From assembly GCA_958299035.1 (NCBI GenBank), contig CATQJL010000001.1, positions 31,235,554 to 31,299,553 of the forward strand: a DNA stretch of 64,000 nt, read 5' to 3'. Made by a program: the position numbers and the translations under genes. The notes beneath the pieces were generated by a model. That model saw only the letters and a list, made by a program, of their open reading frames with translations, made no database searches and was not told the DNA's origin. This document shows, piece after piece, positions 1 through 64,000 of the stretch. The number at the start of each line of letters is the position of its first letter. The stretch's first letter is position 1. The DNA comes from Cylicocyclus nassatus. Lineage: Eukaryota; Nematoda; Chromadorea; Rhabditida; Strongylidae.

Positions 1-1120
1 TTGACACATTGTACATATGCGCATGAAAAATACATTCAAAACTAGAAAACAAGTGACTTTCCATATATACATTTAAAACCAAGAAGCAAGTGACTTTCCA
101 TATATACGATAATATCATTTGATGCAACTGGTTCGCATATCGTTGGACAACCTTTCCGGATTGGCTGAACGGTCACATAATTTTGTTTTGTACTTCTGAA
201 TGCCACATTCAACCATTGATAAGCCTCATCCCATACTATAAATGAAATAAACTGTTGACAATTTTTAACTTATACTAGAACTTACAGCTATGCATAGAGT
301 AGCGATAACGTCTGTTAGCAGAGCAATATCAAAATGTATGCGTTCACAGAAGATGGTTAGAACAGATGATCGTATTGGTCCCTGGAAAACACTTGGTAGT
401 TTCAATCAAATCTTAGTCAGAGAAAACTTACATCTTTTGGAGTGCTCCGAGCAGCCGTAAGCATCAGATCAGCAGAAATGCGGTAGTATATCACATAGTG
501 ACTTAGCAGAAACCAACAGATCAGCGATCTTCAGATGAATTAGAATATTCAGCAAAGTAGGAATAGTCCACAACTCGCAGCATTGAGGATTATATGGAGG
601 AGCATTCATTGGCCATATCCGTATTCACGATTAACAGTGTTTCGTAATCACAAATAACAGTGTTAAACTGACAGCGGTCAACCATTCATTGTATCCATCA
701 TGAAAGCAGGAACCCAAACACAATGTATTGCAGCTGTCTCCTAAAAAACTTGTGGACGTCTAATTTGTATTTCTCTAGTTCGTACCCAAAAGGTGTTGCG
801 ACACTTACCTAGAATTCACGTCACAGCAAACAGGCATGAACTCACTGACGTTCGGCTTTTTCGCCTTTCAAGTCAAAATAAGCAATAATATAGAAGAGAA
901 TAACGAAGACCATGGAGTTTGATCAAATCTGAAAAGAAATGAATGAAATGAACGGAATCATAATAATGGGTTACATCAACCGTCATCAGACAAAGAAAGT
1001 GACGCAACCGAAGTAGAAAACCCCAACAATAGCAAAGGAAAATTAATAGAGAGAAGTTTCCTGCTTAGCAGACACAACGCGCCCAAAGTTTGAAATTATT
1101 TTCTTACTGTACGCGCAATC
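1..1120. other. AT-rich DNA, no gene recognised
   Basis: I see no open frame with a recognisable domain, no RNA gene and no terminal repeats. There is a short imperfect direct repeat at about 42-107, where a unit containing AAGTGACTTTCCATATATAC occurs twice. Confidence 0.5.
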
Positions 1121-1140
1121 TTGTGCGCTTTCCGAGCTAT

Positions 1141-1345
1141 TGCACAGTGGAACGGTCGCCGGCCGGCATTATTTACTAGTCCGGTGGCCGGCCGGCGTTT
1201 GGCTCCGCCCAAAATAATGGAACGGCCGCGAGCCGGAAGGCCGTCGTCGAACGGTCGCCGGCCGGTGCGAGTGTCTGAGTCGTTCCCCCATCCCCCGCCG
1301 CTTAGCTTCGGTGGCCGCCGACTAAATTAGGCGGCCGCCGCCAAT
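1141..1345. repeat. GC-rich motif block (CGCCGGCCGG)
   Basis: An abrupt GC-rich island in AT-rich DNA. The motif CGGTCGCCGGCCGG or close variants occurs at least four times, with related GGCCGCCG units at the right. This resembles the motif arrays inside the TIR elements at 12.0, 26.5, 53.4 and 59.6 kb, but I could not find matching terminal repeats. It may be a remnant of such an element. The open frame across it is only a consequence of GC richness. Confidence 0.5.
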
Positions 1346-2500
1346 TTTTCTTCACAAGTTACCAGTGGTATTGTATGTGTGGAGAGTCAGCAGCTTTTCA
1401 ACAAAATTTTCTTTCTCTTCAATTATGTGGAGGATTGCAGCGTTTTCTACTCTGTTATTTTTACTGTTCCTTCGAAGTTTTTCAGCGTCAACAGAATGAT
1501 TTGACTTTCAAATTTTTTACTGATTCTTTGGCAAATTTTTGCTTGCGCTGCTTGACAGCTCCACCTCCAAAACGCCTTCATGTTAACAATGACACTAAGG
1601 AGAATCTAGAAGGGCAATGGCAGAATCTCAAAAGAAATGGAGGAAATGAGGTTGAAGCGCCATTACACAATTGTCTATCTATGTACGTAACACCCATGTT
1701 CGTAAAGATGAAATTATGTTGATGAGCCTTTTGTCCGTTACTCATCTATGCCAGTGGAGACTTTGCCAGTTCCTATAGTCTTTTGTATGTGGGCAAAGAA
1801 TATTTAGGAAATTTTCAATTATTACCAAAGGCGCTTTGACAGCCAACATGACAAACCTTCTGCAAATTAATGTAATTTTTCGTAATTCTCTTTTGTTTTT
1901 GTCTTGTTTTTTATTCTAAAATAAAGTCTAAACCTGTATTGCAGTAGATGAAATGGCAGGACTTACAACCCTGTGATCTTTCAATACTGCAGATACTACA
2001 ACTTTTTGAGGTTTAAAATCAAAAACAAGCCTTACAAGAAGAATTTTTTTCAACAATGAAGCCCAGTTCGTGTTCTACCAAATAAGGCCTATTTAATTGG
2101 TCCCTGTTAGTTATATAACATATGATGCAAGTCATCATTTCGCCCCACTTCAATGCTAGCTACTCTGTTTCTAATCAAGTCTATTTGCTAGTTCCCATAA
2201 GAAACGCTTTGTTAGCAACTAACATAACACAACATTTCGGAACAATCACATTAGTCTCTAAGAAGACAAGAAACAGTTATGTGGACGTAATCGCATCAAG
2301 CTTTGTCTTGCAAGAGGATCCTACAAAAAGTCTTTCAAGAAGCAACATAGAATGAATGCAGATAATAGTCGAGCGGTGGTGCAGTTTATGTTTGTGTGTT
2401 TGAGAAAGTCAAAGAAATCTGAGTAGAAGAGAGCGGTGGGAGTATTGCTTTAAGTCATTGCAATTATTACAATACAGCAATGGATATCCTCAAAAAAAAT
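1346..2500. other. No recognisable content
   Basis: The longest open frame (1375-1722, + strand, 115 codons) has no domain I recognise and no visible partner exons. The next (2122-2355) is also unrecognised. I see no repeats. Confidence 0.4.
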
Positions 2501-2509
2501 CTAGGGGAG

Positions 2510-2990
2510 AGGTGGGGCAAAAAATTTTCTCACATGAAGTGGCGGGCTTACTGAAAATTTTTCGGGTGCTTTCCAGATTTTCTTGCTAGCGCCTCGAAAA
2601 GGTTATTACAAGATTAGTTTGAGTTTCATAAGCATTTCGAAGCAAATTTTAATCACTTGCAGGTGAAAAGTAGTCACTTTCACAGTTCTACAACTAACGC
2701 AAGCTACTTACAAAAAATTCGCAACCCATTTTTCGAGTACCACTTAAATTGTTGCACTTACCATATAAAAATAACGGTCAGTGAAATCTTTTCTTGGAGG
2801 GTGAGGATTTAGAGTTTTTCTCACATAAAGTCACACGGTTTCTATTTTTGCTGGAGCCTCGAATAAATTATTGTAAGAATGGTTCAAATTTTATAAAAAC
2901 TCCAAAGTATATTTTGATTACCTATTTGTAGATGAAAAGAAGAAGAAGTCACTCGCACAACTATAACCAACGTAAGTTGAAAATTTGTGG
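2510..2990. repeat. Diverged tandem duplication, ~270-bp unit
   Basis: The order 'TTCTCACAT(g/a)AAGT', 'GCCTCGAA(a/t)A', 'TTATT(a/g)(c/t)AAGA', 'GATGAAAAG...GTCACT', 'CAACG(c/t)AAG' appears once at about 2527-2705 and again at about 2818-2976. The two units differ at many sites. No coding potential is evident. Confidence 0.55.
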
Positions 2991-3898
2991 TCATTTTTAG
3001 AGGAAGAGGAGAATTCAGTCTTCTGGACATGATGATGCACTTTTTTGATTTTGGGTTTATGTTACAAGAAAACAAGAGCAGCAAAGAGATTGATGAATAA
3101 ATCAGAATATTGTCAATAAGTAAGTAAAATTAATTTCCAATTTGAATCCTTGAGAATGACTATACATGCTAACCTGCAGTTGATTCTTCCAAATCAACAT
3201 AAGAAGATTTTGAATTCTCAAAACTTCGATGGAACTACAAGCTTACAAAAAAACATCCGAAAGCCATACGGATGCAAATCTGAAAGGAAAAATGTTTCAA
3301 GTGTAAATACAGCAGGTCAAAAAGTTTTCAAAGCAACTAATTCATTAGTTATTTGTTCTTTCTCACTGAGAGTTGAAAAAATTCTCAGATGACGTTAGTA
3401 GATGCCGAAGCAAAATTTCCCCCAAGTTCTCAAAACTTTGCAAAATAAGTGGAGGCAACTTTTCCATCGGAAAAAGGGAATTTCTAATGGTAAAATCAGC
3501 AGAAGTTACGGAAGTATGAAATATGTGGAGAAATAACAAGTTGTGCAAAATCTGCTGCCAAAGGACCTGTTGCAAACCTCTGTAAGGGTGATTATGTGAA
3601 CAATTTTTTATGTATCTGTTCCAAAATGAACAACTGGCTCTTATTATTCGCAATGCAACTTTAGTGCTTGATAAAATTCAAAAATCGATTATTTTAGAGA
3701 CACAAATATATCTTGTCCACAAGTGAGCCTCTTCCCTGAAAAATCAAGTAGTTTTTGTTCTCCAAGGAGACCTACGGCCGATAGTAAAACCAAGCTTGCA
3801 CACCGAGATCATCCAACTCGCGAGGTGAAGCTTGAAGTCGAAATCGAAAAAAAATTTTACCTACTGAAAATCGGATTTTCGCCGAAAAGGACTTAAAG
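2991..3898. other. No recognisable content
   Basis: Only short overlapping frames on both strands (for example 3150-3392 plus, 3363-3653 minus), none recognisable. I see no RNA gene or repeat. Confidence 0.4.
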
Positions 3899-3900
3899 TA

Positions 3901-4822
3901 TTACCTCGTCCCAAAAATATTTTCGCCTTTTTCAAACAATCGCCACGGTCCGCAGAACAAACTTCCTTAGAAGATCTTAAAATCATCCGATGCAGTTTTT
4001 TATGCGCTTTCAAATGGCCGTCTTAGCATTGCAGTTTAATAAACGAGGTCTTAGAAAATTACCAAAAACTGCGACCCACGCTTTTTACCAAGGTCAAGTT
4101 TCGCTATTTTTCTAAATCACTATAGTAATTTCCCGAAGGAGTTCAAGTGACCTTTGAATAGAGCAAACAAAGTAGGATATAAAACAATTTTCGCCCCTTC
4201 CAAATCCGGGTGTTATTCGACGCAGCACCTTCCTCTCTTTCAGAGACATGTTTTTTTGTTTCTTTCGTAAACTTTTAGAGGACAAAATCGACAAAATTCG
4301 TGTTTTTGATCCCCCAAGATGGACCCGAAAAATTCAAAATCTGATGTTTCGAACCTGGAAAGCTCATTTGTCCTGTAAAATTAGTAATGAATCTTAACCT
4401 GTCTTTAAAAGTATCAAAAACTGAGAATTTCTTAGGGTTTGACGAGTATTCGTCTGGTATGGGTCTGCTAAAATTCGACAGTGTTGTTTAAAATTTTGTC
4501 AAAAAATTATGGAGAGCTTTGGGAAGGAGAAAGAAATTGTTTTGCATCCTATTTCGTTTGCTCTATCCGAAAGTTGCTTGGGCTTCTCCGGAGAATCAGT
4601 ACAAGAATTTAGAAAAATAGCGAAACTTGACCTTGGTCAAAAGCGTGGGTCGCAGTTTTTGGCAATTTTCTGAGAGCTCGTTTGTTATACTGCAATATAA
4701 GGATAACCATTTGAAAGAGCATAAAAATTGCATCAAATGCTTCCAAGACCTTCTAAAGATGTTTGTTCTGCGGACCGTGGCGATTGTTTAAAAAAATCGA
4801 AAATACTTTCGGGACGACCTAA
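3901..4822. mobile_element. Long-TIR MITE, TA target (mariner-type ends)
   Basis: The left end TTACCTCGTCCCAAAAATA and the right end, read on the minus strand as TTAGGTCGTCCCGAAAGTAT, are inverted repeats flanked by TA (3899-3900, 4823-4824). The inverted arms extend about 300 bp inward: the AGAGCAAAC..AGGAT..AAAACAATT segment near 4160-4190 pairs with its complement near 4535-4565. TA target and TTAGG-type ends suit the Tc1/mariner group. There is no transposase frame, so it is non-autonomous. Left-arm mutations suggest it is old. Confidence 0.8.
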
Positions 4823-4824
4823 TA

Positions 4825-7016
4825 TTGTATAATGCATAGTGATATTCATACATACATCTGCTGATTCTTTTCGCGCATAGAAATCGAGAAAAAAAATCCA
4901 GAAACTGCCGACCCCCCCCCAGATCCTCTTACATATATGATTGTATACTGTGAGCCCTATTGAGTATGATCCCAGAAATCTCTGTATACACCTCGAATAA
5001 TCAAGTAATCAGGTTTGACGATTCAAACAACGGAAAAAGTGACATCTTCGCATTTTTGGGCTATTTTTCTCAATCGCGCAAATGCATATATGAGTACTAC
5101 GTATCCACTGTATGATGATCAGCGTGGTCCATAAGAAATTTCTGGAAGTAGTTTAGTAAGCCTCATAGTTTTCACAAGTGTAGTTTGACCCTCATTCGTC
5201 TATTTTATTCCGAGTTCTCAAAGGCACAACCATTGCTACAGGAAATGGAAGAAAGGAATATTGGGTGGCTCCAAATTTTTTTGGCTTTGTATGAAGGCGG
5301 ATACCTCATATTGGCAAAGATGAAGTAGTGCTTTGTATTGAGTGCAAAAAAGGTTGACTAACTTACTTTTAAACCGTAAATAACCATGCTCAAAATTGAC
5401 CATTTCACTTGGGTGATTCAATATTTGAAAACTTAGAATTCGGCAAAACCTAATACGCAGAAAATGACCATTACACTTGAGTGGCTCAGAATTAGCTAAA
5501 ACATGGTCCACAGGTTCGGGAATCTTAGGTCTTTTGAGCTTGCATTGATCTATCGAATAGTGTCATAAGTCTGATAGAAAAGCAAAAGCCATTCCAATTA
5601 TTTAGTCAAAGGCTTTACTGTTAAGGGTAGTGGCGTTTCAAATCAACTGTACACTTTTTAGAGGACTTTTGCGCCAGATAAAGGGAGCAATAAGGTGAAA
5701 AATATATGGATGGCATCAGAGCAGAAGACTTGTCGTCAAAATTTAGCCAAAGTTTAGACTAGACAGTGATTCAAAAAGTGAAGAATTACTATTTTGCTAA
5801 AAATCCAATCCAAATCTTACAGTCACCCCCCCCCAACTTATAACCATTGCGAAAAAAATTTGCTGCCCATATTATTGGATCTGCTCTGGGTAACTTACAG
5901 TCGACTGAGTTGTTTCCCAATGGTGTCTTGTGTGCAAACCCACATTTTTAGGAGTTGTCCATGGCATCGATAGATTTTTTTCTCAAGCTTTTGAGATTTT
6001 TGTGACTGGTGAAACTACGCTTAAGGAGGAGTGATTATTTGAATAATACATTACTTTCTTTTTTAGGTTGACTGTGCTGCGATCACGAACGCCCTGAAAA
6101 GTGTGCAACTGCACAATCGCCAAGAAAACTTCAACTGTACCAGTTCCTACATAAGGGTTCGCATAGATTAAACGATCCAGCCGCTATCACATTACAGCAT
6201 TCCAATCTAGCTTTATGAAGGGGAAACGGTGCAAAAACGCGATCACCGAGGTGTGACGCTGTGGTTTTTTCGACATCGATAATCATAACACCCAGGACCA
6301 GCTTGGTTGCAAACTTATTGGGCGTGTCGCGTACCGGCAACGCGGCTCGTTTCCATACAGATGCAGTCGACGATGCTATCTTTGGTACAGACAAAAAATA
6401 GGGGATCGTTTTAAGCAAAGCATAGTACGTTTATCCGCTATCCGCTACAGCCACCAGACAACAGGTTCTAGAGATTTGCGTTTTGGGTGCGCAACAAAAA
6501 ATCTTTGCATGATGTAAAGTCATCAAATTAATTAGACAGCAACTCATTCAGAAGTGGGAAATCTACGCCTTTAGAATGGAAATGGAACCAATATTCTCAG
6601 GTGCAGATAAGGTGAGAATATTCTTTGAAATACATGATTTTGGTGCAAGTATACTTCAAGTCTTAATTAATTTAATTAGTTTGTTAATAGTTCTAGAGCT
6701 TCGTGTCTTGTTGTCCACTCTTTTCTTTTTCTTTTTTTCTTTTGCCCTGAGGCTGACGCCTAGCTGATCTCGTGCGTTTTTTGTACTTTCTTTCTGTTGT
6801 TCCCCTCTTCTTGACGCACCTTGGAAAATTATAAAATAAAGATACAATAAAGCCCTTCTGATCGGCAGAATCCATTTTCACTTGGGGACCCCGTGCCACT
6901 GAGCCGGTTGGTGTGTTATTTTTGTAGACAAACGATATTTTCGCTTGGTTCACTCAACGGTATAAAATAAATAAACAATAACTGATCTCCGGTCATTCCT
7001 ACTAATGCTCGCATTA
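4825..7016. other. No recognisable gene
   Basis: Open frames are short and unrecognised: 5236-5511 minus and 6131-6418 minus (95 codons, no known motif). Poly-C runs occur at about 4912-4920 and 5827-5834. Around 5395-5500 two short segments containing AATGACCATT.CACTTG-type sequence recur about 75 bp apart. No tRNA or rRNA is visible. Confidence 0.4.
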
Positions 7017-7065
7017 TTTCTTCCGTTTTTGGTAATTTTGATATTCGTACCAAAAACGGAAGAAA
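7017..7065. other. Perfect 18-bp hairpin
   Basis: Arm 7017-7034 (TTTCTTCCGTTTTTGGTA) is exactly complementary to 7048-7065, with a 13-nt loop at 7035-7047. The surroundings are not repetitive here. It could be a small inverted repeat, a transposon relic or an RNA hairpin. The stem is short for a microRNA precursor. Confidence 0.75.
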
Positions 7066-7619
7066 GCATAAACCGAAAGCTCTCACCTAGAGGGCTGTCT
7101 ACTCCAAAATTTCAGGATGAAGACGACAGAGATGGGCATTGTGTGCAAATCGATTTCCAAAGTCTACAGCAGCAATTTTTTCGCTCGGGTATGGATGTAT
7201 GGCTATGATCAGCATGAGCCAATGGAGGTCCGAGAAATCATTTCATGAAAGGGGAGGGGGAAGGATGGAAAGGAAAAGCTGAATTATTTTTGAATGAAGA
7301 CATGGCGTTAGTGATGTCCTCCGAACATTTTGGGACTTCCAGATTTTGGTTTATAATGCAAATAAAGTTCCCTGTAAATCTGAATCTCACATTCCAAAAA
7401 ACGGGGTTATAATCCCACATGTTGATAATCCCACATGTCATTTGCGTTATTTTTCAACTTAAGCTATTTTCAAGAACTGTGACATGTTCCTTGGAAGAGC
7501 GGGGAGGGGGGGGGGGGAGCATTCCAACTTAGCACTAAGATATTGAAGATCTTGTTACGTATATCTAGCGCTTCTTTCACATTTTCGTTGAGAAATAACC
7601 CTGGCAATTTTACCACTGA
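7066..7619. other. No recognisable content
   Basis: AT-rich DNA with a poly-G run at about 7508-7518. Two short open frames are unrecognised. Confidence 0.4.
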
Positions 7620-8134
7620 CTAGCTGGCTTACCCGGCTCCGCCCGGCCCTGTCAAAACACTTTGATGAAGTTCCGTTCCCTTCCCTGTACAACCTCTCTC
7701 TCTGTTGCCACTTCTACGTGCAATTCCCTATTGTCCTGTTAGTAATCAGCATGCTCACTTACCCTCCTATGCCAACTCCCATCCCCGTAGCTCAAACTTT
7801 GCAGATAAATCGATAAAATCGATAAAAGTGAGGGTAATCCTAAAAACTGATGGCGCTTTTTGGCTATGCCACAAAATGTTTTTGTGGTGGGTCTTGCTCA
7901 AACTGGATATGTGCTCAGATAATCGCCGGGGGCAGGCGGTCCGCAAACTCGCGCTTTTCTGCAAGCGGTCGGCAAAATTTTGGAGCGCGGCCAAACCTTC
8001 AGCGAGCGGTACTTCCCTATTCTGCCAGCGGGCAGCAATACAGAATTTTCTGCAAGCGCTCGTCAAATAATTTCTTTCAGCGAGCGCTGACTAAACTTTC
8101 AGCAAGCGCTCGGACTCCTTTTATGCACTTTCGT

Positions 8135-8146
8135 GCGTACGCCGAG
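8135..8146 (+). promoter_or_regulatory. Conserved block upstream of SL-like RNA (candidate PSE)
   Basis: GCGTACGCCGAG lies at -49 to -38 from the leader. The identical 12-mer has the same spacing in copy 2 (10632-10643), copy 3 (45466-45477, minus) and copy 4. Nematode SL and snRNA genes are driven by a proximal sequence element in roughly this region. The spacing and identity are seen in the sequence; the promoter role is inferred. Confidence 0.45.
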
Positions 8147-8183
8147 CTAAGGTAAGACTCTACCTGGCAGAGGTGTCGTCGAT

Positions 8184-8309
8184 GGTTTTATCACCCAAGT
8201 TTGGGGTACTTTCTCCAAGCGGAAAGTACCTGAGGGCTGTGCGGTCCTCCACAAGGGACCGCGCGGCCCCCAATAATTTTGCATATTCTCGCGGAAAGTC
8301 CGCGAGAAT
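8184..8309 (+). ncRNA. SL1-like spliced leader RNA gene, copy 1
   Basis: The 22-nt leader (8184-8205) begins GGTTTTATCACCCAAG and ends TTTGGG. It differs from nematode SL1 only at positions 6, 9 and 21, and is followed by GT at 8206-8207. Stem-loop I (8205-8213 with 8222-8230) encloses the splice donor. Stem-loop II pairs 8234-8247 with 8256-8269: 14 bp including two G-U pairs. An Sm-like AATTTTG sits at 8275-8281. Stem-loop III is a perfect 10-bp stem (8285-8294 with 8300-8309). This is the order seen in nematode SL RNAs, with a similar size (~126 nt). Expression is unknown. Confidence 0.8.
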
Positions 8310-10410
8310 GCGGCCAATGCGCCGCAACTAATCCATAAGAAAACCGTGACACTTCTCCGAGCATTTGTCAAAAAATTGAACAATATTCTTCCAAATTTCT
8401 GCAGGCGGAGCGCAAGAAATCAGCGAACTATCTTTCCGGTGCCCGCTTGCCCAAAAATCGCATGGCCGCCTGCCCCCGGCGATTATCTGAGTGGGGGCTA
8501 TTGAACCACTTATGACGAATATGGTAGTCATTGCGCGTGGCAGCGTGTAAAAATCTTGAATCTGCCTGAAACCTTGGCAGGGAGTTACCCAAAGCGCTGT
8601 TTCAGGAATATCGTGCTTAATCCCCACGATAATGGCAATTCGTGTGGTATAAAAGTTTCCCACGACCGTAATGCTTTCCTTATAGGACCACTGCAGCGCG
8701 CGATACACCCTTCGGCGGCTTTTGCCTAAGCAAAAACAGGGAGGGAGATTTGCCGCGTGCGTTACACGTCAGGACAGGCAGGATGGCGCTGGAGACCGAT
8801 ATAAATACAAAGCAACCGTTTCCCCATTTCGTGAGTATCTGGGATCTAAATTGGCCCGAAAGCGAAAAAAAATGTCCATTCAAACACTGCAACTCACCAT
8901 GACTTCACAATAATGCGTTATGATAGCAAGCAAGCATTATATTCATAAGAGTATACTTCTAAACCGTTACAGGTAAGGTTTTGAGCAACTTCGACCCATC
9001 TACTGTACACCCACCGTAACCCAAGAAAATGGCGCTATCGTGCGAAATCAGCATGATAATCATGTTCAGCGCGCCAAATGACCACCTTAGACGAAGTTCA
9101 AAGCAAATCTGTTTCTGCCCCATACCGTATAACCACCATAACTGTATGGAAAGGTCCCAATATGCAGAGAGAGAAACGATATTTATAATTAGCATGTCGA
9201 ATAAACCATATGGACCGAACTCCAGCCGAATTCATATTTTTACTTCCTACTAAACCTATCGTAACCACATGGGAAGACGTTCTGCGGAGAAATCTGATGT
9301 CCGCTTCACGCGATTTCAGTCGCGACGCGATTTGGCAATTCGCCAGAAGTCTGCGGATCCAACATTAGCAAACTGCACATACATAGTGTGTATAACTTAC
9401 GTAGACTGATGAAATGCCCTATCTTCTGTACATTTATAATGTGCTTACAATAAGTTATGGGCACCTGGAATATTGCCAAATCGCGTCGCGATCTGGCATC
9501 GCTTGAAGTATGCCCGGCCCTTAAGATAACCCTTATACACGAAGTCTGAGCAAGCTCTACCGCAAAAAAATTTTGGAGCCCGGATAGCTGAATAGCGCCA
9601 AACGATATCGAACTCGTAATCAGCATGCTTGATTACCCCCCTGTGCCAAATCCCAGCCCCGTACCTCAATCTTTACAAAAAATCGATAAAATTAATAATA
9701 GTAATCGATAATTCTGAAAACTAATATTGTATTCTGAATCCCCATGCTCGAATACCCCCTGTGCAAACTCCCAGCCCCATAGGTGAACTCAGCAAAAAAT
9801 CGTTAAAAATCGGTAAAATCGATATCGATAGATGACGAAAAGTAGCCTATGACGCCCGACGGGGCCCCGAAGTGTATGTGTGCCAAGTTTGGTCCGGATC
9901 GGTTCAGAAATGGAATTTTCTATTCGGAACATACGTACAGGCAGACATACAGACAGATCAGCTTTATATACTACTAGCTGGCTTACCCGGCTCCGCCGTA
10001 TCCGGACCAAGCTTGGCACACATACACTTCGGGCCCCGGCGGGTGTCACAGTCCACTTTTCGTTATCGATCGATGTCGATTTTACCGATTTTTATCGATT
10101 TTTTTGCAGAGTTCACCTACAGGGCTAGGAGTTGGCACAGGTGGGGAAGTGAGCATGGGGATTCCGAACACAATATTAGTTTTCAGGATCGTCCATTACT
10201 TTTATCGATTTTATCGATTTTTTTTGTAAAGTTTGACCTGCGGGGCTGGGAGTTTGCACAGGGGGGTAATCGAGCATGCAGATTACGAATACAATATTAG
10301 TTTTCAAGATCGTCCATTACTTTTATCGATTTTATCGATTTTTTGAAAATTTGAGCTAGGGGCTGGAATTTGGCACAGGGGTGTAATCGAGCATGCTGAT
10401 CACCCCCCTT

Positions 10411-10988
10411 CTCAGATAATCGCCGGGGGCAGGCGGTCCGCAAACTCACGCTTTTCTGCAGGCGGTCAGCAGGATTTCGGGGCGTGGCCAAATCCTCAGC
10501 GGGCGGTATTTGCGTTTTCTGCAAGCGGGCATCAATACAAAATTTTCTGCAAGCGCTCGTCAAACAATCTCTTTCAGCGAGCGCCGGCCAAACTTTCAGC
10601 AGGCGCTCAGACTCTTTTTACGCAGTTTCGGGCGTACGCCGAGAAAAGATGAGACTCTCTGTGGCAGAGGTGCCATCGATGGTTTTATTACCCAAGTTTG
10701 GGGTACTTTCTTTCAGCGGAAAGTACCTGAGGGCTGTGCGGTCCTTCAAAAAGGACCGTGCGGCTCTCAATAATTTTGCATGTTCTCGCGGAAAATCCGC
10801 GAGAATGCGGCCACTGTGCCGCAACTTATGTATAGAAAAACCGCGATAGATCTTCGAGCGTTCGTCTAAAAATTGGCCAAAATTATTCCAAATTTCTGCA
10901 AGCGGGCCACAAAAAATCAGCGAACTATTTTTCCGGTGCCCGCTTGCTCAAAATTCGCATGGCCGCTTGCCCCCGGCGATTATCTGAG
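10411..10988 (+). mobile_element. SL-carrying TIR element, copy 2
   Basis: 578 bp with the same CTCAGATAATCGCCGGGGGC termini as copy 1, flanked by TT on both sides. It is clearly diverged from copy 1, with many substitutions in the motif region, but keeps the leader, GT donor and all RNA stems. Nested in Helitron H2 among 118-bp satellite units. Confidence 0.88.
10681..10805 (+). ncRNA. SL1-like spliced leader RNA gene, copy 2
   Basis: The leader at 10681-10702 differs from SL1 at only two positions (6 and 21), and GT follows at 10703-10704. Stem-loop I keeps GGTACTTTC/GAAAGTACC. Stem-loop II pairs 10731-10744 with 10753-10766. Its changes relative to copy 1 (C to T on the 3' arm) turn G-C pairs into G-U pairs and leave all 14 positions paired. 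AATTTTG is at 10772-10778. Stem-loop III is 10783-10791 with 10797-10805. Of the four copies this leader is joint closest to SL1. Confidence 0.8.
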
Positions 10989-10998
10989 TTGGGGATGA

Positions 10999-11281
10999 TC
11001 AGCATGCTCGTACCCCCTGTGCCAACTCCCAGCCCCATAGCTCAAACTTTGCAAAAAATCGATAAAATCGATAAAAGTAATCGATAATCCCGAAAACCAA
11101 TATTGTATTCGGAATCCCCATGCTCGATTACCCCCTGTGCGAACTCCCAGCCCCGTAGCTCAAACTTTGCAAAAAAATCGATAAAATCGATAAAAGTAAT
11201 CGATAATCCTGAAAACCATTATTGTATTCGGAATCCCCATGCTCGATTACCCCCCTGTGCCAACTCCCAGCCCCGTAGCAC
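10999..11281. repeat. 118-bp satellite units (ATCGATAAAATCGATAAAAG type)
   Basis: Tandem units of about 118 bp: GCTCGATTACCCCC, TGTGCCAACTCCCAGCCCC, TAGCTCAAACTTTGCA, ATCGATAAAATCGATAAAAG, then AATATTGTATTCGGAATCCC. Related units in either orientation lie at 9620-9790, 10090-10400, 14520-15080, 36645-36720 and 61985-62170, always inside Helitron-like elements. Confidence 0.8.
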
Positions 11282-11285
11282 TTTT

Positions 11286-12006
11286 TCTTAAGACAAGGAC
11301 CAACCATTAGGTAGAATCTTTTGTATTTCTAGCAATTCAGTTTTCAGAATTATACTTATTTTTTGCATATAAATTCCATTGAAGGATAGAACGCAAGAAA
11401 AGAATTATGTACTTGTTTAGTACAAGTTCACGCATATGAATGATTATGTAAACTAGTGTAAGTACTGTTGACTACTACTTGCTCAAAACAATGAAGGCCA
11501 ACATAATAATTTTAGAAAACAATTCTGGATTGAAGTGCCGACAATTATACTTAAATTGACCTCAAAAATGCGCGCCATTGTATCTGTTGTCGACCACATT
11601 TGGGACACCAATTCTGAAAAAAAAAACTTTATGAGTTTGGAGGGGATCGAGAATGACGTGTGCCGAAGATTCAGCGAGAACACATAGCGAGGCATACGTC
11701 AAATTTCATAAATGTGAAGCAAACTAGCACTGAACGCTTTCGCAAGCAAGACAAAACATCAAACAAAGCATAAGCAAAGAAAGAGAGAATAAGAAAAAGA
11801 TGACCTCTGAGTCATTTGCGTCTTGAGCTAACATTTTCAGCAAGAGAGAAATAGGAAAAGACAAGTCATCGAAATGCTGAAAAACACCTCTTCAATCAGA
11901 AAGAATGCTGCCTTTACTTTTTCAACTATTTGGTTGACGTAAGTTTTGCAACTTTTCTCATAATTTTTTCTTATTTTATGTAGCAATCTTATTCCCTGAC
12001 ATCTCG
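11286..12006. other. No recognisable content
   Basis: AT-rich; the only notable frame (11483-11695 minus) is unrecognised. Confidence 0.4.
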
Positions 12007-12008
12007 TA

Positions 12009-12516
12009 CTCAGACAAATCACCGGAACTTCCGCAGGACAGGCCAAATTTGCAGAAGTTCCGCAGAACTTTGTTAACTATTGCAAAAATGAAGACGTTAA
12101 AAATCGGAACTTCCGCGGGACTTCCATGCCAAACTGGTTGAAAACCGGAACTTCCGCAGAACCTTCTTCAAAATCCTGCGGAAATTCCGAAAAATGCCAG
12201 AGGTTCCGCAGCACTTTGGCCTGCCAGAACTTCCGCAGAACCTTGAATGTGTTGTCTCGTATGAGTTGCCCCGCCAACTAGAGTGCATTATCCAGCATGT
12301 CATCCATAGTGCAAGGGATAGTAGGTGAGTCTCAAAGTCAATAGAGTAAGGTTCAAATCTCACTTAGGTGTTCTCTTTCGCTGTTGTGGTTGGCATTCTT
12401 CGGAACTTCCGCAGGACCTCATTTCGGAACTTCCGCAGCACATTTACGGAACTTCCGCAGGTGACCCGGCGGAACTTCCGCTTGCGTTCTGCGGAAGTTC
12501 CGGTCATTTGTCTGAG
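12009..12516. mobile_element. CTCAGA-ended element with GGAACTTCCGCAG motif array
   Basis: The left end CTCAGACAAATCACCGGAAC and the right end (minus strand) CTCAGACAAATGACCGGAAC are inverted repeats. They are flanked by TA on both sides (12007-12008, 12517-12518). About twelve copies of GGAACTTCCGCAG or variants are scattered through the 508 bp, including in the termini. The ends resemble those of the SL element (CTCAGATAATC). No coding sequence is evident; the frames there are motif translations. Confidence 0.8.
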
Positions 12517-12518
12517 TA

Positions 12519-13085
12519 AACTGTGATGTAAGCTGCAGGTCTGCGCACAAACCATTTAGTTTTTAACAGCGTATAGGATAATTTTAAGCATTTTTGAAAA
12601 CTGCTGAGTGTCGAGGTTTCACGATTTTGTGGCAAACATGGAACTGTACAAAACCTGAATCAAACATATCGAAAAGCAATTATAGGCGCATGGTGCTAGA
12701 TATTGACATATCAGAACCAGCAAAAAAGAAATGGAACCCAAAGACAAATCAATATAGAGTGCCTTTGAGAATTTGAACCAGTCAAATGCATCAAATATGA
12801 AGGGCCCTCTGTCAATAACTAAATGTAATGAAAATTGCATCATTATCCTAATATTGCCAAAAAATGAATGCGCTACATTCAGAAAGACAAAAGTTCTATA
12901 AAAAGTTACGTTACTTATGTGCCAACCTCATGTTTCATCGTAGTCAAGTCTAATTTGAATCAAAGCGCATTCACGAGATCATTCAAAGATAGGTAAGCTC
13001 GAGGGGCTAAAGAGGTTTTGGAATCCCTAGTCTGAAGGGTCCAATAGCTTCATTGAAAGATATCTGCGCCTGCGGCACCCACATA
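12519..13085. other. No recognisable content
   Basis: AT-rich. ACTTATGTGCCAACCT at 12909-12924 resembles the outer end of the mariner-type terminus at 41298, but I could not define an element here. Confidence 0.35.
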
Positions 13086-13951
13086 TTAGGGTGATCGTTA
13101 AAAAATGGGGCAGCTCGATTTATTAAATTTTGAGATTTTTTGTTTCGATCAACAACAAGCAGGCCGCAACGTGACCTTCGCTTATATAAGCGACCTTCGC
13201 CTATTATTCCGGCAAAGCGTCAACGCTCCTCTTCCACAACCCCACGCGTGGCGCCCTGAAGAACTCGAACAAGGTTTTTTGAGCATTGCTCATTCTTGCG
13301 CTGCCATACCTCAAAGTTATAGAGCAATTGATATACCATTCGAAAGAGCTCTTCATGCTCTTTCAGACAGTATATTAAAAATACAGGATTTCTTTCTATT
13401 TCTAGGTACAAAAGCGAACTATCTGAAAAATCGCGATTTTTGGCGCAATAAAAACCAGTAAATCAAGTTTCAATCTGTATTTTCCGGAGATAGATGAAAT
13501 GTGAGGTAAGCTGCATATGGATGGATAGAGCGTAAAAAGCTCTTTCAGATGATACCTATAAAACATGCGTTCACCTGCAAAGCATTGAATAGCACGTATC
13601 TTTGTTCTCAAAGATGCTAATGACCATATCTCCTGAATTTGAAAGTTTACACCAGCAACCCATCGTGGGTCTGGTAACTGTACCTTCACGCATTGCAGCA
13701 GTAGTACCTTGGATGGTTTCGCATGTTTCACTGCGCAGATACTGCTCGAAGTTTATAATTTGTCAAAGTGATTAACTTTGCAATTCAGCCACTATAAAAA
13801 TTATTAGGTATGTAAATGACCTTATATAGGCATTTTCTAAAAGAGAATAATTTATGCTAACATCTATCAAAATTGGGAAGTTTAATCATTTTTCTTTTTT
13901 GAGAAATCTACATTTATTCTCTGAGTGCCCCATTTTTATTCATCACCCTAA
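13086..13951. mobile_element. MITE with TA target, TTAGGGTGAT ends
   Basis: The left end TTAGGGTGATCGTTAAAAAA..GGGGCA and the right end (minus) TTAGGGTGATGAATAAAAAT..GGGGCA are inverted repeats of about 30 bp. TA is on both sides. No transposase is visible; frames 13105-13461 and 13402-13731 are unrecognised. It shares its right TA with the next element. Confidence 0.75.
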
Positions 13952-13953
13952 TA

Positions 13954-15731
13954 TTAGGTTGTCCCGAAAGTTTTGTATGTTTTTTCAAACCACTGTAAAA
14001 CCACGCACAATGAAGATTTGAGTGAGTTTCAACGTGCATTCGATGCAGCTTTTCCTCTTCTTTCTTATGGATGCACTTTCATACCATAATCTTGTATGCT
14101 TTTTTTGATAATTGCCAAAATTCTCCACCTGTCAATTTTACCTGCTCGAAGTTGAGCTAATTTTCAAAAATTTCATTACAAAGTTTCGAAAAAGACTAAG
14201 TATGGGTCAAATAGAGCAACTCTCGGGCTACAAGCTTTTATTTTTAGATTCTCCTAATCTGCTGACTTTAACTTCGAAAAATTATTTCTCCAGAGGCCTT
14301 GGTTTTTCAAAGTCAGCAAAGTCATGAAACGCGCAATTGCAGCAAAAGCATGAAAGCTTTTGAGTTTTTGCAAATTTAAACTTGTTTGTTATTTAACACT
14401 AGCTGGCTTACCCGGCTCCGCCGTATCCGGACCAAACTTGGCACACATACACTTCGGGCCCCGGCGGGTGTCACAGTCCACTTTTCGTTATCGATCGATG
14501 TCGATTTTACCGATTTTTATCGATTTTTTGCAGAGTTCACCTACAGGGCTAGGAGTTGGCACAGGGGGAAACTGAGCATGGGGATTCCGAATACAATATT
14601 AGTTTTCAGAATTACCGATTACTTTTATTGATTTTATCGATTTTTTGTAAATTTTGACATGCGAGGCTGGGATTTTGCACAGGGGGGGGGGTAATCGAGC
14701 ATGCTGATTACGAACACAATATTAGTTTTCAGGTTCGTCCATTACTTTTATCGATTTTATCGATTTTTTTTTGTAAAGTTTGACCTGCGGGGCTGGGAGT
14801 TTGCACAGGGGGGTAATCGAGCATGCAGATTACGAATACAATATTAGTTTTCAAGATCGTCCATCACTTTTACTCGATTTATTATTATTTTTTCAAGATC
14901 GTCCATCACTTTGCTCGATTACCCCCCTGTGCCAACTCCCAGCCCCCTAGCTCAAACTTTGCAAAAAAAATCGATAAAATCGATAAAAGTAATCGATAAT
15001 CCTGAAAACCAATATTGTATTCGGAATCCCCATGCTCGATTACCCCCCTGTGCCAACTCCCAGCCCCGTAGGTGAACTCAGCAAAAAAATCGATAAAAAT
15101 CGATAAAATCGATATCGATCGATGACGAAAAGTAGCCTATGACACCCACCGGGGCCCGTAGTGTATGTGTGCCAAGTTTGGTCCGAATCGGTTCAGAAAT
15201 GGAATTTTCTATTCGGAACATACGTACATACATACAGACAGACAGACATACAGACAGACAAACAGACATTCAGCTTTATGTATAAGATGATTTATGCAAC
15301 ATAACCAAGTTTGATTTGCTTCAAAAATCAGCTTTTTGGAATTTTCGGTAATTTTACGTGATAAAACGTGTCCAAAAAGCCGCGGTTTTTCTCAAATAAA
15401 TAATTATTACGGACATTATAAACGTGGCCCACGTAATCTAAAATAGGTGCGATGTAGCCAAAGGTTTGCCCTACATAAAAGTCACCAGCGCTCATCGAAA
15501 ATATCAAGATAAAAATTTGAAAATCCAGGAAAATTTTGGCGCTACTGCTGAGGTGCTCAAAAAGCCATGGCGATAACATCGTAAAGACTGGGTAGATCAG
15601 TGAACAAATATAGCTATAAGAAAGAGGATGCAAAAAATGAGTAGAATGACACCTAGGCCGTCCATGGATTGGTGTTCTGTGAGGTTTAGTGAGCGACGAA
15701 AAAAACCGACAAAACTTTCGGGACAACCTAA
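13954..15731. mobile_element. Mariner-type MITE interrupted by a Helitron
   Basis: The termini TTAGGTTGTCCCGAAAGTTT and complement are perfect over at least 22 bp and flanked by TA. Without the nested Helitron (14399-15287) the element is about 889 bp. No transposase frame remains. The 132-codon frame at 15328-15726 (minus) is unrecognised and runs into the terminal repeat, so it is probably not a protein. Confidence 0.8.
14399..15287 (-). mobile_element. Helitron-like element H3 (complete, minus)
   Basis: On the minus strand it begins TCTTATACATAAAGCTGAAT after an A and ends CCAGCTAG before a T: the Helitron boundary rule with no target duplication. Inside are 118-bp satellite units. A segment with ACTTGGCACACATACAC recurs in opposite orientation near the other end, giving subterminal inverted repeats of about 165 bp. 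A short CAGACAGACATA tract lies near the 5' end. No Rep/helicase is encoded, so it is non-autonomous. Confidence 0.75.
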
Positions 15732-15733
15732 TA

Positions 15734-18700
15734 TATTAATCTAGGTTCGTGTGAACTTCATGGAGAATGAGCAGTAAAGAAACCCTGCCATTGAGCGAAT
15801 CACTGTAAGAAACGCATACATGAAAATGTTAAGTAAATGAATTACTTCAAGGAATACACTCTTTCTTCAAAAGTATTTAGGGCTCATCAATTGAGGTAGA
15901 AGTCTAAAAATTATGCAAGTAGATAGTTACCAGCCACATAAGCAAAGGTCATGAATTATGCACTTGGATGACAGCACGCATGGAGCTTTTGGGTTCCAGG
16001 TATGAAAAAGATTAAGATGTAGTAAATTAACTATACTATCATAAGAGAAACAGTTTTCATGTCCGGTCAACTACTATCCGCAGAAGTTTTATGCTACCAT
16101 GTCAATCCTCAAAATCACAAGTTTCGATAATGTTTGATGTTTGATTCTATAAGATAGTTTTCTATCGATTTTCAGCTGCAGCCGGAAGAATATCATTGTT
16201 TTCTGGCAGCAGCTAAAATTTCCTAATAATGTGTACAATTTCGAGATCTAGAGAATTTTTCAAGAGTGAAGGTTAACGAATATCTTTTCTCATTCAAAAA
16301 AGCAAATTTCAGACTGTCTACAAGAGTCCTGATATGTGTAAAAGTACTGATAAGCCAAGATGCTGGTGAGCAGCAAGATAGCAATACCCCCAGAATTTAT
16401 GGGAATTCTTGATTATCCTTGTCCTTATTTTTGTTAAGCTTTTTATTTGATAATATCATTGCCCATCAGCTTTTCTACAGAAAAGAGAAGACAACTGCTG
16501 TGAAGCATCAATAATACCACTTTTATCTGCTAGATGAAGGCTTGTAGACGCAATATTGCGGGACCTATAAAAATGCTAATTCGGAAGGTCAAAGAAAAGT
16601 AAATGGAGGCTCTAAAGCGGACCATTTCGTACTGAGAGCGGAGACACTGAGTGGTTAGAACTGGTTTATGTGAACAATAAAATGTGGAGGAGTTTTTACT
16701 GAAGATTAATTGATTATCGTGGAAATTTCTTGTGGCTGAAGAACCTCCGAGACTCTTTGCTGTACCGAACCCATTTTTCTTTCAGACCAAATAAGGCACT
16801 ACATACACTGGGACAAGAGATAGTTTTTTCGTGCTTGTAATAGAGAATCAAGGACCATCATTGTTGAAAAATGAGGATTTGGTATGATTCAACCCTCCTT
16901 TAGACTTTTCCAAAACAAAGCCTAACTGTACATCTCACCTTCTTTCGTGCCATCTTCTACCAGTCAATGGCTCATAAGTCAGAATCGGAGCACGAAAACC
17001 AATTTGAATATCAACAGGGGTATTACAGGAATTGCCTTTGTTGACTCAAAAGGAAAAATTCAAATTTACGAAAGAGTGAAGGTGCAACGAAATGAGTTCT
17101 TCGCTGTCGAAACAGGTTCGAGAAGGGTAAATGAAAAATAATTGATACCAGAAAATGTTGCAAGTGTGAAGTATTTCTATGAATAATGAATGGCTAAGAG
17201 GCGTTTAAATCCTTTTTGACTTTTTTCTGACGAGGGATTGCAGCTGGTCTTTTGGCCTCTTTAGTTTTGACCACTCGTGAATGCTAAGCAATGGAGCTTC
17301 TATTTTCTTTAAAGTTCGCTGTAGCTACGCTTGCGAAGTCAAAAACAAAATGGCTGCAGTAAAAAAAAAACGGCGTGTTTCTCAGTATTTCTCGGAGCAA
17401 ATTTTTATGAATATCAATAAATTATTCACGTATCCTAATCACTGATTATCGCTTGCTGGAATCTCAAAATTCTCTTCATAGACCTTTACAGCAGCTCAAG
17501 TATATTCTCGATAAGTTTCCAGCTTGACAGACCCGAGAAAATTGCGGGAAGTTGGACTAGACGATAATAAAGGTAGAAAATTACAGAAATTTTGAAAGTG
17601 ACAAAAAAGCCGTGTCTCTAGTCTACGAACTACTCCTCGCGATTGACTTCGCAAAGTAAACGGAATAAAAAATGCATTTTTTTTTCAAATGGAAACTAGT
17701 TTTCGTCACTGATTATGTTTACGCACAGAAACAGGACACAGTTTTCGCATTTCCAAGAATCATAGAAAACAACGGATACAGAAAAGGCAGAAAGAGCAAT
17801 GAGTGGAAATGGTGGATTGAAACCTTCATTTCAAAGAAATTCAATTGTGTGTTTAAAAAATCTTCAAAACCGGCTACATGCGCTACAGCGATAGCAGTGC
17901 AGATTGTTAGAGGGTATCAGATGCAGAAACGGGTTCGACGATTGCACTTGTGAAAGTTTCAAGCGTAAGCAAACAACGGTCGAGACAGAGAGCTTGTTTT
18001 AATTAGGAGGTCAAACATTTGATGTTTATTATGAGAGCGAAATTTGAGCTGCTGCGCGGTGCTCTGAAACTGAAGTCAGTCTAGAAAAAGCCATATAATT
18101 GGAGTTGGAATATAGAGTGACCACTGTATCTAGAAATTTGGCTTTTTATGGAAAAGTCCAAATGTTTTGCGAAAAAGCACCCAAGTCGCAAGCCGAATCA
18201 AAAATTGCAGATGGTCCACTTCTAAAGAGAAACCTCTTAAAATATCTAAAAGACTAAAGCACTCCTTCCGTTGGGATTTGATGGTTGCAAGTAGATAAAA
18301 ACACATATTTAGAAGTCTCTCATTTTTTCTTTGCCTCCCTCTTCGACTTCTGCAACAAGTTTAAGGGTCAGGGACAGTCAGTAAACTCCCTGGGCTTTCA
18401 AGAGTTGTGAAGTGCAGGATTAGTGGCACTTTTCAGTTTAAAGCTCTAATAATGACATAGGTTACGGCATAACAAAATTTTGCAAAAGCAGGATACAAAG
18501 GAAATGTTGGCAAGCTTTGTTCTTTTTCCATCAAGCAGTTGAAGAAAATCTACATATTAGAGTTCTGATGGCAAGATGATACTTACTTCAAATGATCCTT
18601 GCTTCTATGTGATTAGGCACGTATGCTCTGAATCTATGGGTAAGTCTGAAGGCATCTTTTAATGTCAAAGTTTTGGGAGATGGAGCGAATAACAGACTTT

Positions 18701-20680
18701 ATTGCTCAGAAAGATTTATTTACACTAAACTTTGATAAAAAGAGGCGCTTTAATACCACTTAAATTATTCAATCACGTCTTGGTCAAATTGATTGAGTTT
18801 TGCTGTCTGCGTTGATACTGTTTTTCAGCACAAATTTCTGCTCAATAGATGACAAAAAAGCGAAGGAAGGGTGCTTTATGCAAATAAAATATTTTGAAAA
18901 TGAAGGTATGAACTTAGCTAGATTTAAACTGAATCAACAACGAGTCAATTAAGGCTGCTTCCACTGATACGAAATCCCGGGAACAGTTCCAGCACTGCAC
19001 TCAGTTCGAACGCTGTGCTGGAACTGTTTCCACTTCAAGATCACTATGAACGTAGCCTAAACTCTGTCTTCAAAGTCGTACAGTTTGTTTGGTTAGTAAC
19101 CTTACAGCGGCCCATAAAAGTAAAGATGAGCCAAAACTTGAAAAAGACTTGCAGAACTACTCGCATATGCGATGATGAGAAAAGATATCGAACTCAGTTT
19201 TTGCCCCGCATCAATTTCTTCTGAATTTCTTGTGAAAGTAGTTGATGACATGTGTACTTTACCATTACATCACGACACATCCAATGCGGAGATCTGGCTT
19301 TGAAGAACTGTTGAGCACGATCTGTTACAGATCTGCATCAGATTTTAGGCAAAGGGTTGTTTATTTCTTAGTGAGTGCATCACAAATTACCAAATATTTT
19401 CTGATGTCTCCTTTGCTCAGTTTGTAAAGGCAAAACTTTGAAGTAAGGCAGATCGGATAATATTATCGTAAGAAAGCATATTTCTTATTAATAATCTGCA
19501 ATTTGTTTTTCTTCTTCTGGATAATCAAGTGCACACTGATAACAGAGCGGAAGCGACAGAGATTTTACTGCATGAGATCGCTTTTTAGTTGCGAAAGATA
19601 GAAGAGTAAGAAGAGAAGAGTAAGAATGTCTCGACTACTAACTATGGAAAGAGCTCTCAAAAGAGAGACTTATTTAGTCGAAGTAGCCTCTCTAACTAAA
19701 ATATGTATACCATATCAAAGGGCATAAAACGCTGACTCCAGAACGGCCTTCTTTACCTGCAGAACGTTTACGGACGAGGAGTTATGATGAGAATTCAAAC
19801 AGCAGAACTATTACCTTGATTTCACGCGTATAAGGCGCGGGGGATTTTTTTCAAAATCGAACAGCCCAGACACGCCAAGGGACTTTACAACCAAGAGACC
19901 CTATAACGTGCTGTATATTGCTTAAGAGAATCGTGCGGTATAAAAGTTTCCGGAATACAGTGAAGCGGCTGAGCAGCTCGCCTGAAAAATCGAAAAAGTG
20001 GCCTTATACGCGTGAAATTAGGGTAATGAAAGGCAATGATGATAAAGTCATCGACATAACGCGCAGGTGTGCATAGTGCAAACGGGAGTGCGCGAAGAGT
20101 CATTGGCTATGAGCCGGTGAATATGCAAATATAGCAAGGAGCACGAGATGAAAGCAAACTGCTCGCTCGAACTCTATATTAAAATTATAAGAAATAAAAA
20201 ACAGTCGGTTTTAGGGTATCTATGAAAAGTTGTAGAGTGCGGCGAGAACGGTACACAGTACTAGAGAGGTTGAGAAGATGCGTTCCATTGGACAAAACGC
20301 CGATCTCCACCGTTCTTGACCTATGATTGAGGTCACACAGCATTTTTGTGCGAAAATTTCGCAGTCTTGCTTTTCCAAGCGGTAAGGCATCTAGCCGTTA
20401 GTCTGTTTAAATTTACCGTAAGAAAAGACGAACACGCTTTGATTGATGCAATCTGATGCACAACTCCACAAGTGAAAGGAAGAGAAGAATTTATTAGAAG
20501 ACGGAGAGGATGGAGAAATATAGAGGAAGTCAGCGGGCCCAGGCTTTACAGATAATGTTCTTGCGATATTTTTAGGGATTCCATATTAGGAATGCCTCTC
20601 ATGAAGTAAATGTCACGTTTGGGAGTGCCGCACAAAGCAAAGAGATGAAAATTCAGATTGCAGCAAAAGTTGAAGGTATG
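15734..20680. other. ~5 kb without recognisable gene or repeat
   Basis: This is the longest stretch without a visible mobile element. Open frames are short: 16947-17141 (64 codons), 17672-17953 (93 codons) and 19015-19224 (69 codons) on plus, none recognisable. They could be exons of an unrecognised host gene, but I see no convincing splice-linked set. A minus frame at 19885-20103 contains ARYVDDFII, the core of a reverse-transcriptase motif C, without other RT motifs I can confirm. Confidence 0.4.
18979..19031. other. 17-nt stem hairpin
   Basis: GGGAACAGTTCCAGCAC (18979-18995) pairs with 19015-19031 at 16 of 17 positions around a 19-nt loop. The region is otherwise non-repetitive. It may be an RNA hairpin or the relic of a small inverted repeat. 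Confidence 0.65.
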
Positions 20681-20689
20681 ACAGCTCTT

Positions 20690-21410
20690 TGCAAATTTTA
20701 ATAGTGTGTGGCCAGCAAAGCTTCTACCGTACTTGCAAGAAAAGCTTGTAGGAGAAGAAAAGACATCTTTTACCATCAAATCATGCCTTTGCAGGTAGTT
20801 GCACTTTGGTTGAAACTGATTTCTTTGACTGTATCATACCTTAACCTGCACAGAATTCTTTCTTCATTTGATCTTTCGTTGACATCGGCATACTTCCTTT
20901 TCCAAAACCAATCAAATAAATGTGTGGCACAAAGTTTTTTTTAGGATCGATACAGTTTCAATAATAATCTTCATTTATTCAATAAATCATTCTTTCTGGC
21001 AGATGCCGTCTACATCTGCAAGAAAGAATGATTTATTGAATGAATGAAGATTAATATTGAAACTGTATCGATCATAGCAAAAAAGTGTGTGCCACGCATT
21101 TGTCTGACTGGTAGGTAGATGCGAACGAGAGTTCAAATAAGGAAAGAATGTAATTTTGTGCAGATCAAGGTATGATATAGTCAACGAAATTAATTTCAAC
21201 CAAAGTGCAACTACCTGCGAAGACATGATTCGTCGTTAAATACTAGTATATATTTTATATTTATATATATATATTATATTTTTATATTTATTATATTTTT
21301 TATATAAATACTAGTATAATATTTTTTTTCTCATACAAGCTTTTCCTGCAAGTACGGTCCATGCTTTGCTGGCCTTACACATTTAAAATTTGCAAAGAGC
21401 TGTCATAAGC
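20690..21410. repeat. Large palindrome, ~330-bp arms
   Basis: The sequence from about 20690 to 21000 is repeated in inverse orientation from about 21010 to 21410 with almost no spacer. AAAGAATGATTTATTGAAT..GAAG and GTGTG(g/c)CAC recur inverted, and AGCAAAGC is at both outer ends. The right arm carries an AT-rich insertion of about 100 bp (21236-21335, TATATTTTTATATTT type). No terminal motif identifies the family. A foldback element or a hairpin formed by inverted duplication are both possible. Confidence 0.75.
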
Positions 21411-21432
21411 CTAACTAGTATTTATTATACTA

Positions 21433-22330
21433 TTAGGTTGCTGCATAAGTTCTGTCCGATTTGAATTTTTTGAGTTCAAAATGTCATAACTTCTTTCAAA
21501 GTCAACCTTAGCAGTTTCTTGGGTATCGGATGCATTTTGAGACTTGCGAGAAACCTTGTTAAGGAAAAAGCAAGAACTCAACAACTTCACAGCGTTTTTC
21601 TTCAAATCTGTCTTCTTTGACATGGCAATGCTCCCTTATGAGAAATGATAGGCATTATATCTAATGATGGATAGATAGAGGAATTTTCGTAGATTATTTT
21701 GCAACATAAAGAAGCCCATAGGCTCTGCGTTGCTGAGAGATTTTTTTGACCGAGCAAAAAAGGAGCCACTTTTTGACCTCACTTTAGCACATGTGTGCAT
21801 ACCTATTTATGAATTATGAAAATTCTACAATGGACGTGAAGGCCGAAAAAGAATTGGTGGATGGATTCTTCTAGCTCTTCCTTTACCCTAGCACTTCCAA
21901 CTTTGAACTCATCGATCACTTCTATTCGCAGGAAGTTATTGCTTGTAAAACATCTATACAGAAAATTGATATTGACAATAAATTTTACTAGCAAGACGTT
22001 TTCTTCAAGAAACGGAACTCATGCGTATGCTAGCCTATTACTCCTTTATTCCGCAACCAATCAAAAAACCCAACCTGAAGGGCGCATTTTGGAGATTTCC
22101 TTGCAAGAACATATTTCTAGAGCGAGAACGTACCTTGGCCACTTGAAGATTTTGGGTCTGAAATCTCCTTACACTAAGAAATTTATTGAAATTTGATGTG
22201 CATTAGAAAGAGCAAGAAAAGCACTTCTTAGTGATACTAACAATATCGCATTAGAGATGAAAATCTATTAGAACAGCTGCTTCAAACATAAGGCAAAAAA
22301 AATTCGGACAGAACTTATGCAGCAACCTAA
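21433..22330. mobile_element. MITE, TTAGGTTGCTGCATAAGT ends, TA target
   Basis: The left end TTAGGTTGCTGCATAAGTTC and its perfect complement at the right (22303-22330) are flanked by TA (21431-21432, 22331-22332). At 898 bp it is too short for mariner plus transposase. The 111-codon frame at 21861-22196 shows no transposase motif. Confidence 0.78.
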
Positions 22331-22332
22331 TA

Positions 22333-23092
22333 CATTAGCGCTAAACACATACGGAAATCTATTTCAACTGTAACAGTATGCTAAAAGGTTTCGTCTCCAG
22401 CGATAATGTGTATTTGCCATTTACATTATCGAGCTATTTCAGTCTAGAATTTTATTTATGGGTATACAAGCTCACTTCACCGTAATAAATACGAGCTTCT
22501 TTTAGCCCCTTTCGTCGCTAGTCTCTATAATTTGAAATTCTGAACAATCATAAGCGCAGAGTCATGAAAGTTTGAACATAAACCAATGTGAAGGTTCAAA
22601 TAAGACTCTCTTCTGCTACAGTTCAAGTCTTCAGAGTATTATAGATTCTATTACCAGCTCTTTTCAATTGTGCAAAGTCTGTGTTGTTTGAGTGTGTCTA
22701 CGAAAAGTTATGACTTTCCAGCAAGTAACACAAACGGGCCAATTTGATTTATTTTGGCATTTTCAGGGAAATCATAACTTTTCATAGAAAGGCTTAATCG
22801 GCGCGAACTTTGCACTGCTAGAAAGAGCTGTTAAAAGAAACTACAATATTGACTGCTCCGATTTTTGTTGCAAGTTTCCGATTTTCTATAACCCTTCACG
22901 AAACAAATTTTGAGTAATTTTGGTTTTCAGCTTCTATCTCCTTCATTTGTCACAGTAAGAACAACTGGGGCACCGATGCAAAGAGCATGAGTTCCTCTCT
23001 TACATAAAATTTGGCCGTACAAATCCGTTGAGAATCTCAAGAGTTATGAACTTTTGAAAATGATGCGAACGAATTTTCGGGACAACTTAATA
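22333..23092. other. Right end of a mariner-type element
   Basis: The last ~180 bp (22910-23092) end in CGAATTTTCGGGACAACTTAA and recur nearly unchanged at 40887-41074. This marks the terminus of a mariner-type repeat whose left end I could not place. Around 22700-22790, ACGAAAAGTTATGACTTTCC recurs as an imperfect inverted repeat. Confidence 0.55.
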
Positions 23093-23094
23093 TA

Positions 23095-23772
23095 CAGGGT
23101 GTCCCAAAAGTGAGTACACACTTTTCAAACGTCAATATCTCTCTTCCCAATAGGTCTTTTTTCGCCGTTCAAGTATCATTATGTGGAGGAGGCTTCAGCT
23201 TAGATTTACCGTATTGAGCAAATCACGACCGCTCTTCTTCACTGTAGGATTACGGTAAGAACTTTCAGCAAGTACAACTATTGTGAAATATGCCATCTGA
23301 CAAAAACTTTTTCAAAAAAGATGAAAAATAGTGTACTAAGGTTTTCGCGCACGCTGATTCCACTGCACTACTTTTTATGAGTGTTTTCAGCTTTTTTGAC
23401 GGTGTAATCACATTTCTGACAAATATTGAGAATTTGGATATTACGGTTTACCTGGAATAACTTTAGAAAGAAGCATCATAGTAAAGTGGGAATTTCATAT
23501 TTGAAATCAGCAACTCCCATTACCATAGTATAGAAGTTTCTGGTTTGTTTGGTTTTGTTCCGAGGCAGAATATAGCCTCCAATGGCGTGAAATCCTTGTC
23601 GAAGATTCTACAGTTATCCTACAGTGATGAAGATCGGTCGGTGGTTCGCTCAATACCGTAAATCTAAGTTAAAGCCTTCTCTACAGAATGGTACTCAAAT
23701 AGCGAAAAAAGACACAATGGGAAGAGAGATATTAGCAATTGAAAAGTGTGTACTTACTTTTGAGACACCCTG
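23095..23772. mobile_element. Long-TIR element, CAGGGTGTCCCAAAA ends
   Basis: 678 bp, TA on both sides. The termini CAGGGTGTCCCAAAAGTGAG and complement continue into inverted arms of roughly 170-180 bp. The CTGTAGGATTACGGTAAGAA and CTAAG..TTTACCG segments recur near the right end in inverse orientation. The Tc1/mariner-type design is inferred from TA and CAGGG ends. No transposase is present. Related to the element at 24601-25281. Confidence 0.78.
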
Positions 23773-23776
23773 TATA

Positions 23777-24596
23777 TTAGGTCGTTCCGAAAGTTCTTTC
23801 CGTTTTTTCAACCTTTCATAAAAACACGTGGAATGAAGATGGGGAAATGCTTTAGGCACTTTCCGACGCAGCTTTTCTTCCTCTTTCTATCACTCATACT
23901 TCTCATGTCGCTTACTCTTGTGATCACTGAGATAATCGACGAAATTTTTGAACCCATGGTTTTTACCATGTCCATATTTGGCAATTTTTCACAATCTTTA
24001 TTTTTAACTTTCGAAGGAGCTTTGATGGCAGTCAAATAGAGTAAACAAAGTGCAATGCAAAGCAAATTTTTGGCATATCCAGCTGGCTTTTCAGCATTTT
24101 TCAGGATAATTTTTCCAAAAGTCTTCACTTTTGCAAAGCTCTAAAATACAGAAACGCCCCGAACACTGGCAAATCTACGGATTTAGAAGCTTTTAAAAGT
24201 CCTTCATGATTGTTCACTATTTTTACAAAGTAACTGAGTAACCAAAAGTGGAATTTGATAACATCAGAAAAATAATTCCAAATAATTTTTGAGGCTAGCT
24301 ATATATGCTGAAAAATGCATTAAATTGCACTTTGTCTACTCTATCTGGCTGCTCAAAGCTTTTCCAGAAGTCAAAAAAGAAGATTGTAAAAAGTAGCCAA
24401 AGTTGGACATGGTAAAAACTATAGGTTCGAAATTTCGGCCATTATCTCACTGACCACAAGAGCAAGCGGCACAGGAATAGGACTATTGAAAAGTGGAAGA
24501 AAAGCTGCGTCGGACAGTGCCTAAAACATTTTCCTACCTTCATTCCACGTGTTATGATAGGTTGAAAAAACGGAAAGAACTTTCAGAACGACCTAA
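23777..24596. mobile_element. Long-TIR MITE, TTAGGTCGTTCCGAAAG ends
   Basis: 820 bp between TA dinucleotides. The left end TTAGGTCGTTCCGAAAGTTC is nearly matched by the right. Inverted arms reach about 350 bp; ACCATGTCCA..TTTGGC near 23965 recurs inverted near 24400. Overlapping frames at 23808-24128 and 23833-24039 are products of the arms. Confidence 0.78.
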
Positions 24597-24600
24597 TATA

Positions 24601-25281
24601 CAGGGTGTCCCAAAAAATGTGCCTACTGTTTGATTGTAAATAACTCTCTTGTAATGAAGTGTTTCGAGAGGCTTTGGGTACCACTTTGTAGAGCGAGGTT
24701 GAACTTAGATCTACCGTACGGAGAGAATCATCTATGTCTCTTCGTTACTGTAGGATTACGGTACAAACTTCGACAAGGATTTTAGGCCATTGGAGGCTAT
24801 ATTCTGCACCGGAACAAAACCAAACAAGCCAAAAACTCTTGTACTACGGTAATGGGAGCCGCTGATTCCGAGTTTGAAATTCCCATTCTACTGCGATGCT
24901 TCTTCACAAAATTATTCCCATTAAATCGTAATAACTCAATTCCCAGTATTTGTCAGAAATGTAATTACACCGTCAAAAAAGCTGAAAACACCCGTAAAAA
25001 GTTGTTAGGTGGAATCAGTATGCGCGAAAACCCTAATACATGATTTTTCAGATTTTTTGAAAAAAATTTTATTAGGTGGTATATTTCACATTGGTTCCAT
25101 ATGCTGGAAGTTCTTACCGCAATCCTACAGTAATGAAGAGCGATCGATGGCTCGCTCTATGCTGTAAATCTAAGTTTAACCTCGCTCTACATAATGGTAA
25201 TTAAATCTTGTTGAAACACTTCAGTTATTTACAAGCAAACAAACAACAGCAACAAGCAACACATTTTTTTGGGACACCCTG
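24601..25281. mobile_element. Long-TIR element, second CAGGGTGTCCCAAAA copy
   Basis: 681 bp with termini CAGGGTGTCCCAAAAAATGT and complement, TA on both sides. Internal sequence matches 23095-23772 in inverse order (for example AGGCTATATTCTGC(a/c)..GGAACAAAACCAAAC). The copies are diverged members of one family. The 63-codon frame at 24852-25043 is not a recognisable protein. Confidence 0.75.
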
Positions 25282-26538
25282 TATAGGGTTAGCACATAAG
25301 TTTTGCAACTTTTTTTTATAACTCGTATGTTTTGCAATGTGGCGCTTCTATTTTCTAATATTATAATTATGGTATTGTTCTGCCACGTGCCAAAAATTTG
25401 ACATGTCATCTACATGTTTAACAGGCTTCACCAAGAGTTCTTGTTACCCTACCTAGCAATGTAAGTTCATTCCGTTTTTTAGTCAATTTTGACCTCATTC
25501 TGATCAATCAGTTTCAAAGTGAACATTGCCATAATAATAATGACATACTGTCATCGATGAACAGATAGACTTGCTCAAGACAGAGAAATGCGCCAGGATT
25601 CCGTCATTTGAAAGGCGAAATAAGAAGCAGCAAGGCACTTCAGCTATCATTTATAGCCTTTTCGGCTAAATTCGCACGGCGACAAGAGTTGAAGAGAAGT
25701 CAATTTGAATCACTGCTGAAAGCAAGCAAGATGTTGAATAAACTCATGATTGTTTTGCACTCATATAAAACAGGTAAATAGCTTTAAAATGATCACAGCT
25801 TTTCTTTTATTTCACCGGAAATAATTTCAAACATGTCTAAATGTACTAAATCCAGCAGGTTTAAGTCTACACATGTACTTGTCAATGGGGATCTTCGGCA
25901 ATTTGCTGAGCACTCCTGGTCTTCTTCTTATTTGTTCAAGGATTGAGCATTCACCAACGTCCACAGCAGAGAGAATCTGTAAGCATTAAAGTAATGTACA
26001 GTCTGTAAGTCTAAGGAGTAAAATGGCAAACTAAGTCCTCTCTTGCTGGTCAACGTACCACTAAGATGGTAAGTGACAAAAAGGTAAGGTTGAAAATTCT
26101 CATTCTTGTCGAACTGACGTAAACTGCCTGGAAAAAATATTTCGAGAAAGTGAGCGGTACATAGAGGGTTTGATAAAACGACGAACAGACGAAACTTCTT
26201 TGGCGTAACTGACAGAGAAACTAATGGAGTATGGGACTATATTTCGCCGGAAATGGGAGGTCCAGTTGGACATCTGCCACAAATACATCTTTTAGTACAT
26301 GCACAGGATGAGTATCTGCTGCATCGTCGAAACCCTCCCACTTTCAGCGACATATAGTCCTCTACTAACAAATGATCTTCTGAGTGCAAGGTAAAACACG
26401 AGTTTACAGATCAAGTCCTACCCAAAAGTTCTCGGTTGCCAATATTTTCTCTTAACTCTGCAAAGCTATAGAATACTGATTGGGTTGTTTTTGAGCCATA
26501 GCAGACCTTAGAAACTTCTTGTCAATTTTTCCTAGACA

Positions 26539-27161
26539 CTCAGACAATCAAATCGGAAAGTTCGCGACCTCAAAGCGCGTTACATGGAGCGCCGCGGCCC
26601 TTGAAATTTCAGCCCCGCATGCCGCGGCCCATGTATATTTTACCGGGAACGCCGCGGCCAACTTGAAATTGGGAAGAATCGAGAGGGTCACGGCCTAGTC
26701 ACCTCACATAGCGGGCCGCGGGCGTTATGAAAAGCTGCAATTCTTACACGCTGTAGAGTAAGGCGCAACCTGCGTGAGGTACGCCGCAGCATTGGGGCTA
26801 CCCTAAGTGTTTAAGAAGCTGGGTATCACCTAAGATTTGGTCCTGTATGACAGAATTGAGTTATCATGATTATGAAATAAACTCCAGCAGTCAGTTGAGG
26901 ACACTCGATGATGTCGACAGATGGGCTAACGAGTTGCTCAGTTTGCACTCAAGTCGTCATTCTGAAAGACAGATTAAATAGTTTTTCACTCTTCCTAGGT
27001 CCTATAAGCATGCTATTCGGGTCAACTATAGGCGCCTAACGGGCACTTACAGGATGTGCCGCGGTCACTCGGTCTAATATATGGGTTTACCGGGCAGCTC
27101 GCGGCGTGGATGATTGGTGGTCGGACAAGCACCCGCGAAATTCCCGATGCATTTGTCTGAG
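26539..27161. mobile_element. CTCAGA-ended element with CGCCGCGGCC motif array
   Basis: 623 bp with ends CTCAGACAATCAAATCGGAA and, on the minus strand, CTCAGACAAATGCATCGGGA. Flanked by CA on both sides. Block B keeps the empty site (CTAGACATACTT at 44851, a single CA), so the insertion and a 2-bp target duplication can be read directly. The interior carries repeated CGCCGCGGCC-type motifs. No coding sequence. The ends place it with the elements at 12009 and the SL elements. Confidence 0.85.
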
Positions 27162-27665
27162 CATGCTCATGCTTAAAAAAAGAAATTTAATGAAATGGAT
27201 AAGAGGATGATTAGATAGTAATTGAAAGTTGGGGAGTTTCTGATATTGTCATAATCTTTTCAATCGAGATGATTCCTCTATCAAAAGAGTTGCTGAAAGC
27301 AGTACACAAAAGTTTTGCCTTGATCCAAACCCACCTTCCTTATCTGCGATGTCGGACTATGGGAAAATTATAAGCGTTCAAAAGACCAAAATTTGCAAAC
27401 ATTTTGTGCTACATCCTCAAGAACTAGTTGTTTAAAAACACCTGCTGTGTCTTCGGTGAATGTGAGCACCCCTTGAAACCTGTACACTAAATATCTTGCA
27501 AGTCATGCACTCCCAAGTTAGATCTTATAGCATATAATGCAGAGCACCAGTGATTTCATAGATTTAAATGATTTTCTATCAATCTCCAGCTAGCTGTTCG
27601 GGACATTTTTAACGATTGCCAGAACAGGAGAGAACGCCAATTTCTTGTCACCAAGCTTCAGAATG

Positions 27666-27777
27666 TCCGATCTAGCAAGTTTGGCCATGTCGAGCAGCAG
27701 AGCCCGGTCTCGACAGGTCGGGCTCCGCTGCCCAGCTGCCCGACATGGCAAAACTTACCAGATCGGACCATATTCGC
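27666..27777. repeat. ~110-bp palindrome with 5S-rRNA-like arms
   Basis: Arm TCCGATCTAGCAAGTTTGGC at 27666 pairs with the complement ending at 27777. Inside, GCAGCAGAGCCCG pairs with CGGGCTCCGCTGC. The arm resembles the conserved GTCCGATCTGGCAAGTT segment of 5S rRNA as I recall it (one mismatch). A second copy lies at 45954-46061 in block B. It is not a 5S gene; it may be a relic or a chance match. Confidence 0.6.
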
Positions 27778-29396
27778 CAATAGAAAAGCCCATCACCAGC
27801 TTGACTTCGTTTATCGCTGAGGTCAGTGCCCGCGTTTGTACTGATGTTACCTGTACAGGAATTCTATTCCTAAATAGGGGACTGATAAACGCGCCTAGTA
27901 TTTGCCTCCCCTTTGCACGTTGGGCTGAGCGATTGCAGACATCCGGAAGTCTTGGTGACTTATCAAAACTAACTGCAAGCCTAGTTCAGTTTTTAGCCTA
28001 GTTCCTAGTTCTTGTACGCCACGTATATATCATACGTTGTCATACGTGGCAGAGGTTGGTTGCGGGAGACTACAAAGAACAACAAACGGATTCTTTGCAA
28101 GTGCTCCGCCCAAATACACCGGGGAGAAGAACGATAGCAAGACTAATTTGAGTTGTGCTGCAAAGATGCGAAAGTGAATAAAAAATTCTTCAACGTTCGA
28201 TATTTATGAGCATTTGACATCTTCTAACTGAATGACTCCCTCTGTATTGCAATAGCCGAAAATTTTCAAGATGCGGACATCTTTAGTAAAATCTATACCA
28301 CTGAATTCGTTTTACACGTATAACACCTACGTCTGTCTTTTCTTCAACTCACGAAAAATACTGTGAGTTGCGCAGACTTGAAGTGAGATGTACCTTCCAA
28401 GCGTAATATGATATCCTAATCACAGTCCGATATTCGTATAAAAACGCTTGCGCGAAAATATTAGTTTAGCCCGAAAACTTGTTAGCACCATCTTGAGAAA
28501 TTTATAGGGTCTTATATTCTGAAGAGTTTCCGAAATTCTTCTTCCTATTCCGAAATTTTGAAATTGTCTGAAAAAGATTTCATGTACTTTACAAAAGCAT
28601 TTGAGATACTTTCTAACCCGCAAACACAGCTGTGATAGATTACGAATAAAATTTGTAGGGTTGCCAGAAATGTGAACCAGGGCCGGGGCGAAGGTAGCAA
28701 ATAGTCCTTTGTGAAGTGATTAAGCCTTTGCCGCTTTGATTTCACGATTTTCCCCTAATCGCACCAACTGCGCAGGCTATTTGATTGAAGCGCGTTTTTC
28801 TCAAAAGCCGAGACCCATTTTTTTTCGAACTCCAGCAAAGAGGAGAGGAGATGTTGAAGAGGAAGTCGCTCCAATGATTACCCAAACGTCAGTATTCTTG
28901 CATTACATACAAGAACTTATATACTCTGCAAACTTTCAAAGTATTGACCTCTACTCTGCATGAAGGGTCGCTAGGGGATCGTAAAGTCCACACATGAGTG
29001 CCTCGGTGCTGACCAAGAAGCAAAGCGCAAGGTTGTGAAAAGAAGAAATTTTATTGTTGACTCTGGAATTTATGGTATAAATGCACCTCTTCAAATAAAG
29101 GCTGGGCTAGGATACCAGAAAAGAAAAGATCAACATTTCCGTTTTATCTATCACATAGTACTTTTGTCGGCATTGTAAGCGGTTGCAAAATAGGGTAATA
29201 TTATGTTGACTGTAATGGACTCCGCTGAAGAGTTGCACTCGATAGGAAGGCTCGATAGGAATATTTGTGGAAGGCAAGCCCTACAACATGTGAAGTGAGA
29301 AATCAAGAGCGTATGACCGACACGGGCACAAGTTCCTTTCTTACACTTATATAGCCCTGTATCAGTCACATGCGAATACTTCTTTTAATCGCTTGT

Positions 29397-30838
29397 ACGT
29401 AATCAGCTTTGAAGATTAAGATAATTAAAATCTCTTGATAAACTGTAACAAAAAATTTTGTTAGTCCTTGAACCAACCCGCAACTCGTTGCTAAGTGTGT
29501 CTGTTGCTTGTGAGCAAGTGCGTCGAATGACAATCTAACGATGCTTTCGGAGCTTCCAGATGATTCTGTCAATCGATCTAAGGGAGTTCTTTGTTTAATC
29601 ACACGACAACCATTTAATTACCCCAGTCGCATTGCCATTGATTAAATTTTGCAATGCTCAAAATCAAATGATTCTTTTATGAATATGGTGCTCAAGATTA
29701 TTTTTTACCGAAACGTTAGATGTCAAAAATCGTCAATGTCAAAATTGTCAAAAAAAAATTTTTTTAAATAAAGTGTCGCGCAAATACTCACTTCGCTAAA
29801 GGCTTGATGAATGAGCGCCCAAAATTCTCCTCTCCACAATTGGCTTTTTGATAACATGCTGTGAATTTATGTCTGAACATGTAAATGCAAGCCTATAATC
29901 ATAATGCCAGCGCTATAATCACCAGTGTGATACGTGTTTTGAACTCACATCAAAGACGGTGAAAAATTTGGCTTTTTGCCCTACAAAAGCAAATATTAAC
30001 TTTCTTTTGTACTCTTAGTTTTCATTTCTTTACGGCCATTAGATCACATGCGTTTCTGTATGCTCCATGATTCGGAACTCCATTCTGCTCATCTTCACCT
30101 GGATATAGTATTCGGATATGGCAAACGTTTCTTCTTTCTTCAGCCAGATTTTTAGCCGATTATATTTTATCAAGTAAATCGTGGATTTGATGACAATACT
30201 TTTATCCAAAAGAGCCAAGTGATGTTTTTTAGTGATGCAAAGATCAATTATCAGATCATCTGTTTAGTGTCATTGAGAATCATTTACAGCAAGCTCCTTA
30301 GCGATTGCTGATAGATTGCATTGAGAATTTGCTTCGTCGTCTTAGTCATTTTTGCTTCTCTACAATACAGGACAAAGTATTGGGTGCTTGAATACATTGA
30401 TTGCTTGTACTGCAATAGTCACCTCCGTGCCTCAAATTGCATATGATGGAATAAGTGCTTTACTGCAAACTCACTCAAATGCATAGATGCAAGTTTCTAA
30501 AAACTGTAGATAGCCGATGTGCATGTGCATTCTTTGCGGAAACTCGACGATATATAATAAATGCAGTACTTTGCCTAAAATAAAAAAATATCAAAAAATT
30601 TTTTTTGATTTTCTAAAGGACGAAAAAGCCTCTTCAGTGCTCGTCGTTCCTATTCATAATACTTGCAAATTATAAAAACCGTGTATTCCGAATGACAAAT
30701 TTTTGATGTTTTTGGTGTACTTAAGTAGTCGTCACATTTCGCCGAAAATGCTAATGTAATCGTACAGTACCTTGACAGCTCACCGCAGTGCGATATGATA
30801 CGTTAGAATGCGTCAAAATTTTGCTTTTCAGTTTAGGA
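29397..30838 (+). repeat. Left arm of long inverted repeat, block A
   Basis: About 1.44 kb, repeated in inverse orientation at 34720-36118. Landmarks include AATCAGCTTTGAAGAT at the outer end and GCATAGATGCAAGTT inside. CAGTGCGATATGATAC lies at the inner end. The arms look about 80-85% alike by eye, less than A against B, so the inverted structure is older than the duplication. No gene in the arm is recognised. Confidence 0.8.
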
Positions 30839-30840
30839 TT

Positions 30841-31083
30841 TGTTAATTGTTGTGGTCTTCTTCTTTCTGTGGATCCAGGACACGAATAGCACCAGTGCTT
30901 TATTGGCATTTGGTACATATGACAGAAGCGAGGAATGGAGGAATGGAAGAATGAATAATGAAGACTACGGCAAAAGAAAGCTCTTATATAGCCCTATAAG
31001 GATGGTTGTAAACAAAACAAGAGATATATATAATAGAGACTCATTTACTACATTTACATGCAGCCTAATGCCACTCTACAACA
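30841..31083 (-). repeat. 3' LTR of a Ty3/gypsy-type element (A)
   Basis: On the minus strand the 243-bp LTR starts TGTTGTAGAG at 31083 and ends ACAATTAACA at 30841. Directly upstream is a polypurine tract, AAGGAGGGAAA (31084-31094). Inside are a TATA-like GGGCTATATAAGAG (30980-30994) and an AATAAA (30899-30904). Position after the integrase end and TG..CA ends fit a 3' LTR. There is no 5' partner LTR. Confidence 0.75.
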
Positions 31084-31097
31084 TTTCCCTCCTTAAG

Positions 31098-31875
31098 TTA
31101 GTCACTGTATCGTTTCTTCGATGGTCGATCTTGAGACGACGTGATGACGAGTCCTTTGCGAGCGGCGACGGACAGGACGCAAGACGTTCGTCTGACGGAT
31201 TCATCAGCGTCACTTGGTACGGCATTGGTTGCAGCAATACCAGGATTTGGCACAACATCAATGTAATTGGCGTCGGCGGCAGGTACATCAGCGAACACGG
31301 CGAGAGTCGACTGTCTGGGGAACCTAAAATCAATAAAATTTAACTCTCCCAATAGCGTGCTGGTAGCATCGGAAACTACTCGAGGGCGTAGCTGATTGGC
31401 ATGGCAATTCCATATAAATCTTTCAACTTCTACGTTGTAGAGCGCGTCCAATCCTTGATTGTAAGATTCCTGGGGTCCAAGTAGGTTTGCTGGATTGCGG
31501 TAGTCGCGAGCGTAGATAGCATCATGGATATAGAAGTGTTTCTTCTTGGCTCCAAGTCTGCGGTTGTATTGAGCTTCCATCCCAAAATTCGTTCCGGAGG
31601 TGGACCTTGGTTTAACAGTCTAGCGTCAGTGACCAAACGTGTAAGCAGTATTAATCGTTCGTCCGAAAAACATCTTGGCCGGAGAACGATTATCTGGCGA
31701 AGATGGGAGGGCGCACACCAAAAGCAAAGTAATAGCTTCGACAAAGCTTCAGAAAGGTTTTCTTCTCCCTTTAGCTTCATAATTCCTCTCTTAAAAGTTT
31801 TAACGAAGAGGTCAGCAAGTCCATTCGATTGTGGGTGGAACGATGGCGGGCTGGATCATACTTCGGCTTTACTGC
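31098..31875 (-). pseudogene. Ty3/gypsy integrase C-terminal relic (A)
   Basis: Minus-strand fragments in different frames form the end of a gypsy-type polyprotein. FHPQSNGLADLFVKTFKRG (near 31850-31795) is the integrase core region, followed by KLKGEE..EALSKLLL. SPAKMFFGRTINT follows in another frame. The C-terminal part has KKKHFYIHDAIYARDYR and LYNVEVERFIW..HANQLRPR, then a tail ending RPSKKRYSD. At least two frameshifts and the loss of everything upstream make it dead. Similarity stops at about 31875, where unrelated DNA begins. Confidence 0.8.
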
Positions 31876-34719
31876 ATGTCAGTCTCAGTTTTGTATGACA
31901 TCTGTTCATCTCGGCATCTGTTGTATCGCATTCATCATAACCTGAAATGATTCACTCAAATGATGATGAGCTTCATAGGAACGACGCTTTCGTGCGGTTG
32001 ACGACATCTCCTTATTCCTTCCCCTCCATCTCCTCACTCCCCTTCTTTCACAATTCAATTGTAACTAGATGGCGCCTCCGGTCCCACAATTTGGGCTACT
32101 TGATCCCAAACGCATTGAAACTCACCGTCTTCTTCACATCTGAGACGAAATGTGATGTCTTCCTTGCTGCCTTGAAACACCTAATCCTTTTCACCAAAAA
32201 TGTAAATGAACTTCACAGCCCAACTTACATGACTATGGGGAAATGATCCAATAATGGTTGGTGAACCCTCGATGTAAGTAAACAAATTAATAAATCAATT
32301 GAAGGGCCTAACAAATCGTCGCAATATGTAGCCTATGTTCTGCGCCGTGCCTTACTTACAGGGGAACGAACTTTATGCCTACTGGTTCACACACAAAAGA
32401 GTCTATAAACCACATACTTACAAGCGAACAAATTTACAGAGATTCGATTTTATCTAGATATAGATTATGATTGATTTTGACACGTAGGTTTCCATTAGAC
32501 CGTTTCGCCAGCGCTTATTGATTTAGCTATTCCGAAACGTGCCGTCTGGATGGGTTTTTTTTATTTACAATGAATGGCGATTTTGGAGTTGCTCTCAGCT
32601 TGTTTCCTTTCCCTTTCTCATGCGGGTTTTTAGTGGCTATGATCAATTTCAAACTTTGACGGGCATTTAGTGGTCGAGGAAAGAGTCAGAGAATTCACCC
32701 AAGTTACAGAAATCAAGAAAGAGATGGAAATTATACTTCATATTGAAACCAATATAATCGTGTTTTTTGAAAGGAGACGGGAGAAGGTTTGCTATTTTTA
32801 CAATTATTTAATTGTATGTAAGTCAGTGATGGCGGATCCACAGAGTTTTTGGCGGGGGAGCGAAACCCAACAGAAGTCACTCCCGCGCATGAAATCTTTT
32901 GTACTTTATAATTTTTCCAAGCTTAAAACATCATTATCACCGTGATAACCATGAGGTTTTCATAATTGTTTGTGGCGAAGGCGCGAAGATATTCTCGAAT
33001 TAATGTTGTGAGCGGCGCGCAGGGCAGTTCTTTTGGGTCTCTGACAGCTCGAAAGGCACTAAATCCTCAATGCTTTGGTCAATTGGCTGTCCTTAGGGCA
33101 GACCCAATCCGCAGTGTGTGGTAAGGCAAATTAGTGACAGTTTCTTCTTGAATTATTTGACTGTTGGGTCGGTCTATGAAAGGCCCAGGTTCGTTTTCAT
33201 AAAAACGGTTTGTATGCTGCTTTTAGAGTCTTTCCTCAAAATATCGGTTTGTAGGGGTTAATAGGAAAGTGCGGCCCAGTGCGGCCCATATAGCAGTACT
33301 CTTTTTTAAATATCGGTCCATGCGCGTAGGACGCTTTTTTTAAATCGGTTTATAGGAGTTCGTAGAGTAGTTACAACTGCAAACTCTATTATGACTCGTA
33401 ATAAAGCGCTAAACGTCTGTCTTTTTGTGCGTGTGTGTTTATCTGTCTGTCACAAAATTCGAAGAGGGAGCTGCGGCCAAGCTATCGAGCTACAATTTTG
33501 CATAACATACCCTACAAGCATGTAGGCCCACCATGCATAAGGACTATCTGGTTCGAAAAGTGAGTCCTTCAAAGTTTGCGCCTCAAACATTTCCACGCAG
33601 CTTTTGGCGCGCAGAAGTAGGTCAGAAATTCAACTTTCTGCAAAGTCTTGATTTGCCTGACAGTAAATCTACGCTCCAAGAACTCTAGCTCGAAAAGTGC
33701 TCAGAAAGTTTGCTTTTCTGCGAAAACAGCGCCAAAAAGTAGTGATCGCGTTAGAAAGTCAATTTGACAAACTTTTACCTAAAATCTGAAAAGGTTTTTG
33801 CACGGAAATGTAGCCTAAAATGACTATCTTGATGACAACTACTAAACCAAAACAAATTCAGTAATCTATTCAAATTCGTAATTGTTCCTTAATAAAAAAG
33901 TTTTCAAATTAGTGATCATACATTGAGATGCTGAGTGAGGAAAGCAGTTTCGCAGAATGAATATCTGTGAGCGGCCCACAGAGTTATCTTTTTTGAACAT
34001 TGATTTGTAGGCGGTTCTTGAGGCAGCATTCTCAAGCGTCCTAAAAACGGCCCATAGGGCAGCTTTTTTATTATATCAAGCTGGCCCATGGGGCACTTTA
34101 TCTCAGGTATGGTTTGTAGGCTACTTGTAGGGCAGTACTTTCTATCTTTGGGTTAGAACTGTATGCTACTTTTATTGGTTATAAGCTCATATAACGAATG
34201 ACTATTCTTTTGCATTCAAATGAATTTGCCTTGACCAGCTGTAAGCAGCTATTAGAATCGCTGGACTTTCTATTATAAGTCTTGTTATGTCCATTGTGCT
34301 ATCCCATCAACATTGCTCTCAAACGTTTACTTCTCATTACCACATTCTTAACAAGTGCAGTAATGCTCCTTCACCGAATCTGGAGCATACAAGGTCTCCA
34401 CACAATTCACACTGTCCGGTTCCACAAATCCGAAAACAGTAGCAGTTGTTATCGCTAAATTGCAACCTTTTATCGTGAGCATAAGCGTACCTGCAATACG
34501 CAAGATGCAATGCATGCTGCCTTACGTTTTTGTAGGATCTTTTATATCAGACGTGACTGCCTTTGCCTGCCACTATACAAAGCAGTAGGTGACAAATTAC
34601 AGATATCTTATTTCCATATGTACGAAATTTAGTTGTCATGTTGTTACAAGTGGTAAGGCGCAATAATGTTCATATGTGCAAAAAACGATTCTCATGTTGC
34701 ACTATTGCAACTTATAATA
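31876..34719. other. Spacer between inverted arms, no recognised gene
   Basis: Frames 31947-32246 (99 codons) and 32670-32945 (91 codons) are preserved almost or completely unchanged at 50183-50482 and 50905-51180, but have no domain I recognise. Low divergence there is general, so it does not prove coding. Around 33170-33370 and 34000-34150, phrases such as CGGTTTGTAG and GGCCCATAGGGCAG recur, a diffuse tandem-like pattern. Confidence 0.45.
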
Positions 34720-36118
34720 GATCTCAAATTGAAAGCAAGATTTTCACACGTTTTAATGTATCATATCGCAGTGCTGTGAGTTGTCAAGGCGCTGTATGAC
34801 TGTAGCGTTTTCGGCTAAATGTGATAACTATTTAAGTACACCATAAGCATCAAAAAATTTCCTATTCGAAATATGGCGGCTTTTATAATTTGCAAGTATT
34901 ATGATAGGAACGACAAGCATTGAAGAAACAAGCTTTTGCGTCCTTTGAAAATTAGAAAAAAGGCATAAACTACTGCCTTTATGTCGCGGAGTTACTGCAA
35001 AGAATGCAAATGCACATCGCCTATCCACAATTTTCAAGAACTTGCATCTATGCATTTGAGTGAGTTTGTAATAATCAGCCCTTACTGTTTCATTTGAAAT
35101 TCGAGGTCATGGAGCTGATTACTAGAGCACAACCAATCAATGTGATCTTCAAAAAGATAGCAAAAGCGAGCACACAATATTTTGTCTTGTACAGTAGAGA
35201 AGCAAAAATGATTAAGACGTCGTCAAAACTTTCCGATGCAATCTCTTAGCAATCGCTAAGGAGCTTGCTGTAAATGATTCTCAATGACACTAAACAGATG
35301 ATCTGATAATTATTTATTGCATCACTAAAACACATCACTCAGCTCCTCCTAATAAAAGTATTGTCATCAAATCACCGACTAACTTCAGAAATCATAATCG
35401 GCTGAAAATCTGGCTAAAAGACGTCTTCGAAACGTTTGCCATAACCAAATATTATACTTAGATAAAGATGAGCAGAATGGAGTTTTGAATCACAAAGCAT
35501 ATAGAAACGCACGTTGTGATCTAGTGGCCCTAAAAAAATGAAAACTATGAGTACAAAAGCAAGTAGTAACTTGCTTTTGTAGAGCAAAAAGCCAAAATTT
35601 TCACCGTCTTTGATGTGAGTTCAAAACAAGCATCATACACGATGATTATGGCGTAGTTTTGTATTCAACGTTTAGACATAAATTCACAGCACGTTGTCAA
35701 AAAAGCCGCAAATTCTGGAGAGGAATGAATTTTGAGCGTTCATTCATCAAGCTTTGAGCGAAGAAAGTATACATCCGCGATACTTCATTTGGAACATACA
35801 TTTTTTGACTCCAACTTTTGGGTGAAGAAATAATCTTGAGCACCATTTGTAAAAATACCATTCGATCTTGAGCATTGCAAAATTCAATCAATGGCAATGC
35901 GACAAGGGTAATTATATGGTTGTTGTGTGATTAAACAAAAAACTCCCTTACGTCGATTGACAGGATCATCTGAAGGCTCCGAAAGCATCGTAAGATTGTC
36001 ATTCGACACATTTGCTCACAAGCAACGGACACATTTAGTCATGAGTTGCGGGCTGGTTCGAGGACTAACAAAATTTGTTACAATCTATCAAGAGATTTTG
36101 TTTATCTAAATCTTCAAA
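34720..36118 (-). repeat. Right arm of long inverted repeat, block A
   Basis: Inverse partner of 29397-30838. The outer end reads ATCTTCAAAGCTGAT at about 36105-36119. The frame 34828-35055 (minus) is the mirror of a frame fragment in the left arm and is not taken as a gene. Confidence 0.8.
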
Positions 36119-36126
36119 GCTGATCA

Positions 36127-36859
36127 TCTTATATATAAAGCTGAATATCTGTTTGTATGTCTGTATGTATGTCTGTATGTCAGTGGCGGTCCCAGGATTT
36201 CGGACCGGGGAGGGGGGGGGGGGGAGCGCGGCAAAAACTTTTTTCTAATGAAGGTGCGTGGCGTTAGCCACGCACTCCGAAAAAAATTTAGGGGTGCTTC
36301 TCAAAATTTTTGCGGGTCCCCAACCCCTAAAATCTGGAAAAAGGGGGCGTGGCGTCAGCCACGCCCCCGAAAAAATTTTTTTATAGGGCTAGTTTGAATT
36401 TTTAAAAATTTTTAAAAATTGTTTTAATTGTTTACAAAAATAAACAAGTCATTTGCACATTTTTATAGCCCACGTAAGTAAATTTCAAAAATTTCGCGAC
36501 CCATTCTCGGGAGGGGGGGGGGCGCGCCCCCCCCCCCCCCCCGCCCCCCCCCCTCGGTCCGCCACTGCTGTATGTCTGTCTGTCTGTCTGTACGTATGTT
36601 CCGAATAGAAAATTCGATTTCTGAACCGATCCGGACCAAACTTGGCACGCAGCATGCTCGATTACACCCCTCTGCCAAATTCCAGCCCCCTAGCTCAAAT
36701 TTTGCAAAAAATCGATAAAACCGACATCGATCGATAACGAAAAGTGGACTGTGACACCCGCCGGGGCCCCAAGTGTATGTGTGCCAAGTTTGGTCCGGAT
36801 CGGTTAAGAAATGGAATTTTCTATTCGGAACATACGGCGGAGCTGGGTAAGCCAGCTAG
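36127..36859 (+). mobile_element. Helitron-like element H5 with visible empty site
   Basis: Starts TCTTATATATAAAGCTGAAT after A (36126) and ends GGGTAAGCCAGCTAG before T (36860). Block B has the intact target GATCATTACTTATAATAAC at 56867-56885. The element therefore sits exactly between A and T with no target duplication, as Helitrons do. The 3' end can fold AGCTGG-GTAAG-CCAGCT. The interior includes poly-G/poly-C runs, GTGGCG(t)(t/c)AGCCACGC hairpins and one satellite unit. No Rep/helicase, so non-autonomous. Confidence 0.85.
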
Positions 36860-36898
36860 TTACTTATAATAACAGGCTAAGGATGTTTACGTGACTTT

Positions 36899-36966
36899 TT
36901 GTGTGTGTGTATGTGTGTGTATGTGTGTGTATGTGTGGGTATGTGTGGGTATGTGTGTGTGTATGT
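36899..36966. repeat. GTGTGTAT microsatellite
   Basis: (TGTGTGTA)n-type tract about 70 bp long, at the position where block B has a much longer tract (56905-57490). Confidence 0.9.
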
Positions 36967-37560
36967 ATCTTGTCCTACAGGAGCGTGCGGGCCATTTTGA
37001 CCGAGTGGGCGGGTTTCTAACGGAATGGGCGGGTCGGCCAAAAGGGATGGTCGTCCGCCAGCGAACCTCGATGCACTTTGACCGAACTCAATCGAGCTAT
37101 TGTGCACGGCAATACACTATATAGAAGGTGCTGGGTTCGGGTTGTAGATGCTCCCCTTGTAGACGACCCTGGCGGCAGGGACCATGTCAGAGTGCAAAAA
37201 TGGGGTCTTCCCGGCTCGGCGGCCGGTTTGATTACCCAACTTTGAAAAAAAAATTGGGCATAGTTTGTTTTTGTATGGGTATGTATCTTGTCCTACAGGA
37301 GCGTGCGGGCCATTTTGGCCGAGTGGGCGGGTCGGCCAAAAAAGATGGTCGGCCGCCAACGAACCTCGATGCACTTTGACCGAACTCAATCGAGCTATTG
37401 TGCACGGCAATACATTATATAGAAGGTGCTAGGTTCGGATTGTAGATGCTCTCCTTGTAGACGACCCTTGCGGCAGGGACCATGTCAGAGTGCAAAAATG
37501 GGGTCTTCCCGGCTCGGCGGCCGGTTTAATTACCCAACTTTTTAAGAAAAAAATTTGGGC
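36966..37560 (+). repeat. Two tandem ~298-bp units containing SL1-like starts
   Basis: Two direct units share TATCTTGTCCTACAGGAGCG at the left. Next come CGAACTCAATCGAGCTATTG and a TATATAGAAGGTGCT box. Then TGTAGACGACCCT, and CGGCTCGGCGGCC immediately before GGTTT(g/a)ATTACCCAAC. The first unit has an additional 20-bp insertion near 37015. Frames here follow the repeat and are not taken as genes. Confidence 0.85.
37225..37256 (+). other. SL1-like 5' sequence in tandem unit 1
   Basis: GGTTTGATTACCCAACTTTG (37225-37244) matches SL1 positions 1-20 except at 6 and 16. CCCAA can pair with TTGGG at 37252-37256 across an A-rich loop. There is no GT donor at the expected place, no clear Sm site and no stem-loop III, so it is at best a degenerate SL RNA relative. 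Confidence 0.4.
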
Positions 37561-37561
37561 T
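37523..37561 (+). other. SL1-like 5' sequence in tandem unit 2
   Basis: GGTTTAATTACCCAA (37523-37537) is identical to the first 15 nt of SL1, then diverges (CTTTTTAAG). CCCAACTTTTT can pair with AAAAATTTGGG just downstream with one mismatch, a stem placed like SL RNA stem-loop I. No GT donor follows. It is followed by a strong hairpin (37570-37615). Confidence 0.45.
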
Positions 37562-37569
37562 GTTTGGGG

Positions 37570-37615
37570 GCCATCGCTCCCAATGTGCGCCATCGCACAC
37601 ACTTGGGAGCGATGG
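37570..37615. other. 14-bp perfect hairpin GCCATCGCTCCCAA
   Basis: GCCATCGCTCCCAA at 37570-37583 pairs exactly with its complement at about 37602-37615. The ~18-nt loop itself contains GTGCGCCATCGCACAC. A looser relative, with GCCATTGGTCCC and GGGGGCCATTGG, follows at about 37638-37670. Confidence 0.65.
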
Positions 37616-37689
37616 CGTACAGTGAATAAGTGTTATGTGCCATTGGTCCCTTTGGGGGCCATTGGACACATGGGGGCGATGGCGCTCAT

Positions 37690-38220
37690 CGTGGACCTTA
37701 CGACTATGCGTAGCTAAGCAACTAAGATTTTGCTAATAGATGCTTGTTCAAAAGCCTTACTAGGGATTCAAATTTGAGCTAAATCAGATCAAGCTGAAGC
37801 GAGTTACGAATTTTCATTAAAAAAATTACATTTTATCTTCATAATGCGAAAAAGCATGTATGAGCAATTTAGAAAAACCTGGAAAGTTCTCAGAACGCTT
37901 TAGAAACGTCATTTGCTTACTCCTTTGTAAAAAACTCTGAAAACTCCGCTGTCCAGTGATAATATCTTTATCACTTATCGTTGATAAAATAATATATTCG
38001 GATCATTTTTGTTGTAAGGTAAGCAAACCATCGTAGGAGAAGTTGTGCAAGTTTTTTAGCCGCGATCCTCACTTTGAAGCAGTTTGTGAGCTGTTATAGG
38101 TTGAATGGATGCATGATGCAATTTTTTTGCCGACCCCTCACTCCGGTAATTGATCGATGACCCAACAAGACAGCTCTTCGCTGTTGAAGTTGAATTTTTT
38201 AAAAATCTGCAACATGTTCA
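37690..38220. other. No recognisable content
   Basis: AT-rich DNA without recognisable frames or repeats. Confidence 0.4.
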
Positions 38221-38610
38221 AAGTAAAAATGAAGTGAGCGGAAGGAAATTTACATGTATCGTATATATAGGAGCATCACAAGTGGGCGGGGCTTACAGTT
38301 TACACCTATTCAGCGTACAATTTCGTAATTCTTCAATTCTGCAGAATTACATGCTGGAAAGCCCAAATAAAAGCTATATGAAGTCAGTGGAAGGAAGTAT
38401 ACATGTATCGGATATAAGGAGCATCAAAAGTGGGCGGGGCTTACAGTTTACAACCTATATAGCGCATAATTCGTAATTCTTCAATTCTGCAGAATTACAT
38501 GCTGGAAAGCCTAAGTAAAGGCTAAATGGAGTCGCTGGAAGGAAATATTCATAAATTGGGTGTATAGCAGCATCAAAAGTGGGCGGGGCTTAGAGTTTAC
38601 CCCTATAAAG
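38220..38610. repeat. Three tandem ~148-bp units with GTGGGCGGGGCTTA
   Basis: Each unit contains GGAAG(g/t)A(a/t)(a/t)TA..AT, then GCATCA(c/a)AAGTGGGCGGGGCTTA, then TTACATGCTGGAAAGCC. The GTGGGCGGGGCTT core lies at about 38281, 38430 and 38578. The same core also appears at 39190 and at 52910-53010 inside the TTAA element. Confidence 0.8.
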
Positions 38611-39000
38611 CGATAAAATCGATATTTTAGAGTTAGTGAACCACCAAAACCTCAAAAATCGCTAAAACCGATATTTTTGAGGGCGCGAAATCCCGAAAAT
38701 TGGCAAAAATTGATAAATTCGATATTTCGCAAACTCCAAAAGCTCAAAAATCGATAAAATCGATATTCTGGAGGTTGCGAAAACCCGAAAATTGGCAAAA
38801 ATCGATAAAATCGGTATTCTGGAGGCGCGAAATTCCTAAAATTGGCAAAAATTGATAAATTCGATATTTCGCAAACTCCAAAACCTTAAAAATCGTCAGA
38901 ATCGATATTCTGGAGGTTGCGCAATCCCGAAAGTCGATAAAATCGGAGATTTGGAGAATTTGGAGATTTCGCAACCTCAAAAATTTCGATTTTGCCAATT
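38610..39000. repeat. ATCGATAAAATCGATATT satellite
   Basis: Degenerate units built from 'AAAATCGATAAAATCGATATT', 'TGGAGG(t/c)(t/g)(g/c)GCGAAA' and 'CCCGAAAATTGGCAAAAAT', with a period near 60-66 bp. The 90-codon minus frame (38744-39016) is only a translation of the satellite. Confidence 0.75.
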
Positions 39001-40884
39001 CTGAAGATTCACACACCCACCTTCAAACCCCAAGGCTCCATTCACTTCATTAGACTCCACCCACTCAACCGCAAGCCCCCCTTTTCCTCCCAACTCTACA
39101 AAATGAGCGAAAAACTAAGCGAAAATTTTGAAAAAGTGCGGAAGAACCTCACTTTTAGTGCTATTATACAGCTAAAACTCGTCCAAACAAGCCCCGCCCA
39201 CTTTATTCTCCACAACACGATCAAAATTGAAGAAAATAAGGAAAAATAAGGAAAAATGAGAAAAAATAAGGAAAAATCGCGTTTTCCTAACACTATTTAC
39301 CCCCTTTCTAGCCGTTTCTAGCCCCTCACCCGGTCCCGATGGCCGCCGGGTAACTATCACAAGCGCTGCAGGAATAAAGAGAGGGAAAAAAATGAGGGGG
39401 AGAAAGAGGAGAAATTGCGAGACCTGAACTAAAAAAAACACCCGAACTAAAAAAAGACCTAAAAAAAGACAAGTCCGGGAAGTTTTATAGATGGGCTCCC
39501 ACAGAGGGAGCCCCTACATTTTCTCCGATTTATATGTGGTGTTCCCCTTGAATACGAATAGAAGAATGGCTATACCAGGACGTCATCCCTACTCTCCACG
39601 CACATAAAATTCAAAATATGCACCATCGCTTTTATATAGCGCCTCCTACAGGAAATCTCTAGGCACGAGCTACCCCTAGAAAAATAGAGCTACCAAAAGT
39701 ATATGTCAATGACCACATTAGATTACTCCAGCCCTGCAACTTGTAGAGATATAAGGGCGCAAACTCGCCCTTACTGACAGATTGCCCAAGTTCGGCTGTC
39801 AATTACGCACTTTTATTGGAAATTTGTTCTTCTACAACCTTTTCTCCAAAAATCACATTCTCAGAGATCTGTCCAAAAAACAAGCCCCAGCCCCATATCT
39901 ATAATATTCGCAGATATTAGCCCCCCATCATGCATGCTCAGGTTGTAAAATCGGCCCCTTCAAAGTTGCCCCGTAATTCCTCCAAAAATCACGTTAGACG
40001 CAACTCTTACATATATACACACTAAATCTTTTGTGGCTCCTAAAGTGCAGTTTAGACCTACTTTGACGAATTTTCAAGTTGAAATTTTGAAGCTTTATCA
40101 TCCATGGAGGGAGTCTCGGGATCAAATACTCTCAAGTAGCATGGAAAAGGTGCAGCACATCGATGCCTTCTAAATGCTATTCCACTACGTTCTTGGGGCG
40201 TTTTGAGCATCTGTCAGCCGTGATAAGCCCTTTTCAAGCTCAAATTAGGAGTTGCACTGAAAATACCTCCGTATCTCAACAAAAAATTTTTGTTCAAAAT
40301 CCTTGCCCTGCTTATCCACTAACCACACGTCCAACCTAAACGACGCAACACACGAATCATCTATAACTCTAAGTAAAATTTTACGTGAACATATAGTATG
40401 TGTATGTGCAACGATATGACGCCAAAGTTTGTATGCGAACGGAGAGCGGCTAGTGAAAACATAGTATGAAAAAATATGAAAAACTTATGTGAACGGAACG
40501 GGTAATTAGCATTTTTTCCGAGAATTTCGCAAAACTGGTAAATGAAGATGTGTCAAACGGCTCGTTTAAACGCGCAGATGAACGATATGGTATGAAACTT
40601 GGTAAGTATATGCACACGGGCTTGCAGGGCTTAACTGAGGAGTTTCATTAAAAAATTATGTGAGTGAAGGTTGTGGCAAACTTTTTTCTGAAAATTTTGC
40701 GCTACCAAAGAAATGGAAAAATGGCTCGTTTGCAACGCAGAGGTAACGAAATCGCGCGGGATTCGGTGTGTATATGCGCAATAGGACTAAGTAATAAAGT
40801 ATGAAATATTATGAAAAACTTATGTGAATGAAGAGCGTGCTTAACTAATTTCCAAATTAGGTCGGCATTTGCCGACCTAATTAC
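39001..40884. other. No recognised gene; small hairpin and degenerate repeats
   Basis: GGGCTCCC (39493-39500) and GGGAGCCC (39506-39513) form a tight hairpin. Between about 40430 and 40850, phrases such as ACTTATGTGAA(c/t)G(g/a)A and GTATATGCGCA/GTATATGCACA recur two or three times, a degenerate tandem pattern. Open frames are short and unrecognised. Confidence 0.4.
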
Positions 40885-40886
40885 TC

Positions 40887-41074
40887 AAAATTTGAGTAAC
40901 TTTGGTTTTCAGCTTCTATCTCCTTCATTTGTCACAGTAAGAACAACTGGGGCACCGATGCAAAGAGCATGAGTTCCTCTCTTACATAGGATTTGGTCGT
41001 ACAAATCCGTTAAGAATCTAAAGAGTCATGAACTTTTGAAAATGATGCGAACGAACTTTCGGGACAACTTAATA
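40887..41074. repeat. Second copy of a mariner-type right end
   Basis: Nearly identical to 22910-23092, from TTTGAGTAA to the terminus GAACTTTCGGGACAACTTAA. Only the right end is present. The left junction at about 40885 follows GTCGGCATTTGCCGAC, a short inverted repeat. Confidence 0.7.
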
Positions 41075-41295
41075 TACCCTAAAATCCGGCATATAAGATC
41101 GGCCTTATCTATTTTTTGACACAAAAAATTGATAAAAAAATTGCCCTATGCGCTGACAGAAGTCTAGCAGATCTGCTGCGGTCTGTTAGGAGGATTCATC
41201 TGCTAGACTTCTGGCAGCACAGAGGGCGATTTTTTTATCAATTTTTTGTGTCAAAAAATAGATAAGGCCGATCTTATATGCCGGATTTTAGGGTA
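41075..41295. mobile_element. Foldback element, ~98-bp arms
   Basis: Arms 41075-41172 and 41198-41295 are inverted copies with about five differences. The outer ends are TACCCTAAAATCCGGCATAT and complement, and the spacer is ~25 bp. It is bounded by TATA-like sequence, consistent with TA or a related target. No coding. Confidence 0.8.
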
Positions 41296-41891
41296 TATAT
41301 TAGGTTGGCACATACGTTTTGCAACTTTTTTTTATAACTCGTGTGTTTTGCGATGTGGCGATTCTATTTTCTGGTATTATAATTATGGTATTGTTCTGCC
41401 ACGTGTCTAAAAAATTTGACATGTCATCTACACGTTTAACAGGCTTCACCAAGAGTTCTTGTTACCGCCTAGCAATGTAAGTTCAATCTGTTTTTTTAGT
41501 CAATTTTGGCCTCGTTCATCAATCAGTTTCAAAGTGAACATTGCTGTAATAATAATGACATATCAATTAATCTCGGCATCGTATAAGTGTATATATCTTT
41601 CACTGATTTGTTCAGTTGCACAAGATTGGTATATTTCTTTATTTGACCGACGTTTCGGCAATATCGCCTTCTTCGGGGTCTGAAAAAGTATCGAAAAAGG
41701 TCTATAAAAAGGTCTATCACGTGAACTCGATATGGCTATCACACAACACCACCTTAAAGACAATACGGTGTACGAACCGTCGTCGGCAGCCGATCAAAAA
41801 GCAATACCGTCAAATGAACAAAGTATGGGTAAAAGTAGCGAAATTGGAAGGTATACCGAAAGTGTTAGTAACTAATCTCAAGATCGATTTA

Positions 41892-42045
41892 TAGGCCGTC
41901 CGCGCAGGGCGCGGAGAGTGCGCAAGGTGTGTGTTGCGCGTCACTCCTCTTTCCCCGTGCACTCTCGCCGCCTGTTTTTCTCTGCGCTCAACTATCTTCA
42001 CTGGACGCAACAGCGTTGCTCTCCGCGCGCAGCGCGGACAACCTA
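41892..42045. mobile_element. Small GC-rich MITE inside the PLE
   Basis: TAGGCCGTCCGCGCAGGGCG at the left is mirrored at the right (minus strand TAGGTTGTCCGCGCTGCGCG), with TA on both sides. At ~154 bp it interrupts the region just upstream of the RT fingers motif. The start of the 308-codon RT frame therefore lies in this insert, not in the element's true protein. Confidence 0.65.
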
Positions 42046-42047
42046 TA

Positions 42048-42842
42048 CCCATTTGTCCGGTACTGTACACTTTAATAAAAACACATAAGTTATCTCCCAG
42101 CGGTCTTCATTTAAGCAACCCCCAGGACTTCAAAGTTAGACCTATTATTAGCAATATCGGGGGCCCAACTGATAAGATCGCTTGGTATCTTTTGATATTG
42201 TCTCAGCTACTCAAGTATGTCCCTTCGCACCTCCCTAATACTGCTGCGTTTCTGGATCGCCTACGCAGTACGCGCATAGATCAAGAGAGCGTTGTAAAAT
42301 CTTTCGACGTAAATGCGCTCTACACTAATGTTTCAAACCGCGATGCTATGGAAGCTATTTTTGAGCTGTTGCAAGAACACCAATCCTCGCTTGATTTACA
42401 AGGCATTTCTATCAGAGGTATAATGACCCTACTGCATGAGTGCCTTCAATACTCAATATTGCGGTGGTCCGGACACTATTATGAGCAAATTAGAGGCCTT
42501 GCCATGGGACAACGTTTAGCCCCGACGCTAGCTATTGTGTTTAGGTCGAAAGTAGAGGCGCCTGTTCTCGAAAGAAAACCTTTGCTGTATTGTCGTTACG
42601 TGGACGACTGTTTTATCGTATGTCCCACGCAGGCCGAACTTGACCTTTGTTACGAAATACTGAATCAGCAATTTCTGCATATAAAATTGACTCGAGACAG
42701 GCCCACGAATGACTGGCTAGCGTTTCTAAATGTTGAAATTCGATTAATGGACGGTGAATTCAAGACGAGGTGGTATCGCAAGTTAAGTAGTAAAAATAAA
42801 TTAGTGCACCACGTTTCAGCTCATCCCGTTCACAAAAAAAAA
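42048..42842 (+). pseudogene. Penelope-type reverse transcriptase (N-truncated)
   Basis: RT motifs in order: LYTLIKTHKL (cf. the PLE 'YGLPKIHK' box), VRPIISNIGGPT, motif A KSFDVNALYTNV with the catalytic Asp, motif B IRGLAMGQRLAPTLA, motif C RYVDDCFIV with the catalytic Asp pair, and WLAFLNVEIR downstream. The order and the YVDD box are those of Penelope-like RTs. The N-terminal part before LYTL is missing or cut by the MITE. The frame ends at a run of A (42833-42842) where a slip moves the thumb region (SVIGDMYRTA) into another frame. Confidence 0.9.
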
Positions 42843-43568
42843 GTCTGTAATAGGTGATATGTACAGGACAGCTGCAAACGTCTCGTCCGGAAGCAAAGAA
42901 AAAATCTATTCATTAGCACTGGCTGATACGGTAGCAAAATCAAACGGGTTCCCTATCAAAAAGCGCATACATAAAAAGCGCCGACAAAATAGTACCAAAA
43001 AAGCAGAAGCTGAAACTAAGATTCCATTTTGTTTGCCATTTGTGTCAGAAGAATTGAGTATGATAGTCAGAAAGTTATTACAGCAAGCGGAGCTAGAAGA
43101 TTGGGTAAGAGTCGTCGACATACCGCCTGCTAATCTCAAGCATCAGCTTGTTCGCAATCGCGCGTATGACAGACTATGTACGCTCCCAGCTGTAGGATCT
43201 GCCCGTTTGGCAAACAAGCTGATTGTATGGTTTCTGGTGTAGTGTACCGTATTACATGCCAATCATGCAAAGAATCGTATATAGGTGAAACCGGACGCCC
43301 ATTGTGCACACGCATAAAAGAACACTTAAATGGGCTTAGAAGATCAAATCCCACCACGCCGTGGGCATGCACCGCAGACAGCGCCATGAGGACGCAAGTT
43401 TAAGCGTGGAGGTCACAATCTTAGCGTATGAGCCCGAAATCCTAACGCGCAAAGCTTTGGAAGCATTTTGGATCGCGACGGAAAGTCCGAAGATGAATAG
43501 AAAAGATGAGTGCCTGTCCATTACACAAGAGGGCTCCTTACCAGAGTCTCTGTGGCTTCTCCGCTAAC
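42843..43568 (+). pseudogene. PLE connector and GIY-YIG endonuclease (frameshifted)
   Basis: The first part (frame 42859-43242) is a basic linker with KKRIHKKRRQNSTKK. Around 43180-43340 another frame gives the CRICPFGKQADC cysteine pair, then GVVYRITCQSC and YIGETGRPLCTRIKEHL. These are the GIY-YIG core: the VY and YIG tyrosines, Arg in CTRIKEH, and the Cys knuckles usual in PLEs. The C-terminal part (43361-43567) has ALEAFWIATESP and a late Asn. Three frames are needed, so it is inactive. Confidence 0.88.
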
Positions 43569-45120
43569 AGTAGACCGAGACCAAATTACTAGATCTAGAA
43601 GAATGGTGGTCAGTCTTTGGGATAATGTATCCATTGAATTGTTGACAGAGCAATGACCCGATCTTGTCATTTGTACTCTTTTGATTCGCTAACAGGTTGG
43701 ACAATTTGTTTGATCGTGGCGAAGTTGCTGACTGGACAGTTTACATGGTCACGACTTTTTCAGACCCCGAAGAAGGTGATATTGCCGAAACGTCGGTCAA
43801 ATAAAGAAATATACCAATCTTATGCAAGCTGAACAAATCAGTGAAAAATAATGACATACTTTCATCGATGAACAGATAGACTTGTTCAAGACAGAGAAGT
43901 GCGCCAGGATTCCCTTATTTGAAAGCGAAATAAGCAGGAGCAAGGTACTTCAAGCTATCATTTATAGCCTTTTCGGCTAGATACGCACGGCAACAAGAGT
44001 TGAAGAGAATTACATTTTTGAATCATTGCTGAAAGCAAGCTAGAATAAACTCATGATTGTTTTGCACTCATGTAAAACAGGTAAGTAGCTTCAAAATGAC
44101 CACAACTTTTCTTTTATTTCACCGAAAATAGTTTCGAAAAAATATGTGAAAATGGACCAATACGGGTCACTTTTTTTAAGTTATTTTTTTAATCAACATA
44201 CGAACTCGGTACTGATCACTGGTACTGGTTTTATCTTCTTTAGTCTTCTTATAAATTCAAGGAAGAGCATTCACCAACGTCCACAGCAGAGAGAATCTGT
44301 AAGCATTGAAGTAATGTACAGTCTGTAAGTCTAAGGAGTAAAATGGCAAACTAAGTCCTCTCTTGCTGGTCAACGTACCACTAAGATGGTAAGTGACAAA
44401 AAGGTAAGGTTGAAAATTCTCATTCTTGTCGAACTGACGTAAACTGCCTAGAAAAATATTTCGAGAAAGTGAGCGGTATGTAGAGGGTTTGATAAAACGA
44501 CGAACAGACGCAACTTCTTTGGCGTAACTGACAGAGAAACTAATGGAGTATGGGACTATATGTCGCCGGAAATGGGAGGTCCAGTTGGACATCTGCCACA
44601 AATACATCTTTTAGTACATGCACAGGATGAGTATCTGCTGCATCGTCGAAACCCTCCCACTTTCAGCGACACATAGTCCTCTACCAACAAATGATCTTCT
44701 GAGTGCAAGGGAAATTACGAGACTACAAATCAAGTCCTACCCAGAAGTTCTCGGTTGCTAATATTTCCCCTTAACTCTGCAAAGCTATAGAATATTAATT
44801 GGGTTGTTTTTGAGCCACAGCAGACCTTAGCAACTTCTGGTCAATTTTTCCTAGACATACTTATGCTTATAAGAAGAAATTTAACGAAATGGAAAAGAAG
44901 ATGATCAGATAGTAATTGAAAGTTGGGGAGTTTCTCATATTGTCATAATCTTTTCAATCGAGATGATTCCTCTATCAAAAGAGTTTCTGAAAGCAGTACA
45001 CAAAAGTTGTGCCTTGATCCAAACCCTCCTTCCTTACCTGCGATGTCGGACTATGGAAAAATTATAAGCGTTCAAAAGTCCAAATTTTGCAAACATTTTG
45101 CGCCACATACTCAAGAACTA

Positions 45121-45709
45121 CTCAGATAATCGCTGGGGGCAGGCGGTCACGCGATATACGGGCGGGCGGGCACCGGAAAAATAGTTCGCTGATTTCTTGC
45201 GTTCCGCTTGCAGATATTCGGAAGAATTTTAGCGATATTTTAGATGAATGCTTGGAGAACAATTGCGGTTTCCTTATGGATTAGCTGCGGCACAGTGGCC
45301 GCATTCTCGCGGACTTTCCGCGAGAACAAGCAAAATTTTCGGGGGCCGCACGGTTCTTTGTGGAGGACCGCGCAGCCCCCAGGTACTTTCCGCTGAGAGA
45401 AAATACCTCATACTTGAGTAATTAAACCATCGATGACACCTCTGCCATGTAGAGTCTCACGTTTGCTCGGCGTACGCCTGAAACTGCTTAAAAACCGTCC
45501 GAGCGCCAGCTGAAAATTTGACCAGCGCTCGCTGAAAGAGATTATTTGACGAGCGCATGCAGAAAATTCTGTGTTGCTGCCCACTGGCAGAATATGCGAC
45601 AGTAAAGGAGGTACCGCTCGCTGAAGGTTGGGCCGCGCCACAAAATTCTGCTGACCGCTTGCACAAAAGCGCGAGTTTCCGGACCGCCTGCCCCCGGCGG
45701 TTATCTGAG
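45121..45709 (-). mobile_element. SL-carrying TIR element, copy 3 (empty site known)
   Basis: 589 bp, ends CTCAGATAATCGC and complement. Block A has the uninterrupted target CAAGAACTAGTTG (27419-27431) with one TA. Block B has TA on both sides of the insert, so insertion duplicated 2 bp. The copy diverges from copies 1, 2 and 4 but keeps the GCRAGCGS motifs and the RNA gene, on the minus strand. Confidence 0.92.
45304..45428 (-). ncRNA. SL1-like spliced leader RNA gene, copy 3
   Basis: The minus-strand leader (45428-45407) starts GGTTTAATTACTCAAG and ends TATGAG. It matches SL1 at 20 of 22 positions, differing at 12 and 18, and retains SL1's 3' GAG, then GT. Stem-loop I is GGTATTTTC/GAAAGTACC with one U-G pair. 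Stem-loop II is 16 bp with one mismatch. The Sm-like AATTTTG is at 45337-45331, and stem-loop III at 45326-45304 has a 9-bp perfect stem. Its two differences from SL1 are not those of the other copies, so the copies hold separate leader variants. Confidence 0.8.
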
Positions 45710-45953
45710 TAGTTGTTTGAAAACACCTATGTGTCTTCAGTGAATGTGAGCACCCCTTGAAACCTGTACACTAAATATCTTGCTAGTCATGCACACCCAA
45801 GTTAGATCTTATAACATATCATGCATTGATACACCAGTGATTTCATAGATCTAAATGATTTATCTATCAATCTCCAGCTAGCTGTTCGGGCCATTTTTAA
45901 CGATTGCCAGAGCAGGAGAGAACGCCAATTTCGTGTCACCAAACTTCAGAATG

Positions 45954-46061
45954 TCCGATCCGGCAAGTTTGGCCATGTCGAGCAGCAGAGCCCGATCTCG
46001 ACAGGTCGGGCTCCGCTGCCCAGCTGCTGTGCCCGACATGGCAAAACTTGCCAGATCCGAC
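45954..46061. repeat. ~108-bp palindrome, block B copy
   Basis: Counterpart of 27666-27777, with arm TCCGATCCGGCAAGTTTGGC. Differences from the A copy fall in both arms. See that entry for the 5S-like resemblance. Confidence 0.6.
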
Positions 46062-47720
46062 CATATTCGCAGATAGAAAAGCCCACCGCCAGCTTGATTT
46101 CGTTCATCGCTGAGGTCAGTGCCCGCGTTTGTACTGGTGTTACCTGTACAGGAATTCTATTCCTAAATAGGGAATAAATAATAATTGATAATAATAATTG
46201 ATAAACGCGCCTAGTATCGTTGCCTCCCCTTTGTACGTTAGGCTGAGCGTTTGCAGACATCCGAAAGTCTTGGTGACTTATCAAAACTAACTGCAAGCCT
46301 TTCAGTTCTTTTAGCCTAGTTCCTAGTTCTTGTACGCCACGTATATATCATACGTTGTCATACGTGGCAGAGGTTGGTTGCGAAAGACTACAAAGAACAA
46401 CAAACGGATTCTCTGCAAGTGCTCCCCCCAAATACACCGGGGAGAAGAACGATAGCAAGACTAATTTGAAGTGTGCTGTGAAGATGCGAAAGTGAATACA
46501 AAAAATTCTTCAACTGATTCGATATTTAACATTTGACATCTTCTAACTGAATGACTCCCTCTGTATTGCAATAGCCGAAAATTTTCAAGATGCGGACACC
46601 TTTGGTAAAATCTATACCACTGAATTCGTTTTACACGTATGACACCTACGTCTGTCTTTTCTTCAATTCACGAAATATACTGTGAGTTGCACAGATTTGA
46701 AGTGAGAGTACCTTCCAAGCGTAATATGATATCCTAATCACAGTCCGATATTCGTATAAAAACGCTTGCGCGAAAATATTAGTTTAGCCCGAAAACTTGT
46801 TAGCACCATTTTAAGAAATTTATAGGGTCTTATATTCTGAAGAGTTTCCGAAATTTTTCCTCCATTTCCGAAATTTTGAAATTGTCTGAAAAAGATTTCA
46901 TGCACTTTACAAAAGCATTTAAGATACTTTCTAACCCGCAAACACAGCAGTGATAGATTACGAATAAAATTTGTAGGGTTGCCAAAAATGTGAACCAGGG
47001 CGGGGACGAAGGTGGCAAATAGCGCTTTGTGAAGCGATTAAGCCTTTGCCGCTTTGATTTCACGATTTTCCCCTAATCGCACCAACTGCGCAGGCTATTT
47101 GATTGAAGCGCGTTTTTCTCAAAAGCCGAGACCCACTTGTTTTTTCGAACTCTAGCAAAGAGGAGAGGAGATGTTGGAGAGGAAGTCGCTCCAATGATCA
47201 CCTAAATGACAGTATTCTTGCATCACATACAAGAACTTATATACTCTGCAAACTCTTAAAGTATTTACCTCTACTCTGCATGAAGGGAAGCTACCTTGCT
47301 CGCTAGGGGATCCTAAAGTTCACACATGAGTGCCTCGGTGCTGACCAAGAAGCAAAGCGTGTGAAAAGAAAGAATTTTATTGTTGACTCTGGAATTTATG
47401 GTATAAATGCACCTCTTCAAATAAAGGCTGGGCTAGGATACCAGAAAAGAAAAGATCAACATTTCCGTTTTATCTATCACATAGTACTTTTGTCGGCATT
47501 GTAAGCGGTTGCAAAATAGGGTAATACTATGTTGACTGTAATGGATTCTGCTGAAGAGTTGCACTCGATAGGCTCGATAGGAATATTTGTGAAAGGCAAG
47601 CCCTACAACATGTGAAGTGAGAAATCAAGAGCGTATGACCGACACGGGCACAAGTTCCTTTCTTACACTTATATAGCCCTGTATCAGTCACATGCGAATA
47701 CTTCTTTCAACCGCTTGTAG

Positions 47721-49067
47721 GTAATCAGCTTTGGAGATTAAGATAATTGAAATCTCTTGACAAACTGTAACAAAAAATTTTGTTAGTCCTTAAACCAACC
47801 CGCAACTCGTTGCTAAGTGTGTCCGTTGCTTGTGAGCAAGTGCGTCGAATGACAATCTTACGATGCTTTCGGAGCTTTCAGATGATTCTGTCAATCGATC
47901 TAAGGGAGTTCTTTGTTTAATCACACGACAACCATTTAATTACCCCAGTCGCATTGCCATTGATTAAATTTTGCAATGCTCAAAATCAAATGGTTCTTTT
48001 ATGAATATGGTGCTCAAGATTATTTTTTACCGAAACGTTAGATGTCAAAAATCGTCAATGTCAAAATTGTCAAAAAAAAATTTTTTTTAAATAAAGTGTC
48101 GCGCAAATACTCACTTCGCTAAAGGCTTGATGAATGATCGCCCAAAATTCTCCTCTCCACATTTGGTTATTTGATAACATGCTGTGAATTTATGTCTGAA
48201 CACGTAAATGCAAGCCTATAATCATAATGCCAGCGCTATAATCACCAGTATGATCCTTGTTTTGAACTCACATCAAAGACGGTGAAAAATTTGGCTTTTT
48301 GCCCTACAAAAGCAAATATTAACTTTCTTTTGTACTCTTAGTTTTCATTTCTTTACGGCCATTAGATCACATGCGTTTCTGTATGCTTCATGATTCGGAA
48401 TTCCATTCTGCTCATCTTCACCTAGATATAGTATTCGGATATGGCAAACGTTTCTTCTTTCTTCAGTCAGATTTTTAGCCAATTATATTTTCTCAAGTAA
48501 ATCGTGGATTTGATGACTTTTATCAAAAAGAGCCAAGTGATGTTTTTTAGTGATGCAAAGATCAATTATCAGATTATCTGTTTAGTGTCATTGAGAATCA
48601 TTTACACCAAGCTCCTTAGCGATTGCTGATAGATTGCATTGAGAATTTGCTTCGTCGTCTTAGTCATTTTTGCTTTTCTACAGTACAGGACAAAGTATTG
48701 GGTGCTTAAATACACTGATTGGTTGTACTTCAATAGTCAGCTCGGTGCCTCAAATTGCATATGATAGAATAAGTGCTTATTACTGCAAACTCATTCAAAT
48801 GCATAGATGCAAGTTTCTAAAAACTGTGGATAGCCGATGTGCATGTGCATTCTTTGCGGTAACTCCACGATATATAATAAATGCAGTACTTTGCCTAAAA
48901 TAAAAAGAAATATTATTTTTTTGATTTTTTAAAGGACGAAAAAGCTTCTTCACTGCTCATCGTTCCTATTCATAATACTGTAGTCGTGACATTTCGCCCC
49001 TTGACAGCTCACGGCAGTGCGATATGATACGTTAGAAACCGTCAGAATTTTGCTTTTCAATTAAGGA
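47721..49067 (+). repeat. Left arm of long inverted repeat, block B
   Basis: Equivalent of 29397-30838. It carries an ~80-bp deletion near 48980 relative to A. The frame 48670-48903 is part of the arm. Confidence 0.75.
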
Positions 49068-49069
49068 TT

Positions 49070-49312
49070 TGCTGATTGTTGTGGTCTTCTTCTTTCTGTG
49101 GATCCAGGACACGAATAGCACCAGTGCTTTATTGGCATTTGGTACATATGACAGAAGCGAGGAATGGAGGAATGGAAGAATGAATAATGAAGACTACGGC
49201 AAAAGAAAGCTCTTATATAGCCCTATAAGGATGGTTGTAAACAAAACAAGAGATATATACAATAGAGACTCATTTACTACATTTACATGCAGCCTAATGC
49301 CACTCTACAACA
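49070..49312 (-). repeat. 3' LTR of the gypsy relic (B)
   Basis: 243 bp, equivalent to 30841-31083, with the polypurine tract next to it at 49313-49323 (here GAGGGGAAT type). Only a few bases differ from A, and both have the same single LTR. The element was therefore already truncated before the duplication. Confidence 0.75.
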
Positions 49313-49326
49313 TTCCCCTCCTTAAG

Positions 49327-50104
49327 TTAGTCACTGTATCGTTTCTTCGATGGTCGATCTTGAGACGACGTGATGACGAGTCCTTTGCGAGCGGCGACGG
49401 ACAGGACGCAAGACATTCGTCTGACGGATTCATCAGCGTCACTTGGTACGGGATTGGTTGCAGCAATATCAGGATTTGTAATTCACAACATCAATGTAAT
49501 TGGCGTCGGCGGCAGGAACATCAGCGAACACGGCGAGAGTCGACTGTCTGGGGAGCTTGAAATCAAAAGAATTTTACCCTCCCAATAGCGTGCTGGTAGC
49601 ATCGGAAAACTCGAGGGCGTAACTGATTGGCATGGCAATTCCATATAAATCTTTCAACTTCTACGTTGTAGAGCGCGTCCAATCCTCGATTGTAAGATTC
49701 CTGGGGTCCAAGTAGGTTTGCTGGATTGCGGTAGTCGCGAGCGTAGATAGCATCATGGATATAGAAGTGTTTCTTCTTGGCTCCAAGTCTGCGGTTGTAT
49801 TGAGCTTCCATCCCAAAATTCGTTCCGGGGGAGTAGCGTAGCTTGGTTTAACAGTCTAGCGTCAGTGACCAAACGTGTAAGCAGTATTAATCGTTCGTCC
49901 GAAAAACATCTTGGCCGGAGAACGATTATCTGGCGAAGATGGGAGGGCGCACACCGAAAGCAAAGTAATAGCTTCGACAAAGCTTCAGAAAGGTTTTCTT
50001 CTCCCTTTAGCTTCATAATTCCTCTCTTAAAAGTCCTAACGAAGAGGTCAGCAAGTCCATTCGATTGTGGGTGGAACGATGGCGGGCTGGATCATACTTC
50101 GGCT
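49327..50104 (-). pseudogene. Ty3/gypsy integrase C-terminal relic (B)
   Basis: Same fragments as 31098-31875, with extra damage: a frame break after HANQLRPRV and a small change at GGAGTAGCG near 49829. No upstream protease, RT or RNase H is present. Confidence 0.78.
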
Positions 50105-52580
50105 TTACTGCATGTCAGTCTCAGTTTTGTATGACATCTGTTCATCTCGGCATCTGTTGTATCGCATTCATCATAACCTGAAATGATTCACTCAAATGAT
50201 GATGAGCTTCATAGGAACGACGCTTTCGTGCGGTTGACGACATCTCCTTATTCCTTCCCCTCCATCTCCTCACTCTCCTTCTTTCACAATTCAATTGTAA
50301 CTAGATGGCGCCTCCGGTCCCACAATTTGGGCTACTTGATCCCAAACGCATTGAAACTCACCGCCTTCTTCACATCTGAGACGAAATGTGATGTCTTCCT
50401 TGCTGCCTTGAAACACCTAATCCTTTTCACCAAAAATGTAAATGAACTTCACAGCCCAACTTACATGACTATGGGGAAATGATCCAATAATGGTTGGTGA
50501 ACCCTCGATGTAAGTAAACAAATTAATAAATCAATTGAGGGGCCTAACAAATCGTCGCAATATGTAGCCTATGTTCTGCGCCGTGCCTTACTTATAGGGG
50601 AACGAACTTTATGCCTACTGGTTCACACACAAAAGAGTCTATAAACCACATACTTACAAGCGAACAAATTTACAGAGATTCGATTTTATCTAGATATAGA
50701 TTATGATTGATTTTGACACGTAGGTTTTCATTAGACCGTTTCGCCAGCGCTTATTGATTTAGCTATTCCAAAACGTGCCGTCTGGATGGGTTTTTTTATT
50801 TACAATGAATGGCGATTTTGGAGTTGCTCTCAGCTTGTTTCCTTTCCCTTTCTCATGCGGGTTTTTAGTGGCTATGATCAATTTCAAACTTTGACGGGCA
50901 TTTAGTGGTCGAGGAAAGAGTCAGAGAATTCACCCAAGTTACAGAAATCAAGAAAGAGATGGAAATTATACTTCATATTGAAACCAATATAATCGTGTTT
51001 TTTGAAAGGAGACGGGAGAAGGTTTGCTATTTTTACAATTATTTAATTGTATGTAAGTCAGTGATGGCGGATCCACAGAGTTTTTGGCGGGGGAGCGAAA
51101 CCCAACAGAAGTCACTCCCGCGCATGAAATCTTTTGTACTTTATAATTTTTCCAAGCTTAAAACATCATTATCACCGTGATAACCATGAGGTTTTCATAA
51201 TTGTTTGTGGCGAAGGCGCGAAGATATTCTCGAATTAATGTTGTGAGCGGCGCGCAGGGCAGTTCTTTTGGGTCTCTGACAGCTCGAAAGGCACTAAATC
51301 CTCAATGCTTTGGTCAATTGGCTGTCCTTAGGGCAGACCCAATCCGCAGTGTGTGGTAAGGCAAATTAGTGACAGTTTCTTCTTGAATTATTTGACTGTT
51401 GGGTCGGTCTATGAAAGGCCCAGGTTCGTTTTCATAAAAACGGTTTGTATGCTGCTTTTAGAGTCTTTCCTCAAAATATCGGTTTGTAGGGGTTAATAGG
51501 AAAGTGCGGCCCAGTGCGGCCCATATAGCAGTACTCTTTTTTAAATATCGGTCCATGCGCGTAGGACGCTTTTTTTAAATCGGTTTATAGGAGTTCGTAG
51601 AGTAGTTACAACTGCAAACTCTATTATGACTCGTAATAAAGCGCTAAACGTCTGTCTTTTTGTGCGTGTGTGTTTATCTGTCTGTCACAAAATTCGAAGA
51701 GGGAGCTGCGGCCAAGCTATCGAGCTACAATTTTGCATAACATACCCTACAAGCATGTAGGCCCACCATGCATAAGGACTATCTGGTTCGAAAAGTGAGT
51801 CCTTCAAAGTTTGCGCCTCAAACATTTCCACGCAGCTTTTGGCGCGCAGAAGTAGGTCAGAAATTCAACTTTCTGCAAAGTCTTGATTTGCCTGACAGTA
51901 AATCTACGCTCCAAGAACTCTAGCTCGAAAAGTGCTCAGAAAGTTTGCTTTTCTGCGAAAACAGCGCCAAAAAGTAGTGATCGCGTTAGAAAGTCAATTT
52001 GACAAACCTTTACCTAAAATCTGAAAAGGTTTTTGCACGGAAATGTAGCCTAAAATGACTATCTTGATGACAACTACTAAACCAAAACAAATTCAGTAAT
52101 CTACTCAAATTCGTAATTGTTCCCTAACAAAAAAGTTTTCAAATTACTGATCATACATTGAGATGCTGAGTGAGGAAAGCAGTTTCGCAGAATGAATATC
52201 TGTGAGCGGCCCACAGAGTTATCTTTTTTGAACATTGATTTGTAGGCGGTTCTTGAGGCAGCATCTCAAGCGTCCTAAAAACGGCCCATAGGGCAGCTTT
52301 TTTATTATATCAAGCTGGCCCATGGGGCACTTTATCTCAGGTATGGTTTGTAGGCTACTTGTAGGGCAGTACTTTCTATCTTTGGGTTAGAACTGTATGC
52401 TACTTTTATTGGTTATAAGCTCATATAATGAATGACTATTCTTTTGCATTCAAATGAATTTGCCTTGACCAGCTGTAAGCAGCTATTAGAATCGCTAGTA
52501 TTTCTATTATAAATACTTGTTATATCCATTGCTATCCCATCAACAGTGCTCTCAAGCTTTTACTTCTCATTACCACATTC
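50105..52580. other. Spacer of block B, no recognised gene
   Basis: Almost identical to 31876-34350. The same unrecognised 99- and 91-codon frames are at 50183-50482 and 50905-51180. Confidence 0.45.
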
Positions 52581-52584
52581 TTAA

Positions 52585-53150
52585 CACGTTGACGACGGTG
52601 TCGCGCAATGGTGCGCGAAAGGCAGTCTGTCCCTGTGGACGATGTCGCGCAATGGTGCGCGACACCCTAAACATCAGTTTTAATGTGCACAATGGTTCCA
52701 ATTTGTGTTCATATAATCAAGTTAGGCTCGAAAGTATTTCATGTTGGCCCCGCCCCCTTTTTTGGCAAACTCCGCCCACTTCATTGCCCTCTCCAAAAAC
52801 TTTCTTCGTCCTCAAATCGCTTAGAAAAGCTCATAGATGACAGGGGAACCTCATATAATCTTAATTTTGACCCCGCCCCCCGTAATGCAGGCTCCACCCC
52901 CTCAGTGGCAAGCCCCGCCCACTTTTTAAAAATGCCGGAATTTGCACGAATTCATTGATTTTGAGCAATTTCCAGCATTTTTGAGAAGTGGGCGGGGCTT
53001 GCCAAAAGTGGGCGGAGCTGCCCAGCCCACTCGCATTTGTGTATCTCACGCATAGATGCATGCATATATATGTGCAGCCGGCTGTGAAAATGCCCGGAAA
53101 CGGTTCGTCCACGGGGACAGACCTTCAAAAAATGGCTCGTCGTCAACGTG
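52585..53150. mobile_element. TTAA-target element (piggyBac-type MITE)
   Basis: Ends CACGTTGACGACG and perfect complement, flanked by TTAA (52581-52584, 53151-53154). Block A has one TTAA at the same place (ATTCTTAACAAGTGC). TTAA duplication points to piggyBac or Kolobok types; piggyBac is favoured by the size and short TIR. Near the left end GTCGCGCAATGGTGCGCGA occurs twice and can fold. The interior carries CCCCGCCCAC/GTGGGCGGGGCTTG units. No transposase. Confidence 0.88.
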
Positions 53151-53352
53151 TTAACAAGTGCAGTAATGCTCCTTCACCGAATCTGGAGCATACGCGGTCT
53201 CCACGCAATTCACAATGTCCGGTTCCACAATTCCGAAAACAGTAGCATTTGTTATCGCTAGATTGCAACCTTTTATCGTGAACATAAGCGTACCTGCAAT
53301 ACGCAAGATGCAATGCATGCAGCCTTACGTTTTTGTAGGATCTTTTATATCA

Positions 53353-55296
53353 AGGCCGGTAGTAATCCCCCCGACCTGGCGGCAGGTCTCGTCGGCAGGT
53401 CGCTGGCACTATTTCCGTGAGGTGGCCAGAAAGTGAGACTCCAAATTTAGGCCGTCCCAGGCCCTATTCCAAAAAATTTTCTCGATAAAGATGCCGCCTC
53501 GACTCTGTAGAAAACTTCATAAAAGTTTGCAGTTCCAGAATTCCTCCTTTGGTAAAATATCTGGAAGCGCAGGAGGAGCTGCCGGCAACTTCGCGATGTC
53601 AGTTGCCGGCAACCTGCCGGCAGCTCGTCGAAATCCGCGAGATGGCAGCTGCCGGCAGGACAGAGAGCACGGGAAATAGCGTGCTCTTTTGAGAGAGGGA
53701 GCTGCCGGCATCTCGACGTGCCCCTACCACGTCGAGGTGGTGGCACCTTCCTTTGCCGACGGCGTCTGTGAGATTGCGAATTGCGGCGATATCACACAAT
53801 TTACGTCAGGCAAAAATATCAAAAAAATCTACTTTCCATCCAAAAACCTTCATTTTTCTCGATATATGAGTTTTCTTGTTTAAACAGACGAATTTCTAAC
53901 AGAGAAAAAATCTAGGAATGCCTTAGAACCATAAGAACACCATCTTTTTTTGCAATCCTTTCTAAATCTTATTTGCACCGATTTCCCCCCTCTCTCGCTC
54001 ATACCAATCAGCTGCTCTTTCAGGTCAAAGTCTCTCGCGCAATGTATCGATCCTTCTTAGGGTGCCTTCATACCGCGCCGGCAGCCGCCGCTAGCAGCCC
54101 GTAGCAGCCGCCAGCAGCCCGTAGCAGCCCGTAGCAGCCGCCAGCAGCCCGTAGCAGCCCGTAGCAGCCGCCAGCAGCCCGTAGCAGCCCGTAGCAGCCG
54201 CCAGCAGCCCGTAGCAGCCCGTAGCAGCCGCCAGCAGCCTCTGGCCGCTTTTGTTAAAGAGAATAATTATCAGAATCATCAAAATCTTACTACTTTGAGT
54301 GCTCCTGCCTACGCTTTTCATCTTCCACGCTTTTTCTTCTGTTACCCAGTGTGTAGTTCGATTTTGCATATAACATCTGTATTCATTGTTCTGCTGCCGC
54401 ACAGCGCATCCTATCTGTGCCCAAATTTCACTTTTAACTGTCTTGTCTAAAACGAATGTGAGTCATTGTCAAAACTGAAAGAACCCACTCGCGAATCAAT
54501 TCGGCAAAATTGCGAAATAGTAGAATGCAATGCAGATATGCACCGATAGCCAAGAAGAACATTGAAGCAAAAGCATACTCAAAAAGTAAACAAATTGCAC
54601 ATCTGCAGGAATTGGACCCATTCAAAGTTAGAAGGAATCACACCGGAAAGAAACTTCTGCGAACTATAGTTCAAAACAGGATGGCCATGGGCGACAATGT
54701 AATGAAATGGACACAAATATGATTTGTGAGATCGAACTACCCACTGGCAACAACAGAAGAATAGGCAGGAGCACTTAAAGTAGTTTTCTAATGAATCTGC
54801 GCTTCTATAACAAAAGCGGCCAGCGGCGGCTACGGGCTGCTACGGGCTGCTGCGGGCTGCTGGCGGCTGCTACGGGCTGCTGCGGGCTGCTGGCGGCTGC
54901 TGGCGGCTGCTACGGGCTGCTACGGGATGCTGGCGGCTGCTACGGGCTGCTAGCGGCGGCTGCCGGCGCGGTATGAAGGCACCATTACAGGCGGCCATTT
55001 ACCAGTGCGTTGCTCATGCTGCTGATGCAAGCGGCAAGGACTGACCGAATGGTCGAATGGGTAACGTGGCAGCACTTGAAGTTAGCACACTTGTTCGACC
55101 GCGCGCGAGACGGCAGTTTTGCGGCTGTCTACGTTATCAAAATTTGATGAGCGAAATAACCGCGCACTGAGATTATACAAGATTATAAAACCTACAATCA
55201 CTCTGCGAGCTACCGGCGGAGTTGGCATCTTTCCGCGATGTGTGCCAACTTGCCGGCATCTATGATGCCACCAGGTAGGGTAGGTTACTACCGGCC
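53353..55296. mobile_element. GGCCGGTAGTAA-ended element with GCTGCCGGCA motifs
   Basis: Left AGGCCGGTAGTAATCC and right (minus) GGCCGGTAGTAACC are inverted ends. Block A has the empty site TTTATATCAGACGTGAC, so the 1944-bp insert in B most likely duplicated CA. Near the left end GCTGCCGGCA or GTTGCCGGCA occurs at least six times, and TTGCCGGCATC again at the right. It contains another complete element (54061-54983). No protein is recognised. Confidence 0.82.
54061..54983. mobile_element. Nested element with GTAGCAGCC 30-bp arrays at both ends
   Basis: Ends GGTGCCTTCATACCGCGCCG and exact complement, followed by CGGCAGCCGCCGCTAGCAGC. Both subterminal regions are tandem arrays of a ~30-bp unit (GTAGCAGCCC, GTAGCAGCCG, CCAGCAGCCC) in mirror orientation: 54091-54240 and 54820-54955. 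About 580 bp lie between them without a recognised gene. Translations of the arrays give repetitive GCYGLLAAAT peptides that are not proteins. Target duplication is unclear. Confidence 0.82.
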
Positions 55297-55479
55297 CAGA
55301 CGTGACTGCCTATGCCTGCCACTATACAAAGCAGTAAGTGACAAATTACAGATATCTTATTTCCATATGTACGAAATTTAGTTGTCATGTTGTTACAAGT
55401 GGTAAGGCGCAATAATGTACATATGTGCAAAAAACGATTCTCATCTTGCACTACTGCAACCTATAATAGATCTCAAATT

Positions 55480-56875
55480 GAAAGCAAGATTTTCACACGT
55501 TCTAATGTATCATATCGCAGTGCTGTGAGCTGTCAAGGAGCTGTACAACTAAAGTAGCGTTTTCGGCTAAATGTGATAACTATTTAAGTACACCATAAAC
55601 ATCAAAAAATTTCCTATTCCAAATATGGCGGTTTTTATAATTTGCAAGTATTATGATAGGAACGACGAGCATTGAAGAGACAAGCTTTTGCGTCCTTTGA
55701 AAATTAGAAAAAAGGCATAAACTACTGCCTTCATGTTGCGGAATTACTGCAAAGAATGCAAATGTACATCGCCTATCCACAATTTTCAAGAACTTGCATC
55801 TATGCATTTGAGTGAGTCTGTAGTAATCAGCCCTTACTGTTTCATTTGGAATTCGAGGTCATGGAGCTGATTATTAGAGCACAACAATCAATGTGATCTT
55901 TAAGAAGATAGCAGAGGCGAGCACACAATATCTTGTCTTGTACAGTGGAGAAGCAAAACTGATTAAGACGTCGTCGAAACTTTCCAATGCAATCTCTTAA
56001 CAAACGCTAAGGAGCTTGCACTAAGCAGCAGCTTGACATTAAACAGATAATCTGACAATTATTTATTGCATCACTAAAACACATCACTCAGGTCCTCCTA
56101 ATAAAAGTATTGTCATTAAATCACCAACTTACTTCAGAAACCATAATCGGCTAAAAATCTGGCTGAAAGACGTCTTCTAAACGTTTGCCATGACCGAATA
56201 TTATACCTAGATAAAGATGAGCAGAATGGAGTTTTGAATCACAAAGCATATAGAAACGCACGTTGTGATCTAATGGCCCTAAAAAATGAAAACTATGAGT
56301 ACAAAAGCAAGTTACTACTTGCTTTTGTAGAGCAAAAAGCCAAATTTTTCACCGTCTTTAATGTGAGTTCAAAACAAGCATCATAAACGATGATTATGGC
56401 ATAGTTTTGTATTTACATGTTTAGACATAAATTCACAGCTTGTTGTCAAAAAAGCCGCAAATTCTGGAGACGAATGAATTTTGAGCGTTCATTCATCAAG
56501 CCTTGAGCGAAGTATCATTCCGCGATACTTCATTTGGAAAACATACATTTTTTAACTCCAACTTTTCGGTAGAGAAATAATTTTGAGCACCATTTGTAAG
56601 AATATCATTCGATCTTGAGCATTGCAAAATTCAATCAATGGCAATGCGACAAGGGTAATTATATGGTTGTTGTGTGATTAAACAAAGAACCCCCTTACGT
56701 CGACTGACGAATTATCTGAAAGCTCCGAAACCATCGTAAGATTGTCAACCGACACACTTGCTCACAAGCAACGGACACACTTAGTCACGAGTTGAGGGTT
56801 GGTCAAGGACTAACAAAATTTGTTACAATCTGTCAAGAGATTTTCTTTATCTAAATCTTCAAAGCTGATCATTAC
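55480..56875 (-). repeat. Right arm of long inverted repeat, block B
   Basis: Equivalent of 34720-36118 with more scattered differences than the central spacer. The outer end AATCTTCAAAGCTGATCATTACTTATAATAAC gives the intact Helitron target. Confidence 0.75.
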
Positions 56876-56904
56876 TTATAATAACGGGCTAAGGATGTTT
56901 ACGT

Positions 56905-56931
56905 GACTGTGCGTGTGTGCGTGTGTGTGTG

Positions 56932-56964
<33 letters not shown>

Positions 56965-57432
56965 GTATGTGTGTGTATGTGTGTGTATGTGTGTATGTGT
57001 GTGTATGTGTGTGTATGTGTGTGTATGTGTGTATGTGTGTATGTGTGTGTATGTGTGTATGTGTGTATGTGTGTGTATGTGTGTGTGTATGTGTGTATGT
57101 GTGTATGTGTGTGTATGTGTGTGTATGTGTGTATGTGTGTGTATGTGGGTGTATATGTGTATGTGTGTGTATGTGTGTGTATGTGTGTATGTGTGTATGT
57201 GTGTGTATGTGTGTGTATGTGTGTATGTGTGTATGTGTGTGTATGTGTGTGTGTATGTGTGTGTATGTGTGTGTATGTGTGTGTATGTGTGTGTATGTGT
57301 GTATGTGTGTATGTGTGTGTATATGTGTGTATGTGTGTGTATGTGTGTGTATGTGTGTGTATGTGTGTATGTGTGTGTATGTGTGTATGTGTGTGTATGT
57401 GTGTATGTATGTATGTACGTGTGTGTGTGTGT

Positions 57433-57486
<54 letters not shown>

Positions 57487-57490
57487 GTGT
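56905..57490. repeat. (GTGTGTAT)n microsatellite, ~590 bp
   Basis: Almost pure TGTGTGTATG/TGTGTATG units. The three long plus frames and one minus frame across it (195-232 codons of CVCVYVCM- or HTHTYTHI-type residues) are artefacts. Block A has only ~70 bp here, so the tract expanded in B or contracted in A. Confidence 0.95.
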
Positions 57491-58154
57491 TACGAAATTC
57501 GTAGAGCGTGTTCCAGCCAACCTCCTGGGCTCAAATTTTGCATAGCGCATGCTACATGAAAGTCCAACATGCAAAAGTACAAGCAGATTTGTTGAATGGG
57601 TCTTTTAGAAACTGCGCGTCAAGCGGATCCATTTTGTATTTAGGCCGCAAAATTGGGTCCCCTAATTCCTGTTTTTGCAGATTCCTGGCCAAGTAAATGT
57701 GCAAGCCATGTACTTAGGCCCAAAAAGTAATCAAAAGTTTGTTACTTTACAAAAACTTCACCAGAAAGTATTGGTTGTGTAAATGGTCAATTTGCAAAGA
57801 TTTTACGAGATTTGGCGAGATTTTGCACAAAGATCTAGCTCACGTAACTGCTGTTCTTAATGCAACTGTCGAGACCATGGGAAAATCAAAGAATTATGAA
57901 AATTTGCGTTTTTTCTCCTGCAAAAAGTCTCCTCCGCGCGAAATCACCGACTTCACATAAAAAAGCTTTCAGAATGAGTTGTTGTTTACATTTTGTTCGC
58001 GACAGTCGGCATTCTCGGTGAGTTCCAGTGCCATCATTATGCGAGAATGAGTAGGGCCTATAGTAGAGCAAGTGCGAGCTTCTGCGAAGCAGAGGTGACG
58101 CACTGGTTTATATAAGCGATTAAAAAATCAAAAAAATTGCTCGCATATGAGTGA
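57491..58154. other. No recognised gene
   Basis: The segment after the microsatellite (ACGAAATTCGTAGAG...CAAATTTTGCATAGC) resembles 33455-33540, which also follows GTGTGTGTTT: a recurring microsatellite-associated repeat. No frame is recognised. Confidence 0.4.
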
Positions 58155-58357
58155 GGCCTCGGGCAGAGCTCACGCGATTTGATCGTCGCGATTCAATCGC
58201 TGCAGAACAACTGTTACGAGTTCTTTGCATGCCGATCAGCTTGCATTTTGGTTGTGATACTTTTCTAGCACAAAATTTTTGAATGTAGAAAGAAAATGAA
58301 AGGATATCGCGGCGATTCAATCGCGACAATCATCTCGCGTGAACTCTGTCCGAGGCC
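58155..58357. mobile_element. 203-bp MITE, GGCCTCGG ends
   Basis: GGCCTCGGGCAGAGCTCACG at the left and, inverted, GGCCTCGGACAGAGTTCACG at the right. Pairing continues through GATT(t/g)..TCGCGATTCAATCGC for about 48 bp. No clear target duplication. No coding. Confidence 0.78.
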
Positions 58358-59608
58358 ATATAGGACAAGTTTATAGATGAAGAATGTGTCGGTGTCGATC
58401 ATACGCTCTCGATTTCTCGCTTCAAATGTTGTTGGACTTGCCTTCCACGAATATCCTTATCGAGGTTACGGGGGTAAGCCAGGGTCCGACACAGATCGTC
58501 TGGAAGCAGGCTGGATTTCGTTTTTGAAGCAAACAACAAAGGGGATATCGTTTTTGACGAGTCGTAACCAAGCACCAAGAATAAGCGCCATTTAAACGAA
58601 CACAAGCTTTTCGGACAGGTTATCACACAAATGGCCTGCTCTCTCGTGTATGGCGAAAAGTGCGCGCGATTTGAAAGCAAGGCTTAAATAAATAAATTGC
58701 TTGTTTACAGCGCACACAGAAGCATATGACACTAAGTTTGAACTGTATGTATAGAAAATTATTTGCGAAAGGATTATGTGAAAAGATTTGAATACTCATG
58801 TGAAGTAATACCTTTTCCAAAATTAGATCGTCTCCAGACGGCCCAAACGATCTGAGATCGTCTGTAGCATATATTCTCGTCACTTCACATGAGTTTCGGA
58901 CCTTTTCAGCATGGACAGATTATCCGTTCAAAAATCTATCCCTGAGCATGAAGACGTTCTCATACCATTGCTTTTCCTTTGTTTTTTGTTTTCATTTCTT
59001 CTCGCCTTGTTAAATATCGCGCTCTAATGCCAAAGTCTTGTGCATGCATAGTATTCAGCTCCAATTTGGATTTTCACTCTTATCTTACGTCTTTTCTTTC
59101 AAACTAGTGAATCTTCTTTGTTTTCATCTTCTTCTAAGCAGGTAGGTCAAAGGGGACTTCGTAGGACTTCCGAAAGTCAGGGGAGACTTCGTTTTCAGAA
59201 ACCCTGGAAACCGACTCGTGCCGGGCCCTAGGGTAAGCCTTCAGCAATACCATTACTAACATAACATAACCTATTTTGCAGCCGCTTATACAATGTTGAG
59301 AAAAGGTACTATGTGATAGGTAAAACAAAAACGTTGAATTTTCTTTTTCTATCTTAGTACAGCCTTTACCTAAAAAGGTGCATTTATATTATAGATTCCA
59401 GGTTAACAATGAATGTCTTTCTTTTTACTTTGTACTCTGAAAACTTGCAAAGTACAAAAGTTCTTGCATGCAATGCGAAAAATTCCAGCACTTGAGTATC
59501 CTCTCCTTATGGCTAGATTCCAAAAGAACGAACAATTCCCGGCTTTTGAGGTGTGATCAAGGGGAAATCGTGAAATCAAAGCGGCAAAGGTGTAATAACT
59601 TCACAGGT
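58358..59608. other. No recognised gene
   Basis: Short unrecognised frames only (58377-58595 plus, 58399-58680 minus). AGATCGTCTCCAGACG and GAGATCGTCTGTAG lie 30 bp apart near 58830-58865. Confidence 0.4.
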
Positions 59609-59884
59609 TACAATACCGCTCATAATTCGTCAAAAAAGTCGCCGGACTGCGGCGCACTCCGCCAGAGTGCGCTGCAGTGCGCCGGGGTGTGACGCAGTCC
59701 GCTAGAGTGCGGCAGAGTGCGCCACACTACACTAGAGTCTGCTGGAGAGCAGCGGAGTGCGCCGCACATCACTAGAGTCCGTCGAAATCCGCGTCGCATC
59801 ATCATATTGCGTTTCAGAATGGACGAATTCTGAATCCGAGGACACCGTTAGATTAAGCTCGGCGAGAATCAATCATCATATAGG

Positions 59885-61848
59885 AGTGCCACAATTTAGC
59901 GAGATATGATAAGCGTACGTTAGACAGTAAGTTTTGCTCAACTCTGTAGATTTTTGTTTGTTTATGGTAGAGTGTCAGTCTGATCCAGTTTGGTCTAAAA
60001 TCCGCTCAAGATCACATACCGCTCGCAGAATGTGCAAAATTTCCGTGAACTTGGCGGAATTCCGGGATTTCCGTCAAAGTCGTGATATTCCGGAAGTTCG
60101 CGACGGATTTCCGCTAAAGTCCGTGATATTCCTGGAAGTTCGCGACATTCTAGGATCCGCGGAATCATGGAAATTATGCAGAGAATACGCAACGCCATAA
60201 TTTCCTTCACAAAATGCGTTCTAAATCCGGAAGCAGCATTTTGTTCAGATCGTCAAGGCAAATGTTGTGATGTACAGAATGCCCTCGATATTCCGTTTCC
60301 AGTTTTCTCGAATTTTTCTGTGGAGGTCCTTTCGCAAGGATGTAGCGCAGCGTCTGTGTAACATGAAAGATTCCAGTAAGCACTATTCAATAGTACTGTT
60401 CTTGTACTTTATCGCGCGTTCAAAAGTATCTGTACACTGTCTTCCACAAGAGGTAGAAGCGCTGGTGATTTTTGAAAAAATCACGCGTTTTCAATTTCTA
60501 TTCGGCGTAACTTTTTTCGGAATGTATACATTCTGAATCTGAAGAAAGTTTTGTGCTCAGTTTATCAAGGCAAATCTTTCGGTATACAGCATGTCCTTGA
60601 TATTCTGATCTCAGTATTCTCAAATCTTTCGCAAAGGTGTAAAGCAGCGCGCATCGCCCCTAGTAGGCTTCAGCAAGGACCATTCGATAGTACTTATTCT
60701 GTAGATTATGGAGCGCTAAAATGTAGTCGCAGGCGTCTTTCCAATGGAGATAGAAAGGCTGGTGAATTGTGGAAAAATCTTATCGTCCCAGATTCTACTC
60801 GCCATAACCTAGAATACGAAGCTATCTTGCTAAGCAGATATGAATTTTGTAATCAGCAGGTCGGACAACCCCTATGAGCAAGTTTTCAGAGAACTTCGGA
60901 TTATTTGATTTTTTTCTCGTTTCACGCTCTGGAAGCTCGCCGATTATTCAAAATGTTGATGCACCTGAATTGTAAGGAAACTTCGCTTATAAAGGTTTTC
61001 GAACATGCTCTTACTAAAATCGTGGTCTTTGAGGATCACAGGATATTTTTGGAGAGATACGGTGAGGTGACTGTAATTGCACCATGAAAGTGCGTCACTT
61101 TACCCGCACTTCTCGCGTATCTGTCATAAACTTGCTTGCTTGCTTTTCTAAGTCAAAATTACTAGAAAGTGTGCCATCGAATGGTGCATGTCTCAAGCTT
61201 CAGACTATGAAAATCGCCGAATTAACAGCCTACGAAATACGTCCTCATGCATTTTGCCCAAAACGTAAAGACCGCATAATTCGTCGAAATTTCACCGTGA
61301 ATACTATCGAATAGTGCTTACTGGAATCTTTTATGTTACACAGACGCTGCGCTACATCCTTGCGAAAGGACCTCCACAGAAAAATTCGAGAAAACTGGAA
61401 ACGGAATATCGAGGGCATTCTGTACATCACAACATTTGCCTTGACGATCTGAACAAAATGCTGCTTCCGGATTTAGAACGCATTTATTGCGAAGAAAATT
61501 ATGGCCTTGCGTGTTCTGCGTAATTTCCATGATTTCGCGGATACTAGAATGTCGCGAACTTCCAGGAATATCACGGACTTTGGCGGAAATCCCGGAATTC
61601 CGCGAAGTTCGCGGAATTTTTGCACATTCTGTAAGCGGTATTGTGATCTTGGGCGGATTTTAGAGCAAATTGGATCAGACTGACTCTCTACCATACTCCT
61701 ACACTATACTTTCTATGTGTCATCAGCGACAAATCAATAGCAATACTGTTATCAGCACACTGAACATACAAGTAAACAAAAATCTGCAAAATTGAGCAAA
61801 AACTGCTGTTTACCGTATACCTATCATATCCTGCTAGATTGTGACACT
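59885..61848. mobile_element. Nested long-TIR element, ~500-bp arms
   Basis: Left AGTGCCACAATTTAGCGAGA and right (minus) AGTGTCACAATCTAGCAGGA begin inverted arms that run to about 60390 and 61300. The arms share GTCAGTCTGATCC, TCCGTGATATTCCTGGAAGT and GACGCTGCGCTACATCCTTG. Just inside the left arm, 60540-60700 repeats part of the arm in direct orientation. The 108-codon frame at 60551-60877 has no recognised domain. Confidence 0.72.
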
Positions 61849-61866
61849 TCTATTAATTAGATAAAT

Positions 61867-62363
61867 AACTGGCGTACCCGGCTCCGTCCGGCTCTGTCAA
61901 AACACTATGGTGAAGCTCTCAAACCTATCCCAAACAACTTTCCCTGTGCCCACGCCTACATGCCAATTCACTATTCCGCTGTTTTAGTAATCAGCATCCT
62001 TTATCCCCTTGTACCAACTCCCAGCCCCGGAGCTCAAACTTTGCAAAAAATCATAAAATCGATAAAAGTAACGGATAATTTCAAAAACTAATATTGTATT
62101 CGTAATCAGCATGTCCGATTATCCCCTGCGCCAATTCCCAGCCCCGTAGTTCAAACTTCAAAAAAATCGATAAAAATCGTTGAAATCGATATCGATCGAT
62201 GATAAAAAGTGGCCTATGACACCCGCCCAGCCCCGATGTGTATGTGTGCAAAGTTTGGTCCGGATCGGTTCAGAAATGGTTTTTTCCATTCGGAACATAC
62301 GTATAGTTAGACAGACAGCCAGACAGCAAACATACAAACAGACATTCAGCTTTTTGTATAAGA
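61867..62363 (-). mobile_element. Helitron-like copy H4, degenerate
   Basis: The left end ACTGGCGTACCCGGCTCCG is a mutated form of the CTAGCTGGCTTACCCGG end. The right end (minus TCTTATACAAAAAGCTGAATG) fits the 5' end. It holds two 118-bp satellite units and the GTATGTGTGCAAAGTTTGGT segment. The terminal CTAG is damaged. Confidence 0.65.
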
Positions 62364-62963
62364 AAATGCGTTTCGCCGAGCTGAATCGAACGGTGTCCTC
62401 GGATTCAGAATTCGAGATATATGGCGATGCGAGCGAATTCCGGCGGACTCTAGTGATGTGCGGCGCACTCCGCTGCTCTCCGGCAGACTCTAGTGGAGTG
62501 TAGCTCACTCTGCCGCACTCCGGCGGAGTGCGGCTGCAGTGCGCCGGAGTGCGCTGCAGTGCTTTTTTGCCGAACTAAGAGCGGTACTGTATTAGGTTGT
62601 AAAGAAAGTTCCCGGGCAGTTGCAAAAATTTTTTTTAAATCGCTATAACTTCAAGCGGATTGATTCTTTTTTGAAGCTACAAACTTCATTGCAAAGACAA
62701 TTTTGTCCGCAACATATACTTGTCTTGCTGGCTTCTCAGCACCTCACTGCGGTCAAGCATGCGCAGAATGGGAAAAGGTCGTTGCGAAAAGTGACATATT
62801 TGTGCAGGGTTATCTCAAACATGATGAGAGCTGGAAAACCCAGATGCTGTAGTTATACAGAGGTCTGCTGGGGCCGTTATAGGGACAACTTATGTTTTTG
62901 GAGAACCAATTGGAAAAAAATTTTTATTAGAAAGTTCGAGAAATCGAACATTTTTTGCCCCTA

Positions 62964-63541
62964 CTCAGATAATCGCCGGGGGCAGGCGGCCATGCGATTT
63001 TTGGGCAAGCGGGCACCGGAAAGATAGTTCGCTGATTTCTTGCGCTCCGCCTGCAGAAATTTGGAAGAATATTGTTCAATTTTTTGACAAATGCTCGGAG
63101 AAGTGTCACGGTTTTCTTATGGATTAGTTGCGGCGCATTGGCCGCATTCTCGCGGACTTTCCGCGAGAATATGCAAAATTATTGGGGGCCGCGCGGTCCC
63201 TTGTGGAGGACCGCACAGCCCTCAGGTACTTTCCGCTTGGAGAAAGTACCCCAAACTTGGGTGATAAAACCATCGACGACACCTCTGCCAGGTAGAGTCT
63301 TACCTTAGCTCGGCGTACGCACGAAAGTGCATAAAAGGAGTCCGAGCGCTTGCTGAAAGTTTAGTCAGCGCTCGCTGAAAGAAATTATTTGACGAGCGCT
63401 TGCAGAAAATTCTGTATTGCTGCCCGCTGGCAGAATAGGGAAGTACCGCTCGCTGAAGGTTTGGCCGCGCTCCAAAATTTTGCCGACCGCTTGCAGAAAA
63501 GCGCGAGTTTGCGGACCGCCTGCCCCCGGCGATTATCTGAG
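62964..63541 (-). mobile_element. SL-carrying TIR element, copy 4
   Basis: 578 bp flanked by TA on both sides. Reverse-complement comparison with copy 1 (7914-8491) showed no difference that I could find, so this is a very recent duplicate at a different kind of target. Confidence 0.9.
63146..63271 (-). ncRNA. SL1-like spliced leader RNA gene, copy 4
   Basis: The minus-strand leader (63271-63250) has the same bases as copy 1, followed by GT, stem-loops I and II, AATTTTG and stem-loop III (63170-63146). The upstream block GCGTACGCCGAG is kept. Confidence 0.8.
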
Positions 63542-64000
63542 TAAAAATGCACCATTTTTTGAGCAAGTGACTTTGTAGTCTTCTAATTCTGCACAGAAAT
63601 GACCAAATCTTTGATTACTGGGAACATTGTTGGGGTAATGCCTTGCACATCTCTTGGACCCCTCATCCAGGCGTGGCGATCCCCGCAGAAGCGACGCCAA
63701 CTGCGAAAAGAGTTGCAGTCAGAAGCAAGTTCGACAGCTTGTAATTCCTGAGGGCAAATCGCAAAACTCGAGTGCAGCTGCGGGTCAGAAGTTAACAGCC
63801 TTGCCAATCAAATCACCCATGATTTAGACGAAATTTTTTGAGATGCATAAAAAAATGGCCGTAGGAAGAAAAATTACGAAATTTTTGTGGTTGGAAAGAT
63901 TTCTCTTCTTGACGTGCAGATCAAATACGTCTTGGCATCGATAAAAGTCAGACGGTTTGTTGAAAACTTCAGGCTTCCCTCTACTGAACAGTATAAAAAA
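63542..64000. other. No recognised gene
   Basis: The frame 63583-63807 (minus, 74 codons) is unrecognised. The segment probably belongs to the mariner-type element that starts at 62592. Confidence 0.35.

Follow-up and report, generated by a model that had tools for sequence, protein, structure and literature searches.

The window analysed here, a stretch of 64 kb of the Cylicocyclus nassatus genome (contig C1, positions 31235554-31299553), carries four copies of a short element with terminal inverted repeats, each of which holds a unit laid out like a nematode spliced-leader (SL) RNA; all four lie where a preliminary description of this DNA had placed them, with the 2-bp flanking repeats it had reported (Table 1). 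The termini, which had been called identical, are indeed inverted repeats, of 26-28 bp across the four elements, but the word is slightly too strong: 26 bp are perfect in e1 and e4, while e2 has 1 mismatch and e3 has 2 mismatches in the first 28 bp. In fact e1 and e4 share 100% identity across 578 bp, in opposite orientation, 54 kb apart and between different duplications (TG and TA), and e1 is 86.5% identical to e2 and 84.2% to e3. Repeats of the kind CTGCAAGCG are also present inside the element. As for its surroundings, e2 is enclosed by a ~120-bp satellite repeat in two inverted arms (10330-11070), and an open frame over it (10400-10846, 149 aa) has as its only protein match another copy of the element, P0120. 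This match is encoded on a public 871-bp contig (source ENA), where the frame runs over a copy of the e2 type that has different flanks, and 144 of 146 residues are identical to the e2 frame. No relative of P0120 was found among viral contigs, and the terminal-repeat pattern gave 0 stretches in each of the viral and prokaryote contig collections.

Table 1. Features of the four elements and of the empty site (positions in the window; e1 to e4 are the four elements)
Feature	Position	Strand	Details
Element e1	7914..8491	+	578 bp; terminal repeats 7914-7939 and 8466-8491; TG duplications 7912-7913 and 8492-8493
SL RNA-like unit of e1	8184..8310	+	leader 8184-8205; GT 8206-8207; ATTTTG 8276-8281
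Stem I of e1	about 8205-8214/8221-8230	+	predicted fold
Stem II of e1	8232-8249/8254-8271	+	closing pair and one inner pair unformed in e1
Stem III of e1	8285-8295/8299-8309	+	predicted fold
Element e2	10411..10988	+	578 bp; TT duplications
SL RNA-like unit of e2	10681-10807	+	leader 10681-10702
Element e3	45121..45709	-	589 bp; TA duplications
SL RNA-like unit of e3	45302-45428	-	leader 45407-45428
Empty site of e3	27162..27574	+	paralogous arm of segmental duplication; single TA at 27425-27426
Element e4	62964..63541	-	578 bp; TA duplications; sequence identical to e1
SL RNA-like unit of e4	63145-63271	-	leader 63250-63271

Copy number and transposition

The window's own assembly (514,686,895 bases in 369 contigs) was searched with the 26-bp terminal repeat, a count that had been suggested as a check, and 6930 occurrences were obtained with at most 2 mismatches, against 0 for the reversed-pattern control. 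The pattern of the element-type leader with its donor gave 2062 sites, again with at most 2 mismatches and with 0 in the control; these are pattern matches, not individually placed between terminal repeats. The 114 host-array SL1 genes are inside this number, as their GTCGAC differs from the ATCGAT of the pattern by two bases; accordingly the element-type sites are at most 1948, and a few further SL1 repeats, for example those of locus L060, also fit the pattern. For comparison among copies, 49 full-length copies were taken from the best-scoring places together with the window, and 31 more came from 40 loci on C1 anchored by exact terminal repeats, five of which were picked for odd spacing and the others taken in the order of C1, skipping places already used.

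Exact 2-bp duplications flank 67 of these 80 copies and comprise 13 kinds of dinucleotide, while longer flank matches are rare (3 bp in 2 copies, 4 bp in none). Moreover, e3 provides a filled and an empty site: the element is bordered by TA on both sides, and the uninterrupted sequence, with a single TA, survives in the paralogous arm of a segmental duplication whose arms share about 92% identity there, so e3 is younger than the duplication. The duplication itself extends over 26000-36290 and 44300-56290, with a spacing of 18.2-20.8 kb and about 92-100% identity in the listed parts. The empty site, the duplications and the genome-wide number of terminal repeats bear out the earlier proposal that an SL RNA-like unit has spread with a mobile element. 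Tc1/mariner transposons require a TA target; the target here is not fixed, so this group was rejected. Since no coding capacity is recognised in the element, a transposase encoded elsewhere is likely to move it. The search for an autonomous partner, which had also been suggested, came back empty at the loci examined: two loci have the terminal repeat alone, with no second repeat within 8 kb, and another (L086) looks like an internally deleted copy. Elements nested within other copies are seen at four loci (L012, L028, L030 and L032), where the insertion at L012 lies in the leader of another copy and three nested elements entered at one and the same internal position (239-241 of the element); a single event may account for L028 and L030, whose identity is 99.8%.

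The SL RNA-like unit and the host SL1 genes

The preliminary description had given each element a 22-nt leader two or three bases away from SL1 and followed by a GT donor, and this holds for all four: the leader differs from SL1 at 3 positions in e1 (and in e4, which equals e1) and at 2 positions in each of e2 and e3, so that 19-20 of the 22 positions agree, always with the GT. Chance likeness was rejected, as 200 sequences generated from the window by a first-order Markov model reached at most 16 matching positions with GT and 18 without it. Wherever one window copy departs from SL1, the SL1 base is retained in another. Most full-length copies have one of two leaders, type A (GGTTTTATTACCCAAGTTTGGG), two bases from SL1, or type B (GGTTTAATTACTCAAGTTTGAG), one base from it; the A type is one base off the SL1b of Aphelenchus avenae as given in the accessible part of a previous report (PMC2825203). 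Elsewhere in the window, two further SL1-like leaders (37225-37246 and 37523-37544, 19 and 18 of 22) lie in a ~300-bp tandem pair and have no GT.

Folding of the four RNAs, proposed earlier as a check, predicts three stem-loops in the 127-nt unit: stem I of 11 bp, stem II of 15-18 pairs (with one mismatch in e3) and stem III of 10-12 bp. Stem-loops II and III are thus present as had been described and are longer than the 14-16 bp and 9-10 bp then assigned to them. The fold of the e1 unit has a z-score of -8.07 and a predicted energy of -66.4 kcal/mol, compared with about -26 for the host SL1 RNA. As to the stem-loop that had been put over the donor, the donor GU is indeed predicted to be buried in a hairpin, of 9-11 bp, but its partner there is downstream sequence and not the leader; a leader-donor pairing as in stem-loop I of SL1 would still be possible for 5 (A type) and 6 (B type) of 7 pairs. 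The Sm core ATTTTG, which the preliminary description had listed as AATTTTG, is present in each window copy and is flanked by stem-loops. It begins 68 nt past the GT in the three window types, against 43 in the host SL1 (the latter counted by eye). According to the accessible text on SLIDR, its settings for the Sm core are 20-60 nt past the donor, with 40-55 in C. elegans (PMC7986045), and the element falls outside both ranges. The donor hairpin and this distance together raise doubt about leader donation.

A scan with the Rfam SL1 model (RF00198), the covariance test that had been called for, went against the unit: e1 scores 16.3 bits and e3 15.2 bits, with no match listed for e2, far below the cut-off of 75, and the e1 match is out of register, beginning 19 nt inside the unit. 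Considering that the SL1 of the host's own arrays also misses the gathering score, this test is not diagnostic here.

The host retains its own SL1 genes in tandem, in agreement with the earlier remark that SL genes are normally so arranged. Exact SL1 followed by GT occurs at 470 genome sites, of which the host-array type (GTCGAC, leader and GTATTTTC) makes up 114, and the 100 of these 114 that were listed are all arranged in tandem, in runs on the contigs C1 and C37. Two such arrays (L059 and L061) have 680-bp units; the L059 array has no 5S match at the Rfam gathering score, which sets it apart from Nippostrongylus, where the SL1 genes are described as tandem with 5S in the part of the report available (PMC5765664). 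Nucleotides 1-31 of the host array RNA agree with those of the element RNA at 29 of 31 positions in most B-type copies and at 28 of 31 in most A-type copies, and the ATTTTG Sm core is common to both. Between this shared 5' end and the Sm core the element is longer, with the donor hairpin and the 15-18 pairs of stem II.

Upstream of the leader, the element resembles the host SL1 gene in just two places, a 17-column stretch, which lies farther upstream in the host gene, and the bases immediately preceding the leader, both unscored by shuffles. The last 60 bp before the leader resemble a block found upstream of some of the host's U2 genes (8 loci compared of 12 fetched). For example, type B against the U2 locus L117 gives a score of 15 that is reached by 0 of 500 shuffles, and for type A with L111, 12 of 500 shuffles reach the real score; over L111, L112 and L117 the range is 0-46 of 500, L113 follows with 50 and 140, and the remaining four loci (64-462 of 500) have no clear excess. 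In the element the block is ~15 nt nearer the start. The U2-like character of this block is suggestive only.

Variation among the copies

Of the 80 copies, 78 retain the donor GT and 74 an Sm core of the form AT(4-6)G. A leader at most 3 bases from SL1, GT, Sm core and at least 90% of pairs intact occur together in 63 of them; for the 31 TIR-anchored copies alone the number is 19. The copies are young: in clusters of 30, 13 and 20 copies, the three large ones, the median divergence from the consensus is 1.2, 1.4 and 3.1%. Leader positions 12 and 21 vary together, being C/G in type A and T/A in type B, where the host SL1 has C/A: all of the first 49 copies, 76 of all 80 (the others being 2 C/A, 1 T/G and 1 A/A) and 98 of the first 100 listed of the 2062 genome sites, as read from the list, are C/G or T/A. 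This linkage may reflect two linked types or selection for a leader hairpin. Mosaic copies also exist, in which the leader is of one type (A or B) and the body of the other; both combinations occur.

The evidence for constraint on the element RNA is divided. Between subfamily consensuses, 6-7 pair changes keep pairing and 0 break it, whereas among private changes 18-37 keep pairing and 23-33 break it (one-sided P 0.012-0.025 over three cluster thresholds, clusters of fewer than 3 members, that is 26, 17 or 12 of the 80 copies by threshold, being omitted). The same comparison on the first copies only, with the degenerate copy L013_101 omitted from the private changes, gives a two-sided P of 0.028; stem pairs 66-71 and 21-48 were omitted from both tests, and a double change from AU to GC enters the test on the first copies and one of the three thresholds on the 80. 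In a simulation on three copies, neutral change is expected to break 6.1-7.7 stem pairs, and the observed number is 2 (P 0.0008-0.013, varying with the transition share); this result is biased towards pairing because the consensus was used as the ancestor. The donor GTA has the lowest variability among nine regions compared. On the other side, site diversity in the stems (0.088) is not clearly below that in the 5' body (0.102) and 3' body (0.147; Mann-Whitney P 0.57), and shuffling of pairs in the three window types reveals no excess covariation, as 334 of 500 shuffles reach the observed value. Taken together, these results are suggestive of constraint.

Origin and possible roles of the mobile unit

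With good confidence we regard the element as a MITE-like DNA transposon carrying an SL unit that was likely captured from the host SL1, which has a predicted SL fold and would give variant leaders if transcribed. Its structure, its transposition, its copy number, and the first 31 nt and Sm core in common with the host SL1 are directly observed. As to its history, a short non-autonomous DNA transposon would have captured one ancestral SL1-type gene; after the capture stem II would have lengthened, a new hairpin would have formed in which the donor pairs with an inserted inverted copy of the donor-site sequence, and the leaders would have split into the A and B types. Source copies would have retained the SL RNA layout while dividing into subfamilies, and transcribed copies would supply variant leaders to trans-splicing. 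That young copies are transcribed, assemble an Sm particle and donate their leaders is a tentative proposal, to which we would give a little less than an even chance. Against the explanation as a whole are counted the variability of the stems, the lack of covariation in the shuffles, the donor hairpin, the Sm distance, the weak upstream likeness, the low Rfam scores and the missing partner. The stronger version, in which up to ~1950 mobile units, ~17 per host-array SL1 gene, are expressed from young copies and put A and B leaders on mRNAs, seems unlikely.

The most serious alternative is that the SL unit was captured once and now rides along untranscribed, its intact stems reflecting recent copying and not use; we consider this quite possible, somewhat short of even. 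It would account for stems no less diverse than the body, for the low divergence within the three large clusters, for a donor within a hairpin and for the lack of a clear host SL1 promoter upstream, but it does not anticipate that pairing survives every pair change between subfamilies and is often lost in private ones, nor that the donor GTA is the least variable region, nor that the upstream block is like some host U2 promoters. Rather improbable is a decoy or parasite, whose RNA would bind Sm or SL1-particle proteins and compete with the host SL1 while the hairpin disables its own donor: the additional donor hairpin and a fold far more stable than that of the host SL1 RNA are consistent with it, yet a pure decoy need not keep its donor, and nearly all copies keep the GT. 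Less probable still is a role of the hairpins at the DNA level, as cruciforms or transposase sites in transposition, with the SL1 likeness a relic; the strong hairpins and the internal CTGCAAGCG-kind repeats could be read in this way, but not the leader, GT and Sm core standing in SL RNA order in 63 of the 80 copies. Finally, a SINE-like origin as RNA-mediated SL pseudogenes, which might draw on the proposal, in the available part of its source, that SL RNAs may retain an ability for transposition (PMC4233971), is ruled out for practical purposes by the terminal inverted repeats, the exact 2-bp duplications and the empty site.

The usual description of SL genes is that of host loci, with SL1 in tandem arrays. 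For scattered, variant SL families such as SL2, a DNA transposon with the whole SL RNA layout would be a direct route of dispersal and diversification; in C. elegans the SL2 genes are scattered, according to the accessible part of one report (PMC11822377). Compared with nematode SL1 genes (C. elegans sls-1 and the host arrays), the unit has the 22-nt leader, GT, stem-loops, ATTTTG and, for the host, nucleotides 1-31 in common, and differs in lying within a transposon, in its longer stem II, in the donor hairpin paired downstream and in the 68 nt to the Sm core. It is similar to MITEs in its 578-589 bp, terminal inverted repeats, target duplications, many copies and lack of recognised coding capacity, whereas a near-complete SL RNA unit and 2-bp duplications without fixed target distinguish it. 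Flatworm LTR and LINE elements with SL leader remnants likewise place spliced-leader sequence in mobile elements; as far as the accessible text goes, those are partial leaders only, from trans-spliced retrotransposon RNA, unlike the full layout in a DNA transposon found here (PMC12582326). That survey, in the same portion, discards SL loci near mobile elements, and existing surveys may thus filter out such transposon-borne units. The Tm1 family of root-knot nematodes also has terminal inverted repeats, and its members include MITE-like ones and some that contain a histone-hairpin motif, but its duplications are of 9 bp, it is of Mutator/Foldback type, and the term SL RNA is absent from its text (PMC3169594). 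The hypothesis of mobile SL RNAs, as set out in the available part of its source, is the same idea framed as retrotransposition, while the evidence here is directly for DNA transposition (PMC4233971). In the open-licence literature, a scope outside which most subscription papers lie, we recognised no report of a DNA transposon that carries an SL RNA gene. The A- and B-type leaders are distinguishable from SL1 in any 5'-end data of C. nassatus; should the stronger version above hold, the leader repertoire of trans-splicing would evolve through transposition, and a transposon would have taken over much of this nematode's supply of spliced-leader genes.

Besides the element and the host arrays, other repeats bear SL1. 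The dispersed repeats of loci L047-L058 also carry the exact SL1 leader with GT, and two same-strand pairs among them (L050/L051 and L054/L055), 7.8-7.9 kb apart and sharing 339 and 657 bp at 98.8-99.7% identity, resemble LTRs of retrotransposons. Just 5' of the leader in the 12 dispersed loci, AATAAA or AATAAAG is found in 6 and GATAAA(A) in 3 more. The leader in these repeats may be an R region, rewritten in each cycle from the host SL1 RNA via trans-splicing. A third kind of SL1-bearing repeat (L060, C1:31164500-31167200), about 70 kb from the window, is palindromic and holds 8 exact SL1 sites with GT in runs at 65-82-bp spacing. Within the window, a reverse transcriptase fragment (41895-42854), presumably Penelope-like, has its nearest relatives in strongylid nematodes; of its 119 protein matches the best are at ~46-69% identity, and those with names come almost all from Ancylostoma, Necator, Haemonchus, Angiostrongylus and their relatives.
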